Under the pieces are notes generated by a model that saw nothing but the letters and a program-made list of their open reading frames with translations, was not told where the DNA came from and did not search any database. Source: Cyathus striatus (taxonomy: Eukaryota > Basidiomycota > Agaricomycetes > Agaricales > Nidulariaceae). Taken from it: a DNA stretch of 64,000 bases. Each line of letters opens with the position of its first letter. The stretch's first letter is position 1. Shown here in pieces: positions 1 to 64,000 of the stretch. A program made the translations under genes and the position numbers. The stretch spans positions 5,952,001 to 6,016,000 of the forward strand of contig JAOVFP010000006.1 in the NCBI GenBank assembly GCA_025738555.1. The letters run 5' to 3'.

Positions 1-98
1 TTGAAGACTGCACCTGGGAACTGATTAGTGCATTATCAGGAGCCAAAAGTCTATTGAATAAATTTCATTGGGAAAACCCAGAAGCTCTAAATGTATAG
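1..98 (+). CDS. 3' end of Ty3/gypsy polyprotein (chromodomain), partial
   Basis: An open frame from base 3 to a TAG at 96-98 encodes a short C-terminal peptide with the pattern CTWEL...A..LL.KFH..NPEA. This matches the end of the chromodomain that closes the integrase of Ty3/gypsy chromoviruses (TWEP...A..LI..FH...P). The chromodomain helps target integration to chromatin. The rest of gag-pol lies left of the window. A polypurine tract and an LTR follow 212 bp downstream, the expected order for the 3' end of such an element. The gypsy assignment rests on about 30 residues plus this context. Confidence 0.6.
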   Translation, partial: EDCTWELISALSGAKSLLNKFHWENPEALNV

Positions 99-309
99 AT
101 AACATGATGAATTTTGAACAAATAATTATTCTCAAACATGTACTCCAACAAAGTTATTATCATCCTTTACTTCATTACAATCCTTACCTCAATCACCCTC
201 ATTTTTATAATTGCCCATTATCTCCCCATAGCCCTCATCCAAATACTCAATTACTATTGACTGTGACAACTTGAAGAAATGATAGAAATGTTGTTAGGAC
301 ATGACTCTT

Positions 310-319
310 AAAGGGGGGG
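310..319 (+). other. polypurine tract of the gypsy element
   Basis: A run of three A then seven G lies immediately before TAA and the TGTTAGG start of the LTR. This is the standard plus-strand primer position. Bases 99-309 between pol and this tract hold no gene. Confidence 0.6.
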
Positions 320-322
320 TAA

Positions 323-774
323 TGTTAGGATTTCATCCCTTATCTAATCATATATCTAATCATATCTTATCTATTGTCATGTGACTAGTGTCACATGACA
401 CACAATGCGGACACCATGTGTATCAACATGCATTATCCATCAAGACAATGGACTCAGTCCACAGTTTGACTATGCTTCTTACACACTATAAACATATGTA
501 GTATATGAGTTTGCACAGTAGAAGCACAGTTACATGCATTGTAGTGAAGGCAGTAGTTACATGTGATTACCTTGAGGACATTACTATTAATACAGTCATT
601 CTAAATAGTTTTTCTCTATTCTTGTGCCAGTTTATTCCAGAGTAGCAATAAGACTCATCTTCTTTTTCTTTCTTCAAGTGTTTAAGTTCAGCTTTGAGTA
701 TTTTGCTTGTCTGTCACTAACAAGCTGTGATTGATGCTCAGGACCACCCTGGAGGTTGAATCTTTGCTGTTACA
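323..774 (+). mobile_element. 3' LTR of Ty3/gypsy element
   Basis: The 452-bp segment begins TGTTAGGATTTC directly after the polypurine tract and ends CTTTGCTGTTACA, giving the usual TG...CA ends. It contains TATA-like AT-rich sequence and CT-rich stretches near 655-690. The partner 5' LTR is outside the window, so the target duplication (expected copy CCCAA at 775-779) cannot be tested here. Confidence 0.6.
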
Positions 775-3622
775 CCCAATATATAACATGCAACATATCT
801 CACTTCGCGATGCATGTTAAAGTGCAAGCTTGACGAATCCTAGTTTTAGTTGCATCTTTTTTATACACACTAAGTTAACATGTTATGCTATATTTTAATT
901 TTTAGTTGTCACTATTTCCAGCTTGAATTTGTTTAAACAGAATATAATCAGTGGTATACTTTTTAGTCTTCAATATCATTCTTATGATTAACTTTTGCTT
1001 CATTTTTACATTAAAAAGCTAGTATAAGGCACTCATTTTGAGTTGATTAAAGTGAAAGAATCAAACTATTGACAATGAGCAGAGAGTGTATATGAGTTTG
1101 ATGCAAAAATTCAAGCATGGTGGATAAATCTGAGCATGGCAGCAAAATCCATATGTGCATACACAACCACTAAGCATTTTCACTTGCCAATGCAGACAAA
1201 TAGGGGGAGCAAGCTCCCCCAACAACTGTATTAATAGACTTATTGTCCAATCAACTATGTGCAAGAACAGTCTACAGTTACATTGTTATAGTCAGTTTTC
1301 CATTGGCACCATTGAATAGTGTAACTTTTGAATAAAATGTTGTAGGTTGAGACATTTAAACTATACTGTTGCACTCAAGTCTGACCATTGAACATTGAAT
1401 TTTTTAATGTGCAAGCTCATAGCACACTTATGGCATGATTTTATATCACACTCACTGCAGTCATCAGAACCTCGTAGTGCTTGATGTCTGTTGTAACTTG
1501 TAAGTTTAACACATTCACATTTAAATTTGCACTCACGTTGTGAGCTGCCAGATATTCCTTTCCTTACAATAACAGGTATGTAAATACTTTTCAACCAGTG
1601 GTTACTGTACTGGTACTTATAAAAAATCTTTTCAGATCCATTTATGTGATTAAGTCATGCTCATGCTCACTATTAGATTGAAGCTGTTGTCTTAACTTTG
1701 TATGAGCAGACACCAATAACAGGCTAAGAAAAATCAGGGTCTTAACAAGCTCTTACTTCTTTTTGGTGTGCACACTCAGTGCTCAGGCCTAAGGTCAAAA
1801 TTCATGCACACAATACTATATTTATACATTGTTCTCTAAGTACTATTCCCTTTAGCACCAATAAATAGTGCAATTTTTAAGCATGGTGTAATACTATCAC
1901 TACCCCTGAGTTCATAGTGTTTTCATTGCTGTTTGATTTAACATATCTTCCCAAAATCCAATCATCTCCAGATCCTCTCAGGCACATGGAGAAATTCATG
2001 GCCTACTTGAATATGTAGTTTGTTTTGCAGAAATTGAAATACAAGTTTCTACCAGCCAAAAATACTCCGAGATACTAGGAGTTTATAAATACCTTTTCTC
2101 AGCTATTTCTTCTCCCATTTCAATCCATCTCAGGTGCCCATCACAGATCATTTATATACCTCTATTCTACTATAATACATGAATATATTTGAAGAATTCA
2201 TGGTCTGGTGTCCTAAGGATTTGTTCAGATCTGGCCTTAAAATCAACTTTCACAATCAATTCTAAATGTATTCACTCATAATCATATCATGCTCATGACC
2301 TGAAATGCCCAACTGTCTTTAGACTCATTGTATTACGAGTGTACCTTGAACAGAATGAACTTGTACATTTACTTACCAGAAAAGATATAAATTGGAAGTC
2401 AAGTGTACTGCAGAGATATGAAAATCCTCATACTCAAGTGCTCCAAAAGTGCTCAATATTCAATGCTTCAAGCCTAGAATGGACCAGTGTACATTGCCAA
2501 GTTTCAGCAACCCTTAGATATGGGTTTACAAAGAGTATTATGTAATCGCTTATTAAAGATCCAGAGAAAGCCAACGTCAGAACTCATTTCCATTTGATGG
2601 AATTGAGTGTGGCCATTAGGCTTTCCATAGTGATCAACTAATTAGGCCCAGTCAAAAGTCACGCAGGTCTGGTCTGAGCAGGGCTGGGAACAGTTGATTT
2701 CACATGCTCAATCTTATCTGTTTGCAACTTCTATATTGTGTTCACACCACCGACTTGACTTATCCTACATCCCGACCTTCTGTCCTCTTGTACACAGTCT
2801 ACTTCATCAAATGTGTCGCTCCTACTTACTCAATCCACACGATGTTTGAGCTATATCTGTCCAGACCAAATAACGCGACTGCTGTCAGCACAAAACCGAC
2901 TTTGCCTCTCTTGTTTCTGTACCACCACCATCCCCACTCCACCTCCAGTGTCCACTCTCCTCTATCCCTTCCTCCCCTTCTTGCTTCTACTCCTCACTCT
3001 TCCTCCCTCCCTCCCCTCTCCCTCCCTCTTTTCTTCCTTCCTCTCTTGTCTCCCATGGTGTACCATCCCCTCACTTTCTTATTCACTACACCATCATCTC
3101 TCTCATCCGGCCTCTCCAATTCATGATCTCCAGTTCTACATTACTGTTCTATGGTGAGATTCTACTCAGAACCACGAAACATTGGTTGTCATGGGATAAG
3201 TAAGTCAATATTGTCCCTGTTCCACATTCTAACTGCATATATGTGATATTTTTACAGCCAAATCAAGTTTATGATTTCTAGGTTCAAGATTTATCATACT
3301 GTGCTGTTCTGGTATGCTATTATGTTCTCAGACAGCCTCAATGGACAATTTCATTTGGCAGGGAATCTCACTCAAATTCCCAAATATGGGTGTGTTCTGT
3401 CTTCTATTACAGTCTTTCCCCCCCTCTCTCAATGCCCTCTTATTTCTTATTTTTGTTCTCTACTGACCGGTGGTCATTGTTGACATTATAGTCAAGGCTA
3501 CTAGTCTCGAAAAGCCAGTGAACATCCATCACCAACAGGTATAGGCATCATATCATCATTGCTCTTATTCCTCTGATGATTTCCGCTAGCCTACAGATTG
3601 GAACAATGAATATCAAAAATCT
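775..3622. other. intergenic AT-rich stretch, no supported gene
   Basis: No open frame with recognisable protein content was found on either strand. The only distinctive part is a strong C/T-rich tract at about 2925-3060, preceded by moderately GC-rich sequence from 2640. This resembles the pyrimidine-rich leader found upstream of basidiomycete genes, but no convincing coding sequence follows it. Confidence 0.5.
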
Positions 3623-4111
3623 TTATCCAGTGAATGACTCACTGAGAAGCATAACATTTCCAACAATCCCTGCATCAATGCTGAGACCATTTTGAGTAAG
3701 GTGATCATGCCCATTAGTATCCAGGGTATGCCAATGATCTCCCATTGAGGTACTAAATGCCGAAAAAAGCAGCACACTTCTGCATATCTGTGTAGGATAG
3801 ATAAAAGTATTAGGTGCACCCTGAATGGTATACCCCAGGGCACTTAGAAGCATACTATTGCTGTTAGGAATCAAAAACATCCAATCCTTATTTGTGGGAT
3901 TAAATAGACTGAAAAAAAGAGGCACAGCTCCGGTCTCCTGTGTCTGCCAAGCATGGAAAAGGTCTCCTTGGAATTGGAAGTCACTTCCACCAAAGTTGGA
4001 GTTGATAACAGCATAATGGCTGTCAATGAAATGAGCTTTGTCTCCTGGACTGTTCCATTCTTGAATGTTGACTGCAGTGTTAGGATCTGCACATGTAGCA
4101 TCAGAGCAATT
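3623..4111 (-). pseudogene. DUF5648-type secreted protein gene, 5'-truncated
   Basis: On the minus strand an exon of about 162 codons runs from a splice acceptor (ATTAG at 4116-4112) to TAA at 3625-3623. The peptide begins NCSDATC and contains repeats of the form AVPLFFSLFNP...D, then LLSALGYTIQG, then IYPTQICRSVLLF. These match the internal repeats of DUF5648, a family of secreted Agaricomycete proteins in which units like VPLYRLYNP..TDHFYT alternate with YPTQ.CGSVPLYR. The N-terminal exons and signal peptide are missing. Foldback element A is inserted exactly at the acceptor and its 7-bp duplication preserves the AG. The sequence beyond A on the same strand is an eroded, different-looking gene, so the first exons are not recognised. 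Function is unknown; carbohydrate binding is a guess. Confidence 0.55.
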
Positions 4112-4121
4112 CTAATCATAA

Positions 4122-4715
4122 GTGTCAGCCATCGTGATCATTTACCATAGAACTAGCAGAATATTACTATGCTCAAATGTGATCATTTACATAGAACTAG
4201 CTAATTGCTCATGCTCAAATGTGATCATTTACCATAGGACTAGCAAAATATTCCCATGCTCAAATGTGATCATTTACATAAAACTAGCTAATTGCTCACA
4301 CTCAAATGTGATCATTTACAATAATACTAGCAGAATATTCCCATGCTCAAATGTGATCATTTACATAGGAATAGCTAATTGCTCACACTCAAATGTGATC
4401 ATTTACTATAATACTAGCAGATTGTTCCCATGCTCATATCTGATCATTTACAATAGGACTACCACAGTATTCACACACTCAAATGTGATCATTTATGATA
4501 ATACTAGCAGAATATTCCCACACTCAAATATAATCATTTATGATAATACTAGCAGAATATTCCCATGCTCAAATATGATCATTTATGATAGGACTAGCAG
4601 ATTGTTCCCACACTCTAGGTTGTTCATGTATGTCACATGTGTGACATATGTCACATATGTCACATATGTTACATATTCCAACACATCACATTTATTCACA
4701 TTTTGTTCACATGTC
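4122..4715. repeat. left-arm tandem arrays of element A
   Basis: About eleven units of 42-45 bp (core AAATGTGATCATTTA then AACTAGC) fill 4130-4610. A shorter zone of TGTCACATATG repeats follows to about 4690. Two unit types alternate, one with CTAGCTAATTGCTC and one with CTAGCAGAATATTCC. The mirror copy lies at 9815-10806. The long open frame across 4122-4742 is a by-product of stop-free periodic sequence. Confidence 0.85.
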
Positions 4716-5091
4716 ACACATCTCTCATTTGTAATACTGTAACATTTAAATGAGTTTGAAATAGGCAAAATGTTGACATCATTTGATGCTTTCTGACATG
4801 TGACTGTCAAATTATTAAAATGGTAAATTTATCACAAGTTGCATTTTCACAGTATTATGTTAGTCAGACATCTCATATATATCACATTTTATGTTTCAAA
4901 ATCTGATGGTAAATGTGACGAAATGATCACACAGCAGATATTTGCAATTCTGTAACAATGAAAATTGAACAGTAGTGAGCACTGTTAAGAGAGACACAAG
5001 AAATCATATAGCCCATTGGTTAGTCAAGAAAAACATCTGATTGGCTGATAGAAAGTGTGACAAAGGAGGGGTGTTAGCCAATTTGATCATG

Positions 5092-5139
5092 AAAAGCCCA
5101 GGATTTATGATTGCCACAATCATAAGAGCCAGGGCTTTT
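5092..5139. repeat. subterminal hairpin, left end of C
   Basis: AAAAGCCC pairs with GGGCTTTT, and TTATGATTG pairs with CAATCATAA around a CCA loop, with small mismatches between the two stems. The mirror-image copy is at about 9064-9111. Similar near-terminal inverted repeats occur in foldback L and, more weakly, in B. Confidence 0.75.
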
Positions 5140-5149
5140 TTTGATCACC

Positions 5150-5745
5150 TACTATTATATATTTACTAATGAATCTATAGGTTACTTATGAATCTAGTGG
5201 TGATCATAAGTGATCATAGGTGATTTTAAGTGCATATTCACATACTATTACTACTAATGATTCCAAGGTGATCATAGGACCTATTATTATTACTAATGAT
5301 TTCCAAGATGATCATAGGTGATCATGGGCCATTTCAAGTGTGTATTCACCTATTATTACTACTAATGGTTTTCAAGGTGATCATAGGTGATCATAAGCCA
5401 TTTCAAGTGTGTATTCACATATTATTACTACTAATAATTTCAGAGGTGATCATTGGCCATTTTAAGTGTGTACTCACCTATTATTATTACTAATGATTTT
5501 CAAGGTGATCATAGGTGATCATGGGCCATTTCAAGTATGTATTCACCTATTATTATTACTAATGGTTTCCAAGGTGATCATAGGTAATCATAGGTTATTT
5601 GAAGTGTGTCTTTGCCTATTATTACTAATGATTTCAGAGGTGATCATAGGTGATCATAAGTTGTTTCAAGTGTGTATTCACCTATTATTATTACTAATGG
5701 TTTCCAAGGTGATCATAGGTGATCATAGGTGATTATAGATCTCAT
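5150..5745. repeat. TGATCA tandem array, left arm of C
   Basis: About eight units of 60-70 bp share GGTGATCATAGGTGATCAT, a variable TTTCAAGTGTGTATTCACC part and a run of TATTATTACTACTAATG. The complementary array occupies about 8460-9050. Open frames with LLLLLM repeats here are artefacts. Confidence 0.8.
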
Positions 5746-5759
5746 CTATATTAGCAAGC

Positions 5760-6490
5760 ATCACATTTGTCACATTTTTCCTGCGCTTCATACATGTCAC
5801 ATCTATTCACACGCGTCACAGTCGTCACACATATTCACACGTGTCACAGTTGTCACATACATTCGCACGCGTCACAGTTGTCACACATATTCACACGCGT
5901 CACAGTTGTCACATCTATTTGCATGCATCACAGTTGTCACACATATTCGCACGCGTCACAGTTGTCACATCTATTTGCATGCATCACAGTTGTCACACAT
6001 ATTCGCACGCGTCACAGTTGTCACATCTATTTGCATGCATCACAGTTGTCACACATATTCGCACGCATCACAGTTGTCACACATATTCACACGCATCACA
6101 GTCGTCACATCTATTTGCATGCATCACAGTTGTCACACATATTCGCACGCGTCACAGTTGTCACATCTATTTGCATGCATCACAGTTGTCACACATATTC
6201 GCACGCATCACAGTTGTCACATCTATTTGCATGCATCACAGTTGTCACACATATTCACACGTGTCACAGTCGTCACACATATTCACACGTGTCACAGTTG
6301 TCACACATATTTGCACATGTCACAGTTGTCACACATATTCACACGCGTCACAGTCGTCACACATATTCACACGTGTCACAGTTGTCAAACATATTTGCAC
6401 ATGTCACAGTTGTCACACATATTCGCACGCGTCACAGTTGTCACATCTATTCACACGTGTTACATTGTCACACATACTCACCTGTGTCAC
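5760..6490. repeat. 28-bp TGTCACA tandem array, left arm of C
   Basis: About 23 head-to-tail copies of a 28-bp unit of the form GTTGTCACACATATTCGCACG then CGTCACA. Variation is concentrated at CpG sites: CACGCG, CACGTG, CATGCA and CACGCA alternate at the same position. The right-arm array at about 7990-8420 has only about 13 copies. All forward frames stay open because the unit has no stop in any of them. Confidence 0.85.
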
Positions 6491-6719
6491 ATTTGTCACG
6501 ACGTCACGCACGTCACACATATCATACTTATTTCCCACGAATCGTTTTTGTCATGCGTGTCATGCTTTACATGTGTGTTATATTGGTGACACTTTTCATG
6601 CTTATCACACTTGTCACATTTTTACACTTGCATGCTTTGCACACCTATCATGCCTTTGTTGTTCACTTTGCATGTGTTACATTTGTCACAATTTTCACTG
6701 CTTAGTAATGTAATTTGGT

Positions 6720-7780
6720 TTTGATATTGACAACATATTTAAATTTGAAAACTATGTTAGAGGAGGATACTCTACATATCACTTGTTATGCTCTACTAGC
6801 TCATTATAGTTTTCATGTGTATGATACTCTTGATGCATGTCATGTGTCAAGTTTGTTGAGTTCTCAATTTGCATGTCATTTGTCATATTACTCACTTGTC
6901 ACATATTTCACATGCAACACAAGACTTTTTAGTTATTTGAAACAATATATAACTGTAAGTATGTGTACTTAACTTTGCTTCTTACATTTGCTCACACTTG
7001 TGGAGCATGAAAGTACAGTAGGGAGGAGAATTATGGTATAACATGTGTGTGGTTACCTGTATATCTATACCATTGTTCAAATTTTCACAGAACAGAAGTA
7101 TTCAAAAGTACAGAGTAAATCATTAAAGCAAAGGAAACAAATATGTTCTTGTTAAATTGAAGATTATGACATGGAATATGACAACCAGTAAATTATGGAA
7201 AGTGTTACAGTAATAATCAACTAGAATGGACCATGTAGAGTGTGTATGTAAGTCCATTGTAATTTTACAATCAAGATTAGAGATGTGATATGGTAGTATT
7301 GAATATTTTCATATTGAAAAATTTGATAATATATCCACACATGGACAAAAAATGTGAAAGGATGGTGAAATATGTGATTCTACATAACATTAAACTTACA
7401 CATCTCAGTCATTAGATGATTATAATTCTTGTATGACTACTTGTTATACTGATATCTTCAATACACATTATTGAGTCATATAACTGCTTACTCTATATGA
7501 CTACATGACAGTTTGCTTTATTGATACAGAGAGGTAATGGATACAATCTTAACTCTTATTCATATTGTATCACAATCAGTTTCACATGTACACTGCCATA
7601 TGTTGTTTATACTTATATGTGGAAAGCATGAGTTAATCTTTGAGTCAAGCATATGACAACTGGCAGGATCAACCAGGTAACCACTCAGATAGCAACAGCA
7701 AGTGGTCCATGCACATGCTACTGCTAAGTATACTCTACTTAACATAGTTTCCAAATTTAGATATGTGTTAATATCACAGG
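6720..7780. other. unique centre of element C
   Basis: About 1.06 kb of AT-rich, non-repetitive sequence separates the two arms. No coding region was recognised on either strand. It holds the 16-mer TGACAACTGGCAGGAT near 7654, which also appears in the centre of element E near 15432. Confidence 0.6.
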
Positions 7781-7789
7781 CTAAATTAC

Positions 7790-9050
7790 ATTACTAAGAT
7801 GTGAAAGTTGTGACAGATGTAACACATGCAAAGTGAACAACAAAGGCATGATAGGTGTGCAAAGCATGACAAGTGTAAAAATGTGACAAGTGTGACAAGC
7901 ACAAAAAGTATCACCAACATGATGCACATGACAAAAATGATTCATGGGAAATAAGTATGATATGTGTGACATGCGTGACGTCGTGACAAATGTGACGCAG
8001 GTGAATATGTGTGACAATGTAACACATGTGAATAGATGTGACAACTGTGATGCGTGCGAATATGTGTGACAACTGTGAAGCGCGGGAATTTATGTGACGA
8101 CTGTGACGCGTGTGAATATGTGTGACAACTGTGACGCGTGCGAATATGTGTGACAACTGTGACGCGTGTGAATATGTGTGACAACTGTGACGCGTGCGAA
8201 TATGTGTGACAACTGTGATGCATGCAAATAGATGTGACAACTGTGACGCGTGCGAATATGTGTGACAACTGTGATGCATGCAAATAGATGTGACAACTGT
8301 GACGCGTGTGAATATGTGTGACAACTGTGACGCGTGCGAATGTATGTGACAACTGTGACGCGTGTGAATATGTGTGACGACTGTGACGCGTGTGAATAGA
8401 TGTGACATGTATGAAGCGCAGGAAAAATGTGACAAATGTGATGCTTGCTAATATAGATGAGATCTATAATCACCTATGATCACCTATGATCACCTTGGAA
8501 ACCATTAGTAATAATAATAGGTGAATACACACTTGAAACAACTTATGATCACCTATGATCACCTCTGAAATCATTAGTAATAATAGGCAAAGACACACTT
8601 CAAATAACCTATGATTACCTATGATCACCTTGGAAACCATTAGTAATAATAATAGGTGAATACATACTTGAAATGGCCCATGATCACCTATGATCACCTT
8701 GAAAATCATTAGTAATAATAATAGGTGAGTACACACTTAAAATGGCCAATGATCACCTCTGAAATTATTAGTAGTAATAATATGTGAATACACACTTGAA
8801 ATGGCTTATGATCACCTATGATCACCTTGAAAACCATTAGTAGTAATAATAGGTGAATACACACTTGAAATGGCCCATGATCACCTATGATCATCTTGGA
8901 AATCATTAGTAATAATAATAGGTCCTATGATCACCTTGGAATCATTAGTAGTAATAGTATGTGAATATGCACTTAAAATCACCTATGATCACTTATGATC
9001 ACCACTAGATTCATTAGTAACCTATAGATTCATTAGTAAATATATAATAG
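7790..9050. repeat. right-arm tandem arrays of element C
   Basis: The arm is the reverse complement of the left arm: a TGTGACA zone with the 28-bp unit (about 7990-8420, about 13 copies), then the TGATCA units (8460-9050). Several positions that are CpG in one arm are TpG or CpA in the other, for example in the TTTCCCACGAATCG segment of the left arm versus the matching segment near 7935-7950. Confidence 0.8.
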
Positions 9051-9144
9051 TAGGTGATCAAAAAAAGCCCTGGCTCTTATGATTGTGGCAATCATAAATC
9101 CTGGGCTTTTCATGATCACAATTGGCTGACACTAATGGACAAAG

Positions 9145-10300
9145 ATATAAGTAATGTGACAATAGAAGTAATAATTGAATGGAATAACATGTGATGAAGA
9201 TACAGAATACATATTAAGGTTAGTTAGACAAAATTAGTATCTAAGTACAGTTATGTCTACTATAGAATCTGACTGTCTTATTAAAACATAACATTGTGAT
9301 TACCAGAAAGTAGTGTTGACACAATGTGATTTCAGCTTAGTGCTATGAATGCTGAATTCAACCAATACAGGTAAACAGTAAGAGAAAATGTGATTTTCAT
9401 AAAGTAGTCAAGTGCCTTTGCCATATAATTTGTAATGTGCATGAATCACTTAGTGAGCACCTTTCATGTGACCTTTTCATATGACATGTGTGATGTGTGT
9501 AGGGTCTGTGTGACTGTTGGGTGTGCAAATGAAAGTAAAAATGCAATTTTATTTTTTGACAAGGAGAAAGTACCATGACAAGCAAGTGATATGAGAAGGA
9601 AGTGTGATATATGTGACAAATGTGAGAATATAACAGGTGTAATATTGACATATAAGAGATGTATAACATGTGTAATGAATATAATGGTTGTAACAGATGT
9701 TGTGTGACATGAATTTGGAAATGTAACCTATGTGACTACATGACAGGAGTATTATACAAGCAAATGTGAGAAGTTTGACAGCTAAGTGTGACAGCTATAA
9801 ACAACAAGACAAATGTGGAATATATGTAAGAGTGTGATATACATGATAAAATGTGACATATGTAAAAGTGTGATGTGTGTAACAAAATGTGACGTGTCTA
9901 AAAGTGTGACATGTGTGACAACGTGTGACGTGTTTAAATGTGTGACATGTGTGACAATATGTGATGTGTTTAAATGTGTGACATATCTAAAAGTCTGACA
10001 TGTTTAAAAGTGTGACATGTGTGACATGTGTGACAATGTGTGACGTGTTTAAATGTGTGACATGTGTGACATGTCTAAATGTGTGACAAAATGTGACATG
10101 TCAAAAAGTGTGACATGTTTAAAAGTGTGACATGTGTGACATGTGTGACAATGTGTGACGTGTTTAAATGTGTGACATGTGTGACGTGACAAAAAGTGTG
10201 ACATGTGTGACAAAATGTGACATGTGACAAAATATAATGTTTGTGACAATGTGTGACATGTGTAAATGTGTGACATATGTGACATATGTGACATACATGA
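9145..10300. repeat. centre and inner TGTGACA zone of element A (right part)
   Basis: Bases 9145-9810 are unique AT-rich sequence of the A centre. From about 9815 to 10300 come irregular repeats of GTGTGACATGTGTGACA with interspersed GTTTAAA and AAAAGTGTGAC, the counterpart of 4620-4690. No gene is seen. Confidence 0.7.
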
Positions 10301-10806
10301 ACAACCTAGAGTGTGGGAACAATCTGCTAGTCCTATCATAAATGATCATATTTGAGCGTGGGAATATTCTGCTAGTATTATCATAAATGATTATATTTGA
10401 GCGTGGGAATATTCTGCTAGTATTATCATAAATGATCACATTTGAGTGTGTGAATACTGTGGTAGTCCTATTGTAAATGATCAGATATGAGCATGGGAAC
10501 AATCTGCTAGTATTATAGTAAATGATCACATTTGAGTGTGAGCAATTAGCTATTCCTATGTAAATGATCACATTTGAGCATGGGAATATTCTGCTAGTAT
10601 TATTGTAAATGATCACATTTGAGCATGAGCAATTAGCTAGTTCTATGTAAATGATCACATTTGAGCATGGGAATATTCTGCTAGTCCTATGGTAAATGAT
10701 CACATTTGAGCATGAGCAATTAGCTAGTTCTATGTAAATGATCACATTTGAGCATGGGAATATTCTGCTAGTATTATAGTAAATGATCACATTTGAGCAT
10801 AGTAAT
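10290..10806. repeat. right-arm TGATCA array of element A
   Basis: Reverse complement of the 4130-4610 array, with the same alternating unit types. It is broken at 10806 by element D and resumes at 12289 for the last 58 bp of A. Confidence 0.85.
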
Positions 10807-12288
10807 CATCAGGAAAATCCCCATCTGCTAAAATAGTGATATTAGTAGAAATAAGCTTTGCCCATATCCAAATGTTACTAATATCAGGTAATTCATACTT
10901 AATTGTACTTTTATTATCTATTGTGAAGCATGATAAGTGTTCATAAGTATAGTACAATGGCGAGGTAAACTTATTTGTACTTATATTACCTATTTTGAGG
11001 CATGATAAGTGTTCATAAGTTTGGTACAATGGTCACACTTACTTGTACTTATTGCCTAGTATAAGAATGATATGTGTCAATAAGTTTTACAGGAATTAAG
11101 CAATTTTAGCATACTATACCAGTTATACTTAAAGCAAGTCAACTTTATGACAATTCCATTTCACAAAGAATTTCATCTGAAACACTATGCATTAAGTTTA
11201 ATTTTACACAATACATACATGTACAATAAATTATAGTATAAATTGTAGTTAAGAACCATTGTGGTAGGGGAATACACAATATATATAGTAATGCACATAC
11301 ATTGAAGGTTTAAATGTTTAAGTTCAAAACTTCAAATGGCAAGTGAGAAAGTTAGCATGTGATCGCTTCACTGTGTTTGGCTTTGATAGTATGTATCACG
11401 TGCATGTTGAACTTGACACGTCAACGATCTATCAATGTCATACTGACGTTCCTTTCAATTCCCCCACCTTTCCTTCCTTCCTCTCCCTCCTTCCCCTGCC
11501 TGTCACTTGTGCCCATTCGTCTAGCAAGATTCATGTTTTCTATTTCAAGATCCAACTCACATACAGTGCTCCCCTACTTCCGCTCTACGCACCACTTACA
11601 CCAGTCTCTTGCATGCCATACAAGTATCTACCACTGGTCTCACAAGATTTCCACCTGCTGGGCTCATACTCCACTCAAGATGGTCTTTGTTCTCTGGTAT
11701 GTATTTGAGTTGTCTTCCTTTTTTAAGTGTGTGCTCATTGAGTGGTGTTGCTGAATGATAGAGAGTGGGGGATATGGGTGGAGATGTGGGGCTGGATGTT
11801 GTGGGGCTGGGTGTTATGGGGCTGGATGTTATGGGGTGCACTTGTTGTCATTGAGTGGTGCTGCTGGATGATGGAGAGGGGTGGGATATGGGTGGATATG
11901 TGTAACTGGATATTTTGGAGTGCATATGTTATATTTTGAGTGGATTGTTGTAAGTAGATATGTTATCTATATGTTACTACAATCACTTTATTGTAATACA
12001 ATAATAATATATAATTAACTGACACCTATTATACTGCACTGAGTGAAAGAACAGTGTGCTTATAAGCATCTAGGTTTTGTTTATGTGTGCTTATTACACT
12101 TTAAATGAACTATTCAGTCCTTATCTGAACTAAAATTGTGTAAATAAGGTCAAAAAAGGATGGGATAAGGAGTACCCCTTACTATTTTCACTAATAGTAT
12201 TTATTTCCTTTTTTTGACCTTATTTTCGCTTTTATTCACTTAAATCTCCTAAAATTTACTATTTAAGCAAGTGAGGTTTTTCCTGATG
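10807..12288. mobile_element. TIR element D inserted in the right arm of A
   Basis: The insert begins CATCAGGAAAA and ends TTTTCCTGATG. The left arm of A supplies the uninterrupted sequence (its complement reads AGTAATATTCTGC), which shows that D sits on a duplicated AT dinucleotide (10805-10806 and 12289-12290). D is 1482 bp. It contains two to three copies of a unit with CATGATAAGTGTTCATAAG (10925-11080), a CT-rich stretch at 11460-11510, a G-rich ATGTTATGGGGCTGG repeat at 11780-11840 and an internal inverted repeat around 12145-12230. No transposase was recognised, so it is non-autonomous. A 2-bp duplication recalls Tc1/mariner-like elements but the sequence does not prove it. Confidence 0.65.
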
Positions 12289-12479
12289 ATATTCTGCTAG
12301 TTCTATGGTAAATGATCACATTTGATCACGATGGCTGACACCACTCTTCTAATAGAAATTTCAGTGGAAGTAGAAAGTATCATAAGCATTGACTTCATAC
12401 TTCCAGTATACCCTTCTGTGTCAATATTGGTTATTAATTGGTGAGCACATCCCAGTGTGTCAGGGCAAATAAAACAATA

Positions 12480-13240
12480 ATGATCTCTTGGGGTTCATTG
12501 TGTGGTCACAGTAGCAACTTCAAGTGAACATTATAGCCTAGTATGAAGTCACTTCCTTCTTCAACTCCCAGCTGTTATATCATGTAGAATTATGTTTTGG
12601 TAAGTCCATGGCATCCATACTTTACATTTTTCCATCAGTGTTGATGAGCTTCTGTACTTCCTGTGATATATTTCCACTATGAAAATATGAAGAAAATTAA
12701 TATGGTACAAATGGACCTAAATATGGGTGCAGCAATACATTATTCAAGGTGGTTGCATGTGGGTATGCTGTAATAAATACATAAATACAAACTCTGGAAA
12801 ACTTCATTCTGTCACCAGCTCCAGAAACAAGCAATATCCAGCGCTAGCTAGGACATTCAATGTCTAACTCCAGTGTTTAATGTAGTTATTCTTGTACAGA
12901 TGCTTAAAGGCACTGTATAATCACCTTCAGTCGACGAGGTCATTGGAATATTGTGGATAATAAGTTAGTATTGAAAAAATAGAACCATGGCCTGTTAGAC
13001 GCTGTAAAAAAGTATCAGCATCAATCATATGGAAGCAGATGACACGACAGCCCTCAAAATATCAGAGAATGCAATGACCATGAAATTATGGCTAAGCGCT
13101 AAGTACTGATCAGCACTGTTATTCCTTGCAAGCATTTTGCTGGATTTGGCATACAAAAATTTCATGGAAGTGTAACTTGGAGTTCTGAGACACGGAGGTG
13201 CCTAGCATTAACCTGCACTATTTTATTGTATCTTCAGAAT
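12480..13240 (-). pseudogene. eroded gene relic, possible family-2 (unspecific) peroxidase
   Basis: Read on the minus strand, short coding-like pieces appear in changing frames: GAGD then PYLGPF; DGK..SMDAMDLPKHN; LHD; and LGYNVHLK. Order and spacing recall the heme-thiolate peroxidase (chloroperoxidase/UPO) segment with KHN..EHD and FGDNVHFN. The frames are broken by several stops and shifts, and the proximal heme cysteine motif PCP is not visible, so this is a dead fragment at best. It lies directly beyond element A, in the same orientation as the DUF5648 exon. The family call is tentative; it could be another secreted enzyme gene. Confidence 0.25.
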
Positions 13241-13739
13241 CTGGTAATCTTCATGTTTTTTTCTGTTGAATAATAGTTCTTAGAGTTGGGCACATAGAAA
13301 ATTCCAGGCATGCACAAAAGTGAGTGTGATTGAGCATGTCACATTCAAGGTATTTATTTTAGCTCTAAATGGCCTATTGTGAATGTGAGTGATGTTTATA
13401 ATCAAGATATGAAGTCAAATCTTGAAGAATAATATTTATACTTCATGCTCAAACATGTGCATGCACACTCATGTTCATGCTCAAGGTGTGAGCATGGATT
13501 GAGTGTGCACACACACATCATGCTCAAGATTTTACTTCACGCTTGGGGTCAACATCTCATGCACAGGGTCCATACATTCATGCACAGGATCTGAGTTTTC
13601 ATGCTCAAGGTCATCAACTCATGCTCAAGGTCTGTCAACTCATGCTCAAAGTTTTTACTTCATGCTCACAAAAAAATTATATGTTACATTTATATTTTGG
13701 CTTCACTTACATGGGGAGGAAAAGTAAGTTGCAAGTGTA

Positions 13740-14450
13740 ATATATGTGAGCATGAATAGGAATACCAATCACACTCAGACATTGAGCATGAGTTTATTAC
13801 TTGTGAGTGTGAATGGGAATACTAATTATGCTCATGCTCAAGTTAAAGGACATTGAGCATGAGTGTAATACTTGTGAGTGTGAATAGGAATACCACACTC
13901 ATGCTCAAGTTAAAGGACATTGAGCATGAGTGTAATACTTGTGAGCATGAATAGGAATACCACACTCATGCTCAAGTTAAAGGACATTGAGCATGAGTGT
14001 AATACTTGTGAGCATGAATAGAAATACCACACTCACACTCAAGTTAAAGGACATTGAGCATGAGTGTAATACTTGTGAGCATGAATAGGAATACCACACT
14101 CATGCTCAAGTTAAAGGACATTGAGCATGAGTGTAATACTTGTGAGCATGAATAGGAATACCAAGCTCAAGTTAAAAGACATTGAGTGTGAGTGTAATAC
14201 TTGTGAGCATGAATAGGAATACCACACTCATGCTCAAGTTAAAGGACATTGAGCATGAGTGTAATACTTGTGAGCATGAATAGGAATACCAATTATACTC
14301 ACACTCAAGTTGAATGTAAGTGTAATATTTGTGAGCATGAGTAAGAATACCAATCATGCTCATGCTCAAGTGAAACACAAGTGTAATATTTGTGAGCATG
14401 AGTAAAAATGCCAATCAAGCTCACACTCAAGTTAAAGGATATTGAGTGCA
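13740..14450. repeat. 67-bp tandem array, left arm of E
   Basis: About ten copies of a 67-bp unit: GAGCATGAATAGGAATACC, ACTCATGCTCAAGTTAAAGG, then ACATTGAGCATGAGTGTAATACTTGT split across the unit. The array is nearly free of CpG. Confidence 0.85.
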
Positions 14451-16386
14451 AGTGTAAATAAGTATTATAAATGTGATAGAATACCTATCATGCTCATGCT
14501 CAAATCAAAGGGCATTGAGTATGAGTGTAAATATAATACTGACATGCAGTTATACTATGCATATATGTGTGATAGGTAGTAATCTATCCTGTATTGCTCC
14601 CTGCTTTGTTGTGAATTTCCCTGCTTTGTTATTAAGCCCCCTTCCTTGTTCTGAAGTTCCCTACTTCGCTGTAAAGCCCCATTCTTTGTTTTGAATTTCC
14701 CAAGGTCTCTGCTTCACTGTGAATCTCCCCGCCTTGTTCTGAATTTTCCTGCTTCATTGTAAAGCTTCCTGTTATTTTCTGAGCCCCCTGCTTCATTATA
14801 AACTTCCCCTGTTTCTACTGTTCAATATATACCATTCTCTAGCTGTATAAATTTTTAACTGTTAGTCTGAATTACTGCTACACTCTCTGGGTCATTTTTT
14901 TAACTTGTAGGTCATATGTACACTCTCTGAATCATTTATATACACTCTAAGTCATATCTAAACACTCTGGATCATTGGTATACATTTTAAATCAATATAC
15001 ACTCATAAAGAAGACAATAACAATGAAACATATATAAAACCCACTGGTGTTCTTCAATTATTACATTGCAGTGCTTAGTATATACCAAATTGTATTAAAA
15101 ACATGCTTTACTATGCCAATCATTCAGTATGTAGTTGATATAAGACAGCCAGTTGGCTCACGCTCATATAAGGATTATTCACGCTCACATATAGAATATT
15201 CACGCACAGGGTCGAATTTTCACGCTCAATAGGTGAGCGTGCACGCTCAGGGTCTGCACGTGGAAATTTAACCCTGAGCGTGAATATTCTATATGTGAGC
15301 GTGAGGCAATATGTAAGTGAGCGTGAAGCAATAAGTTGTCATAAATCTACTACTATTATAAATACACACTGTACTACTACATGCATATGGTCTACCTGAA
15401 AAGCATATATACTCAAATAGGTCATAAATTACTGACAACTGGCAGGATTGAATGATATTGATTGCGTGAGCGTGATGTATTGATTTACTTGAGTTTGAGC
15501 GTGAGCGTGAATAGGTATTACGCTCACGCATATTTATTAGTATAACTTGTGCGTGAATGTTATATTCACATACCTACTCGATAGAATAGAGTTTGCACGT
15601 GAGCGTGATAATACTATTCACGCTCATGCATGTTTTTAGAGCTCACTCTCAACTTAAAGGAATTTGACAGTGAGCGTGAAGTACTGAGTGTGAGCGTAAT
15701 GGGGATTCCTATTTACACTGATGCATTCTATTTACTGCTTCATGCTCATATGTATCTCCTTTGACTTGAGTGTGATCACAGTGGTAGATCTCCTATTCAC
15801 ACACATGCTTATGTCCTATATCTTTGGGGAGTGCAAATATAATATTTACATTCAGGCACACTCTCAATTTAATTGAGTTAGAGCATGAGCATGATAGGTA
15901 TTGCTATTCATGCTCACGCATATCCTATAAATTGAGTGTAAATAGTGTCCATAAATATTATACTTAAGTTCACGCTCAAGTTAATCAAGTTTAAAAGTGA
16001 GTGTGAATTTAAGACCTTGAGCGTGAAGTAACATACCTTGAGCGTGAAAATTCAGACCCTGTGCATGAAATTTCGACCCTGAGCGTGAATGCTTGACCCT
16101 GTGCGTGAAATAAAATCTTGAGCGTGATATGAGCGTGCACGCTCACACCTTGAGCGTGAAAAATGAGCGTGCACATTCAAGTTTGAGCGTGAATAATATC
16201 ACCTTGAGCGTGAAATTTAATTTTTATTCTTCTACTTCTGAGTATTTATCTTGCTTAAAAACTTTACCTGCGGTGGCAATAAGACTACAATAGTATAGTA
16301 CCAGTATGTACACTTGATTTACGGTTAGTTTAACTTAGAAATAGGCTATTTACAACTATTAAATATATCTTGAGCGTGACACGCTC

Positions 16387-17338
16387 CAAGAGGTGACAGA
16401 TCCTCCGATTACGGACGTCCATGATGTCAAGAGTAGGGGGGGGGGTACTCTACGTTTTTGGTTAGTCCTTGCGTACGGCAAGTCGGCATGCACTAACGAG
16501 CTGCAGGCAACTGCAGGTGTGGTTAGTCTTCCGAATAAGTAACAATACCTTTTGACATCGTTTCCCTAAGTACTTAACATTTGTGTTCGAGTGCTCTGCG
16601 CAACATTCATGAAATAGTTGCTGTAAGATTGTTGAAAAGTTTTTTTTACTGTGTAATATGTACGTATACCCAAGTAAGTAAGTGAAACATACCTCAGGCT
16701 GGCATCAAGCGGTGAAATTTAAGCAGAATAGCCATATGTACATATCATCTGCAGCGCGAAGCTTTGAAGTTTTGAAGTTCGATGTATTAGAATTAAGATA
16801 CCTATAAAAATGTTTGTAATTATTCATTAACAGACTGCTGGGTATTATGATCGTATAATACTTGCTGGACCTAACGTGTGTGCTCAGCAGTAGAGGTGAT
16901 GTATATGTTACCAGTATATGCCCATTGTTCAATGTTCAGCGGAAACTATCTTATTTTCTCAACAATATTGTTTCCTATATACTCCACATACCTATCCTCT
17001 AATAATATCCTAACTCCTCCCATACCAATTACACAGTTGGCGGGAACTGGGAAGACTCTAGGCTTCAACTAAGTATTTCTCCATCAGAAATAGGAGTATT
17101 TTATTCGTAATAAAACTGTAAATTCAAAGTACATATTGGTGCACATTTAAAAACGCCATCCCACATATACTCAGCTTCTTTCCCGGTTCTCTTATGGGCA
17201 GACAAATGTGGATGAAGTACGGAGGGGAGCTACAATTGCTGTTGCGCCACTTGCTAAACCATTGACCGCCGATGATGCCGCTGTCATGCTCGCGTGGCGG
17301 GATGCAGCGTCCAAGATCGGAGGATCTGTCACCTCTTG
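16387..17338. mobile_element. hAT-like MITE inserted in E, 8-bp TSD
   Basis: A 952-bp insert begins CAAGAGGTGACAGATCC and ends with its inverse GGATCTGTCACCTCTTG. It is flanked by the perfect 8-bp duplication ACACGCTC (16379-16386 and 17339-17346). Eight-bp duplications and C-A-rich TIRs are typical of hAT elements. Only short open frames are present, so it depends on a transposase in trans. A run of G lies at 16437-16445. The neighbouring hAT gene at 17490-18745 is a possible but unproven source of transposase. Confidence 0.8.
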
Positions 17339-17489
17339 ACACGCTCACCCATTGAGCGTGAAAATTTGGCCTTGAGCGTGGCACGCTCAGTCACACTCAC
17401 TTTTGTGCGTGCACGGTAAAAACTACGTGCCCTTTCTTTTCCACAGCGTTGATTGCTGTTCTTCAAAATTTCGAAATCACTATATCTAG

Positions 17490-18745
17490 ATGATTTGAGA
17501 AAGCAACGGTTAATGGTAGTACATGATGTACGTACACGTTGGAACTACACACATGCAATGATTCAAAGGGGGTTGCTACTAAAAGAGGTGAGTTGCGTAA
17601 ATTAAATGCTCCAGCCGAGAGTTAGTGACAATTGTCATTTAAGGCGATTGACAAATGGACATTCGACATACCAGCGCTACGTGGACAGGTCTTGACACCT
17701 GATTCCTGGAAATACTTGGAAAGAATTGCGGATCTTTTTGAGGTATGTATCAGCTACTTTAAGATTATAAAACCTATTCAAATATATGTTTACATTGACA
17801 GCCCTTCACCAAAGTGACTGAGCAAATGTCAACATCTTCACGTCCTACCATTCCTTTCGTGCTTCCTCTCTATGAAGTAATGGAGCGACATCTCTTGAAG
17901 GCTATGAATGATAATAAGCTTTCCTTTAAAGTGCAAACTGCCGCATCGAGTGCAAACGAAAAGTTGCAGAAGTACAAATCTGCCGCCATTGGAAATCAGT
18001 ACTATATAATAGGAACGAGTAAGTAACAATATTAGATCTTCATAATAACGATTACTTATCTATTATATTTCTTTTAGTTCTTCATCTGAATTTGCGAGCA
18101 AATTGGTTCAAAACAACAGTTTGTAATGTTGGACAAGGGATAGCATTTCAAAAAGAACAGGATGAAGCTGTCGAAAAGGCCACTGTTTTATTTACTCACA
18201 TTGTGCAAACCTACTACAAGAACTCACCGTTGAAAGATCAAGAACAGTCACAGAGCAATAAGAAAACAGCGAGCACTACAGAGAATAACTGGTTAGAAAA
18301 TGTGTGCAATGTTGATGCCTTCGTACCAGAGAGGTTGGTAATGATAAAGGAAAGTTGAAAGGATGAAGTAGAACGTTACCTTCGCTTCGAAGGAGGGACG
18401 TGTGACTTAAATGACCCCCTTTCATGGTGGAAGGTACATTATTAATATTGTGATATAGCTAAAATAGCTGAGCTGTCGAACTAATGAATTCTATAGAAGC
18501 ACTGCCATTCCTTTCCTACACTTTCCAGAATGGCACGCGACTTTCTTGTTATACCTGCTACTAGTGTTTCTGTTGAACGGGTATTTTCAAAGTCTCGCCA
18601 CATTTGCTCAGATCTTCGAAGTTCACTCAAAGCAGAAACTATACGCAAAGCACTTCTAGCAAAAGTATGGATTCGTGATGGACTTCTTGATGCCAATCCA
18701 CCAACAATGAAGCAGAAGAAGCACGGTGATGTCAGTAACATGTGA
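17490..18745 (+). pseudogene. hAT transposase, C-terminal half, one nonsense codon
   Basis: Five exons join in phase: about 17490-17587 (TRWNYTHAM), 17643-17742 (AIDKW), 17802-18017, about 18079-18433, and 18497-18745. The four introns are about 55-63 nt with GT...AG ends. TRWN, AIDKW and the final ARDFLVIPATSVSVERVFS (hAT C-terminal dimerisation region) are diagnostic of hAT transposases, which cut and paste DNA in the nucleus. The BED zinc finger and first catalytic part are missing. Element E ends just upstream and may have replaced them. An in-frame TGA at 18356-18358 (ES*KDE) interrupts exon 4, consistent with CGA to TGA. The copy cannot make full-length protein. Confidence 0.75.
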
Positions 18746-20353
18746 CATTTTGGATGCACATGATCTATCTGTCTATATACTAGTTATATACAGTTAAATA
18801 GTGTGTAGAAACCATATATGTATATTTACGCCTTTCAGAGTATACATATACTATATAGTTGGAGCCTTAGACCTGAGATAGACTGCACCTTGGCCTTCTT
18901 TTTTATCATCAGGTTTAGCTAGGGAATAGCATTGGTAACCCCCAGGTGCATTGAATGTGACACATATCCATACCCATGGGAAAGTGTACAGGTTTGGCGC
19001 AGGTTTCAATACCCATGGCTAACCCAGGGGTTTTCATGCAATAGAATTTAGAATGCATTCCACAGTGTATAATGAAAGAGTCATTAGATACATAAGTAGT
19101 ATTAAAATTTACTATTTTTTTTATAGAGAAAGTAGGCAATAGCCAGCGCAACTTTGACTGCAATAGCAAATCACAGCACTTGGGAATGAAACAAAGGGAA
19201 TAAGTAGTACAATAAAACACTGGCAGAGCAAATCAGTACTGCTTGAGAATAAAATAAAGAGAGTAAGGGTGAGGTTGAGAGCTTAAAAATGAAGCAATGT
19301 CCAGAGATCTTGAAAATGAAGTGCTGAGCATCACAAAGTAATGATGTTCAAAACATGCCAACAACTTTATATACAAATCACAGACTTTGAGAATGAAGCA
19401 CATAGGATTATAACGAAGCAAATACCTTAAGAACAAATTAGAGACCTTGAAACGGAAGCACAGAACTTTAAATCGAAGCACAGAGTATTATAACAAATTT
19501 GAGACCTTGAAAGCAATGCACAGACTTTGAGAATGAAGAACAGAGTATTATAACGAAGCAATGCCATTCAGAACGAACCAGAAACCTTGAAAACAAAACA
19601 CAGACTTAGAACTCAAAGCAGACCTTTCTAACAAAGCAATGACCTTCAGAACCAACTAGAGATCTGTAAATTGATTGAACTTAACGAAGCTGGGAGTGTT
19701 TGAACAAGCCCAGACGAATAAGAATGATGTTGGGAGTGTCTAGACAAGCCCAGAGATTTTGCAACGAAGTTGGAAGTGTTTGTACAAGTCAAAAGGAGTT
19801 AAAACGAAGATGAGAGTGTCTGAACAATCCCAGGGGATTTGCAACGAAGCTAGAGGTGTTTGAACAAGCCCAGAAGACTAGAAATGAAGTAAGGAGTGTT
19901 TGAATAAGCCGAGAGTATTGGGAACGAATCTGAGAGTGTTTTAACAAGCCTAAAGGGTTCACAACGAAGCTGATGAGATATTGACAATGATAGAGGGGTA
20001 TTCAAGAAGCTGGAGGAGTATTCATGAAGATGGATAAGTATCACAAAAGATGTTCATGTTTAAGTGATCCCAGACGAGTTGGAATAAAACTAGAAGAGTG
20101 TTCATGAAGATACACACATTTTTGCAAACCGAGAGAGTAGTAGGATCAAATTTAGAGGTGCATTAGCAAAGCTAGACATATTTTAACGAGTCCAGCAAAT
20201 TAACAGATGAGTAAGAATGAATATATACAAGTACTTACAAATCTAGACTTGTTTCAATGAGTTCAGAGAGTTAGAATGAAGCTAGAGGATCATTAGCAAA
20301 GTTAGACAAATTTAAAAGAACTGAGGCAAGTAGAAACAAAGCTAGTTGATTTG
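18746..20353. repeat. non-coding stretch with degenerate tandem repeats
   Basis: No gene is seen. Bases 18925-19035 carry ATACCCATGGG and GGTAACCC motifs, echoed in inverse form at 29620-29730. From 19190 to 19660 a degenerate unit of about 40 bp contains GACCTTGAGAATGAAGCACAG. From 19680 to 20340 a unit of about 55 bp contains AACGAAGCTGGGAGTGTTTG and ACAAGCCCAGA. The first type resembles the interior of element F (46830-47200). Since the copia at 20354-29400 splits this region, 18925-29730 may be one older element, but matching ends were not proven. Confidence 0.45.
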
Positions 20354-21179
20354 TGTTGGAATTAATACTTGAATATTACAGATAATACACAAAGTCTGTA
20401 GAGTATGTTAGAATGTTGTGGAAGTGTGTAGAATATATATCACGAACATTATAGATTATTCTAGTTACAAAATACATGTGCATAAACATAAGTGTCAGCC
20501 AATTTGGATCATAAAAAGCCCAGGTTTTATGAAAAAGTGATCACAAAATCCCTGACTTCCATGATTACTGCTAAAATCTAATGGTATTCATTATTATTAA
20601 TGAATGTATGAGTGATCAAAGGTGATCATTGGATGTTATAATAGTGTATGATGGATATTAAAGGGCATATTGACTACTAATGAATACTAATGAATGTGAA
20701 AGTGATCATAAGTGATCATGATATGATATAATAGTGTATTATAGTGCATAATGACTACTAGTGAATACTAATGGATGTGTAAGTGATCATAAGTGATCAT
20801 GGTATGTTGTAATAGCATATTATAGTGCGTAATGACTACTGGTGAATACTAATGGATGTGGAAGTGATCATAAGTGATCATGGTATAGTATAATGGTGTA
20901 TTATAGTGTGTAATGACTACTAGTTAATACTAATGAATGTGGAAGTGATCATATGTGATCATGATATGTTATAATAGTGTTTTATAGTGCATAATGACTA
21001 CTGGCAAATACTAATGAATGTAGAAGTGATCATAAGTGATCATGGTATGTTATAATAGCATATTATTGTGCGTAATGCTTACTAGTTAATACTAATAAAT
21101 GTAAAAGTGATCATAAGTGATCATTGTATAAATAATAGCATATTAATTTATAAATGAATATAGGAATATCACATTTTCC

Positions 21180-22300
21180 CACATGTCACACCTGTCACGC
21201 TCGTCACATCCGTCACATATATCACGAGTGTTATGAATGTCATGCTCCACATATTTGTCACATATGTCATGTATGTCACGTATGTAGCATTTGTCATACT
21301 TGTCACACTTGTTGTGTATGTCACGTATGTCACACCTGTTATGTACGTCACATTTGTCACACCTGTCACGTATGTCACGTATGTTGCATTTGTCATACTT
21401 GTCACACTTGTTATGTATGTCACATTTGTCACACCTGTCACGTATGTCACGTATGTTGCATTTGTCATACTTGTCACACTTGTTATGTATGTCACATTTG
21501 TCACACCTGTCACGTATGTCACGTATGTTGCATTTGTCATACTTGTCACACTTGTTATGTATGTCACATTTGTCACACATGTCACGTATGTCACGTATGT
21601 CACATATATTGCATTTGTCATACTTGTCACACTTGTTGTGTATGTCACGTATGTCACATATATTGCATTTGTCATACTTGTCACACTTGTTGTGTATGTC
21701 ACGTATGTCACACCTGTTATGTACGTCACATTTGTCACACCTGTCATGTATGTCATACGTGTCACAGTACAAATGTCACGCTCCTCATATTTGTCACACC
21801 TGTTGTATATGTTATGTATGTAGCATTTGTCACACTTGTCACACTTTTTATACATGTCACACCTGTTATGTATGTCACATTTATCATGCATATCACATTC
21901 TTACATGTCATACTTGTCAGATTTGTCACACTTGTCATGCATATCACATTTATTTTATATGTCACACTTGTCAGATTTGTCACACTCGTCACATATGTCA
22001 CACATTTTACTACTGGTCATATATATCACACTTATTACTCTCATCTGTCACAAATGTCATGCTTTCCACATCTGTCACCCTTTTTCCTGTCTGTTATACC
22101 TGTTGCACTCTTCAAGCATCATTCATATAACACTTATCATATTTTACACATTTGTCACATTTCTTACATATTTGTCACATTTTCCATGTCTGTTATATCT
22201 GTCATATATTTTCTCTCATTTTGTTACACTTTTCTTACATGTCACATTTTTCAGTTATATTACACATCATACTTCTATAAATATTACATACATTACAAAT
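21180..22300. repeat. 72-bp TGTCAC tandem array, left arm of B
   Basis: Units of 72 bp (ACGTATGTCACGTATGTTGC, then ATTTGTCATACTTGTCACAC, then TTGTTATGTATGTCACATTTGTCACACCTGTC, given in parts) repeat about four to five times and then become irregular. Seventy-two is a multiple of three and the unit has no stop on either strand, which explains the overlapping 'proteins' of 200-412 residues with CHTC/CDKCD repeats. I see no evidence that they are translated. Confidence 0.85.
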
Positions 22301-22329
22301 TGAAGATTCTATTTCATTCCCCTACTTCA

Positions 22330-23380
22330 AACCTGTTTTGGTGAACACATCTTTAGTGTACCAATCTTAAGTATTAAAATAGAAACATATGACTTGCTAT
22401 AATATATCTGAACACAAAGAACTGCATTGTACACAGCACACAAGTTGAAGTCAATGATCCTTATGTTTCTGATCTTTGTCAAAGCTCACATCAGTATTTA
22501 GACATTCATACAGTTACATGTGTAATAATTGTCTCAAGAATCTCATGTCAAATATGATATATATGACACTATGCCATCTGCAATCAGTTTGAAATTGTCA
22601 AGATTGATAGCCTTCACTGAGTTATGAGAATTATTCATTTTAAGCACTCACATGATTGTTACATTTAACTACTTGTATTATTTAAGTCTCAGATGAGAGT
22701 GAGCTGAGAGTCAGTTGAGACATCTGTGAGAATGATACATACAACAGCTGGTTATGTAGTAGTTCTTGCTTATGAATAGATAAGTACTAGTAGGATATGA
22801 AAACAGTATCATATTGACATCAAGACTTGAGACATTAGAAAGTTATAAGTTTTAACAATAACATGGAACTATAGTAGAATGAGTGACATGAATAAAACAA
22901 TACAATTGGACTAAACATGAAGTGAGACAAAGAGATAAGAGATGTGATAGTGGGAAAGTAGTATACAGTTAGTACTATATGATATATGAGAAAAGATGTG
23001 ATGGATGTGGTGAATAGGGAAAGTGTGAAATGTGCAACTTGTCAGGAAAGTTGCAACAGGTGGCAGGAAAGGTACAATGTTAGATGTTCTGGGTTGTACA
23101 GCCTCTGGTTCAGGACTTGGTAGAACTTTGGTTGATAACTCTAGTATATAAACCCCCTGTAATTTGATAGTTGACCACAAGTTTCCTCCTATTTGTATTT
23201 GTGTCTGTCTGTGTCTGTGCCTGTATCTGAGCTTTTCATCTCTTATCACCCCCCTCTCTCCCAACCTACCCCCCTTCATTATTTGTTGCTTCAAATGACA
23301 ATTGGTGGCAGAAATGGTGTGATGGGTAGCAGGAAAAGAAAAAGCATGGCATGTGGTAATATAGGGGGACATATGTGACA
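22330..23380. other. unique centre of element B with promoter-like stretch
   Basis: About 1 kb of non-repetitive sequence. A TATATAAACCCCC box at 23149-23160, followed by a pyrimidine-rich tract to about 23280, looks like a basidiomycete promoter reading rightward, but no gene follows. Nothing else was recognised. Confidence 0.4.
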
Positions 23381-23929
23381 AGTGGTAAAATTTGTGACAG
23401 ATGTAATCTGTATGGCAAGTAAATTTACTTGTGAGATCAATATGCTAACAATGATATGTGGGAAAGGTGTAAATGTAAAGCATAACAAGTGTGATATGGG
23501 TGCAAGTGTAACATACAGGAAAGGAATGACAAATACAGAAAATGTGACATTTGTAACATATAGGGAAGGCGTGACATTTGTGACAGATGGGACTGATAAG
23601 TGAAACATATGTGACAAGTAGTAAAATATGTGACATATGTGACGAGCGTGACAGGTGTGACGAATCTGACAAGCGTGACATATAAGAATGTGATATGCAT
23701 GACAAATGTGACATACATAACAGGTGTGACATGTATAAAAAGTGTGACAAGTGTGACAAATGCTACATATATGACATATACAACAGGTGTGATAAATATG
23801 AGGAGCATGACATTCATACTGTGACATGTATGACATACATGAGACATGTGACATACATGACACGTGTGATATATGTGAGATGTGTGACATATGTGAGACA
23901 TGTGACATACATGAGACGTGAGACGTGTG

Positions 23930-24790
23930 ACATACGTGACAAATACGACAGGTGTCACATACGTGACATACACAACAAGTGTGACAAGTATGACAAATGC
24001 AATATATGTGACATACGTGACATACGTGACATGTGTGACAAATGTGACATACATAACAAGTGTGACAAGTATGACAAATGCAACATACGTGACATACGTG
24101 ACAGGTGTGACAAATGTGACATACATAACAAGTGTGACAAGTATGACAAATGCAACATACGTGACATACGTGACAGGTGTGACAAATGTGACATACATAA
24201 CAAGTGTGACAAGTATGACAAATGCAACATACGTGACATACGTGACAGGTGTGACAAATGTGACATACATAACAAGTGTGACAAGTATGACAAATGCAAC
24301 ATACGTGACATACGTGACAGGTGTGACAAATGTGACGTACATAACAGGTGTGACATACGTGACATACACAACAAGTGTGACAAGTATGACAAATGCTACA
24401 TACGTGACATACATGACATATGTGACAAATATGTGGAGCGTGACATTCATAACACTCGTGATATATGTGACGGATGTGACGAGCGTGACAGGTGTGACAT
24501 GTGGGAAAATGTGATATTCCTATATTCATTTATAAATTAATATGCTATTATTTATACAATGATCACTTATGATCACTTTTACATTTATTAGTATTAACTA
24601 GTAAGCATTACGCACAATAATATGCTATTATAACATACCATGATCACTTATGATCACTTCTACATTCATTAGTATTTGCCAGTAGTCAATATGCCCTTTA
24701 ATATCCATCATACACTATTATAACATCCAATGATCACCTTTGATCACTCATACATTCATTAATAATAATGAATACCATTAGATTTTAGCA
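23930..24790. repeat. right-arm arrays of element B
   Basis: Reverse complement of the left arm. The 72-bp GTGACAAGTATGACAAATGC unit repeats about five times from 23940 to 24340, ends with the same irregular stretch as the left arm, and is followed by the TGATCACTTATGATCACTT array. One visible difference between arms (GTCATGCTCC at 21238 versus GTCACGCTCC in the inverse at about 24440) is a CpG-to-TpG change. Confidence 0.85.
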
Positions 24791-24940
24791 GTGATCATGG
24801 AAGTCAGGGATTTTGTGATCACTTTTTCATAAAACCTGGGCTTTTTATGATCCAAATGGCTAACACCCCTCGCATAAAAGATGTAACAAATTACCTAGAA
24901 TATATCAGTTTATCCCCTCTTTACTGCGCTACCTGCTATA

Positions 24941-24956
24941 GGTTATGGGCCCCGGC
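24941..24956 (+). other. copia primer binding site (internal tRNA-iMet type)
   Basis: GGTTATGGGCCCC directly follows the 5' LTR. It is close to the complement of the initiator-tRNA anticodon arm (GGGCTCATAACC). This fits the half-tRNA priming known for Drosophila copia and several fungal copia elements, in which a cut tRNA, not its 3' end, primes minus-strand synthesis. Confidence 0.6.
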
Positions 24957-25034
24957 CTACAAATGTAATCAAGAAAGAAAAACTCACCTGCACACCCGTA
25001 CTTCACCACACTTATTGCGCGATCGTTATTTCAC

Positions 25035-28000
25035 ATGTCGGAACAAAGCAATTCAGGGACTTACCGAATGGAGATGCTGAATAACAACAACTGGATGCCC
25101 TGGAAGCGACGGATGCTTGCCGTGCTTAGGGATCAAGACCTTGAGGATTTTATTGGTGAGAAAGCAGCTCCACCAAAACCTAAGGAAGACAGCAAACCTA
25201 CTGATGAAGAAACTAAAGCAATAACGGAGTGGAAGAAAAAGGACTCCAAAGCAAGGACTCACATTGAGTTAGCTATTGGAGATACGGAAATGATCCATAT
25301 TAGCGGAGCCGAGACCGCTAGCCAAATGTGGAAATAGCTAACACAGGTTAAGGAGTTGAAGGGATCACTTGGCATATTGGCAACGCGACGCACTATGTAT
25401 CGCGCACAGGCAGAAGAAGGCTTCGACATGGTAGAACATATTTCTATGCTAAGAAAATTGCAGGAACAATTAGCTCTTATGGGACATAAGGTTGCAGATG
25501 ATGATTTTCTTATGATACTTATCACATCACTGCCTGAGAGCTGGGACAATTACACTTCATCTTATCTTGGTTCCAGCAGCAATAAACCAACCATAACTTC
25601 TCATGAATTTGTTGCAATTGTACTGGATGAATTCAGACGTCGAAATGATAGAAATGGAGATTCTTCTACATCTACAGGTGTTACATTACAGGCCAGGGGA
25701 AATACAGGTAACAAGAATAACAAGTCAGACAAGGACAAGGAATGTTACAATTGTCACAAGAAAGGACATTTCTCCAAGGACTGCTGGGCCAAGGGTGGTG
25801 GCAAGGAAGGACAAGGGCCACGAAGGCGAGGACATCGAAATCGGACTAACCAAATTCAGGATTCAGTAAATGTGGGACTACAGGACACAGCTTACCATGT
25901 TACAGAAGGACAGGACTTCTCGTGATATGACTGGCTTCTAGATTCAGCAACTACTTCTCACATTTGCAATATGCATGAGGCCTTCATCGATTACCGCTCT
26001 ATTAAATCAACTGTTGAGGGAATTAGTAAAGCACCAGCAACTGTCAGTGGAACTGGAACAGTCATTGTGAATTTTACAGTGGAAGGGAAAGTACTAAAAC
26101 ATACCTTGCGAGATGTATTACATGTTCCTGAAGCATCAAATTGCTTGTTATCTCAATCGTGTTTTGATGATGCCGGTGGTAAGATCTATTCTGGAGAAGG
26201 GATATGTCAATTAAAGAATAAAGGAGATCAGCTTGTTGGGACAGGAAGAGAAGTGAACAGACTATACTTACTTGAGGCAAGGGCTGAACTACCAGGAGAA
26301 AACCATGCACATTTGACAACTAGCAAGAAGTTGTCATGGGATGAATGGCATAAACGCTTTGGACATCTGTCAATCACGTCACTCGAGAAATTAAAGAAGC
26401 AAGGAATGGTGAAGGGTCTTACCATAGATGAAACCACATTCCCATCACGAAGCTGTGAAGCATGCATACAGGCAAAGCAGGCCCACAAAGCTTTTCCTAA
26501 GGAAGCCAAAAATAGATCAAATACACCAGGCGAGCGCGTTATGAGTGATGTATGGGGTCCTGCAAGAGTTGAAAGTATTGAGAAATGGAAATATTACATT
26601 TCCTTTACAGATGACTGCACTAGACTCACCTCAGTATTATTTTTGAAGTCAAAGGACCAAGCATTTGAGCGCATTCAGGAATATTGTGCTGTCATACATA
26701 GAAAATTCGGAAAATATCCTAGGTGGCTTCGATTTGACAATGGAAAAGAGTTAGTCAACAATAAATTGAAGAAATGGACAGCTGAACAGGGTATTACCAT
26801 TGAAACGACTGCACCATACTCACCTTCGCAAAACGGTGTAGCGGAACGATTTAATCGAACCCTATTAGAGTTAGCACGAGCAATGTTGATACAGAAGGAC
26901 TTACCTACATTCCTCTGGGACCAGGCTGTGCTACACGCAGCATGTCTTCGAAATCGAGCCCCCACACGTGCATTAGATGGGAAGACACCACTTGAGGCTT
27001 GGGGAGGAAAGAAATCAGATGTTTCTCACTTCCGGGAGTTCGGTTGCGATGTCTGGGTGCTAGACGAGACGAAAAACCGTTCAAAATTAAAGCCTAAATC
27101 GAAACGGATGGTCTTCATTGGATTTGACGATGGTGCAAAGGCCGTGAAATATTATGATGCTGAAACTCGGAAAATTAAGGTCTCGCACAATGTAGCATTT
27201 AACGGAGTGGACAAACCTAAAGAACTCGAAATTGTATCTGTCCTATCGAGTTTGCCAGCTGAGGGGGAGCCAGGAACTATTACCAGCTCGCAAATCGAAG
27301 AAATTGTGTCAGAAGAAGAATCTGAGGCAGAAGATGTCGAAAATGCACCAGAACCATCGCCCCAACGGCCCCAACGACAAAATCAACGACCTAGAAAGGA
27401 TATAGACTATAAGAAGCTTGATAATCCGAACGCACGAAAGCCAGCTCGAAGATTTATGTCAGATAATGAGCCTACAGAAGATAATAGCCCTACAACGTTG
27501 TCAGCATCGAAATCAACACAGAAACATCGTACTAACCTTGCAGTTGATGCCCTACATGAATCATTCGAACGCATAATGCAAGGGATCCAAACTGGGACAC
27601 TTGACGAAGTCCTGGACAACGAAAGTCCGAAATCTGTGGAAGAAGCAATGAATAGTCTTGAAAAATACGAATGGAAAGAGGCTATGGATGCAGAATTGAG
27701 TCAATTAGACGAAATGGGAACCTGGGAACTAGTAGACTTACCTGAAGGACGAGAGGCCATAGGAAACCGTTGGGTATTTGCAAAGAAAGATGAAGATCCG
27801 AATATACCTATAAAATACAAAGCCAGGTTAGTTGCAAAAGGATTTGCACAGAAACCCGGCACGGATTTCAATGAAACTGGAACATTTGCACCAGTAATGC
27901 GATTCGAATCACTGCGAGCCCTGTTAGCAATGTCAGCTATCAACAATTGGGAGATGTCGCAGATGGATGTAAAGTCTGCTTACCTTAATGGTCATATTAC

Positions 28001-29198
28001 TGAAGAACTTTACATGAAACAACCAAGTGGATTTGACGATGGAACCAGTCGTGTTTGCAAGCTAAAGAAGGCCCTATATGGATTAAAACAGGCTGGGAAT
28101 GTGTGGAACAAGGAGTTGAGCAAAGCAATGGAGGATTTGGGATATGAGAAGCTAAAAACAGACTATTGCTGTTTCAAGCGACACGTCGGTGATAAGTTCG
28201 CGTATATCCTTGTTTGGGTCGATGACCTAATTGCTTTCTGCTCCGATATCTCCGAGCGCGAGCGAATCGAGAAGGAACTTGGCACAAGATTCAAAATAAA
28301 GATTATTGGTGAACCCAACATGTTATTGGGCATGAAAATAATCCGAGACCGTGCTAGTAAATCTATTTCTATTTCTCAAACTCATTACATCGACACACTA
28401 CTAAGGAAATATGGACTTACACAAGCAAACTCAGTGCACACACCTCTGGATCCTAATGTAAACTTAGATACAGAAAACTCCGAAATTGAAGGACAGGGAG
28501 AGACACAGGAAGAGCCTAGAATATCATATGGATATGCACAAATGATAGGTTCACTCAATTATATTGCTATAGGGACAAGGCCAGACATTTCATATACAGT
28601 ACACAAATTGGCCCAATACACTAAAAACCCACAAGCAAAACATTGGACTGCTGTGAAGCGTGTATTTCGCTACCTAAAAGGCACGCGAGAACTTAAATTA
28701 ACTTACGGCGGACCTGGCTCAGATTGGAGCAATGAATTAACAATTTACAGTGACGCTGATTGGGGTTCCAATTCTCACAGGAAATCAATCAGCGGGTATG
28801 TATTCTTATTAGGAGGCGCCGTTGCTTGGAGCGCAAAGAAACAGTCAACAACTGCATTATCGACAGCTGAAGCAGAATATACTGCTGCTGTTCACACATC
28901 AAAGCAAGTTCTGTGGTATCATTCACTATTTTCAGAACTTGATGCCAAGCAACCGTCGCCATCTGTGATCTATTCCGACAACCAAGCTGCTATTGCGATC
29001 GCTCACAACCCTGAGTTTCATGCAAGAACAAAACATATCGACATCTCGTTACATTTCTTACACGATCACGTAGAAGCCGGAACTGTCATGCTTAAGTTCA
29101 TACCATCGCGAGAGAACTTAGCAGATTTATTTACTAAAGGACTCTTGCGCCCGTTACACCAAGATCTGACTTATGGAATTGGTGTAATATCCAAGTAA
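25035..29198 (+). pseudogene. copia gag-pol polyprotein with two nonsense codons
   Basis: One frame of 1388 codons (stop included) starts at ATG 25035 and ends at TAA 29196-29198. It is interrupted only by TAG at 25335-25337 and TGA at 25923-25925. Domains in order: gag; zinc knuckle CYNCHKKGHFSKDC (about residue 236); aspartic protease LLDSATTSH (about 302); GAG-pre-integrase HKRFGHL (about 438); integrase core with DVWGP, RFDNGKE and AERFN as the D-D-E set (506, 566, 602); reverse transcriptase with ARLVAKGF, MDVKSAYLNG and VWVDDL (about 870-1065); RNase H with YSDADWGS, STAEAEY and TKHIDI at the end. Domain order (integrase before reverse transcriptase) makes it Ty1/copia. Both stops can be explained by single C-to-T changes (CAG, CGA). 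All other catalytic motifs look intact, so the copy is young. Confidence 0.9.
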
Positions 29199-29205
29199 GG
29201 GGGAG
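29199..29205 (+). other. copia polypurine tract
   Basis: The purine run AAGGGGGAG, which begins inside the stop codon, lies directly before the TGTTGG start of the 3' LTR. Confidence 0.7.
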
Positions 29206-29400
29206 TGTTGGAATTAATACTCGAATATTACAGATAATACACGAAGTCTGTAGAGTATGTTAGAATGTTGTGGAAGTGTGTAGAATATATATCACGAACA
29301 TTATAGATTATTCTAGTTACAAAATACATGTGCATAAAAGATGTAACAAATTACCTAGAATATATCAGTTTATCCCCTCTTTACTGTGCTACCTGCTATA
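29206..29400 (+). repeat. copia 3' LTR
   Basis: The 195-bp LTR starts TGTTGGAATTAATAC and ends CTGCTATA. It is uninterrupted and has one GCATAAA where the 5' LTR carries element B. It differs from the 5' LTR at three sites, each a CpG/TpG or CpG/CpA difference. Confidence 0.88.
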
Positions 29401-31190
29401 AGTTGTAATGACACAATAAGTATATAACAGATTGAACACAGGGCCTCTTGAATAGTGCATATAGTAAATTTAGAACAAGGTAATAATAGTGCTCCAGGTA
29501 TTAATAGCTTTAAACAAGCCAATGCACTCACTCCATTAACTCATACTATATACTTGCCACTGGTACACAAGAGGAAACAGAGCTACATAGGAGCTGGTAA
29601 AAAATGTTAAGCAATGTCATGGGTAACCCATGGGTATCTGAGTGGCTACCCAGACCTATACCCACCAAAAACCATACCCTTGGCCACGGGTATGGGTTCC
29701 ATGGGTATGGCAGGTAGTGGGTAAACCCATGGGTTGTTGATTAAGTTGAATGAGAAATAAAATAAAATTGTATAGCAGATTGGTGTGGTGTATAGTTGAA
29801 GTATGTATACATGATACATGTTATGGTATATTCTAGCATATACTACCTCTACTTGTACATTCAAGTTTCTTCTAAAGTATTCAACTACTTTATTCTTTTT
29901 TTCCTAGTAAATTGTATCTTCTTGTACATAGAAGAGACTTGTGCATTGTAGAACCACGTAGAATGATCTTGTATAGAATAGATTCTATGCAAGTATCCTA
30001 GCACTTATTACTTGAAGTAATAAGTGCTAGGATACTTGCATAGTACTTCCATTCATATTTAATCAGAAGTTCTAGATGATAGAAATACATATTTTTTACC
30101 CATTTAAACCACTACTTATTCAATAAGCTAAGAATCACCTACTAGATACCTTTGAAAGCTATCTACTATGTGACTACAGTACAAGACTACACTCTGTACT
30201 ACTTGCACTGTCCTAAGAACATCAAGACTCACTCTGACATTCACATTGTTATTCATTATGCAACCTTTGCTTATGAGTACCTTTGGCAGTACCTTATTGA
30301 TCGTCATGATCTAGACCACTATAACGGATCCCCAACTTGACTCAAGGCTCAAGACTCACAAACCAAAGGTAACAGACACATATATTCACTAACCAGTATA
30401 TTCATAGGAATACACCACCGTTATGAGTACATGACCCATAACAATACAATTTAAATCAAAAATGGAATATGCCTGTGCATACATTCATAAAAGAAAGAGT
30501 AGGACGAGAGAGTCAAATTATATAATTAATACATTGTCCTTGACATTCAATAGAGATTCTCATTTTAACTATATTAACATGAACTATTACTGGTTTAAAT
30601 TTCGTAAAATTTCGGAAAGTATTAGTCTAGAAACCATAGTTTAAGTGAAATGCATGAAAGTATGGCGCCCAAGTTCAACCCCACAGACTAAGGCCGAATA
30701 CCCGCGGATATTATCCGAATTTAGGCAAAACTGGATGGGTCCGGATAATTTCCCAAGGGTGTCTGGATATTCGTGGCGCATCCGGGGCATCCATCTACTG
30801 TTGGCTGTCTGGGGACAATCATAGTTCAAAAATGTACAACACCATGCTTATTTGTAAATGTAATAAAAACTGTATAAATATCTAAGCGAAGGCATAGGCG
30901 ATCTGCCAAGCAGCCGATGCTCGGAGCACGAAATATTTTGATGCTTCTGAGCGTGGTGCTCCGGGTTTCCATAGTAAATTAATAAATCAATAAATCAGTA
31001 AGGCTGACTAGTGGCAAGGCCCGCTACCTGACATTCTTTTTAATAAATATATAATATATGTACTTAGATTTGTTGAAAGTGCATAAGTAGGCATATCCAT
31101 GAAAGTTAATTGAAGGTATATCCTGTTTAAATTAATTTTCATGAAAATGTCGCCTAAAGCTTGCTAATGATTCCAGTTAAATTCCAGTCA
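29401..31190. other. intergenic stretch with TE relic and palindrome
   Basis: No gene supported. Bases 29620-29735 are rich in GGGTAACCCATGGGTA-type motifs, inverse to those near 18925-19035. Bases 30680-30800 hold a CCGGATA/TATCCG-rich stretch. A segment at 31000-31028 (GACTAGTGGCAAGGCCCGC) recurs in direct orientation near 33098-33118. Confidence 0.4.
29985..30043. repeat. perfect 59-bp palindrome
   Basis: CTATGCAAGTATCCTAGCAC begins a 29-nt arm that is followed by a single G and then by the exact inverse arm. Such a stem with a 1-nt centre would extrude as a cruciform. No terminator function can be inferred in this non-coding context. Confidence 0.9.
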
Positions 31191-31193
31191 TCC

Positions 31194-31752
31194 TTAGAAT
31201 AGTACGTCTAAGCTTAGCAAAATAGCTTCACTTCTATTCACTGAATAAGGCCCACAAGCTACCACATACTCTAATCTACAAACATTTTGTTGACAATGAA
31301 CATGGTGTGAAATCTCAACAGTGCAAAAGGCCCAAAACTTGTCGAAACAAGGATCACACATGCATGCATTACAAGGCAATTCTTGAGGGTAACTACATAC
31401 ATAAACCAAACATAAATTACTTAAGTACAGGGGGTCATCAAAATTGAGTGATGGAGACATTATCCCAACCTGATGAATGTAAGGACTCGGAGGATGTCGG
31501 TTACTCAGTGTGTCAGCGACACTCGAACACAAATCGCAGCAAGTAATATGGTGTTGTAGTTTCTGATACCCAGATACTCGCAGTCGGCGGTACCACAGCT
31601 GCTTCGCTGGCTTGTGCTCCTGCCTCAAACGCAGTGCAGCATGTTGGACATAGTCCGTCTGAAGATGGGGGTAGGTGCTCAATTTAAGAGTTGGAGTTGG
31701 TAGTAGCCCCCACATGTCATCCACATGCAGACACTGATTATCAATTATCGGA
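31194..31752 (-). CDS. hypothetical exon, unknown protein
   Basis: A minus-strand frame of about 186 codons follows a possible splice acceptor (CTAG near 31763). The peptide begins near RDPIIDNQCLHVDDMWG and has a cysteine-rich middle (CCDLCS, CNACMCDPC). An open frame at 31776-32216 could be a preceding exon. I do not recognise the family and coding status is uncertain. The moderate length, balanced composition and absence of repeats are the only support. Confidence 0.25.
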
Positions 31753-32216
31753 TCCCGAACCTCCTAGTTTGCCTTCTAGGGACATCCCACTGATAGACCA
31801 CTAAACATGTTGTGTGATAAGGTCGACAAAATCAGGATTTTAGGTGGGATTGTGCAGCTGGTAATAGTCGAGAGACAACGGAGTGTACAAGGATCCCATA
31901 GAACGTGAGGTATCTGCACGAAGTAGTGTTGGTGGGAGGGATTGTTTGTGTAGTGTGACGCAGTCCTCATAACACATGATCTGAATGAATTCGAGAAATC
32001 AAACAAAAACACAACAAGGAGAAGATACAAGATAATAAACAGGAGGAAGAGGGAGCTGCAGCATTGTCCTGCTCCGTATTTGACATGCGCGAACAGAGGG
32101 ACTATCCCTGCAGTCAGAAGATCTGACGCCTCAGACTGTTTGTGCAGTGAAGGCGCCGAAATGGTGCGCCTGGTGGGAAAGATCAAAAGAGGAGGAAATG
32201 AGAGTGTGTAATGCAC

Positions 32217-33885
32217 ACTACAATGGGCAACGTTTCATGACCAGCTCATTCGCAAAATCCCATACATCCTCATTCAACCCCCATCCAAAAGTGACAGCCT
32301 AACGGAGTACTGACGAAGCTTTGTCGTACCTAAATGCGAAGCCTGGGGGTCCATATACGTAGATGTACTAGTTCTTGTCTTGGTGGAATGTTACTGTGTT
32401 ACTGTGTTGCTTGATATGTTGATTGTTTTGGTGTGGGGGGACTGAGGAGAGAAGGGGGAAGTGTGTTCGAGTTTGAGTTTAGCAGAGGGCGAGGGCAATG
32501 GTACAGGTGTTTATTTTTCATTTAAATTCAAGTGCTATGACGAAGGTGAGCTTGGGGTGAGTGGTGTGGTGTGGGGAGAAGTAGGAGGTGCGTGTACAGA
32601 ACATGTACCATACATGTGTGTTGCATGTATGGGCTTTTTCCCCTAAGATTATCCTTCAAGTGTGTTCCTTGTAGAGTTGCTTCAACCGCATTATAAGGCC
32701 GTTAGATTCTGTGAGTGTTGTAGTAACAGGTCGAAGTCAACAACGAAGAGCAATTGCTCATGGACTTGTGAAGTAACTCTATCATCAGTTAAGCCCCGAC
32801 ACATATCTCATAAAGCGTTCCGAGACATACAATATAATGAAACATACTACAGAAAATAGTGATAGTGATGATGCAAATTAAGGAGTACTTACAAAGGAAC
32901 TCTTGTCTTTGTTGTCTTTGACGATGCGGTGGGAGAGGGTTGGGAGAAAGCAGCTCTGAGCAGTTAGGATACGGGAATGACCGATATTTTGAACTCATTT
33001 AAACTCCGGTTGATGGGAGGTGTTCGCTCTGCAAAATTTGGTTTTTCATCACCCTACATAACCCTACTACCTTAAAAGGTAGCGGGAATAAGGCCGACTA
33101 GCAGCAAGGCCGGCTACCTGAGGTGTATTATTGAAAATTTATTGAATGGGTCATCTACAGTGTTCCAGAACCGCAAGCTTTTTCAAATTTGCTTAGCACA
33201 CGTTCAAGCACCAATCAAAAAACACTCTTGCACAAAGAGTAGGAGCAGCAAGTGGAGAGGCAGCATCCATCAACTACGTGATGTACCTCAACACCACTAA
33301 AACAGCTATATTGCACACATAATGATGAGAGCCGACGCGAAGAGAAAGGTAAGTGTAGTGTAAACAGAATTACAGAGATTCTATCGAAAGGACATGATTC
33401 AAGAGAGATAGTAAGAGTAGCGAGAGAGAAAATAGATGGCTAAAAAAAGTGTAAGAATAGGAAAGTAGTGCAAAAATTGACAAGCTGTGGAAGAAGGGAG
33501 GGTGGGTAATGCAAAAGCTACAGACGAGACAGCCCAGCTAAAACCTAGCAGAGCACTCTGGTGTGAGAGGAAGAGAAATGATTAGTAAATGACACCAAAG
33601 ATTGCCAAGACTTACCAGGTGCGGGAAGAGAAGGAGAGTGGAACAACGGTTCCTGTTTCTTCCTTGAACCTTGTGTAAGGAGACTTCGAGGTAAGCCTTG
33701 CCTTACTATTGCATGAGCACGAGCAAAAGTAATTGAGTAAATTGAATTAAATTCAGTACTGAAAGAACCAAGTCGACATACCCAAGTTCAAATCACTGGT
33801 GCCAGCCGCCCGGTCCACAAAACCGCTCTCATTCATCTATTGGCCTACTGCAAGTTAGTAACTTGAACCATAACAAATCACTGAT
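32217..33885. other. intergenic stretch with a solo end of element H family
   Basis: No gene supported. Bases 32998-33084 are a near-copy of the right end of element H (36899-36990), including CTCCGGTTGATGGGAGGTG and CTACCTTAAAAGGTAGCGGG. Its partner left end was not found, so it is a truncated copy. Confidence 0.5.
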
Positions 33886-33887
33886 TT

Positions 33888-36800
33888 ATTCCCACTACCT
33901 TTTAAGGTAGTGGGTTTTTGGGGAGGTTTGGATTTCCTAAAAAGACAATTTGTGGATCGCGTTCAGGATCTCATATTTAGGGCTTCTGATTGGCTAATGC
34001 CTTTTTAGGACATTTGTGATCGACTACCATAACATTCTTTCATCATAATCAACACATGTGACTGCACCGTACACCCAACTTTAACTACTGTTACCGGAAA
34101 GTGTGCAGTGCACTGCACAGGTACCACCAAAAAAGAAATAAACATGTGTGACTGCTCTGTTGTTCCACACCGTCTCCTCTCATGTCGATCCCCGACATCT
34201 CCATCAATGAACATCCCTTCAGCTATGGCACTCAGGGAATATATTATATGGACATGTAATGGTCAAATTGAATGAAATAGTTCAGTACAATGAATCTTAT
34301 TCAGAGTCGATATGCTAATAAAACTACAAATTCATTATTTATCTCAACATAAGTACAACTAATCTGCTTGCACTATGATACAAATTTAATCTAAACTGCA
34401 AAATATCTGTGCAACCATCATATAAAAGTACAAAAGTTATCCATGAAAATTGTCATAGAGTTCCTGACCTATGATCGCACAATCCAAAATGATCTACTAG
34501 CATGCTCAATAGAAATACAAATCAGACAAAAGAAAGAGTACACACCTCCAAGAAGGATTCTGAACATCAGCCTAATGTATGTGCTTTTCTTTCTTTGATT
34601 GTTCTTTGATAGATTCGAGGGTTCCTGCCTTTGAAGTATTTCTTGAAGAAGTAAGAATAGAATACAGAGATTGTGTGCTAGCTAGCATGGGTGTAGTACT
34701 TGCATTTGTTTTCGGGTAACAACAGTATCGTCCACATTGGCTGATGGAGGAGATGGGGATGGAGATAGTATCCTACCCATAGATGTTGAGGGTGGGAAAA
34801 ATCAACTTTTTCGTTACATGGTGGTTTATCTAATCTTATCATATCTTATCGTCCGGTTCAACAACACATCATGCATCAGGCCAGCGCTTCACTGCACACG
34901 TCGGAATGGTACAATAGATCCACGAGATCACATTCTCTTCCATTGCTACTTTCTATGGCAACATTGCTCTAATTTTGCCAATTTTTGCTATGTTGTCCAG
35001 AGTCTTATGTCACAACTCACAGGATTAGATGTTCTAAAGAGCAATGTTCTACAGTATTACTAGCAAAAACCAAAAATATTCATTCATTCAAACTTGAAAT
35101 GGCACCTCAATGCATACCTGCATGTCGACACCCAGGGAATCAAAATAGTTATGAACTATATTTTGAATTCATGGAGGACAGCTACAAGTCATAGACAGGT
35201 GGTCCATATATATGAATCTGATCCTTTCGTATCCTTTTGCTATAGTGACGATGTCCCACTCTCACCATTACCAGCAGCTTATCGGGTGTATGGGATTCCC
35301 AGGTAGCTGTGTTAACAACAAACCAATACAAAGCAAAGGAAACATGCTGTAGATGTTCCACACATTGTTGAAAGTTGAACTGAAACTAGTACAAACGGCA
35401 TGAGTTCAAAACTCGGTTTTCTCATGTACTTGCTTTATATCTATATTTTTATGGTAAGAAGATGCAAAGTCGTTTTATTATGCGCTTTTCCACATGTATT
35501 CACCGTCATTAAGCGAAACTTACAGGAATGATTGGACTAAGGTTTACACATATGAAATACTACGATATATGTACTACAGACGAATCAAGCCTTACAATTG
35601 CAATACAACGTTGATTACTCCATTCCTCCAAAATATCTCACAGCATCACAATGATGATATATTCCATCCACTCTTCCCTTATGGCTAGTATGTTATAAAC
35701 ATCTACTCTCATGCTTAAGCTTGACCTCAGGTTGTAGACACTACTAAGGGGAACATAGGTGGTTCTGTTAATTATTACTAACTGATACATAGAGAAATTC
35801 AGTGTGCCCTGGTGGTTCAATGGCTCATTGTTGAAACTATGAGAGGCACAATTCTATGTTCCTAGTGTATTCCACACAAAACAATGGATATGATACACTC
35901 CGACTTTTGAATGTATACCACCGATTCTACCCACCCAAGTTGCCATATGTTGTTGATGTCAGCTAATTGCCCTGTACACACCCCTCTCCCACTCTAGAAA
36001 GAGATTCAATAAATACAATTCTTCTCATCTCTGATAATTAATAAATTAGCAACACAAACTTCCCTAACTTGATTAATTTACAGTATACAACCATCAAACG
36101 TGACAGAAAAAACATGATGTCATCATAACTCTTTGTTCCCTCCTCCAATTTTTACAAATGATGTATAGGCAGATAGCGTAGTACTTCATTAACTCTACTG
36201 TAAAATATTTAATGCATTGGATGAAGGGAAGTTGGTCAAATATACAAAATGGTGGATGGGAATGGATTTTGATCGGTACCACATGGCGTGACAGTCAATT
36301 ATTTATTACAAAACTATTCAAAATTAGTAGTGCCGAAGTCCCGGATCAGTTTATAAATAAAGTTTTGATGTCTTGCAAGACAGTGAATATCACAGAATCT
36401 GTAATTCTATAAAGATATGACACACACAGCTCGATAAGAATAATAGAAAATGTAGATTAGTGCTTTTCCTCAACAACTATATACTATAAGAGTGATTATT
36501 CCAGATTCTTCACAACAATACAAGCCACAGAATTTTTGAAATTCACTAAATTATCCAAACTCCCCATTTTGTTTTGCATATAATTCTTTGGAATGTAAAT
36601 ATTTTGAATAGCTACTTCCTGTAACATTTTAATAGTATGCTATTCCTTGCGATTCAAAAAGAATTGGTGTAATTGGTGTAGATTTGGGATCAGGATAAGC
36701 AAAATGAGAAAAGTTGTCACGCGAAGCGATAGTGTCACGTTTGATGGTTGTATACTGTATTAACAGGTAGTGGGCTGTGCCGCTTGCCGGCTCTATTTCT

Positions 36801-36990
36801 TTATTCCTATTATGGCTGTGTCACAGAACATTCAACATCAACGACGACCCCACGCGTTGCCAATTTCAGGTTGCCATTATTTTTGGCAACCACGTGTATT
36901 TAAACTCCGGTTGATGGGAGGTGTTCGCTCTGCAAGAAACGAGTTTTCATCGCCCTACATAACCCTACTACCTTAAAAGGTAGCGGGAAT
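33888..36990. mobile_element. TIR element H (non-autonomous), approximate ends
   Basis: The left end ATTCCCACTACCTTTTAAGG and the right end, read inward, ATTCCCGCTACCTTTTAAGG form terminal inverted repeats that each contain a small hairpin (CTACCTT/AAGGTAG). The right 90 bp is duplicated at 32998-33084, which supports a mobile unit. The roughly 3.1-kb interior has only short open frames and no recognised protein. No clear target duplication was found. Confidence 0.5.
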
Positions 36991-37019
36991 TATTTGGTGC
37001 TCGGCAAAATCGACGACGT

Positions 37020-37430
37020 AAGAGGTGCTGCACACTGCCTCGTTGTCTCTTGTTCCCTGTAACCCTCTCCCACTCCTTTTCCCTTCAACCACACACACAT
37101 CGTATGTGACTATCCCGGTAGAGGCGCTCAGTGTCCCGCTCAACTCACTGTACACCCACACCCTCTTCCTCTTCCTCAACCGTTACATTACCACTACGCC
37201 AACTGTGCTGGCAGACTCTGGCGTCAACCTCGGTCCTCGACGACCGCCAAAGCTACGAGCATCAGCACGAGTTATGTCTTTGCGCAACCGCAGGCCAATA
37301 TTGGAGACTTGGATGTAAAGGAGCTGTTGATTAATCCAACACAAACGGGAATTTCCCTGCTACGTCTAACCTACCGAAACTTACACGAGGAAAGTAGGAG
37401 ATGGAGTTTTCAACTAGCTTAATGATCCTG
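37020..37430 (+). pseudogene. degraded coding fragment related to 40683-40940
   Basis: A C/T-rich leader is followed by sequence reading TTPTVLADSG in one frame, then TAKATSISTSYVFAQPQ after a shift. The same order (APTALASSGQTVYINATATS, then VLVQPHADEG) occurs in one frame at 40840-40940. The Ser/Thr-rich composition suggests part of a secreted or wall protein, but the family is not recognised. The frame changes mark it as decayed. Confidence 0.3.
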
Positions 37431-39044
37431 CAGAAATTCTCGATATTTACCATAAATTTCATATGCGCTTAGGCTTCCCTTTCGAGTTAGATGTTCGAGT
37501 CTGAGGGGTATTGTAATAGGAACTATGTCACCCAGTACGTTCTTATCTTTTCATTTTTGGTTGGTGGTGGCCGATATGTGTTGGTGATACTGCTATACGG
37601 TCTAGTAGGATGCGTGAAAGGTCTATTGTCGTACGTTCCTCCCTTCGCTCCCTTCTGACCTTACTGCGGTGAATTTTACCCCCACTCAACTACAGATTAT
37701 ATTCGTCTCAACCTTTCCACTGTCGTGGAACCTCGTTCCTCATCATAGCTCGTCCTCCAATGCCCTCAAAACTCGTTCAGAACTCATTTACGAGTTCTTT
37801 CGCATCGATACGTTCACAAACAGCTCATCTCTTCGCTAACAGCTTTATTCGTACACCTTAGGACGCCGCAGGTTGAACAGTCTTCAACCGACTCGCGCTT
37901 TTATTTCTTTGTTTAGGTGTTAAGCTTACTTTCGCCTCTACATCGGTAAGCGGAGGCAGGAGGGATGCACGTGGGGCTCTTGGAGGCGTAGGGAGGGGCT
38001 GAACGAGAACAGCGTCAGTAGCCGAGGGTCTGTGTTCGATGTACGCGTTGAAGGTGGACGAGGGATGTCCTGCCGTTTGGAATCTCGTCGTTGTCGGTCT
38101 GTGTTCAGTTTGCGCTCGTGGGTAGTATCTGATTGACTATATCCTTCAGGTTGAGGCTTTTAAGGTGGGACGTGCTTTTGCATATACGATGGTGAAGGTC
38201 GAGTATTACTCTGGGCTAGGAACGCGGAGCGTGGCTGTCTTCGCTCACATTCGAGCCTTCCCTGAGCACGGAGGACAAAATCTCGTGGTTCTAGTTCTAT
38301 CCTCGACATGGATCCGTGTTCCGGGATCGGCTTTGCGAGAATGTGGGGTTTGGAATCTGGGGACTTTAACAGTGCAAGACTGTTGGACTTCGAGAATGGG
38401 TGAGACTGTGGATTAGGCTAGATGAATCTGCTGCCGCCGTTGAGCTACGATGAGTAGCCGCTGGTTGGGATGAATATTGTTTATGGATAACTTCGAGGTG
38501 GTGGTATACTCTATCGGTACTTTCCCCAGTCCAGCCATCCATCAGATCGAAGCACGGCCTGCTTTCCTGGTGAACACCACAATCTTCAGTTCCTCTTCTG
38601 TCTTGTTTTTATTAATGTCTGCTGCTTTTTCTCGAACCGAACGACTGGTGCAGGATGAACGATAAGCAGTCAGAACGACCTGAGATCCTGCTGTCTCATC
38701 CTATGATAATGTCTGTCGTCGTTTTACGCCTTGACATTTGCGCTTATATTATACCAGTGCAGTGGATATCGATGGTGCGTATAGTCGGGTTGAGTAAGAC
38801 TTCTTTCCCACTTCACAAGAAATGTGGGTTTCATGTAGCCGGCATTTAGTTACTAATTATATGATGTTCAACTTGTACAACACGTACAAACTTGTGTTAT
38901 CGATTGATTGTCAATGAACAGATTGATAACAGCTACCATCTCATACCATCCAAGGTGAATCCATGAGCACAGGTTATATGTTGATCTTAAGAGTAATAAC
39001 TGGTATCTAGGTTAGATTTGGCAAGCCACTACTCTCATTTTGAT
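37431..39044. other. intergenic stretch, no supported gene
   Basis: The sequence is more GC-rich than its surroundings and has only short open frames (up to 83 codons) with no recognisable similarity. Part of it may be the F-box gene's upstream region. Confidence 0.4.
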
Positions 39045-39884
39045 ATGCGAGTTCCAATCGAGATTGCACAGTCAATCATAAACGAGGTTGCTCTTGTTGA
39101 CGATGACAATCTTTCAGCTCTGAAATCGTGCTCTTTGGTTTGTAAAGCTTTTGCCAGAGAATCGCGGCATCATATCTTCCACTCGGTCACACTGTCAACC
39201 ACCGAGTTCACAGAGGATTCAGATGCAACATACTTGCGCTTTTGTGACATTATAAACACATCCCCGGAACTGACGCTTTACGTTCAAGAATTGTATTTAC
39301 TCGATGAAGTTTATACGAAGATAGGTTTTTTGGACCAGAGTAACTTCCCCGAAATCCTCGGTAGGCTGCAAAACATAACAACTTTTGAGCTCAGTTTTGG
39401 CAATCTTGGTTGCCAGTGGCTCGGATTAACGCAATCATGCAGACAAGCTCTTATATCTACGCTTTCTTCTCGTCGTCTTGAGAGGCTATATCTCAAGGGA
39501 ATATACAATGCGCCCCATTTCGTTGCAAGATGCATAGCAACTATGCCGATCGTGCATATTGCTTGCATTGAATTCCAGAAGGTGGAAAGTGATGACTTTA
39601 TATACGGGTCTCTTCCAATCATTGATAGCCGTGGAGGCCTGAAATGCTTGGATTTCGCAACTGTGTCAATGGACCTCTGGCAGCCTCTCATCGATGCCAT
39701 ATCTTCTCCGGAGTGTAGGTTGGAGAAGCTAGTGCTCTCTGAGCCTGAATATGAGAGTCACTTCGATGATTACGCTGAAATGGCGGAAACGGTGATTAGA
39801 ATCCATAAATACACTTTGACGGATGTAGAGTATCACGACACATTTATTCTCTATGGTGAGCATCAATATTGTGTACAAATATAA
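39045..39884 (+). CDS. F-box-like protein
   Basis: An uninterrupted frame of 279 codons starts at ATG 39045 (the open frame extends nine codons upstream without another ATG) and ends in TAA at 39882-39884. The N-terminus MRVPIEIAQSIINEVAL...LSALKSCSLVCKAF matches the F-box-like motif of Agaricomycete proteins (LP.E....II......L..CSLVC..F). These serve as substrate adaptors of SCF ubiquitin ligases through Skp1. The remainder has leucine-rich stretches (RLERLYLKGIY, CRLEKLVLSEPEY) as in the usual LRR-like region. At 279 residues it is shorter than the 400-550 typical of the family. A potential splice donor (GTGAGC at 39856) lies just before the stop and repeat element I begins about 20 bp beyond, so the 3' end may have been lost to that insertion. 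Confidence 0.65.
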   Translation: MRVPIEIAQSIINEVALVDDDNLSALKSCSLVCKAFARESRHHIFHSVTLSTTEFTEDSDATYLRFCDIINTSPELTLYVQELYLLDEVYTKIGFLDQSNFPEILGRLQNITTFELSFGNLGCQWLGLTQSCRQALISTLSSRRLERLYLKGIYNAPHFVARCIATMPIVHIACIEFQKVESDDFIYGSLPIIDSRGGLKCLDFATVSMDLWQPLIDAISSPECRLEKLVLSEPEYESHFDDYAEMAETVIRIHKYTLTDVEYHDTFILYGEHQYCVQI

Positions 39885-39915
39885 ATGGGAAGCGGAGGGC
39901 GCGGGAAACATTGAA

Positions 39916-40090
39916 CCTCCAGCAATGCCAAAGACAACGTCAAGCAACGCCAGCAACGCCACGGCAACGTCACGGCAACGCCATTCGGTAACATCAACGC
40001 AACGTCACGCAACGTCACAGCAACGCCAGGCAACGTCCGGCAACGCCAGCAACGCCAAGCAACGTCAAATCTCGGATCGGCAACGTCAAA
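39916..40090. repeat. CAACGYCA short tandem repeats
   Basis: About 18 irregular copies of an 8-13 bp unit CAACGTCA/CAACGCCAG. A second cluster of about eleven copies is at 40420-40545 and a short inverted one at 43535-43590. Confidence 0.8.
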
Positions 40091-40682
40091 ATCCTATTTT
40101 CAACAATTTCTACAACTAGTTTTAAAACGAGTAGAGTCCATTTATCTCTACCAAATATTTACTTTTATTTCTATATATCATGTATTTACAACATACAAGT
40201 TGTCTAGAGTAGAAATGTTGTGTACAAAGGAAAAAAATACTTATTTTCAACTTATTTCACCGTGAGATTGTAAGTTATACCCTGTTATACATGGCTCATA
40301 TTTCTCATTAAGTGCTAATATATATTATATGAATGTAAGGTACATTAATCTTGTGAACTCCTACTAATTTATTGTATTTATTACTAACTAGGTATGTACA
40401 CAAGTGGGGCTCGAACACAAGACCTCAGCAAGCAACGCCACTGCAACGCCAGGCAACGCCAAAATTAAATCGGCAACGCCAGGCAACGTCAATGCAACGC
40501 CCGGCAACGTCAACTTGGGCAACGTCAAAAACCGGGCAACGTCAAAATCTGTAGGCCCGTAAATGCATGGTATAGAAAATTTATGTTTGGAAATCAGCGG
40601 TATGTGAAACATGACATCCGGTATTAAAGAATGTTGTAGGGCTGGCTGTACTTAGAGGATCCGCAACAAAGATACTTTTTGG

Positions 40683-40940
40683 TTGGGAATCGGAAACACT
40701 AAATGGCTGGGACTGGTCATTGTCATTACTCACATGTCACGGTCTGTCAGTGTCACAGTTGAGGCGCTTGTCCCGCTACCCGGCTACTTACTCCAAACTT
40801 ACTCCCTCTTCCTCTTTTTCAACCGGACACTGCGCCAACCGCTCTGGCATCCTCTGGTCAAACCGTCTATATCAATGCCACGGCTACGAGCACAATCACG
40901 AATCACGTCCTCGTGCAACCGCATGCTGATGAAGGTCTGA
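40683..40940 (+). pseudogene. second copy of Ser/Thr-rich coding fragment
   Basis: Homologous at nucleotide level to 37090-37310 (shared GTTGAGGCGCT/GTAGAGGCGCT, CTCCCTCTTCCTC, GCTACGAGCA and GTGCAACCGC motifs). It reads APTALASSGQTVYINATATS in one frame. No complete gene can be built. It lies inside element I, so it may have been carried there. Confidence 0.3.
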
Positions 40941-43600
40941 TAAGTTCAGGTTCTGGTCAGGTTCTAGTAAGTAGACCCTCTCCGATTCCATACCAATGAA
41001 CTTATTCTCTCATTCAACAGATAGCACAGGAAAAACAGCCCCAGGGACATCGACCGCAAAATCTACGCCTACTCAATGCCCACCGAGACTTCTACTCAGT
41101 AAGAACGGGATATGTTCAAGTCGAAGCTTGTGGTTTCCACCGGCGGAGAAACGGCCCTACGACTCAGCAGAAGCACTGGGGTACTTTCCAGGCATCTAAT
41201 TTGCACTCTAGTTGTTGCTTGTCAGTCACCACTCGATCACCTGGCTACTCTTTCTTGACTCATATGCCTCTCAGTATAGCTTACAGTCCCCATACAAACG
41301 TAGGCCTGATTAGGACAACGGCATTTCGGCTTATTTCGCTTAAGATGTTTAGAATTTTATTCTAGGATTGGATGCCTTACCACAGCGTTTAGAAACACAG
41401 ACTACTTTTCTAAACCTTAAGTGAGTGGCGCTCGGCAAAAGTAGGTCTGAGTATCTAAACCATAGGACACTTGTATATACACATCATAAACCTATATTAC
41501 AGATTTCTAAACTGTGCCCCTGAACCTTTACTAATCTTATCGCAATTATAGCACCTTGAGTCCCAATAACGTGAAGTACTTGGAGATGTATACCGACGTG
41601 TTCATCATTGGCAACTGCTGGAAGATGATAACGATGTTGAACCTCAACATTACTGCTTGCATCATTGAAGTTGTTATTGCTATATTATATTTCTCCCAAT
41701 CCAGGTAGCTATATTATATATACACGTCATGTCGAGAGCTATATGTCTACAGAAAGCAAGACCCATACTAATATTTCGATCTCCTGATGAATACATAATA
41801 ATATACACAACATATAGATGAGCCAACATGCTACAGTAGATAAGTATGAGTCGCGATAAGATCCCTTTGAAGGGACGATTGACGTCGGAGACTGAAAAGA
41901 AGCTTTGAAAGTACGTTTAGAACTGGAGAGGGGGGGGTAGGCCTCCTCCAGACTCGAAATCTGGAAGGGGGTCATATTCAAGTTCAGCTGTCAACCTCAG
42001 TAAAAACGCCTAGTCACTAAAACGTAGTGATTTAGTCATCGAAAGGTCACAAATGACCATTGGTTGACTGCGCATAATTTAAAGTAGTCTAAATTTGTAT
42101 GAGAAGTCTCATACAGTACAATGAGTAGTCAATTCAAGGTTCTCCAGAAGTCATCGCGTTGTCATGTACTAGTCAAAGCCAAGTCATAAAATATGCAGTA
42201 TGTAGTAACTGCATTTCCGTATGTTATTGGCACTAAATAATCCCTTGATTCACTCAACCACATAAATAACAAAGATAACATTATATTTGAAAAGATAGTA
42301 CATAAAATATACTACTATGGTTACCAATTAGTCTACAGGTCCCTAACTATCTCCTATTACCAATGCACGCCTCCAGCTCAACAAAAAAATCCTAGATGAT
42401 TCACCCAATTCAAAACCGCCAGCATGCATGAAGGAACTCAGAGCAAAATCCCAATGGTAAGTATGCATACCTTGGAAGTGTGAAATAACGGGTGGGGGTG
42501 TCGCATGAAGGAAGTTTGCGTCACTTGGGGTACCTGGTCATAAACATATAAGCATCAACGCGAAGTAGGGGAAGAAAGCAGAGCATACAATGTGAACAGC
42601 AACATTTCCCACCACTATTTCAACCCATCTAAATTTCCCGAGATTGGTACTGTACGCGGTGAGGAGTCGGCTTTGATGAGGTTGTCCTGCAGTCTAAATC
42701 GAGGGCTCGTAAAAGAAGGGGTACATAAGGGGGGAAGGAAATGAGTGGAAGAAAAGCCTGTATGGCGAAGAGAGGGAAGGGGTGTCAGCTGACAACCGTT
42801 GAAGTTCTGCTCGGTAGTATAAGTATATTTAGTGGATCCGGAGTTTCAAATGAGATTATATAGTTTAGTTTCAACAGATCGGAATCGAAGGCTCCGGTTA
42901 TGTAATGCAAGCGAAATTGCTCTTGCATGCCTGAGTCTTGAGTTGAATCTTACAGAGATATAGTTCAGTACACATACATACACACCATAATTACTTAGTA
43001 TCACAGATTGTATTTCGATTTTTTGTGCAGAGTTTACATCTGCATATACTTATTTAATATGCTGCTACTTCAATATTAGTTTTTCTATTGCTTTGCCAGT
43101 GTAGGTGAGTCAAAGAAAGAGTCATTGAAGTCGTACACAGTAAACTTGTATTTAATCACACACACAGTAGTGCTATGTAAGAAGTCCAACACAGTCAAAG
43201 AAGTTAAAAGCTTACAAGTCCAAACAGCGGCATGAACAGGCTGTATTGACTAAATCGCTACCCTCGTCGGATTAATATCCGACGATTTACCGACTTTGGA
43301 CCGGGAAGCGACTGTGAGTTGACTGGCTTTTGAATATTTGTCCTCAGGTGGATGACTACATCTGACCAGCGTCTGACTGAGCGTTTTTACTGAGTGTCAA
43401 CTAGGACCGATTAGGACAGCGGCACAGCGGCAGATCTCATTTTCATCTCGCTTAAGGTGTTTAGAAATTTATTCTGTATTTCTAAACGCTGCGGGAAGTC
43501 ACCCATTGCCAGTTCAAGCTATTTTGTTGAAAGTGGTGTTGCCGTGACGTTGCCAGATGTTGCTTGATGTTGCCTTTGACGTTGCTGGTGGTTGTTTCTT

Positions 43601-46189
43601 ATTTTGTAGCTCAATTCTTTTTCTTTTTCTTCAATTATTTTTGCATCACATAATACAAACTATGACTTATGTACCCTCACAGTCAAAATCTGTTAGCGAG
43701 GGTGTGGAAATTGCGAAACACCGACTCAATTTCTATTATGTAATCAAGTGATGCGTGCATCGACGTGTTTGTTCGCGTTCATTCACCCTTTCTTTCTCAT
43801 CTTCCCTCCAATGCCAACACCCCTGCATCGCCCTCAACACCGCTAATACTCAACAAGACTCAAGATCATCAGTATCCCGCTTTTCCAAGTCCCAATGAAT
43901 ACTGCAAACCAGTTTACTGAAGGTCATGGTCTGTCTCTCCCTAAGCTAAGTTTATTCTTTAAAATTTTCATTCTATTCATTGGTATGGTTTATGTCTCGA
44001 ACTTTTCCTTTTTCTTTCAATAATCTACAATCCCAACACCTTTAATTTCCGCTTTATTCAACTATTCCACATTAAGTACTCTCTTTATTCAAATTTTCTA
44101 TAAATTTCATATATCTACTTCCCCCCAATCAAGTGAAAATTACCCCCCTTCCCCGACACCTTAGAACATCCAAGGCCAAACAGATATTCACCGACCCGCT
44201 TACTGATTTCATTGTTTAGGCATCAACCCAAGAGGTGTCAGATCGTTGAATTATGGACCCGGATCTGAGCTCATCATCCCTGATCTAGCTTTAATTCGGT
44301 TGGTACCACCATACGGCTTCCCACCTCTTCTCACCGGCAGTGTAACCCAGCCAGCATTCGGCAACTCGGTGCAGTGCTCATTGTCGAAACATTTAAGCAA
44401 ATTTGAGCTTCAAGTGCATGGCACTAAGTAGTGACATTCACAGCCTCTACCGCAACGCAAAGCTAGTTTAAATACAAACATTTTAATGATAGATAGATAT
44501 CTACAAGTAAATAAATGGATCATGGTGATGGTTACTGAGATATTAATAGGTTAGAGGCTCGGGCTGAAGAGAACTTGTGTCGTAAATTATAGCCTGTGCT
44601 ATTACTATCATATGTTAAACGAGGTATATACTTTGTGTATCAATATTTTGATTTATTCGAACCCTTCGAGGAGATTCTGCTTGTAGATTACGAGTGGTAT
44701 GGCATTGGTGGGATCGCCTCACATCACATTCTGATCTGGATGTCATTGAGTTGCCTTGATAATCCTCTGGAACCCCAAGCTTGACCTGTTCATCTATTGT
44801 AACTTCAAGTGAACTGAGTACAGCTCATCTTAGTTTTACAAGAATTAACCTCCAAATGTCGTTAAACATTTTGTACCCTTCTTATGTCACACCTTGTGCA
44901 AAGCACCTCCCTACTTCCCAGTTCAATTAGATCTCCTTATTCAATAGGAAGGGTTTTATCGGCTTGAAATAGAAACTGCTCGAGAGATTCCTTATAACCA
45001 GGGATAGAGCTGTATGATATGGGACTTGGATTTGAAGAGCGAGAAGTATGTACACTAGATACAGATGAAGTCTCGCATAGTGGTTGAATTGACGAAGATG
45101 CGACGCGTCAAGAAAGACGCATCCTGAACGCATGGCCCATTCAGGCGTTGTTGCTTGGGTCGGAGATTCAAACTCAAGGGCAAAACAGCTTTGTTTGTAA
45201 ATTGTTTGCTACAGCTTGGGGGGGGGGGTGGGTGGGTACCCCCTCTGTGGGAACTGGTACGAGATCGGGGAATCTGACGCCTCTTGGGGTAACGTCAAAT
45301 TCTAGTAGCCCTACTTTAAGGCCCAATAACCGAATAGCACGTCCTGAAATGCACAGGAGATCTGTGCATACGGTCCCGGTTTCAGGTCTCTGTAAGCGAT
45401 CGATCAGAGCTAGCTTTTTCGGGGATCCATCTAACTGACGCATGAAAAAGAACAATCAACTAGAAGTTTGCTCCATTTCGAGTACGATGAATTGAGCCGT
45501 GAGCGCGTGAGCTACCGCGAACTTCACTAACCTCTACAAGTCTAGAGGCTCTTGAGAGGCGGTAAAGTTCGCTACTAATTACACCATACTCGAGGTAATT
45601 ATAGTCTGCCATAGTGCTACTATTAATACCAGAATCAGAGAAGTCTATTGATTAAAATATTCACATTTAATACATATCTAGCTGAAATCATCGAGAGTAC
45701 AGAAGGCTATGGGGAACGAACAATAATTTACTGCATGTACTAGGGAATGCTGTGCGCGGAAACAAACAGCGGTGAATCAAACAGTGGAGTGTGGACACTG
45801 CATTTCGAAATCAGTGAACTATAATTGCTATGGACAATGATGCTGATGTGCTGAAAATTAACTGGGAGCTGGGCACTGATTAGATTTGTTAAGTTATCAT
45901 TAGGGGAGTTCAATCTTGGCCGTTTCGTCGCGTCGCCACAGATCAGTCGCTACAGCAACACTACAATCCTGCAGAAAAAGTTTAGCGCGCGTTACAAAAC
46001 AGCTGTAGCTGTATTCCACTATTCATAAGCCACTGGGTTACCCTTTCCAGATTTCTCGTACATCTTCAGGTGAACATTCAGTAATCTGGGCTATTACTAC
46101 TAGAACTATAAATATTTGAAAGGAATGTAGAAACGCAGTATGTAGTACCTTTCTGGAGACTGGATATCTACTACAGAATGTTCCCGAAT
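43601..46189. other. intergenic stretch, no supported gene
   Basis: Only short open frames. A frame at 44222-44431 (LNYGPGSELIIPDLALIRLV) follows a plausible splice acceptor (TTTAG at 44219), but no family was recognised. A run of ten G lies at 45220-45229. A CT-rich stretch occupies 43780-44190. Confidence 0.4.
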
Positions 46190-47623
46190 ATGGAAAGCCT
46201 AACGACCACGCTCAAACGCATCAATTATAATTGAGCTCCGGTGTCCGGCACCGCGGCTTCTCGATTAGATATTACAATCTCTGTTTCGGAATTTTACTTA
46301 AGCGAGACTGTGCGCTTACTAACTGAAGCGTGGTCGTCCGGTATGCTGTACGGCGGTAACTATACGCGCTCAAGCAATTATTTATTTATTTACAGTAAAT
46401 AGAATAATTTACCTATAAGTATGAGCTTTGATATAAGTATTTGTGAGATATATGAACCGAGATGTAACTAATTATTTCGTTGCGGTAAAATAGAATAATA
46501 TACCTATTAGCTTCACTATAAATATTTATAGACTATGAGATGAACTAACAATGTAAGCGATACTTGGCAGCACTCATATTAAGTGAACCGAATGCTTGTT
46601 ACAATGTCCTTCAGCTTGTCCGAGTCTCAAGTTCAAATAATTTACGTTGATACCAGCAGAGGATGGCTCATATTACATGGGAGGTGTTATAATGAATTAT
46701 TGCCTGACCTAATGCAGTCTGTCTTATGTTAAACACCAGCATGGAATATAGATTGAAGTAGAACAAGTAAAAACCACCATAACAAAGAAGGTTATATAGA
46801 CATGATAGCAGAAAGCACAAAATCGAAGTAGAATTAGTTAGGACAAGTAATACACGTCAGGGTGAAGTAGAGGGTACAAAAACGAAAGAATAGAGCACAA
46901 TATTGAAGTAGAGCAAGTATAATATTCCAGAGATTGAAATAGAACACCAAAGGAAGCTTATTGGCTATAGGAATGGAGTAAACTATAAAAGAGTGATGCA
47001 GACGATGCAAAGCATAGAGCACAGAGCTTAAGTATGACACAGACCTTAAAGTCGATCCAGAGAGTACAAGAGCGTTCCAGAGTGTATAAAATAAAAGCAA
47101 AGACTTAAGAATGACTCTGAGAGTACATGAACACACAGAGAGTATTATAACAGCAGACACATTAAGGACGACCCAGAGAGCTTAAAAACGAATTTGAGAT
47201 CTCAATAATGGATTAAATCGCTTACCAAAAAGCCAGAGGGTACTCAAGAGAAGTGGAAAGTTAGAAACGAATTTGCGAGCTTAAGTATGATAAACTTTCC
47301 CAAATTCACATTGGTAAAACGGCCCCTACATTTGTTGAAGATGAGGGGCATACAATCACTTCCGCGCATCCAATTCAACTACAAATTCACCTCAGTAAGA
47401 TGAATTATTCTATTTACTGTAAAGAAATAAATAATTGCTTGAGCGCGTATAGTCACTGCCGTACCACGTACCGGACGACCACGCTTCAGTTAGTAAGCGC
47501 ACAGTCTCGCTTAAGTAAAATGCTGAAACAGAGATTGTAATATCTAACCGAGAAGCCGCGGTGCCGGACACCAGAGCTCAATTATAATTGATGCGTTTGA
47601 GCGTGGTCGTTAGGCTTTCCATA
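46190..47623. mobile_element. TIR element F, 7-bp TSD
   Basis: Terminal inverted repeats of about 220-230 bp begin ATGGAAAGCCTAACGACCAC on the left and end with the matching inverse at 47623. Perfect duplications CCCGAAT flank it (46183-46189 and 47624-47630). The interior (46740-47290) holds degenerate repeats with AAAGCACAAAATCGAAG and CAGAGAGTACAAG motifs. No open frame of note is present, so it is non-autonomous. The ends do not match the A/B/C/L termini, so it is a separate family that also has 7-bp duplications. Confidence 0.75.
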
Positions 47624-47630
47624 CCCGAAT

Positions 47631-48161
47631 GGTCAGTATTACACTCCTGGCTGCCGACTTTTTTGCTGTTCGCAAAATTCATCCAAATTCGACCTCAATT
47701 ATTTTAAATATTGACTAAACATTTTGGCTGTCGCAAAATTATTACTATTGGCTGATGCAAAATCGTAGACAAATGTTACATTTTGTACATATTTTGTATA
47801 AATACAAATGATTCTTTTTGTTCTAATTTTAGCTTCATCAAATTAAGTGTCAAATGTAATGTTGTGAACTTGTTTTGACCTCACACAAAATTTATTGTTT
47901 CGCGTGACCGCAAAACCAGTGCAAAAGTCAACATTTTATCTAAGTTTTGCTTAAAACAAAATGCTTAATTTTCCCAAAAGATTTTGACCTTGGGAAAACC
48001 TTACTAAAATCTAAAGTTTTCACTTCAGGAAAACTTAGCGCGCGCTCAGCGCCCGCCGGCAAGGATGCCAGCATCCATCCTCAGCGTCCATCAGTGTATC
48101 CAAATGAATGGCACAATATATTGTTTATTATATACATTTAATACAAATATACAGTGTGTTA
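47631..48161. other. non-coding, possible subterminal repeats of the downstream gene block
   Basis: Three copies of a GGCTGnCGCAAAATT-like motif occur within 47648-47760, and TTTTGACC and CAAAATT motifs recur to 47990. A CACTCCTGG string at 47642 is the only candidate for a CACTA-type terminus seen on this side. Nothing else was found. Confidence 0.3.
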
Positions 48162-50798
48162 CTAATTTGCAGCATCAATATAGTTCTCAAGGTATCGTAG
48201 CGACTCAGATTCCACCGTTTGCACAAGTGTACGTGAATAAGGGCTGGACTTCAGCTTTGACTGCCATTCCGTACCAGTCAGAGGTCGTCCAAGCTGTTCT
48301 AATTCCTCCAGTCGCCCCCTGTACCAAACCTCATTCCAAGGCGTCCAATACCCTCAGTTCATTCCATTGCTATCCTTCCTCCAGTGCTTGGGAAGTGGCC
48401 ACCAAGAGCGCACAGCAATCTGATTCCTGTTCCCTACTCAATATCAGCAATAGCTACAATTACAATTACCAAAGTATGACTTACCTGTATAACAACGATA
48501 TGCACCACATATTATATCCATCTCGTCTTCAGTCAGTGCATCATCGCAGAATTCCAGGCCAGACCGATTCACATATTTTACACCAATACGTTGATTGGTA
48601 ATGGTGGATGATGGACCTTGGAGCACCCCATCTAAGCTCATGTGCTCACGTGCAAAGCGGCCAACAATCCCTCCCATCAGTAATGCTGCACGCCCTCGAG
48701 GAGATGAAAGAAATGCTGCACGTCTTTGTAGGTACGAGGCATAGTCATTCAAGCTGAACCTATAGCCTGAGAGGCGAAAGTCAGCCACAGCTATGGTGTC
48801 CAAATGAACATGGGTAGGGGTACACGACACATTGAAGGTATGGAATGGAATTCCTCTAGCGAGAAACTCCCGGGCCACCTGGTAAATGCTCATGCTATCT
48901 ATACGAGTCAGAAGGCGGCAGGCATAGAGAACATCTCGAGCTGTTTTAGCACCAAAAGTCCATGGAAACCAATCATCTCTGCTGGAAGAAGGTGGAATGA
49001 CAAGGTATACGTCCCAAAGTTTTACGATGCGACAATGGCTTACAATGTGTCGATGTAGGCGGTTTTCGGGGCGAAGATCCCATAGTTCAAGACGTGGACT
49101 GTAGCCATACGAGAGTGGACCAGCCAAGTGGATGATTGGAATTATATCATCAACATGAGAAGGTTGGGTAACTTCGGCAATATAGCCTAATGCCATCATG
49201 GAATGCTCCCAATTATATTCAACATGACCTGGATGGAATGCGGCCCCAGGAGTAAACCCATACATATATTTCAGAGTGTAAATGGAAACATAGTCCCCTT
49301 CACACTCGTACTCATCTGCATGTTGGTCCGAATCATCAGCTTCAATTTGGGTCGGAGGGGGGACATGCTCAAAATTGGTGGTTGCTTGGAAATGGTCGGA
49401 ATGGAACTGCTCATATTCAGTCTCCGGATAATCATCCTCTTCTACTTCATCTGATTCCGCATCAGGTCCAAATTCATAGCATAAGTCCCACTTGTTGTCG
49501 TACGCATTATACACCATTTGCTGCTCACTAAACTGTTCGAACACCAGCTCCTTCTCATATTTAGAGTGAACTCGTACTCTGACGTAGTCATCACCATCCC
49601 GCTGCCACTCATAAACCCGTGCATGAACATAACCTCGATCTCATTCACGATTTATGCGAACTTGACGTTGCGCATCTGTCTCCATTCGACGCCTAGCCTC
49701 ATAATGCGCTTCGCGCGATTCGAGAAATGCTTTCCAGGCAGGCTTTGCACTAGAATTTGCATTGGATGAAGGAGGATGCGGGGGATGAGAGGGTGGCGGA
49801 GTCATACGAGAGCCAGACTGAGCGGTTAATGGCTCGCTCCAAATGATTGGTGAAACCTTGGTATCAGGCCTGAAAGTAACGGAACTGTCGTTCTTCACAA
49901 TAGAAAGTGGAGGAGCCAGAGCCCTTAAGAACTGCGAGTCGGGGATACGGCGACGTTAGTAAGCTCCCCACAGATACCAGTACGGAACAGAAAAGTCGAG
50001 GAAGAAAGTGTAATTTGGGCAACGAGTCCCTTGAATTTCACTGGGTAGCACTAAAACACCAGCGCGAGGGCAAAATGGGGAAAACGAGTATATTGTGGAT
50101 GAAAGCATCCCATTGAGCCATGTTTCAGGAATGCTACAACTAGCAAGGTACGTATACCAGCTAGGGACTGGCTGGGATGCATTGGAGCAACGGGAGCGAT
50201 TGGCATTATACTCGATGTAGGTGATCACGTATGAGAGAATTCCCATCCACATAACGAACCACTGGCGTGAACGTTCAGCACATCTTCGTGCGATCTCTCT
50301 GGACCGGTGTAGTTGTTTATAGCCAGCGAAGGATGGGGGCGGAGGGGCAATGGCAAGCTTGCCATATTTCATGGTAAGTTGTTTGAACATACAAATGAGA
50401 CGGGACTCTAATCCGGTCCATTCTCGCATCACTGCGTCATCCAGCCCATACGATAGTGAACTAGCCTGACCCTCACTAGTCTGACCCTGGCTGACATCAC
50501 GAGCCTCATCTTGACTAGTATATACAATCCGTGGAACCCCACCGAGGCAAGAAAATATCCCGGTGAAGGATGGCGTGCAGGGGACAAACGATATCCAGCC
50601 ATAGGGATCTGACCACCAAATAGGTGTCTGGTAGATGTCTTTGAGGATGGCATCACTTCGGAAGAGATAGCGATTGGGGTTGAACTCGGGTGGGATATCA
50701 ATGTTATGAGAAGCATTTGGCGAATAATACACCATGTCTTCATCTTTGACTGCACGACCCTTTGAATGATCGATCGGAGGATAGGCTGGACTGGACAT
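48162..50798 (-). pseudogene. TE-linked Agaricomycete protein (WWSDPYGW family), three nonsense codons
   Basis: From ATG at 50798 a single minus-strand frame runs to an intron at 48478-48428 (GTAAGT...GCTGAT...TAG, 51 nt) and ends in TAG at 48164-48162. Landmarks in order: YLFRSDAILKDIYQTPIWWSDPYGW; LGGVPRIVYTSQDEARDVS; MFKQLTMKYGKLAIPPPP-like; RQWFVMWMGILSYV; a proline-rich linker; AYDNKWDLCYEFG; and, after the intron, SWWPLPKHW then GYWTP. I recognise this layout from large, uncharacterised and highly expanded protein families of mushroom genomes that often sit beside Tnp2 genes; the function is unknown. In-frame TAA (49956-49958) and TGA (49641-49643, 48353-48355) break an otherwise intact reading frame. 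Its promoter side faces the GGTAATCCCA motif cluster. Confidence 0.65.
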
Positions 50799-50894
50799 GT
50801 CCTGGGGATGGAACTTTGATTAGCGATCTGAATCTAGTGTAACAACGGCGAGGAAGACTTACGGAAGCTAATGAATGCGGGCAGTGGGAGTAGA

Positions 50895-51090
50895 TAGGGT
50901 GACTGGGAGTGTGGACACTGAAGTCAGAGAGAGCGCGGTGGGCGTGCGATAGAGAGTGGGCACGGAAGTCAGAGAGAGCGTGGTGGGCGTGCGATAGAGA
51001 GTGGGCACGGAAGCCAGAGAGAACGCAGTGAGCGTGCGATGGAGAGTGGGCACAGAAGCTAGAGAGAGCGCGGTGGGCGTGTGCTAGAGT
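50895..51090. repeat. tandem repeat of about 48 bp upstream of the 50798 gene
   Basis: About four copies of a unit containing AGAGAGTGGGCACGGAAG and GAGAGCGCGGTGGGCGTGCG. It lies within 300 bp 5' of the minus-strand gene start at 50798, so it may be part of its promoter or of a transposon subterminal region. The open frames across it are artefacts. Confidence 0.8.
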
Positions 51091-51124
51091 GTTGTGTTGT
51101 GTAGAGGGGAAGGGAGTGTTATTG

Positions 51125-51540
51125 CTGTGGGTATACCAAGGCAATTGTGTAGAATGATTAATGAGGGGAAGGGATTGCTATTGCTGTGGGTATACCAGGG
51201 CAAATGCGTAGTTTAATGGTGGTAGTATGAGGAGACCGAGCGATGCGTCTGATGAGATAAAATTTTGTTGTTCCATGTTTGAGCGTGTATTGTCTTAACG
51301 TCACAGCATCACTCTTATTGTTCTGTGATTGCAACCAATCCCGTTCCTCATTCCCCCACCTCAACATAACATGCCTTGGTAAACCCAAGACATGACCCCC
51401 TTTCCACTAGTAATGCCTTGGTAATCCCAAGACATTACAATACGACTTCCATAAAACATGCCCTGGTAATCCCAAGGCATATCTTCCTTTCTCCCAGTAA
51501 TATCTCGGTAATCACAATACCTGTCTACTCCCAAGGCATT
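51125..51540. repeat. palindromic GGTAATCCCA motif cluster
   Basis: Motifs of the form TGCCTTGGTAATCCCAAGGCA or close variants (GGTAAACCCAAG, GGTATACCA) occur about seven times in both orientations. The same core recurs at 58660-58860 and 59125-59680, next to the Tnp2 gene. Short, dense, inverted motifs near the ends of an element are where CACTA-type transposases and their helper proteins bind, so these are candidate transposase or regulator sites. Confidence 0.6.
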
Positions 51541-51611
51541 ACTTAGATCCCATGCTTACAGAAAAATCACTCATTAACGGTATATGCTACGACAAACTAC
51601 AAGTATGTGCT

Positions 51612-52453
51612 CTACACATTACTGGACGAAGCGGGACTAGCAGGACTTTTCTCCGCTAATCTCTTAGTGTTTGATTTCACCTATCGACTCTGTAAGTATG
51701 TTGTAAATGGATATGAATACTACTTACCAAATTTTTCATAATAGATCTCACATTATTACTTTCATTGCGGGCTGCTGCCGATTTAGTCTTCAGATGCGAT
51801 TTTAACAACTCACGGATCGGCCAGTGATCCTCGTAGATACGAAGCTTGTTGAACTTACGCTCAACCTATGCCATGTCAGAATTAGCAGTACTTTACATGA
51901 CTTAAATGCTTACCACTCAATAAACCGTTTCTAGTTTTTGGGACTCTTGTTGTGTTAAGAACTGTGTAGTGTCAAGCTTCGCATTTGCCAATTTGTAAAC
52001 ATAAGCCTAAAGGTATGTGAGTATAACTTCGCATAAATGTAGACCATTACTTACCTAAAATTTCTCGTACTCTTCTCGTTTCCAATTTAATGCATCCTTC
52101 AGGTTGAAGCCCCCCGAGTTAGGCCTGTTGACTTGCCCTGGTGGCTTCTTGATTGTTCACTCTCCTGGGCTTGGAATCAGAGAGTCGTCAGTATTGGACT
52201 CGGAGTCAATGTCGGTTAGAGAAGACATCGAAGCATCGTTGTCGAAATCTATGGCTTGGTTCTTGGTTTTGCTGTTCGCTACAACTGGAGCAGGAGGGAT
52301 ATCGAACCTAACAGTGGGTTTCGGTCTTTGGGTAAAGCCATGTCCGAAATTGATACAGTTTGTGACCATTGGTCGTGAACTCTGCCGAATGCGCTCGAAG
52401 TGAATGTGCTCGGTTGTAAGTGGAAGATGGATCTTAATCGAGGGGAGGGACAT
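51612..52453 (-). pseudogene. TE-linked protein, GRP..GG..L...L.W family, one nonsense codon
   Basis: Starts at ATG 52453. After an acidic N-terminal half (DIDSESNTDDSLIPSPGE) the frame continues through an in-frame TGA at 52157-52159 into TIKKPPGQVNRPNSGGFNL, KDALNWKREEYEKF. Short introns separate YKLANAKLDTTQF...ETVY, then ERKFNKLRIYEDHWPIRELL..HLK and a last exon ending SSSNV with TAG at 51614-51612. The motif K.PG...RP..GG..L...L.W, then P.L..Y...WP...L...L, is familiar from short uncharacterised Agaricomycete proteins found near Tnp2 transposases; a DNA-binding role is a guess. The TGA fits CGA to TGA. Confidence 0.6.
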
Positions 52454-52720
52454 AACAAGGAATGTTACTTCTGTTCATTCGTAGCACACTCCTTATATTC
52501 GATAGCCTGCACAAAATACGAGGAAACAGACAATATACTGTCATTATAACATATTCAGCTAGCCGATTTCACTTTGTGCTATTTTCGTCGGTCACCATGC
52601 TAACTCTCTATTAAGGCGCCTATCTGTCATGCTGTTAACACAATAGTTCGCTTGCCAATAGATAATTGTAATATTATTATTATCAAGGTAGATCTGAACA
52701 CAATAAGTAACCTTGCTTAT

Positions 52721-54567
52721 ATGACGCTGGCTGACTTTCATGAAACATCCAACATCAACACATTCAACATCCACATAGCCACCACTCAAGCTATACCCTA
52801 TGTATATTCCAAGCTTCCTCAAGAGAAACACAGAGGTACGTTTTAGGTCATTTATTGAAGACTGTACTGACGCGAGACTTTTAACAGAGCTATGTAATCG
52901 AAGCTTGCTTGCGAGGCTCAAAAGGACCAGTCAATTGTGTAGCATTTAGTCACAGTGCCACACTCCTTGCGAGCGGCGGTGCGTCTTAGGTCTTCGTTTT
53001 CTCCTATTCTTCATACTAAGTTACCATTTAGGTGACGACGAAACTCTCTGCATCTGGGATGTGGGTAAAAAATTATGCCAACAGGCTCTAGAAGATCATT
53101 GTGGTCGGTGGGGCCAAATTACAAGCATTAAATGGTTCCCGGTCAGTAGCGATGGCAGCGATACAACTCTCGCTTTCGGTACAGGACGGGGTTTGGCCCT
53201 CATATACAGATGATCAAATGCAATGGTACGACACAATTTTTAAGCGATATTCTTTATAACTTATTTTTTATCTATCAGGCAGCATTCCATGAGTTGTCTA
53301 ACACTCGACTTTTCACTGTAAATGAGCCAGTGGAAAGCATCTCAATAGATCCAGTCCACCAGCAGTTAGCCGCTTCAAGCCACACGGGGAAGGTGAAGCT
53401 CTGTTCCGTCCATAGGGATGGTAAGCAACTTTTACATATTTTAATCGTTTAATTAATGTATTTCAGGCTCTTTAACAACATTGTGGATCAAGGATTTTAG
53501 TAGTGATTCAACCGGGCCCATTATACCTCGAGTGGTCCATTTCTATGACAGCTACAAAACGATCCTGGTCTTTTTCCTAGAAACTGGAGAGATGTGAGTA
53601 TCAGCTATTTGTGTGTTATATTGGTTCTCACTCTAGTTTAAGTTGCTGCCGCCTCTCTGATTCCGGAACGGAGGACTGGCACAAAGTACTGAAGTCTCCA
53701 ATGTGAGTACTATTCGCACACCATCCATGAAAGTACTGATCCGATATCGGTTAGTGGAAGTGCCGCCATTTGTGAAAGCACGAAGACATTGTTAATAGAT
53801 AGCATGAATGGTAGCTTTGACCTATACCAGATTTCTAAGGCGTCGCCTGCACGAAATTTCGAAGTACCCACGAAGCGTAAGCATCTATACGTTAAAGGAG
53901 CTGCTTTGGCAGAAGATGGAGCTTTGGCGTTGTGTGGCAGTGACAATGGGAGGCTACACTTGTACTCCACTTTATCTTCGTCAAAGATACAGACATTACA
54001 TCCAGGAGGCTGGAGATTGCGCATTCAGGCCATTGATGTAAGTAGCATATTATACAGATAAATGCTAAATGCTGAGCTCTGTCATTTTCAGGCGATTTCT
54101 TCCTCAGATCGCAAGCTTATCGCAAGTAGTTCCTCGGATAAAAAGCCCACTATTTATGTGTGGAAAAAACGGGTGAGTTTTGAAGCAAATGATCATTACA
54201 GCCTGCTTACCATGTGCTGAGAAGGACCAATCAAATAAAATGAGTACTATTGGTATACCGAGCTTCATGAACATGTTGAACTTCTTGGCTATCCTTTTTC
54301 TCTTCTGGCTCACCGCTGATGTTTGGAAGGGTTATGTGCACGAGGTAAGCTTCGACTATGCTTCCAATATTTAATTCGTCTCACTTCATCTGATAGGCTC
54401 TATGCAATGTTGTTGGTAGGGTGCACGCATCTCTGAATGACCACAAGGACCCTACTAGTAATACACAGTTTGGCCCTATTAACCATGAACATAACGATGA
54501 CAACTACGTTGAGATCGAGGACAATGCAGTGGAGAAATCTAAATGGGGATTTAAATTTAGCAGTTGA
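52721..54567 (+). pseudogene. WD40-repeat protein with C-terminal membrane segment
   Basis: Start ATG 52721 (MTLADFHETSNI) is chosen from the layout of related proteins. The join from exon 1 to exon 2 is uncertain because a frame change is needed near 52840-52890. WD40 blades follow: GPVNCVAFSHSATLLASGG, DDETLCIWDVGKKL; LAFGTGRGLALIYR; VESISIDPVHQQLAAS, GKVKLCSVHRDG; ALCGSDNGRLHLYSTL; SDRKLIASSSSDKKPTIYVWKK. Near 54260-54320 is a hydrophobic stretch (MLNFLAILFLFWLTADVW) that could anchor the C-terminus. The frame ends at TGA 54565-54567. Introns of about 50 nt split it (for example 52973-53030). An in-frame TGA at 53211-53213 breaks blade 2. WD40 proteins are scaffolds; its partner is unknown. 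Confidence 0.6.
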
Positions 54568-54869
54568 ACCGAACTTTTAGTAGTACATTTGACACGATGT
54601 ACTGGAGCTACCTAAACACAATTAATTTTATTAAACCTGTCGGCTCACATACTGAATGGATTGCCGGTCATTGCTAATTTTTGCATTTTATGTTTTACTC
54701 ACATAAGATACGGTTTATATGCCCCTCATACTCATGATTTCACAACTTCATAACACCAACAATTTTAAACACGTATATTATCCAGAAGTCATTTACTAAA
54801 TCAACAATTGTACACTATTACAAGGCCTAGCGACATCGAAATAACATATTTTGTGGAAATCTGAATGAT

Positions 54870-55982
54870 CTACGCTGGCGTGTTCTCATCACAAATCTGC
54901 AGAGATTAATGAGGTTAGCTAAAATAGTATGAAAAGAAGGCGCTAATGGACTTACTTGCGAACAAGGAAGTCAGCTAAATTGGCATCATTACTCTGCATA
55001 TTAACCACTGCCGAAGGGTTCTTCTTCCCCAAACGCATAACGACAATATCGCCTTTCCACGGAATGGTATGCCGGCCTGTCACTATGTCATTGATTGGAA
55101 GGTACTTGTGATTTTTACAGAAGATAAGGAAGCGGTGCTCTCTCCAGTCATCTAGAACAGTTGCAGCACAGTCATGGATATGTCGCTGTACAGACCTCCC
55201 TCCCATCAATCACTCCACTACTGGAAACCTTGCATTACAATAATCCTTGGCTTCAATAGTAGGGACGTTGACATATTCAGGGTGCCGACGCTCTCTGGAG
55301 TAATAAATGCGGCCTCGAAGAGAGAGGTATTTGTCCTATTTATAGTTATCAGCAGGTGCTGCAAATGTGGGATCGCTGACCTACTTTCTTAGATGAAGAC
55401 GAGAAGAAATTTGTAGCGGTATTGGGCATTGCTGTAGGATCAGAAACTTGAAGCATTTCATTTATGTATGTAGATACACAATAAAAGCTAGGCATACAAT
55501 AATCGAATAACATGGCACTAAAGGAGATTGGCATGCGCCACTAGTTACTGGAAATGAATGCCAAGGAATTGTTTGGAGTACATTCACATTACGCAGGCAG
55601 ACATTGCAAGGTGCATGCAAGTGGCTATCCGCTGGCACACCAGTAAGTTATCCAGCGTAGGCATATCAAATTCAAGAGTCCCAGGTTTCTTGATTTTCCT
55701 TACTTTCTTGACCGACCAACAACCTAAAGCTTTAGCTAGCATTCGAAAAATTCTTCCGATTTTGTCGTATATCAACACTGACAGTGATGCGCTCCCATGA
55801 CACCCGATACACCCATTAGACATAGCGTGATCCATACACAAAGAACGCTCCATTTCACCCATAGGTATAGTATCCTTGCATGAACGACAGGAGTGTAATT
55901 GTTTATTGAAGCATTGGTTACATAGACAATAGTATGACCAGTATAAATGTTGGGTGAATGTCGGCCTCAAGCCTCCCAACAT
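54870..55982 (-). CDS. Cys-rich hypothetical protein with HW.GDIVVMR..-type C-terminus
   Basis: Starts at ATG 55982. Exon 1 encodes a cysteine-rich region, CLCNQCFNKQLHSCRSC, then CMDHAMSNGCIGCHG, with paired CxxC motifs suggesting a zinc-binding domain. Later exons give MPISFSAMLFDYCMPSFYC, DKYLSLRGRIYYSRERRHPEY, and finally ATVLDDWREHRFLIFCKNH and TIPWKGDIVVMRLGKK...VVNMQSNDANLADFLVRK, ending CDENTPA with TAG at 54872-54870. Four short introns are needed, including about 54956-54896 (GTAAGT...GCAG). The C-terminal motif (WKGD..VMR.G......VNM...DA.LAD) recurs in uncharacterised Agaricomycete proteins. No nonsense codon was seen, so this may be the least damaged member of the block. Function unknown. 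Confidence 0.5.
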
Positions 55983-56040
55983 CCTAAGTTTAAACCTATA
56001 GCATTACACATCTCTGTTCTCTACTTCGTACATTGCTGCT

Positions 56041-58566
56041 ATGACCGACAATAACGACCATATTGTATGTGTCATATTTTATCTTCTAATATATCCAACT
56101 GAAGTGTGGTGCAGATGGAAGAAGAGAACGCAGTTGTAGATGCACTTCATGTTGATATGGACGATCCTATGGGTCTTGATCCCTTGGGCGTACAAGTGCC
56201 AGGAGCATTCCCCACCACTGCCATACCAGTGCCTCTGGGTCTCGATCCATTAGGTGCAGGCACACAAGCGTCAGGAGCATTCCCCACCATTGCTGCACAA
56301 GTACCCAGAGTACCCCCACAAGTACCCCCTACCACTTCAAATCAGTCTATGGTACACGATCCCAGCCAAGTTACAGCTGGCACTACTGTACCACCCACGT
56401 TCATAAACCAGCCTGATCCCTTAGCTGGACCCATTTCCTTGACAGGTACCGAGGTATCAACCTCTAGTCTTGTCGCATTAGCCCCACCAGTTCCCCAGCC
56501 TATAATATCGCAGGGTATTTTAAAGCGTGCACGCACACAAGAGAGCATCAACAGTATCGATCCGGCGTCAGCGAGATGTAGAGGGGGCAAGGAAAGTACA
56601 ACTTATAGAGCAGGCACCCTTGGTGACCGCTATGAAGATTGCGGAGTTGGAACAGAAAGTTCGTAATTCTCGATTATACGTAGTAAATAAATCTGACGTG
56701 CTTAACAGCTGCAAGATATCCAGCGTGAGTATGAAAATGCACAATTGCTGAAAGATGCAGCTTTTAATACGTTGACAATTAGGGTGCGTTATTAGACATA
56801 AACAATATAGAGTAAGACTAACAGAAAGTCTTCAGCTTGCAGCTTCCGATGCCGAAAAGAATAGAGTGTTAAATGAGCGCGATTCTACTGTGCAGGAACT
56901 TAAACTCGAAGTAAGTTATATGATAATTCATTATTGAGCTGCTGCTAAAGTGTACTAGCTGGAGAAAACCATCACCGAGCGAGACACACACATCGGGACC
57001 TTGGAATGGAGCCTTCAACAACTCCAAGAAATGTTCGAAAGTGAGATGGCAGAGAGGCAGCGAGAAGCAGCAGAATCTAGGCGTATTGAAGCAGAGCAGC
57101 CACCTACGACCCAACGAGACGTTGGGGAGCAACCAGAAGTGGCCGTTCCTGATGCAGAGATGGCCAATAACGAGGTTGAACCACCTCTACATGCTCCTCA
57201 CGCTGCTGATGGGAAAGGGAAAACAAAAGCGATACAAGAATTGAGTGATGACGAGGACACTGCTAATTTGAGTGATGACGAGGACACTCCTAATGTTCCA
57301 CCGCCAATACGGATGCCGAGGCCTAGGGGAGGTGCAGGTCCACAATGGCAGACACGAGGGACTCCAGTGGCTGGGCCTTCTCGCATACACACCAACAATA
57401 CTTCCGGGTCCCCAGCAGCTCAGCCTTCTGGCAGATCCGAGGATACTGGTCCGACCTTGCAAGCACTGCTTAATGAGATGAGGGAGATCAAAGCGCATAT
57501 CTCATGTGGCACGCGCCGCCCACAACGGGCACCATTGAAGCCATCGCCGAAGTTTAAAACCCCCCCAAAGAGGACCATTGATCCTGAACGGACAGAAATT
57601 TTGGTAAGGGTCCTGTACTGCCATCGTAAAATATACTAATTGCATGAGCCCAGTCATATGTACAGCCATTGATGAATCTGCTACTGGATATTGAGAAGGA
57701 CGCGGATTGTGTAAATATTCAACAAGCCGACATGGATAGCGTAATGCAATACTCGAAAGGTTTAGGCAAAGGGCCAACTGGGACGCCCTTCCATCCGTTC
57801 TTCGAAAAAGTTGACTGCGAATGGAACCACGAATTAGCGTCGCAATTTAAAGTCGAATTCAAACATAGGTATCCCCAGCTCTGTGCAACGGATGATGATG
57901 AAGATCAGATCTACGAGCTTTTCTTCCAGCATTTGATACACCTGAAGAAGTTTATGGATAGCACAAAGCCTCGTCCAGGAGAATCAGAGGCAAGGCGTGT
58001 CCAATGTGTTTCCCGTCGACGAGTACAGCGCAAGGAAATGCAGAGACCCTGTACCAGGAGAAACCATGTAAGTCAAAGAGTTGTATCAGATGTAACATTC
58101 TACTTACCCTTAGAAGTTGTTCAATCTCAGGATGGAAATTGCAGATGGAAACTGAACACGTCAGGATAAAGCTGTAGATCCTCTCTGGGACTTTTTGTAC
58201 AACTTGGTGGCAGACCTCAGTGCAGGAGGCATGAGCTCCGATGAGACAGATGACGATCAATCAGAAGGTCGGAAGTTCTGGATCAAGAAGCGCGCTTGGA
58301 GGTCCAATGCCCTTGTAAACTATCTCAGTATAATCGACAAGGACCACAATTTTACCACTGCATACGCAGAGAAACGTCCCGGTAACCCCCCCAGGGCTCG
58401 TAAGCATTGTGTTGGAGCCACCGCGAGCACACGTACAGCGATACCAGGTCTCCCCAGGAACTTTTATGACGAAACGTGGTACAACAGTCTTTCCAACCGC
58501 GATAAGAAGTACCTTGATGCACAGAATGAGATAGAGCTGCCAGAGATAGCACAAGTGAATCATTAG
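56041..58566 (+). pseudogene. TE-linked coiled-coil protein (GLP.NFYD family), frameshifted
   Basis: ATG at 56041 is followed by an intron (56065-56114) and a Pro/Ala-rich segment with two DPMGLDPLG/LGLDPLG repeats. A 1-bp frame change near 56580 is needed to enter a coiled coil (MKIAELEQKVR, REYENAQLLKDAA, SLQLAASDAEKNRVLNERD, LEKTITERDTHIGTLE, LQQLQEMFESEMAERQREA). A low-complexity linker with a duplicated LSDDEDT follows. The C-terminal domain contains QQADMDSVMQY, LRRRxxR-like basic residues, GGMSSDETDDD, WRSNALVNYL and the signature GLPRNFYDETWYNSL, ending in TAG at 58564-58566. An in-frame TGA at 58153-58155 lies in the C-terminal domain. This family is expanded in mushrooms and commonly lies near Tnp2 genes; its role is unknown. 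Confidence 0.6.
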
Positions 58567-58659
58567 ATAGGTTAGATAGGTAGTACATGGTGTAAAAGTG
58601 GTATATCTGAAGTTTTATTGTGTCGCGTTATGTTGAGTTGAAGGGGGGACGTGGCAAGG

Positions 58660-58860
58660 TAGTATCATGGGATTACCAGAATACGAATCGTGCTGAAAGC
58701 TAGAAAACAGATACCAGAGTACGAGCCATTGAAGGAGTTGCGTTGAAGGCTGGAAATACAAAGAAGTACTATGGGATTACCAGAGTATGTTTAAGTGGAA
58801 TGATTAAGTTACTCTGGGATTACCAGGGTACGCTTGGGTGATTGCCAGAGTATGTTTGAG
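58660..58860. repeat. GGGATTACCAGAGTA motif cluster
   Basis: Five to six copies of GGGATTACCAGAGTAYG or partial forms lie downstream of the coiled-coil gene. They are the inverse of the CTGGTAATCCCA motif at 51400-51500 and 59125-59680. Confidence 0.6.
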
Positions 58861-58928
58861 TCCAGAAAGTCGACGCGCTGACGCGCCGACAGGTTATTGA
58901 TTATCTTTGTTTATATCAAACGGCGTTG

Positions 58929-59019
58929 TAAACAACTCGAAGTTTATGGTAAACAACTCGAAGTCTATGGTAAACAACTCGAAGTCTATGGTAAACAACT
59001 CAAAGTCTATGGTAAACAA
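58929..59019. repeat. 21-bp tandem repeat, four copies plus a part
   Basis: TAAACAACTCGAAGTCTATGG is repeated head to tail (written here as one unit of 21 split as TAAACAACTC and GAAGTCTATGG). Copy 1 has TTTATGG and copy 4 has CTCAAAG, a CpG-to-CpA change. It lies in the upstream region of the Tnp2 gene. Confidence 0.9.
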
Positions 59020-59124
59020 ATCAATAGTAACGGCAACACCTGTCTTTCGGCTCACCCGTTCGCTATCTTCTGCATCCATGCAACGGTAGTCCCGAAGCAT
59101 GTAACTCTCCACTTAGCTTAGCAA

Positions 59125-59680
59125 TTCAATACTCTGGTAATCCCAAAGTAATTCCGCTCCAACTCACACTCTCACTACGCTTCCCGATGTCAAATGCTTG
59201 CAAGTACTTTGGTAAACCCAATGTACCGTACTCATTCCCTCCTTCAGAATCAGAGCTCCAAGTCTCCATCTCGATTTCAAGCTGCTGTCAGCGTTCGATG
59301 CACACTATAATGTCTACATATTACAAGAGAGTATACCTATTGCATTGGAAGTGCACCCGCTCACGTCGGGTTGCTATGCAAATACAGCTATTATTGTACT
59401 CGTCGGTGTGCGCTCAGCTGGCCTTGTAGCGCTTTTGGTAGCTAGGGTGCATACTATAACAGTTCATTATTGTCTTTACCCGTATATTAAGCCTACCCCC
59501 CCCACACATACACCCAATTGATATCCGTTCTGTTTCGGTCATTCTGGGACATTATACATTCCTCTTCGCAGCCTCTACGTATTTTGGTAATCGTGAAACA
59601 ACTATCCACCCTTTTCGCAGCTACGTGTTCTGGTAATCCCAAGACACTCTTCATTCCTCCTTGCAGCTACGTGCTTTGAA
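59125..59680. repeat. GGTAATCCCA motif cluster upstream of Tnp2 gene
   Basis: At least five copies of CTGGTAATCCCAA, TTGGTAAACCCAA or TTTGGTAATCG occur within about 600 bp before the transposase start. They may serve as transposase-binding or promoter-control sites. Confidence 0.55.
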
Positions 59681-59715
59681 ACACTTTCCAATCCTCAGCA
59701 CCACGTCTTCGACCG

Positions 59716-62700
59716 ATGGTGAAATGCTTCTGTAGAAAATGTGGCGGACGCAGGCAGGATGCCATGGTTGAGCGCTCCCATCGCAAAAAGGAGCTAGCTA
59801 GTCTCGCTATTGACATGGCTACCGATGCCTCTGTGGAGGATGAGATCGAGGAACTAGCCTCACATATTGCTGTGACTACACTCTTTGATGACAGCTCACC
59901 TCAAACCAATGGCAGTCGCATATGGTCCAGATCTAAACAGGCAGATCTTTTGTGGAATGAAGCTCTCGTTCGCACTCATTATGCAGATACCAACACCAAA
60001 GCACAATGCAATCCTAAAAAATTATCAGAGTTTCGTTTATCAGCCCATTTGTTGGCTGACGAAGTAACCACTGAACTGGCCCAGATTTCATGTAAATCTA
60101 GTAACGATGGCACCAAATTCCCATTGGCATATCTTCAAGAGCGATGTAAAGCCCTAAAGTCAGATATTGTTGGCTGCATGTTCAGTGATTCATTAGCGGT
60201 TCAAGAGAAACTTGGGATTATGAAAAAAATTGACAGATCTATTGATCTGCTACGAGACGCAAATGTTCGTTGGATAGTTGGGACCGTAAAACAGCAGTCA
60301 GCCAGTGTAACAATTGAATACAACAACGGTACGTCATTCCATACAGTAGTTGATAATACATACATACTTACATACTTTTATTATTATAACAGATCATCAC
60401 TTTCAGCCGCTTCTTGCTGGTACAGACTCAATCCACCAACTTTCGATCTTCATGGTTGCGGCATGCCATGTCATCTTGAATGTAGGGCGTAGAGGAGGCA
60501 TTTTTATGTTCGCAATGATTAAATACATTGTGCAGCTATGTCTAATGCGTGGATATGGACCTTCATCATCGCCGCTTACACCTCGTGATCAAAAACTTTT
60601 GTATGATTTCCCGGTAGACGGCCGTAGGCCGGAAGAAGAATTGAATCTAGAAGGAAAAAGCATTGTATATGCAGTTTGTCCTAGTCCAAATTGCCATCGT
60701 ACCTATAAACCATCGTTCGAGGGTGATCCACCAACTGCAATTTATCCTAAGCTTTGTAGTCATCGTCAATTCCACAATGGTCCCCGCTGTAAACAGGAGC
60801 TGCTGAAGCCGCGCATCGTCAATGGGAAGGAGGTTTTTGTACCTATAAAACCATTTGTTGTGTATGATTTCAAAGACTGGGTTGGCAGGCTTCTGTCTCA
60901 ACCTGGAATTGAAAAGATGATGGACAATGCGTGGTCGAACGAGAGGGCTGATGAGGAGTTACATGACATATTCAATGGGAAAATTCTTCAGCAATTCATT
61001 GGTCCAGATGGGAAACTCTTCAAGGATGGTGGTGATGAAGCTCGCCTTGCATTTTCACTCTGCGTTGATTTCTTTAATCCGCTTACTAACAAGCAAGCTG
61101 GGAAGAAAAGGTCCATAGGCCTCATATCTCTTGTTTGTTTGAACCTCCCTCCGGATATACGTTATAAACCTGAGAATATATTCTTGGCTGGTGTAATTCC
61201 CGGGCCTAACGAGCCACCATTGACAGCATTGAACCACTATTTAACACCCATAGTTGACGAGTTCCTAGAATTTTGGGAACCCAGTGTTCGTTTTTCTTGA
61301 ACAAATAGGTGTCAACATGGAAGAACTGCGAGGTGTGCCCTTGTGTGTGTTGTATGTGACCTTCCAGCCGCTCGTAAAACCGGAGGATTTGCGGCTAGTT
61401 CTCATAATAAATTTTGTGCGATATGCCATTGCACGTGGAGATCGCATGGTTATGGAAATACGGAATACCATACATGGAAGCGGCGTACAGCTAGGGAATG
61501 CCGGGAAGCTGCGACAGAGTACCAGAATGCGGAAACCCACAAGGAAAGACAAGGAGTCGTGGATCGTACTGGCGTCCGATGGTCTGAATTGCTATGGCTG
61601 CCGTATTTCGATCCGTCCCATTTTATTGTTATCGATGCTATGCACAATCTCTTCCTTGGATTGATACAGGAACATTTCCAAGGTATACTAGGTAGTACAC
61701 TAAAGAAAGAGGACAGATTTGAGGAGAGCCCCGTATTTACTGTACCGCTCTCTATCAATTCATTTGCCAGTTACTCTTCTTCAGAACAAAAGAGCGCAAA
61801 AAAGTTAATTAAATGGCTAGGTCATCCGATCAATGAAGAACTCAAGACTACTGAAGGCCGGGTTATTTGGCAAAAACGATTTGAGGGACTTCATGGGCCT
61901 GTACTTCAGCTTGCATGCGACGTGCTTCACTGTCCCTCGCTACCAGACGAACGGCTCCGAATGCGAAAGCGAGACTGGGTAAAAAGACTAATAGCTTGGG
62001 TACGTACTATATCTTTTCGAAAATTGATGTTAGTGGCTGATAGTATTACAGCGGATGGGGCAAATCGAAAGACTAGAGAATAAAAATGACAAACCTGGCT
62101 GTGTTCTTACCCAGGATGACATTGACGATATACGTTCTGACATTCAGGCGATAGTGTCCCCATCCTGGTTGACATCGGTGCCTTCGAACCTAGGATCTCC
62201 AAGTCATGGAAAGTTGAAGGCAGATCAATGGCGCGTTCTGGGAACGACTTTCCTTCCAATTTCGCTTGCTCGCATGTTACATGGTAGTACCGGTGAAGAT
62301 CTTAGAATGAATAAGCGACGTAAGGTCCTTGAAGTTTCAGCTTCATTAATTTCTGCAATATTGATTGCGACTTCTCATGACACATCTCATACCAATGCTG
62401 ACCTCTATCTGCAATATATGCAATCGTATCTTACGGGAATTCGAGAACTCTTTCCTGAATACGTTTTTCATCCCAACCATCACATGTCACTTCACCTCCA
62501 TGAATATCTTACACTCTATGGACTTGTCCACTCGTGGTGGACATTCCCTTTCGAGAGGGTCATTGGAATGCTTCAAAGAATTCCCAATAATTATCGACAA
62601 GGTAAAATAACTCATTAGTTTGCGATCCTTTAAGGCTAAAGCTGATATTTGAATCGAAAGGAGAGCTTGAGGCAACAATCTCCAAAACTTTTGTAAAGTC

Positions 62701-63250
62701 AGCCAACTTACGAAAGTTAATACTTAAATCTGAATGCCCGGAAGCCATACAGAATTGTAAGGCAATTTTCGAGAAACTGGTCAATCCTCAAGTTAGAAAT
62801 ATGCTGATTACGGACATGTTGAGCTGGGAAAACTTGGATACCACTGACGACGATGCTATTCCCAATGACCAAAGACAATTGCGGAATCTACCTGCTCTTT
62901 TACATGCGGCCCTAACTTCAACTTTCGGTGCTGATGTTCCGAACAAATGCAGTTTCCTCTCTCTTTTGACAGTTCAGGGTATCACCTACTCAATATCATC
63001 ACATCATTTGGGTAACAGTTGTATCCTCATTCGCTCTGAGTCGATAGGCGGCATGTTACTACCCGCTCGGTTAGAATATATTCTGCAACTGAAGCTTCAA
63101 GGCTCACTTAAGGTGGTTATTGGTATCCAGCGCTATAAGCCTGCCATCTGCCGAGATCCATTCGCATCATTCCCTTATCTTCACGCAAAATTACATAGCA
63201 ATGAATTCTCTGCACTAGAATTCATTGATCTAAATCGTGTTGAATCATAA
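59716..63250 (+). pseudogene. Tnp2-type (Transposase_21, CACTA-like) transposase, one nonsense codon and truncated 3' end
   Basis: Four exons join in phase: 59716-60328, 60393-61999, 62052-62601, 62661-63250; introns are 52-64 nt. The start MVKCFCRKCGG carries a CxxC pair, as the family does. Core landmarks: LSQPGIEKMMD; LCVDFFNPLTNKQAGKK (about residue 429); LNLPPDIRYKPENIFLAGVIPGP; VCDLPAARKTGGFA (about 524) with a nearby CAICHCTW; and DAMHNLFLGLIQEHF (about 618). The acidic residues in these motifs are the likely DDE/D catalytic set. Later comes WTFPFERVIGMLQRIPNNYR. The enzyme would excise and insert DNA between TIRs in the nucleus. An in-frame TGA at 61298-61300 replaces the residue before T in the usual F(S/T)RT motif, so CGA to TGA is likely. 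Foldback L is inserted in the last exon; it supplies the final TCA-TAA and cuts off the usual last 40-60 residues. Confidence 0.8.
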
Positions 63251-63265
63251 GTATCAGCCAAATTT

Positions 63266-63324
63266 CTCATTTAAGCTCGACGTTTTATGATATTTCATAT
63301 CATAAAACGTCGAGCTTAAATGAG
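63266..63324. repeat. perfect 28-bp stem hairpin near the L terminus
   Basis: CTCATTTAAGCTCGACG begins a 28-nt arm, followed by a TTC loop and an exact inverse arm. It starts 20 bp inside the element end, comparable to the subterminal hairpin of C. Confidence 0.92.
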
Positions 63325-63379
63325 TACAGATTACTCATAAAAACTCATTACTTTGTGCTTCTTACTATTATTACAATTG

Positions 63380-64000
63380 TATTATGTGTACACATAAGTA
63401 CTCATTACTTCACATTCCCTATTGTTATTGTAATACTATTATGTGTACTCATAAGTACTCATTACTTTATATTCCTTATTGTTATTGAATACTATTATGT
63501 GTACTCATAAGTACTCATTACTTTATATTTCCTATTGTTATTGTAATACTATTATGTGTACTCATAAGTACTCATTACATTATGTTTCCTATTGTTATTG
63601 TAATACTATTATGTGTACTCATAAGTACTCATTACATTATGTTTCCTATTGTTATTGTAATAGTATTATGTGTACTCATAAGTACTCATTACATTATGTT
63701 TCCTATTGTTATTGTAATAGTATTATGTGTACTCATAAGTACTCATTACATTATGTTTCCTATTGTTGTTGTAATACTATAATGCATACTCATAAGTACT
63801 CATTACATTATGTTTCCTATTGTTATTGTAATACTATTATGTGTACTCATAAGTACTCATTACATTATGTTTCCTATTGTTATTGTAATACTATTATGTG
63901 TACTCATAAGTACTCATTACATTATGTTTCCTATTATTATTGTAATACTATAATGCATACTCATAAGTACTCATTACATTATGTTTCCTATTGTTGTTGT
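63380..64000. repeat. 57-bp tandem array of element L
   Basis: About ten copies of a 57-bp unit: GTGTACTCATAAGTACTCAT, then TACATTATGTTTCCTATTG, then TTATTGTAATACTATTAT. The unit is a multiple of three and gives a spurious repeat peptide. The first copies (TTACTTCACATTCCC) are more diverged than later ones. Confidence 0.88.

What the first reader, a model, noticed from the sequence alone, without database searches (positions are those of the whole stretch)
4117..24871. Foldback transposon family with asymmetric CATAAG/GAGKG termini and perfect 7-bp target duplications
Seven ends in the window share the core GTGTYAGCC (GTATCAGCC in L). One side of each element reads CATAAGTGTCAGCC (CATTAG in C), the other GAGKGGTGTYAGCC. 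The three complete elements each have a perfect 7-bp duplication: A TTCTAAT, B GCATAAA, C GACAAAG. All three have the same arm plan: terminus, a TGATCA tandem array of about 45-70 bp units, a TGACA-type array (28 or 72 bp units), and a unique centre. The array sequences differ between elements, so the architecture is conserved rather than the sequence. None encodes a transposase. Long TIRs made of tandem repeats plus 7-bp duplications are known from Drosophila Galileo and 1360 (P superfamily). I know of no described basidiomycete family with these termini, but could not search.
Basis: partly seen in the sequence, partly recalled or inferred. Interest (0 to 1): 0.92.

Follow-up and report, generated by a model that had tools for sequence, protein, structure and literature searches.

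The report
Foldback jumping DNA of KDZ transposons
These are enzyme-less jumping DNA elements with long repetitive mirror-image arms, found in hundreds of copies in a fungal genome, and they are most likely moved by the transposase of much larger KDZ transposons that carry the same ends.

Summary
A, B and C have perfect 7-bp target duplications (TSDs); L, cut by the window edge, has one too. Paralogous empty sites prove insertion of B and C. Genome-wide there are 445 CAT-type and 430 GAG-type ends (reversed-pattern controls 2 and 2). Of 40 fetched CAT/GAG pairs, 25 have a perfect 7-bp TSD, 3 have one mismatch and 12 fail; of 8 like-ended pairs tested, none has a TSD. The arm plan is general: about 0.6 kb rich in TGATCA (another array in some copies), then an inward-oriented TGTCAC zone.

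The partner is not a P element. Pairs of the same ends, 16-22 kb apart, enclose CxC2-KDZ transposase genes; of seven such pairs tested, two have perfect TSDs, one 6/7, four none. Foldback copies with TSDs are identical to one of these KDZ elements over 66 subterminal bp; B and L each match both ends of another. A and C have no such match yet.

So this is a large non-autonomous foldback family of the KDZ superfamily, nearest Kyakuja by TSD length. Most unusual: arms are near-identical (median 97%) but the outermost five bases differ between the two ends, as if only unlike ends transpose. New variant of a known kind.

The parts
4117..12346 (+). Element A, foldback; CATAAG end at left, GAGTG end at right; contains element B and a PlavakaB-type insertion
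4110..4116 (.). TSD of A, TTCTAAT (other copy 12347-12353)
12347..12353 (.). TSD of A, TTCTAAT
4134..4610 (+). A left arm, TGATCA tandem array, 45/87-bp units (right-arm copy 10314-10800)
10314..10800 (-). A right arm, TGATCA tandem array
5066..9137 (-). Element B, foldback nested in A; GAGGG end at left, CATTAG end at right; arms 5084-6184 and 8018-9118, 98% complementary
   Evidence: empty site
5059..5065 (.). TSD of B, GACAAAG
9138..9144 (.). TSD of B, GACAAAG
5084..5147 (+). Subterminal palindrome of B (left copy)
   Evidence: fold z -8.2, right-end copy
5279..5729 (+). B left arm, TGATCA array, 69-bp units
5795..6499 (+). B left arm, TGTCAC array, 28-bp units
20487..24871 (+). Element C, foldback in the 5' LTR of a Copia element; CATAAG end at left, GAGGG end at right
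20480..20486 (.). TSD of C, GCATAAA
24872..24878 (.). TSD of C, GCATAAA
20655..21145 (+). C left arm, TGATCA array, 81-bp units
21250..21762 (+). C left arm, TGTCAC array, 72-bp units
29205..29404 (+). Copia 3' LTR segment that holds the empty site of C (one GCATAAA)
63246..64000 (+). Element L, CATAAG end and left arm; the element is 5,017 bp and ends at contig C6:6020262, outside the window
63239..63245 (.). TSD of L, GTTGAAT (other copy just after C6:6020262)
63266..63324 (+). Subterminal palindrome of L
   Evidence: fold z -13.2
63332..64000 (+). L left arm, 57-bp ACTCAT-rich tandem array

Best explanation
A, B, C and L are non-autonomous foldback members of a KDZ (Kyakuja-Dileera-Zisupton) transposon family. 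The transposase is supplied by large relatives that carry the same two termini and a CxC2-KDZ gene. Shown: the termini, the 7-bp TSDs, the empty sites of B and C, the ends shared by foldback and KDZ-containing elements, and the two-zone arms. Inferred: the transposase recognises the end region (perhaps with help from the repeated TGATCA motifs in the arms), joins one CATAAG-type and one GAGKG-type end, cuts the element out and inserts it at a 7-bp staggered cut that repair turns into the TSD. Also inferred: the arms grow by tandem duplication and are kept alike by recombination, while the unlike terminal pentamers persist because only unlike ends transpose together.
For: Family-wide ends: 445 and 430 against controls of 2 and 2. 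TSDs: 25 of 40 unlike pairs perfect, 3 with one mismatch; shift controls 0 of 40 at each of ten offsets. Five of 20 KDZ loci on the searched stretch are enclosed by an unlike pair under 25 kb, against 1 of 28 hAT, 0 of 8 Plavaka and 1.9% of random places. Seven of 23 KDZ loci have an inward GAG end within 5 kb downstream; random mean 0.29, maximum 4 in 2000 trials. KDZ-containing C3:1980708-1998016 and C10:650773-668737 have perfect 7-bp TSDs, C2:4272055-4292479 has 6 of 7. Four foldback copies are identical over 66 subterminal bp, at one end, to the C3 element; two of them have perfect TSDs and one a one-mismatch TSD. B matches both ends of the C2 element at 87-88%; L matches both ends of the C10 element at 96% over 75-80 bp. 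CxC2 lies upstream of KDZ in the genes of all seven enclosed cases. Kyakuja elements make 7-bp TSDs (PMC12730594, section read).
Against: Four of the seven KDZ-containing pairs tested have no TSD (C3:2024640-2041956, C2:1201755-1218948, C1:7642204-7658611, and C1:1169594-1191773). Eleven of 40 foldback pairs have three or more mismatches. A (0.65) and C (0.68) do not exceed the reversed control (maximum 0.67) in subterminal match to the four KDZ elements compared, so for them the link rests on the terminal 14 bases, TSD length and arm plan. One KDZ-linked CAT arm (C1:1169594) has TGATCA repeats but no TGTCAC zone in the 914 bp read beyond 600 bp. No KDZ element was read whole, and intactness of any transposase was not assessed. 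One KDZ locus (C3:2102524) has a CAT end, not a GAG end, within 5 kb downstream.
Confidence: 0.9

Rival explanations
1. The family belongs to the P superfamily, like Galileo and 1360, and is moved by a P-type transposase.
For: Long tandem-repeat TIRs and 7-bp TSDs resemble Galileo (the finding; Galileo TIRs: PMC3688188, abstract and passages).
Against: KDZ genes, not P-type genes, lie between these ends in elements with TSDs. The P-type profile search found 0 matches in this genome, but 0 in controls as well, so it neither supports nor excludes.
Confidence: 0.02
2. A hAT transposase of the 7-bp-TSD kind (hAT7, described from rusts) moves the family.
For: hAT7 makes 7-bp TSDs (PMC12730594, passage); at least 151 hAT dimerisation-domain matches in this genome.
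Against: Only 1 of 28 hAT loci on the searched stretch is enclosed by an unlike pair, close to chance (about 0.5 expected), and that pair contains a shorter inner pair which leaves the hAT outside.
Confidence: 0.03
3. The Plavaka transposase gene just left of L (59680-63247) is part of L's element and supplies the enzyme.
For: The ORF chain ends at L's terminus.
Against: The TSD GTTGAAT brackets L alone and leaves the Plavaka ORFs outside. Plavaka families make 2-3 bp TSDs (PMC12730594, passage). 0 of 8 Plavaka loci are enclosed by an unlike pair.
Confidence: 0.01
4. The unlike termini reflect descent alone (a founder with two different tips) and not a rule of the transposase.
For: One common origin would give every copy the same two tips; like-ended products with TSDs might be rare by chance (only 8 like pairs tested).
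Against: Arms of the same element are homogenised to a median of 97% (three elements 100% over 286 bp) while the tips stay different; 0 of 8 like pairs have a TSD against 28 of 40 unlike pairs, p 0.0003.
Confidence: 0.45

Closest known systems
Kyakuja transposons of Agaricomycetes (PMC12730594: abstract, passages and section 3.2.1 read)
   Same: KDZ-type transposase; 7-bp TSDs; one end begins with CA.
   Different: Described with 5'-CA..TG-3' termini and no TIRs; here the second end reads GAG inward (element ends in CTC), and a core plus long arms form TIRs.
KDZ1, KDZ2 and KDZ3 of Cryptococcus neoformans (PMC12810828: passages read)
   Same: KDZ transposase with an extra zinc-chelating domain; large elements (9-11 kb) with TIRs (139-241 bp).
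   Different: CxC1 instead of CxC2; TSDs of 8 bp (KDZ1) or 4-8 bp (KDZ2, KDZ3); no foldback derivatives mentioned in the passages read.
KDZ elements of Marasmius oreades (PMC8290104: passages read)
   Same: KDZ DNA transposons of a mushroom with TIR motifs characterised.
   Different: The motifs are in a supplement that I could not open, so sameness of ends is untested.
Galileo of Drosophila, P superfamily (PMC3688188: abstract and passages; PMC2775673: listing only)
   Same: Long TIRs with internal tandem repeats, foldback-like; transposase binding sites shown inside the repeats; 7-bp TSD (from the finding and recall).
   Different: P-type THAP transposase, not KDZ; insects.
Tm1 of root-knot nematodes and MuTAnT of Medicago, Mutator-type foldback families (PMC3169594, PMC4486113: listing and start of abstract only)
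   Same: Foldback architecture attached to a known cut-and-paste superfamily.
   Different: Mutator superfamily; animal and plant hosts.

Membership tests
KDZ superfamily | KDZ transposase domain (PF18758) inside an element with these termini and a TSD | tested here: met
   Enclosed in seven tested pairs; 2 with perfect 7-bp TSD, 1 with 6/7, 4 without; exons hit PF18758 at 1e-13 and 1.8e-39. No element was read whole.
KDZ superfamily | Cysteine-cluster domain upstream of KDZ (CxC2, PF18803; that this is usual is recalled, CxC1 in PMC12810828) | tested here: met
   CxC2 directly upstream in the seven enclosed genes.
KDZ superfamily | Foldback copies share ends with the KDZ-containing elements | tested here: met
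   met for B, L and 36 of the 40 fetched copies at 0.70 or more; not met for A and C against the four KDZ elements compared.
Kyakuja | 7-bp TSD | tested here: met
Kyakuja | 5'-CA..TG-3' termini | tested here: not met
   One end starts CAT, the other end closes with CTC.
Kyakuja | No TIRs | tested here: not met
   KDZ-containing C3 element has near-identical ends for about 70 bp after the tip.
Kyakuja | Transposase groups with Kyakuja in a tree | not tested
   No reference transposases were at hand.
Zisupton | 8-bp TSD | tested here: not met
   Exactly 7 bp in 25 of 40 pairs; no pair matches at 8.
P superfamily (Galileo, 1360) | P-type transposase in the autonomous element | tested here: inconclusive
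   0 matches, controls also 0.
hAT7 | hAT transposase between the ends | tested here: not met
   1 of 28 loci enclosed, near chance.
Plavaka | 2-3 bp TSD and Plavaka transposase between the ends | tested here: not met
Foldback elements (structural class) | Long TIRs made of tandem repeats around a centre | tested here: met

The most novel reading that the evidence does not exclude
The KDZ transposase obeys an unlike-ends rule, comparable in effect to the 12/23 rule of V(D)J recombination (recalled): the two end types carry nearly the same arm and the same GTGTYAGCC core and differ only in the terminal pentamer (CATAA or CATTA against GAGTG or GAGGG), which decides which ends may be joined. Selection for this rule keeps five bases different at the tips of arms that are otherwise made identical.
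Probability: 0.4. Interest if true: 0.78.

Novelty: new variant of a known kind. Interest (0 to 1): 0.62.

Why it matters
It names the likely enzyme behind a foldback family of the order of 400 copies and adds the KDZ superfamily to those (P-type, Mutator-type) with long tandem-repeat arms. KDZ elements are a large share of mushroom DNA transposons (in Marasmius oreades about half of the DNA elements are KDZ or Plavaka; PMC8290104, passage), and I saw no account of how they recognise their ends in the passages I read. Natural elements with near-identical arms and different tips make a rule for end pairing directly testable, and such arms are a possible source of rearrangements.

Tried and rejected
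Plavaka as L's enzyme: dropped when L's right end and TSD were found. P superfamily: no support; the profile search is uninformative. hAT: not enriched between the ends. TET/JBP gene: 0 matches with 0 in controls, uninformative. A general subterminal hairpin: strong (z below -3) in 8 of 17 clusters of end sequences (KDZ_C3a, KDZ_C2a, B, L, L047, L050, L052, L075) and absent or weak in 9, among them A, C and the L039 cluster, so it is not a defining feature. Target preference: no clear consensus by eye in 31 TSD sites. Captured domains in foldback centres: ten frames gave no Pfam match.

What was left out of counts: pattern searches print only the first 100 of 445 and of 430 places; one search used all 100 listed CAT ends and 91 of the 100 listed GAG ends (nine beyond the CAT list's reach were dropped). 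Of the 8 like pairs five were tested, plus three like pairs seen. KDZ, hAT and Plavaka loci for searches were typed by hand from the printed rows; second exons of one gene and loci beyond the covered part of C3 were left out. Whole-end searches scored only the best 40 of 182, 149 and 97 candidates.
Full report
What is in the window. The seven ends are real and exceed chance: six exact GTGTYAGCC matches against 0.60 expected, with none of 100 shuffles reaching six, and GTATCAGCC at 63251. Three complete elements follow: A 4117-12346, B 5066-9137 nested in A, and C 20487-24871, each with a perfect 7-bp duplication. The fourth, L, starts at 63246 and leaves the window; a search with its first 100 bases found the other end, and the letters there show GTTGAAT on both sides of a 5,017-bp element. 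Each has one CATAAG or CATTAG tip and one GAGKG-type tip (GAGGC in L). I saw no transposase inside these elements in the ORF lists; of L only 3,399 of 5,017 bases were read in full.

Empty sites. C sits in the 5' LTR of a Copia retrotransposon (gag and pol domains). The 3' LTR at 29205-29404 is 98% identical to C's joined flanks over 200 bp and has GCATAAA once. B sits in A; six other A-family loci match across the joined site, and in the three shown the sequence runs through with one GACAAAG, L002 without a mismatch; a 31-bp gap lies about 40 bp further on and is unrelated. These two sites show insertion with a 7-bp duplication directly. For A no empty site was found among the loci held.

Genome-wide family. 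CATWAGTRTYAGCC occurs 445 times and GAGKGGTRTYAGCC 430 times in the 107-Mb assembly; the patterns read backwards occur 2 times each. Among the listed places used, adjacent ends that face inward within 25 kb are unlike in 55 cases and alike in 8. I fetched 40 of the 55 unlike pairs: 25 have a perfect 7-bp TSD, 3 have one mismatch, 1 has two, and 11 have three or more. Cross-paired flanks gave 1 of 1560 at no more than one mismatch, and shifts of 1 to 10 bases gave none. Eight like-ended pairs (6 CAT/CAT, 2 GAG/GAG) showed no TSD, with 4 to 7 mismatches; one of them, C3:736988-740842, has flanks that are inverted copies of each other. Fisher's test for 28 of 40 against 0 of 8 gives p 0.0003.

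Arm plan. In 43 elements (the 40 pairs plus A, B and C) TGATCA occurs at about 14 per kb in the outer 300 bp, against 0.38 per kb in background, and fades by 750 bp; TGTCAC rises to about 30 per kb between 750 and 1050 bp, against 0.46. The second motif is read inward more often than outward in 78 of 81 arms that have at least eight. TGATCA lies outside TGTCAC in 71 of 77 arms that have both. L and some other copies lack TGATCA in zone 1 (in L an ACTCAT-rich 57-bp array takes its place) but keep the TGTCAC zone. The plan is general while zone-1 sequence varies.

The enzyme. A search for KDZ transposases (PF18758) gave 159 matches. On C1, C2 and part of C3, 7 of 23 KDZ loci have an inward GAG end within 5 kb downstream and 1 has a CAT end there; 2000 random placements gave a mean of 0.29 and a maximum of 4 for GAG ends. 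KDZ loci are enclosed by an unlike pair under 25 kb in 5 of 20 cases; hAT in 1 of 28, Plavaka in 0 of 8, random places in 1.9%. With two more found through the end searches of B and L, seven KDZ-containing pairs could be tested for TSDs: C3:1980708-1998016 (17.3 kb) TCTACAC perfect; C10:650773-668737 (18 kb) TCGCAGT perfect; C2:4272055-4292479 (20.4 kb) 6 of 7; C3:2024640-2041956, C2:1201755-1218948, C1:7642204-7658611 and C1:1169594-1191773 none. The last may be a wrong pairing, since its GAG end also closes a shorter pair (L044). The C3:2024640 copy shares its CAT-side flank with C3:1980708, which points to a duplication or rearrangement. CxC2 (PF18803) lies upstream of KDZ in all seven, and two exons of the C3 gene hit KDZ at E 1e-13 and 1.8e-39.

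Foldbacks and KDZ elements share ends. Four foldback copies (L044, L048, L057, L068) are identical, at one end, over 66 subterminal bases to the C3 KDZ element; L048 and L068 have perfect TSDs, L057 one mismatch, L044 none. In all, 38 of 44 end sets reach 0.70 identity to a KDZ-element end, against 0 of 44 for reversed controls (maximum 0.67); A (0.65) and C (0.68) do not stand out. B's end matches both ends of the 20.4-kb KDZ element at 87-88% over 95-100 bp, and L's matches both ends of the 18-kb KDZ element at 96% over 75-80 bp. In six of the seven KDZ-containing pairs the gene points to the GAG end; in C2:4272055 it points to the CAT end, so gene direction and end type are not fixed to each other. 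Inversion of the interior by recombination between the arms would explain this; I did not test it.

The unlike ends. Between the two arms of an element the first five bases agree in 20% of positions (as a rule only the second base, A), the nine-base core in 96%, and bases 15-300 in a median of 97%; three elements have arms without a difference over 286 bp. Since the 40 pairs were chosen by the two patterns, I also looked at the searches with whole end sequences, counted by eye: 10 of 10 inward pairs (B itself among them) and 11 of 12 (L itself among them) have one end that aligns from the tip and one that aligns only from base 6-10; the twelfth is undecided. Against this, (C's CAT end) shows three inward pairs whose two ends both align from the tip; these are like-ended, and none has a TSD. 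So like-ended neighbours exist, but none tested looks like a clean insertion. The simplest reading is that the transposase joins only unlike ends. It remains an inference from 8 like pairs.

How it probably works. Shown: ends, TSDs, empty sites, shared ends, arm plan. Inferred: the CxC2-KDZ protein from the large elements recognises the end region, joins a CAT and a GAG end, and inserts with a 7-bp stagger. The repeats in the arms may be extra binding sites, as shown for Galileo (PMC3688188, abstract and passages). A strong subterminal palindrome occurs in 8 of 17 end clusters, so it cannot be essential. One KDZ-linked CAT arm (C1:1169594) has TGATCA repeats but no TGTCAC in the stretch read beyond 600 bp, so the second zone may belong to the foldback copies alone.

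What is known. Kyakuja elements of Laccaria make 7-bp TSDs, with CA..TG termini and no TIRs, while Zisupton makes 8-bp TSDs (PMC12730594, section 3.2.1 and passages). Cryptococcus KDZ1 makes 8-bp and KDZ2 and KDZ3 make 4-8 bp TSDs, all with TIRs (PMC12810828, passages). The KDZ end motifs of Marasmius oreades are said to be in a supplement that I could not open (PMC8290104, passages). My seven searches listed, among the rows shown, no paper whose title or abstract start describes a KDZ or basidiomycete foldback family; the library is open-access only. I therefore call it a new variant of a known kind: a KDZ-superfamily foldback family, nearest Kyakuja in TSD length, not filed as Kyakuja because its termini and TIRs differ.

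Limits. 

Noticed in passing
window 10807-12288: A 1,482-bp element with CATCA..TGATG ends (first 11 bp of the TIR perfect) and TSD AT inside A's right arm; matches the PlavakaB description in PMC12730594 and has no transposase seen.
   Followed up: partly
window 59680-63247: Plavaka/tnp2-type transposase ORF chain in several frames (Transposase_21 1.8e-9; Plavaka 2.4e-4 and DUF4218 3.6e-5 below their curated cut-offs), cut at its 3' side by element L. Foldback copy L073 (C2:8039565) lies next to a near-identical copy of the ORF at 56103-56666.
   Followed up: partly
window 20353-29404: Copia retrotransposon with a gag frame (25338-25925) and a 1,090-aa pol frame (25926-29198), its 5' LTR split by element C.
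   Followed up: partly
window 18491-18673: hAT dimerisation-domain match (C6:5970491-5970673) between A and C.
   Followed up: no
window 3623-4111: ORF on the minus strand with a DUF5648 domain (7.8e-10) that stops short next to A's insertion; A may interrupt this gene.
   Followed up: no
window 13599-16197: Tandem arrays with 67/134-bp and 20-bp units containing TGAGCATGAGTG-like words, outside the elements described.
   Followed up: no
C3:1980708-1998016 and C3:2024640-2041956: Two KDZ-containing elements of nearly equal size in opposite orientation about 27 kb apart that share one flank: an inverted duplication or a rearrangement through the arms.
   Followed up: partly
C11:3520890-3525584 and C11:2584311-2589003: Two CAT/CAT pairs that share the same right flank but differ in the left flank, again a sign of rearrangement or duplication at an element.
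   Followed up: no
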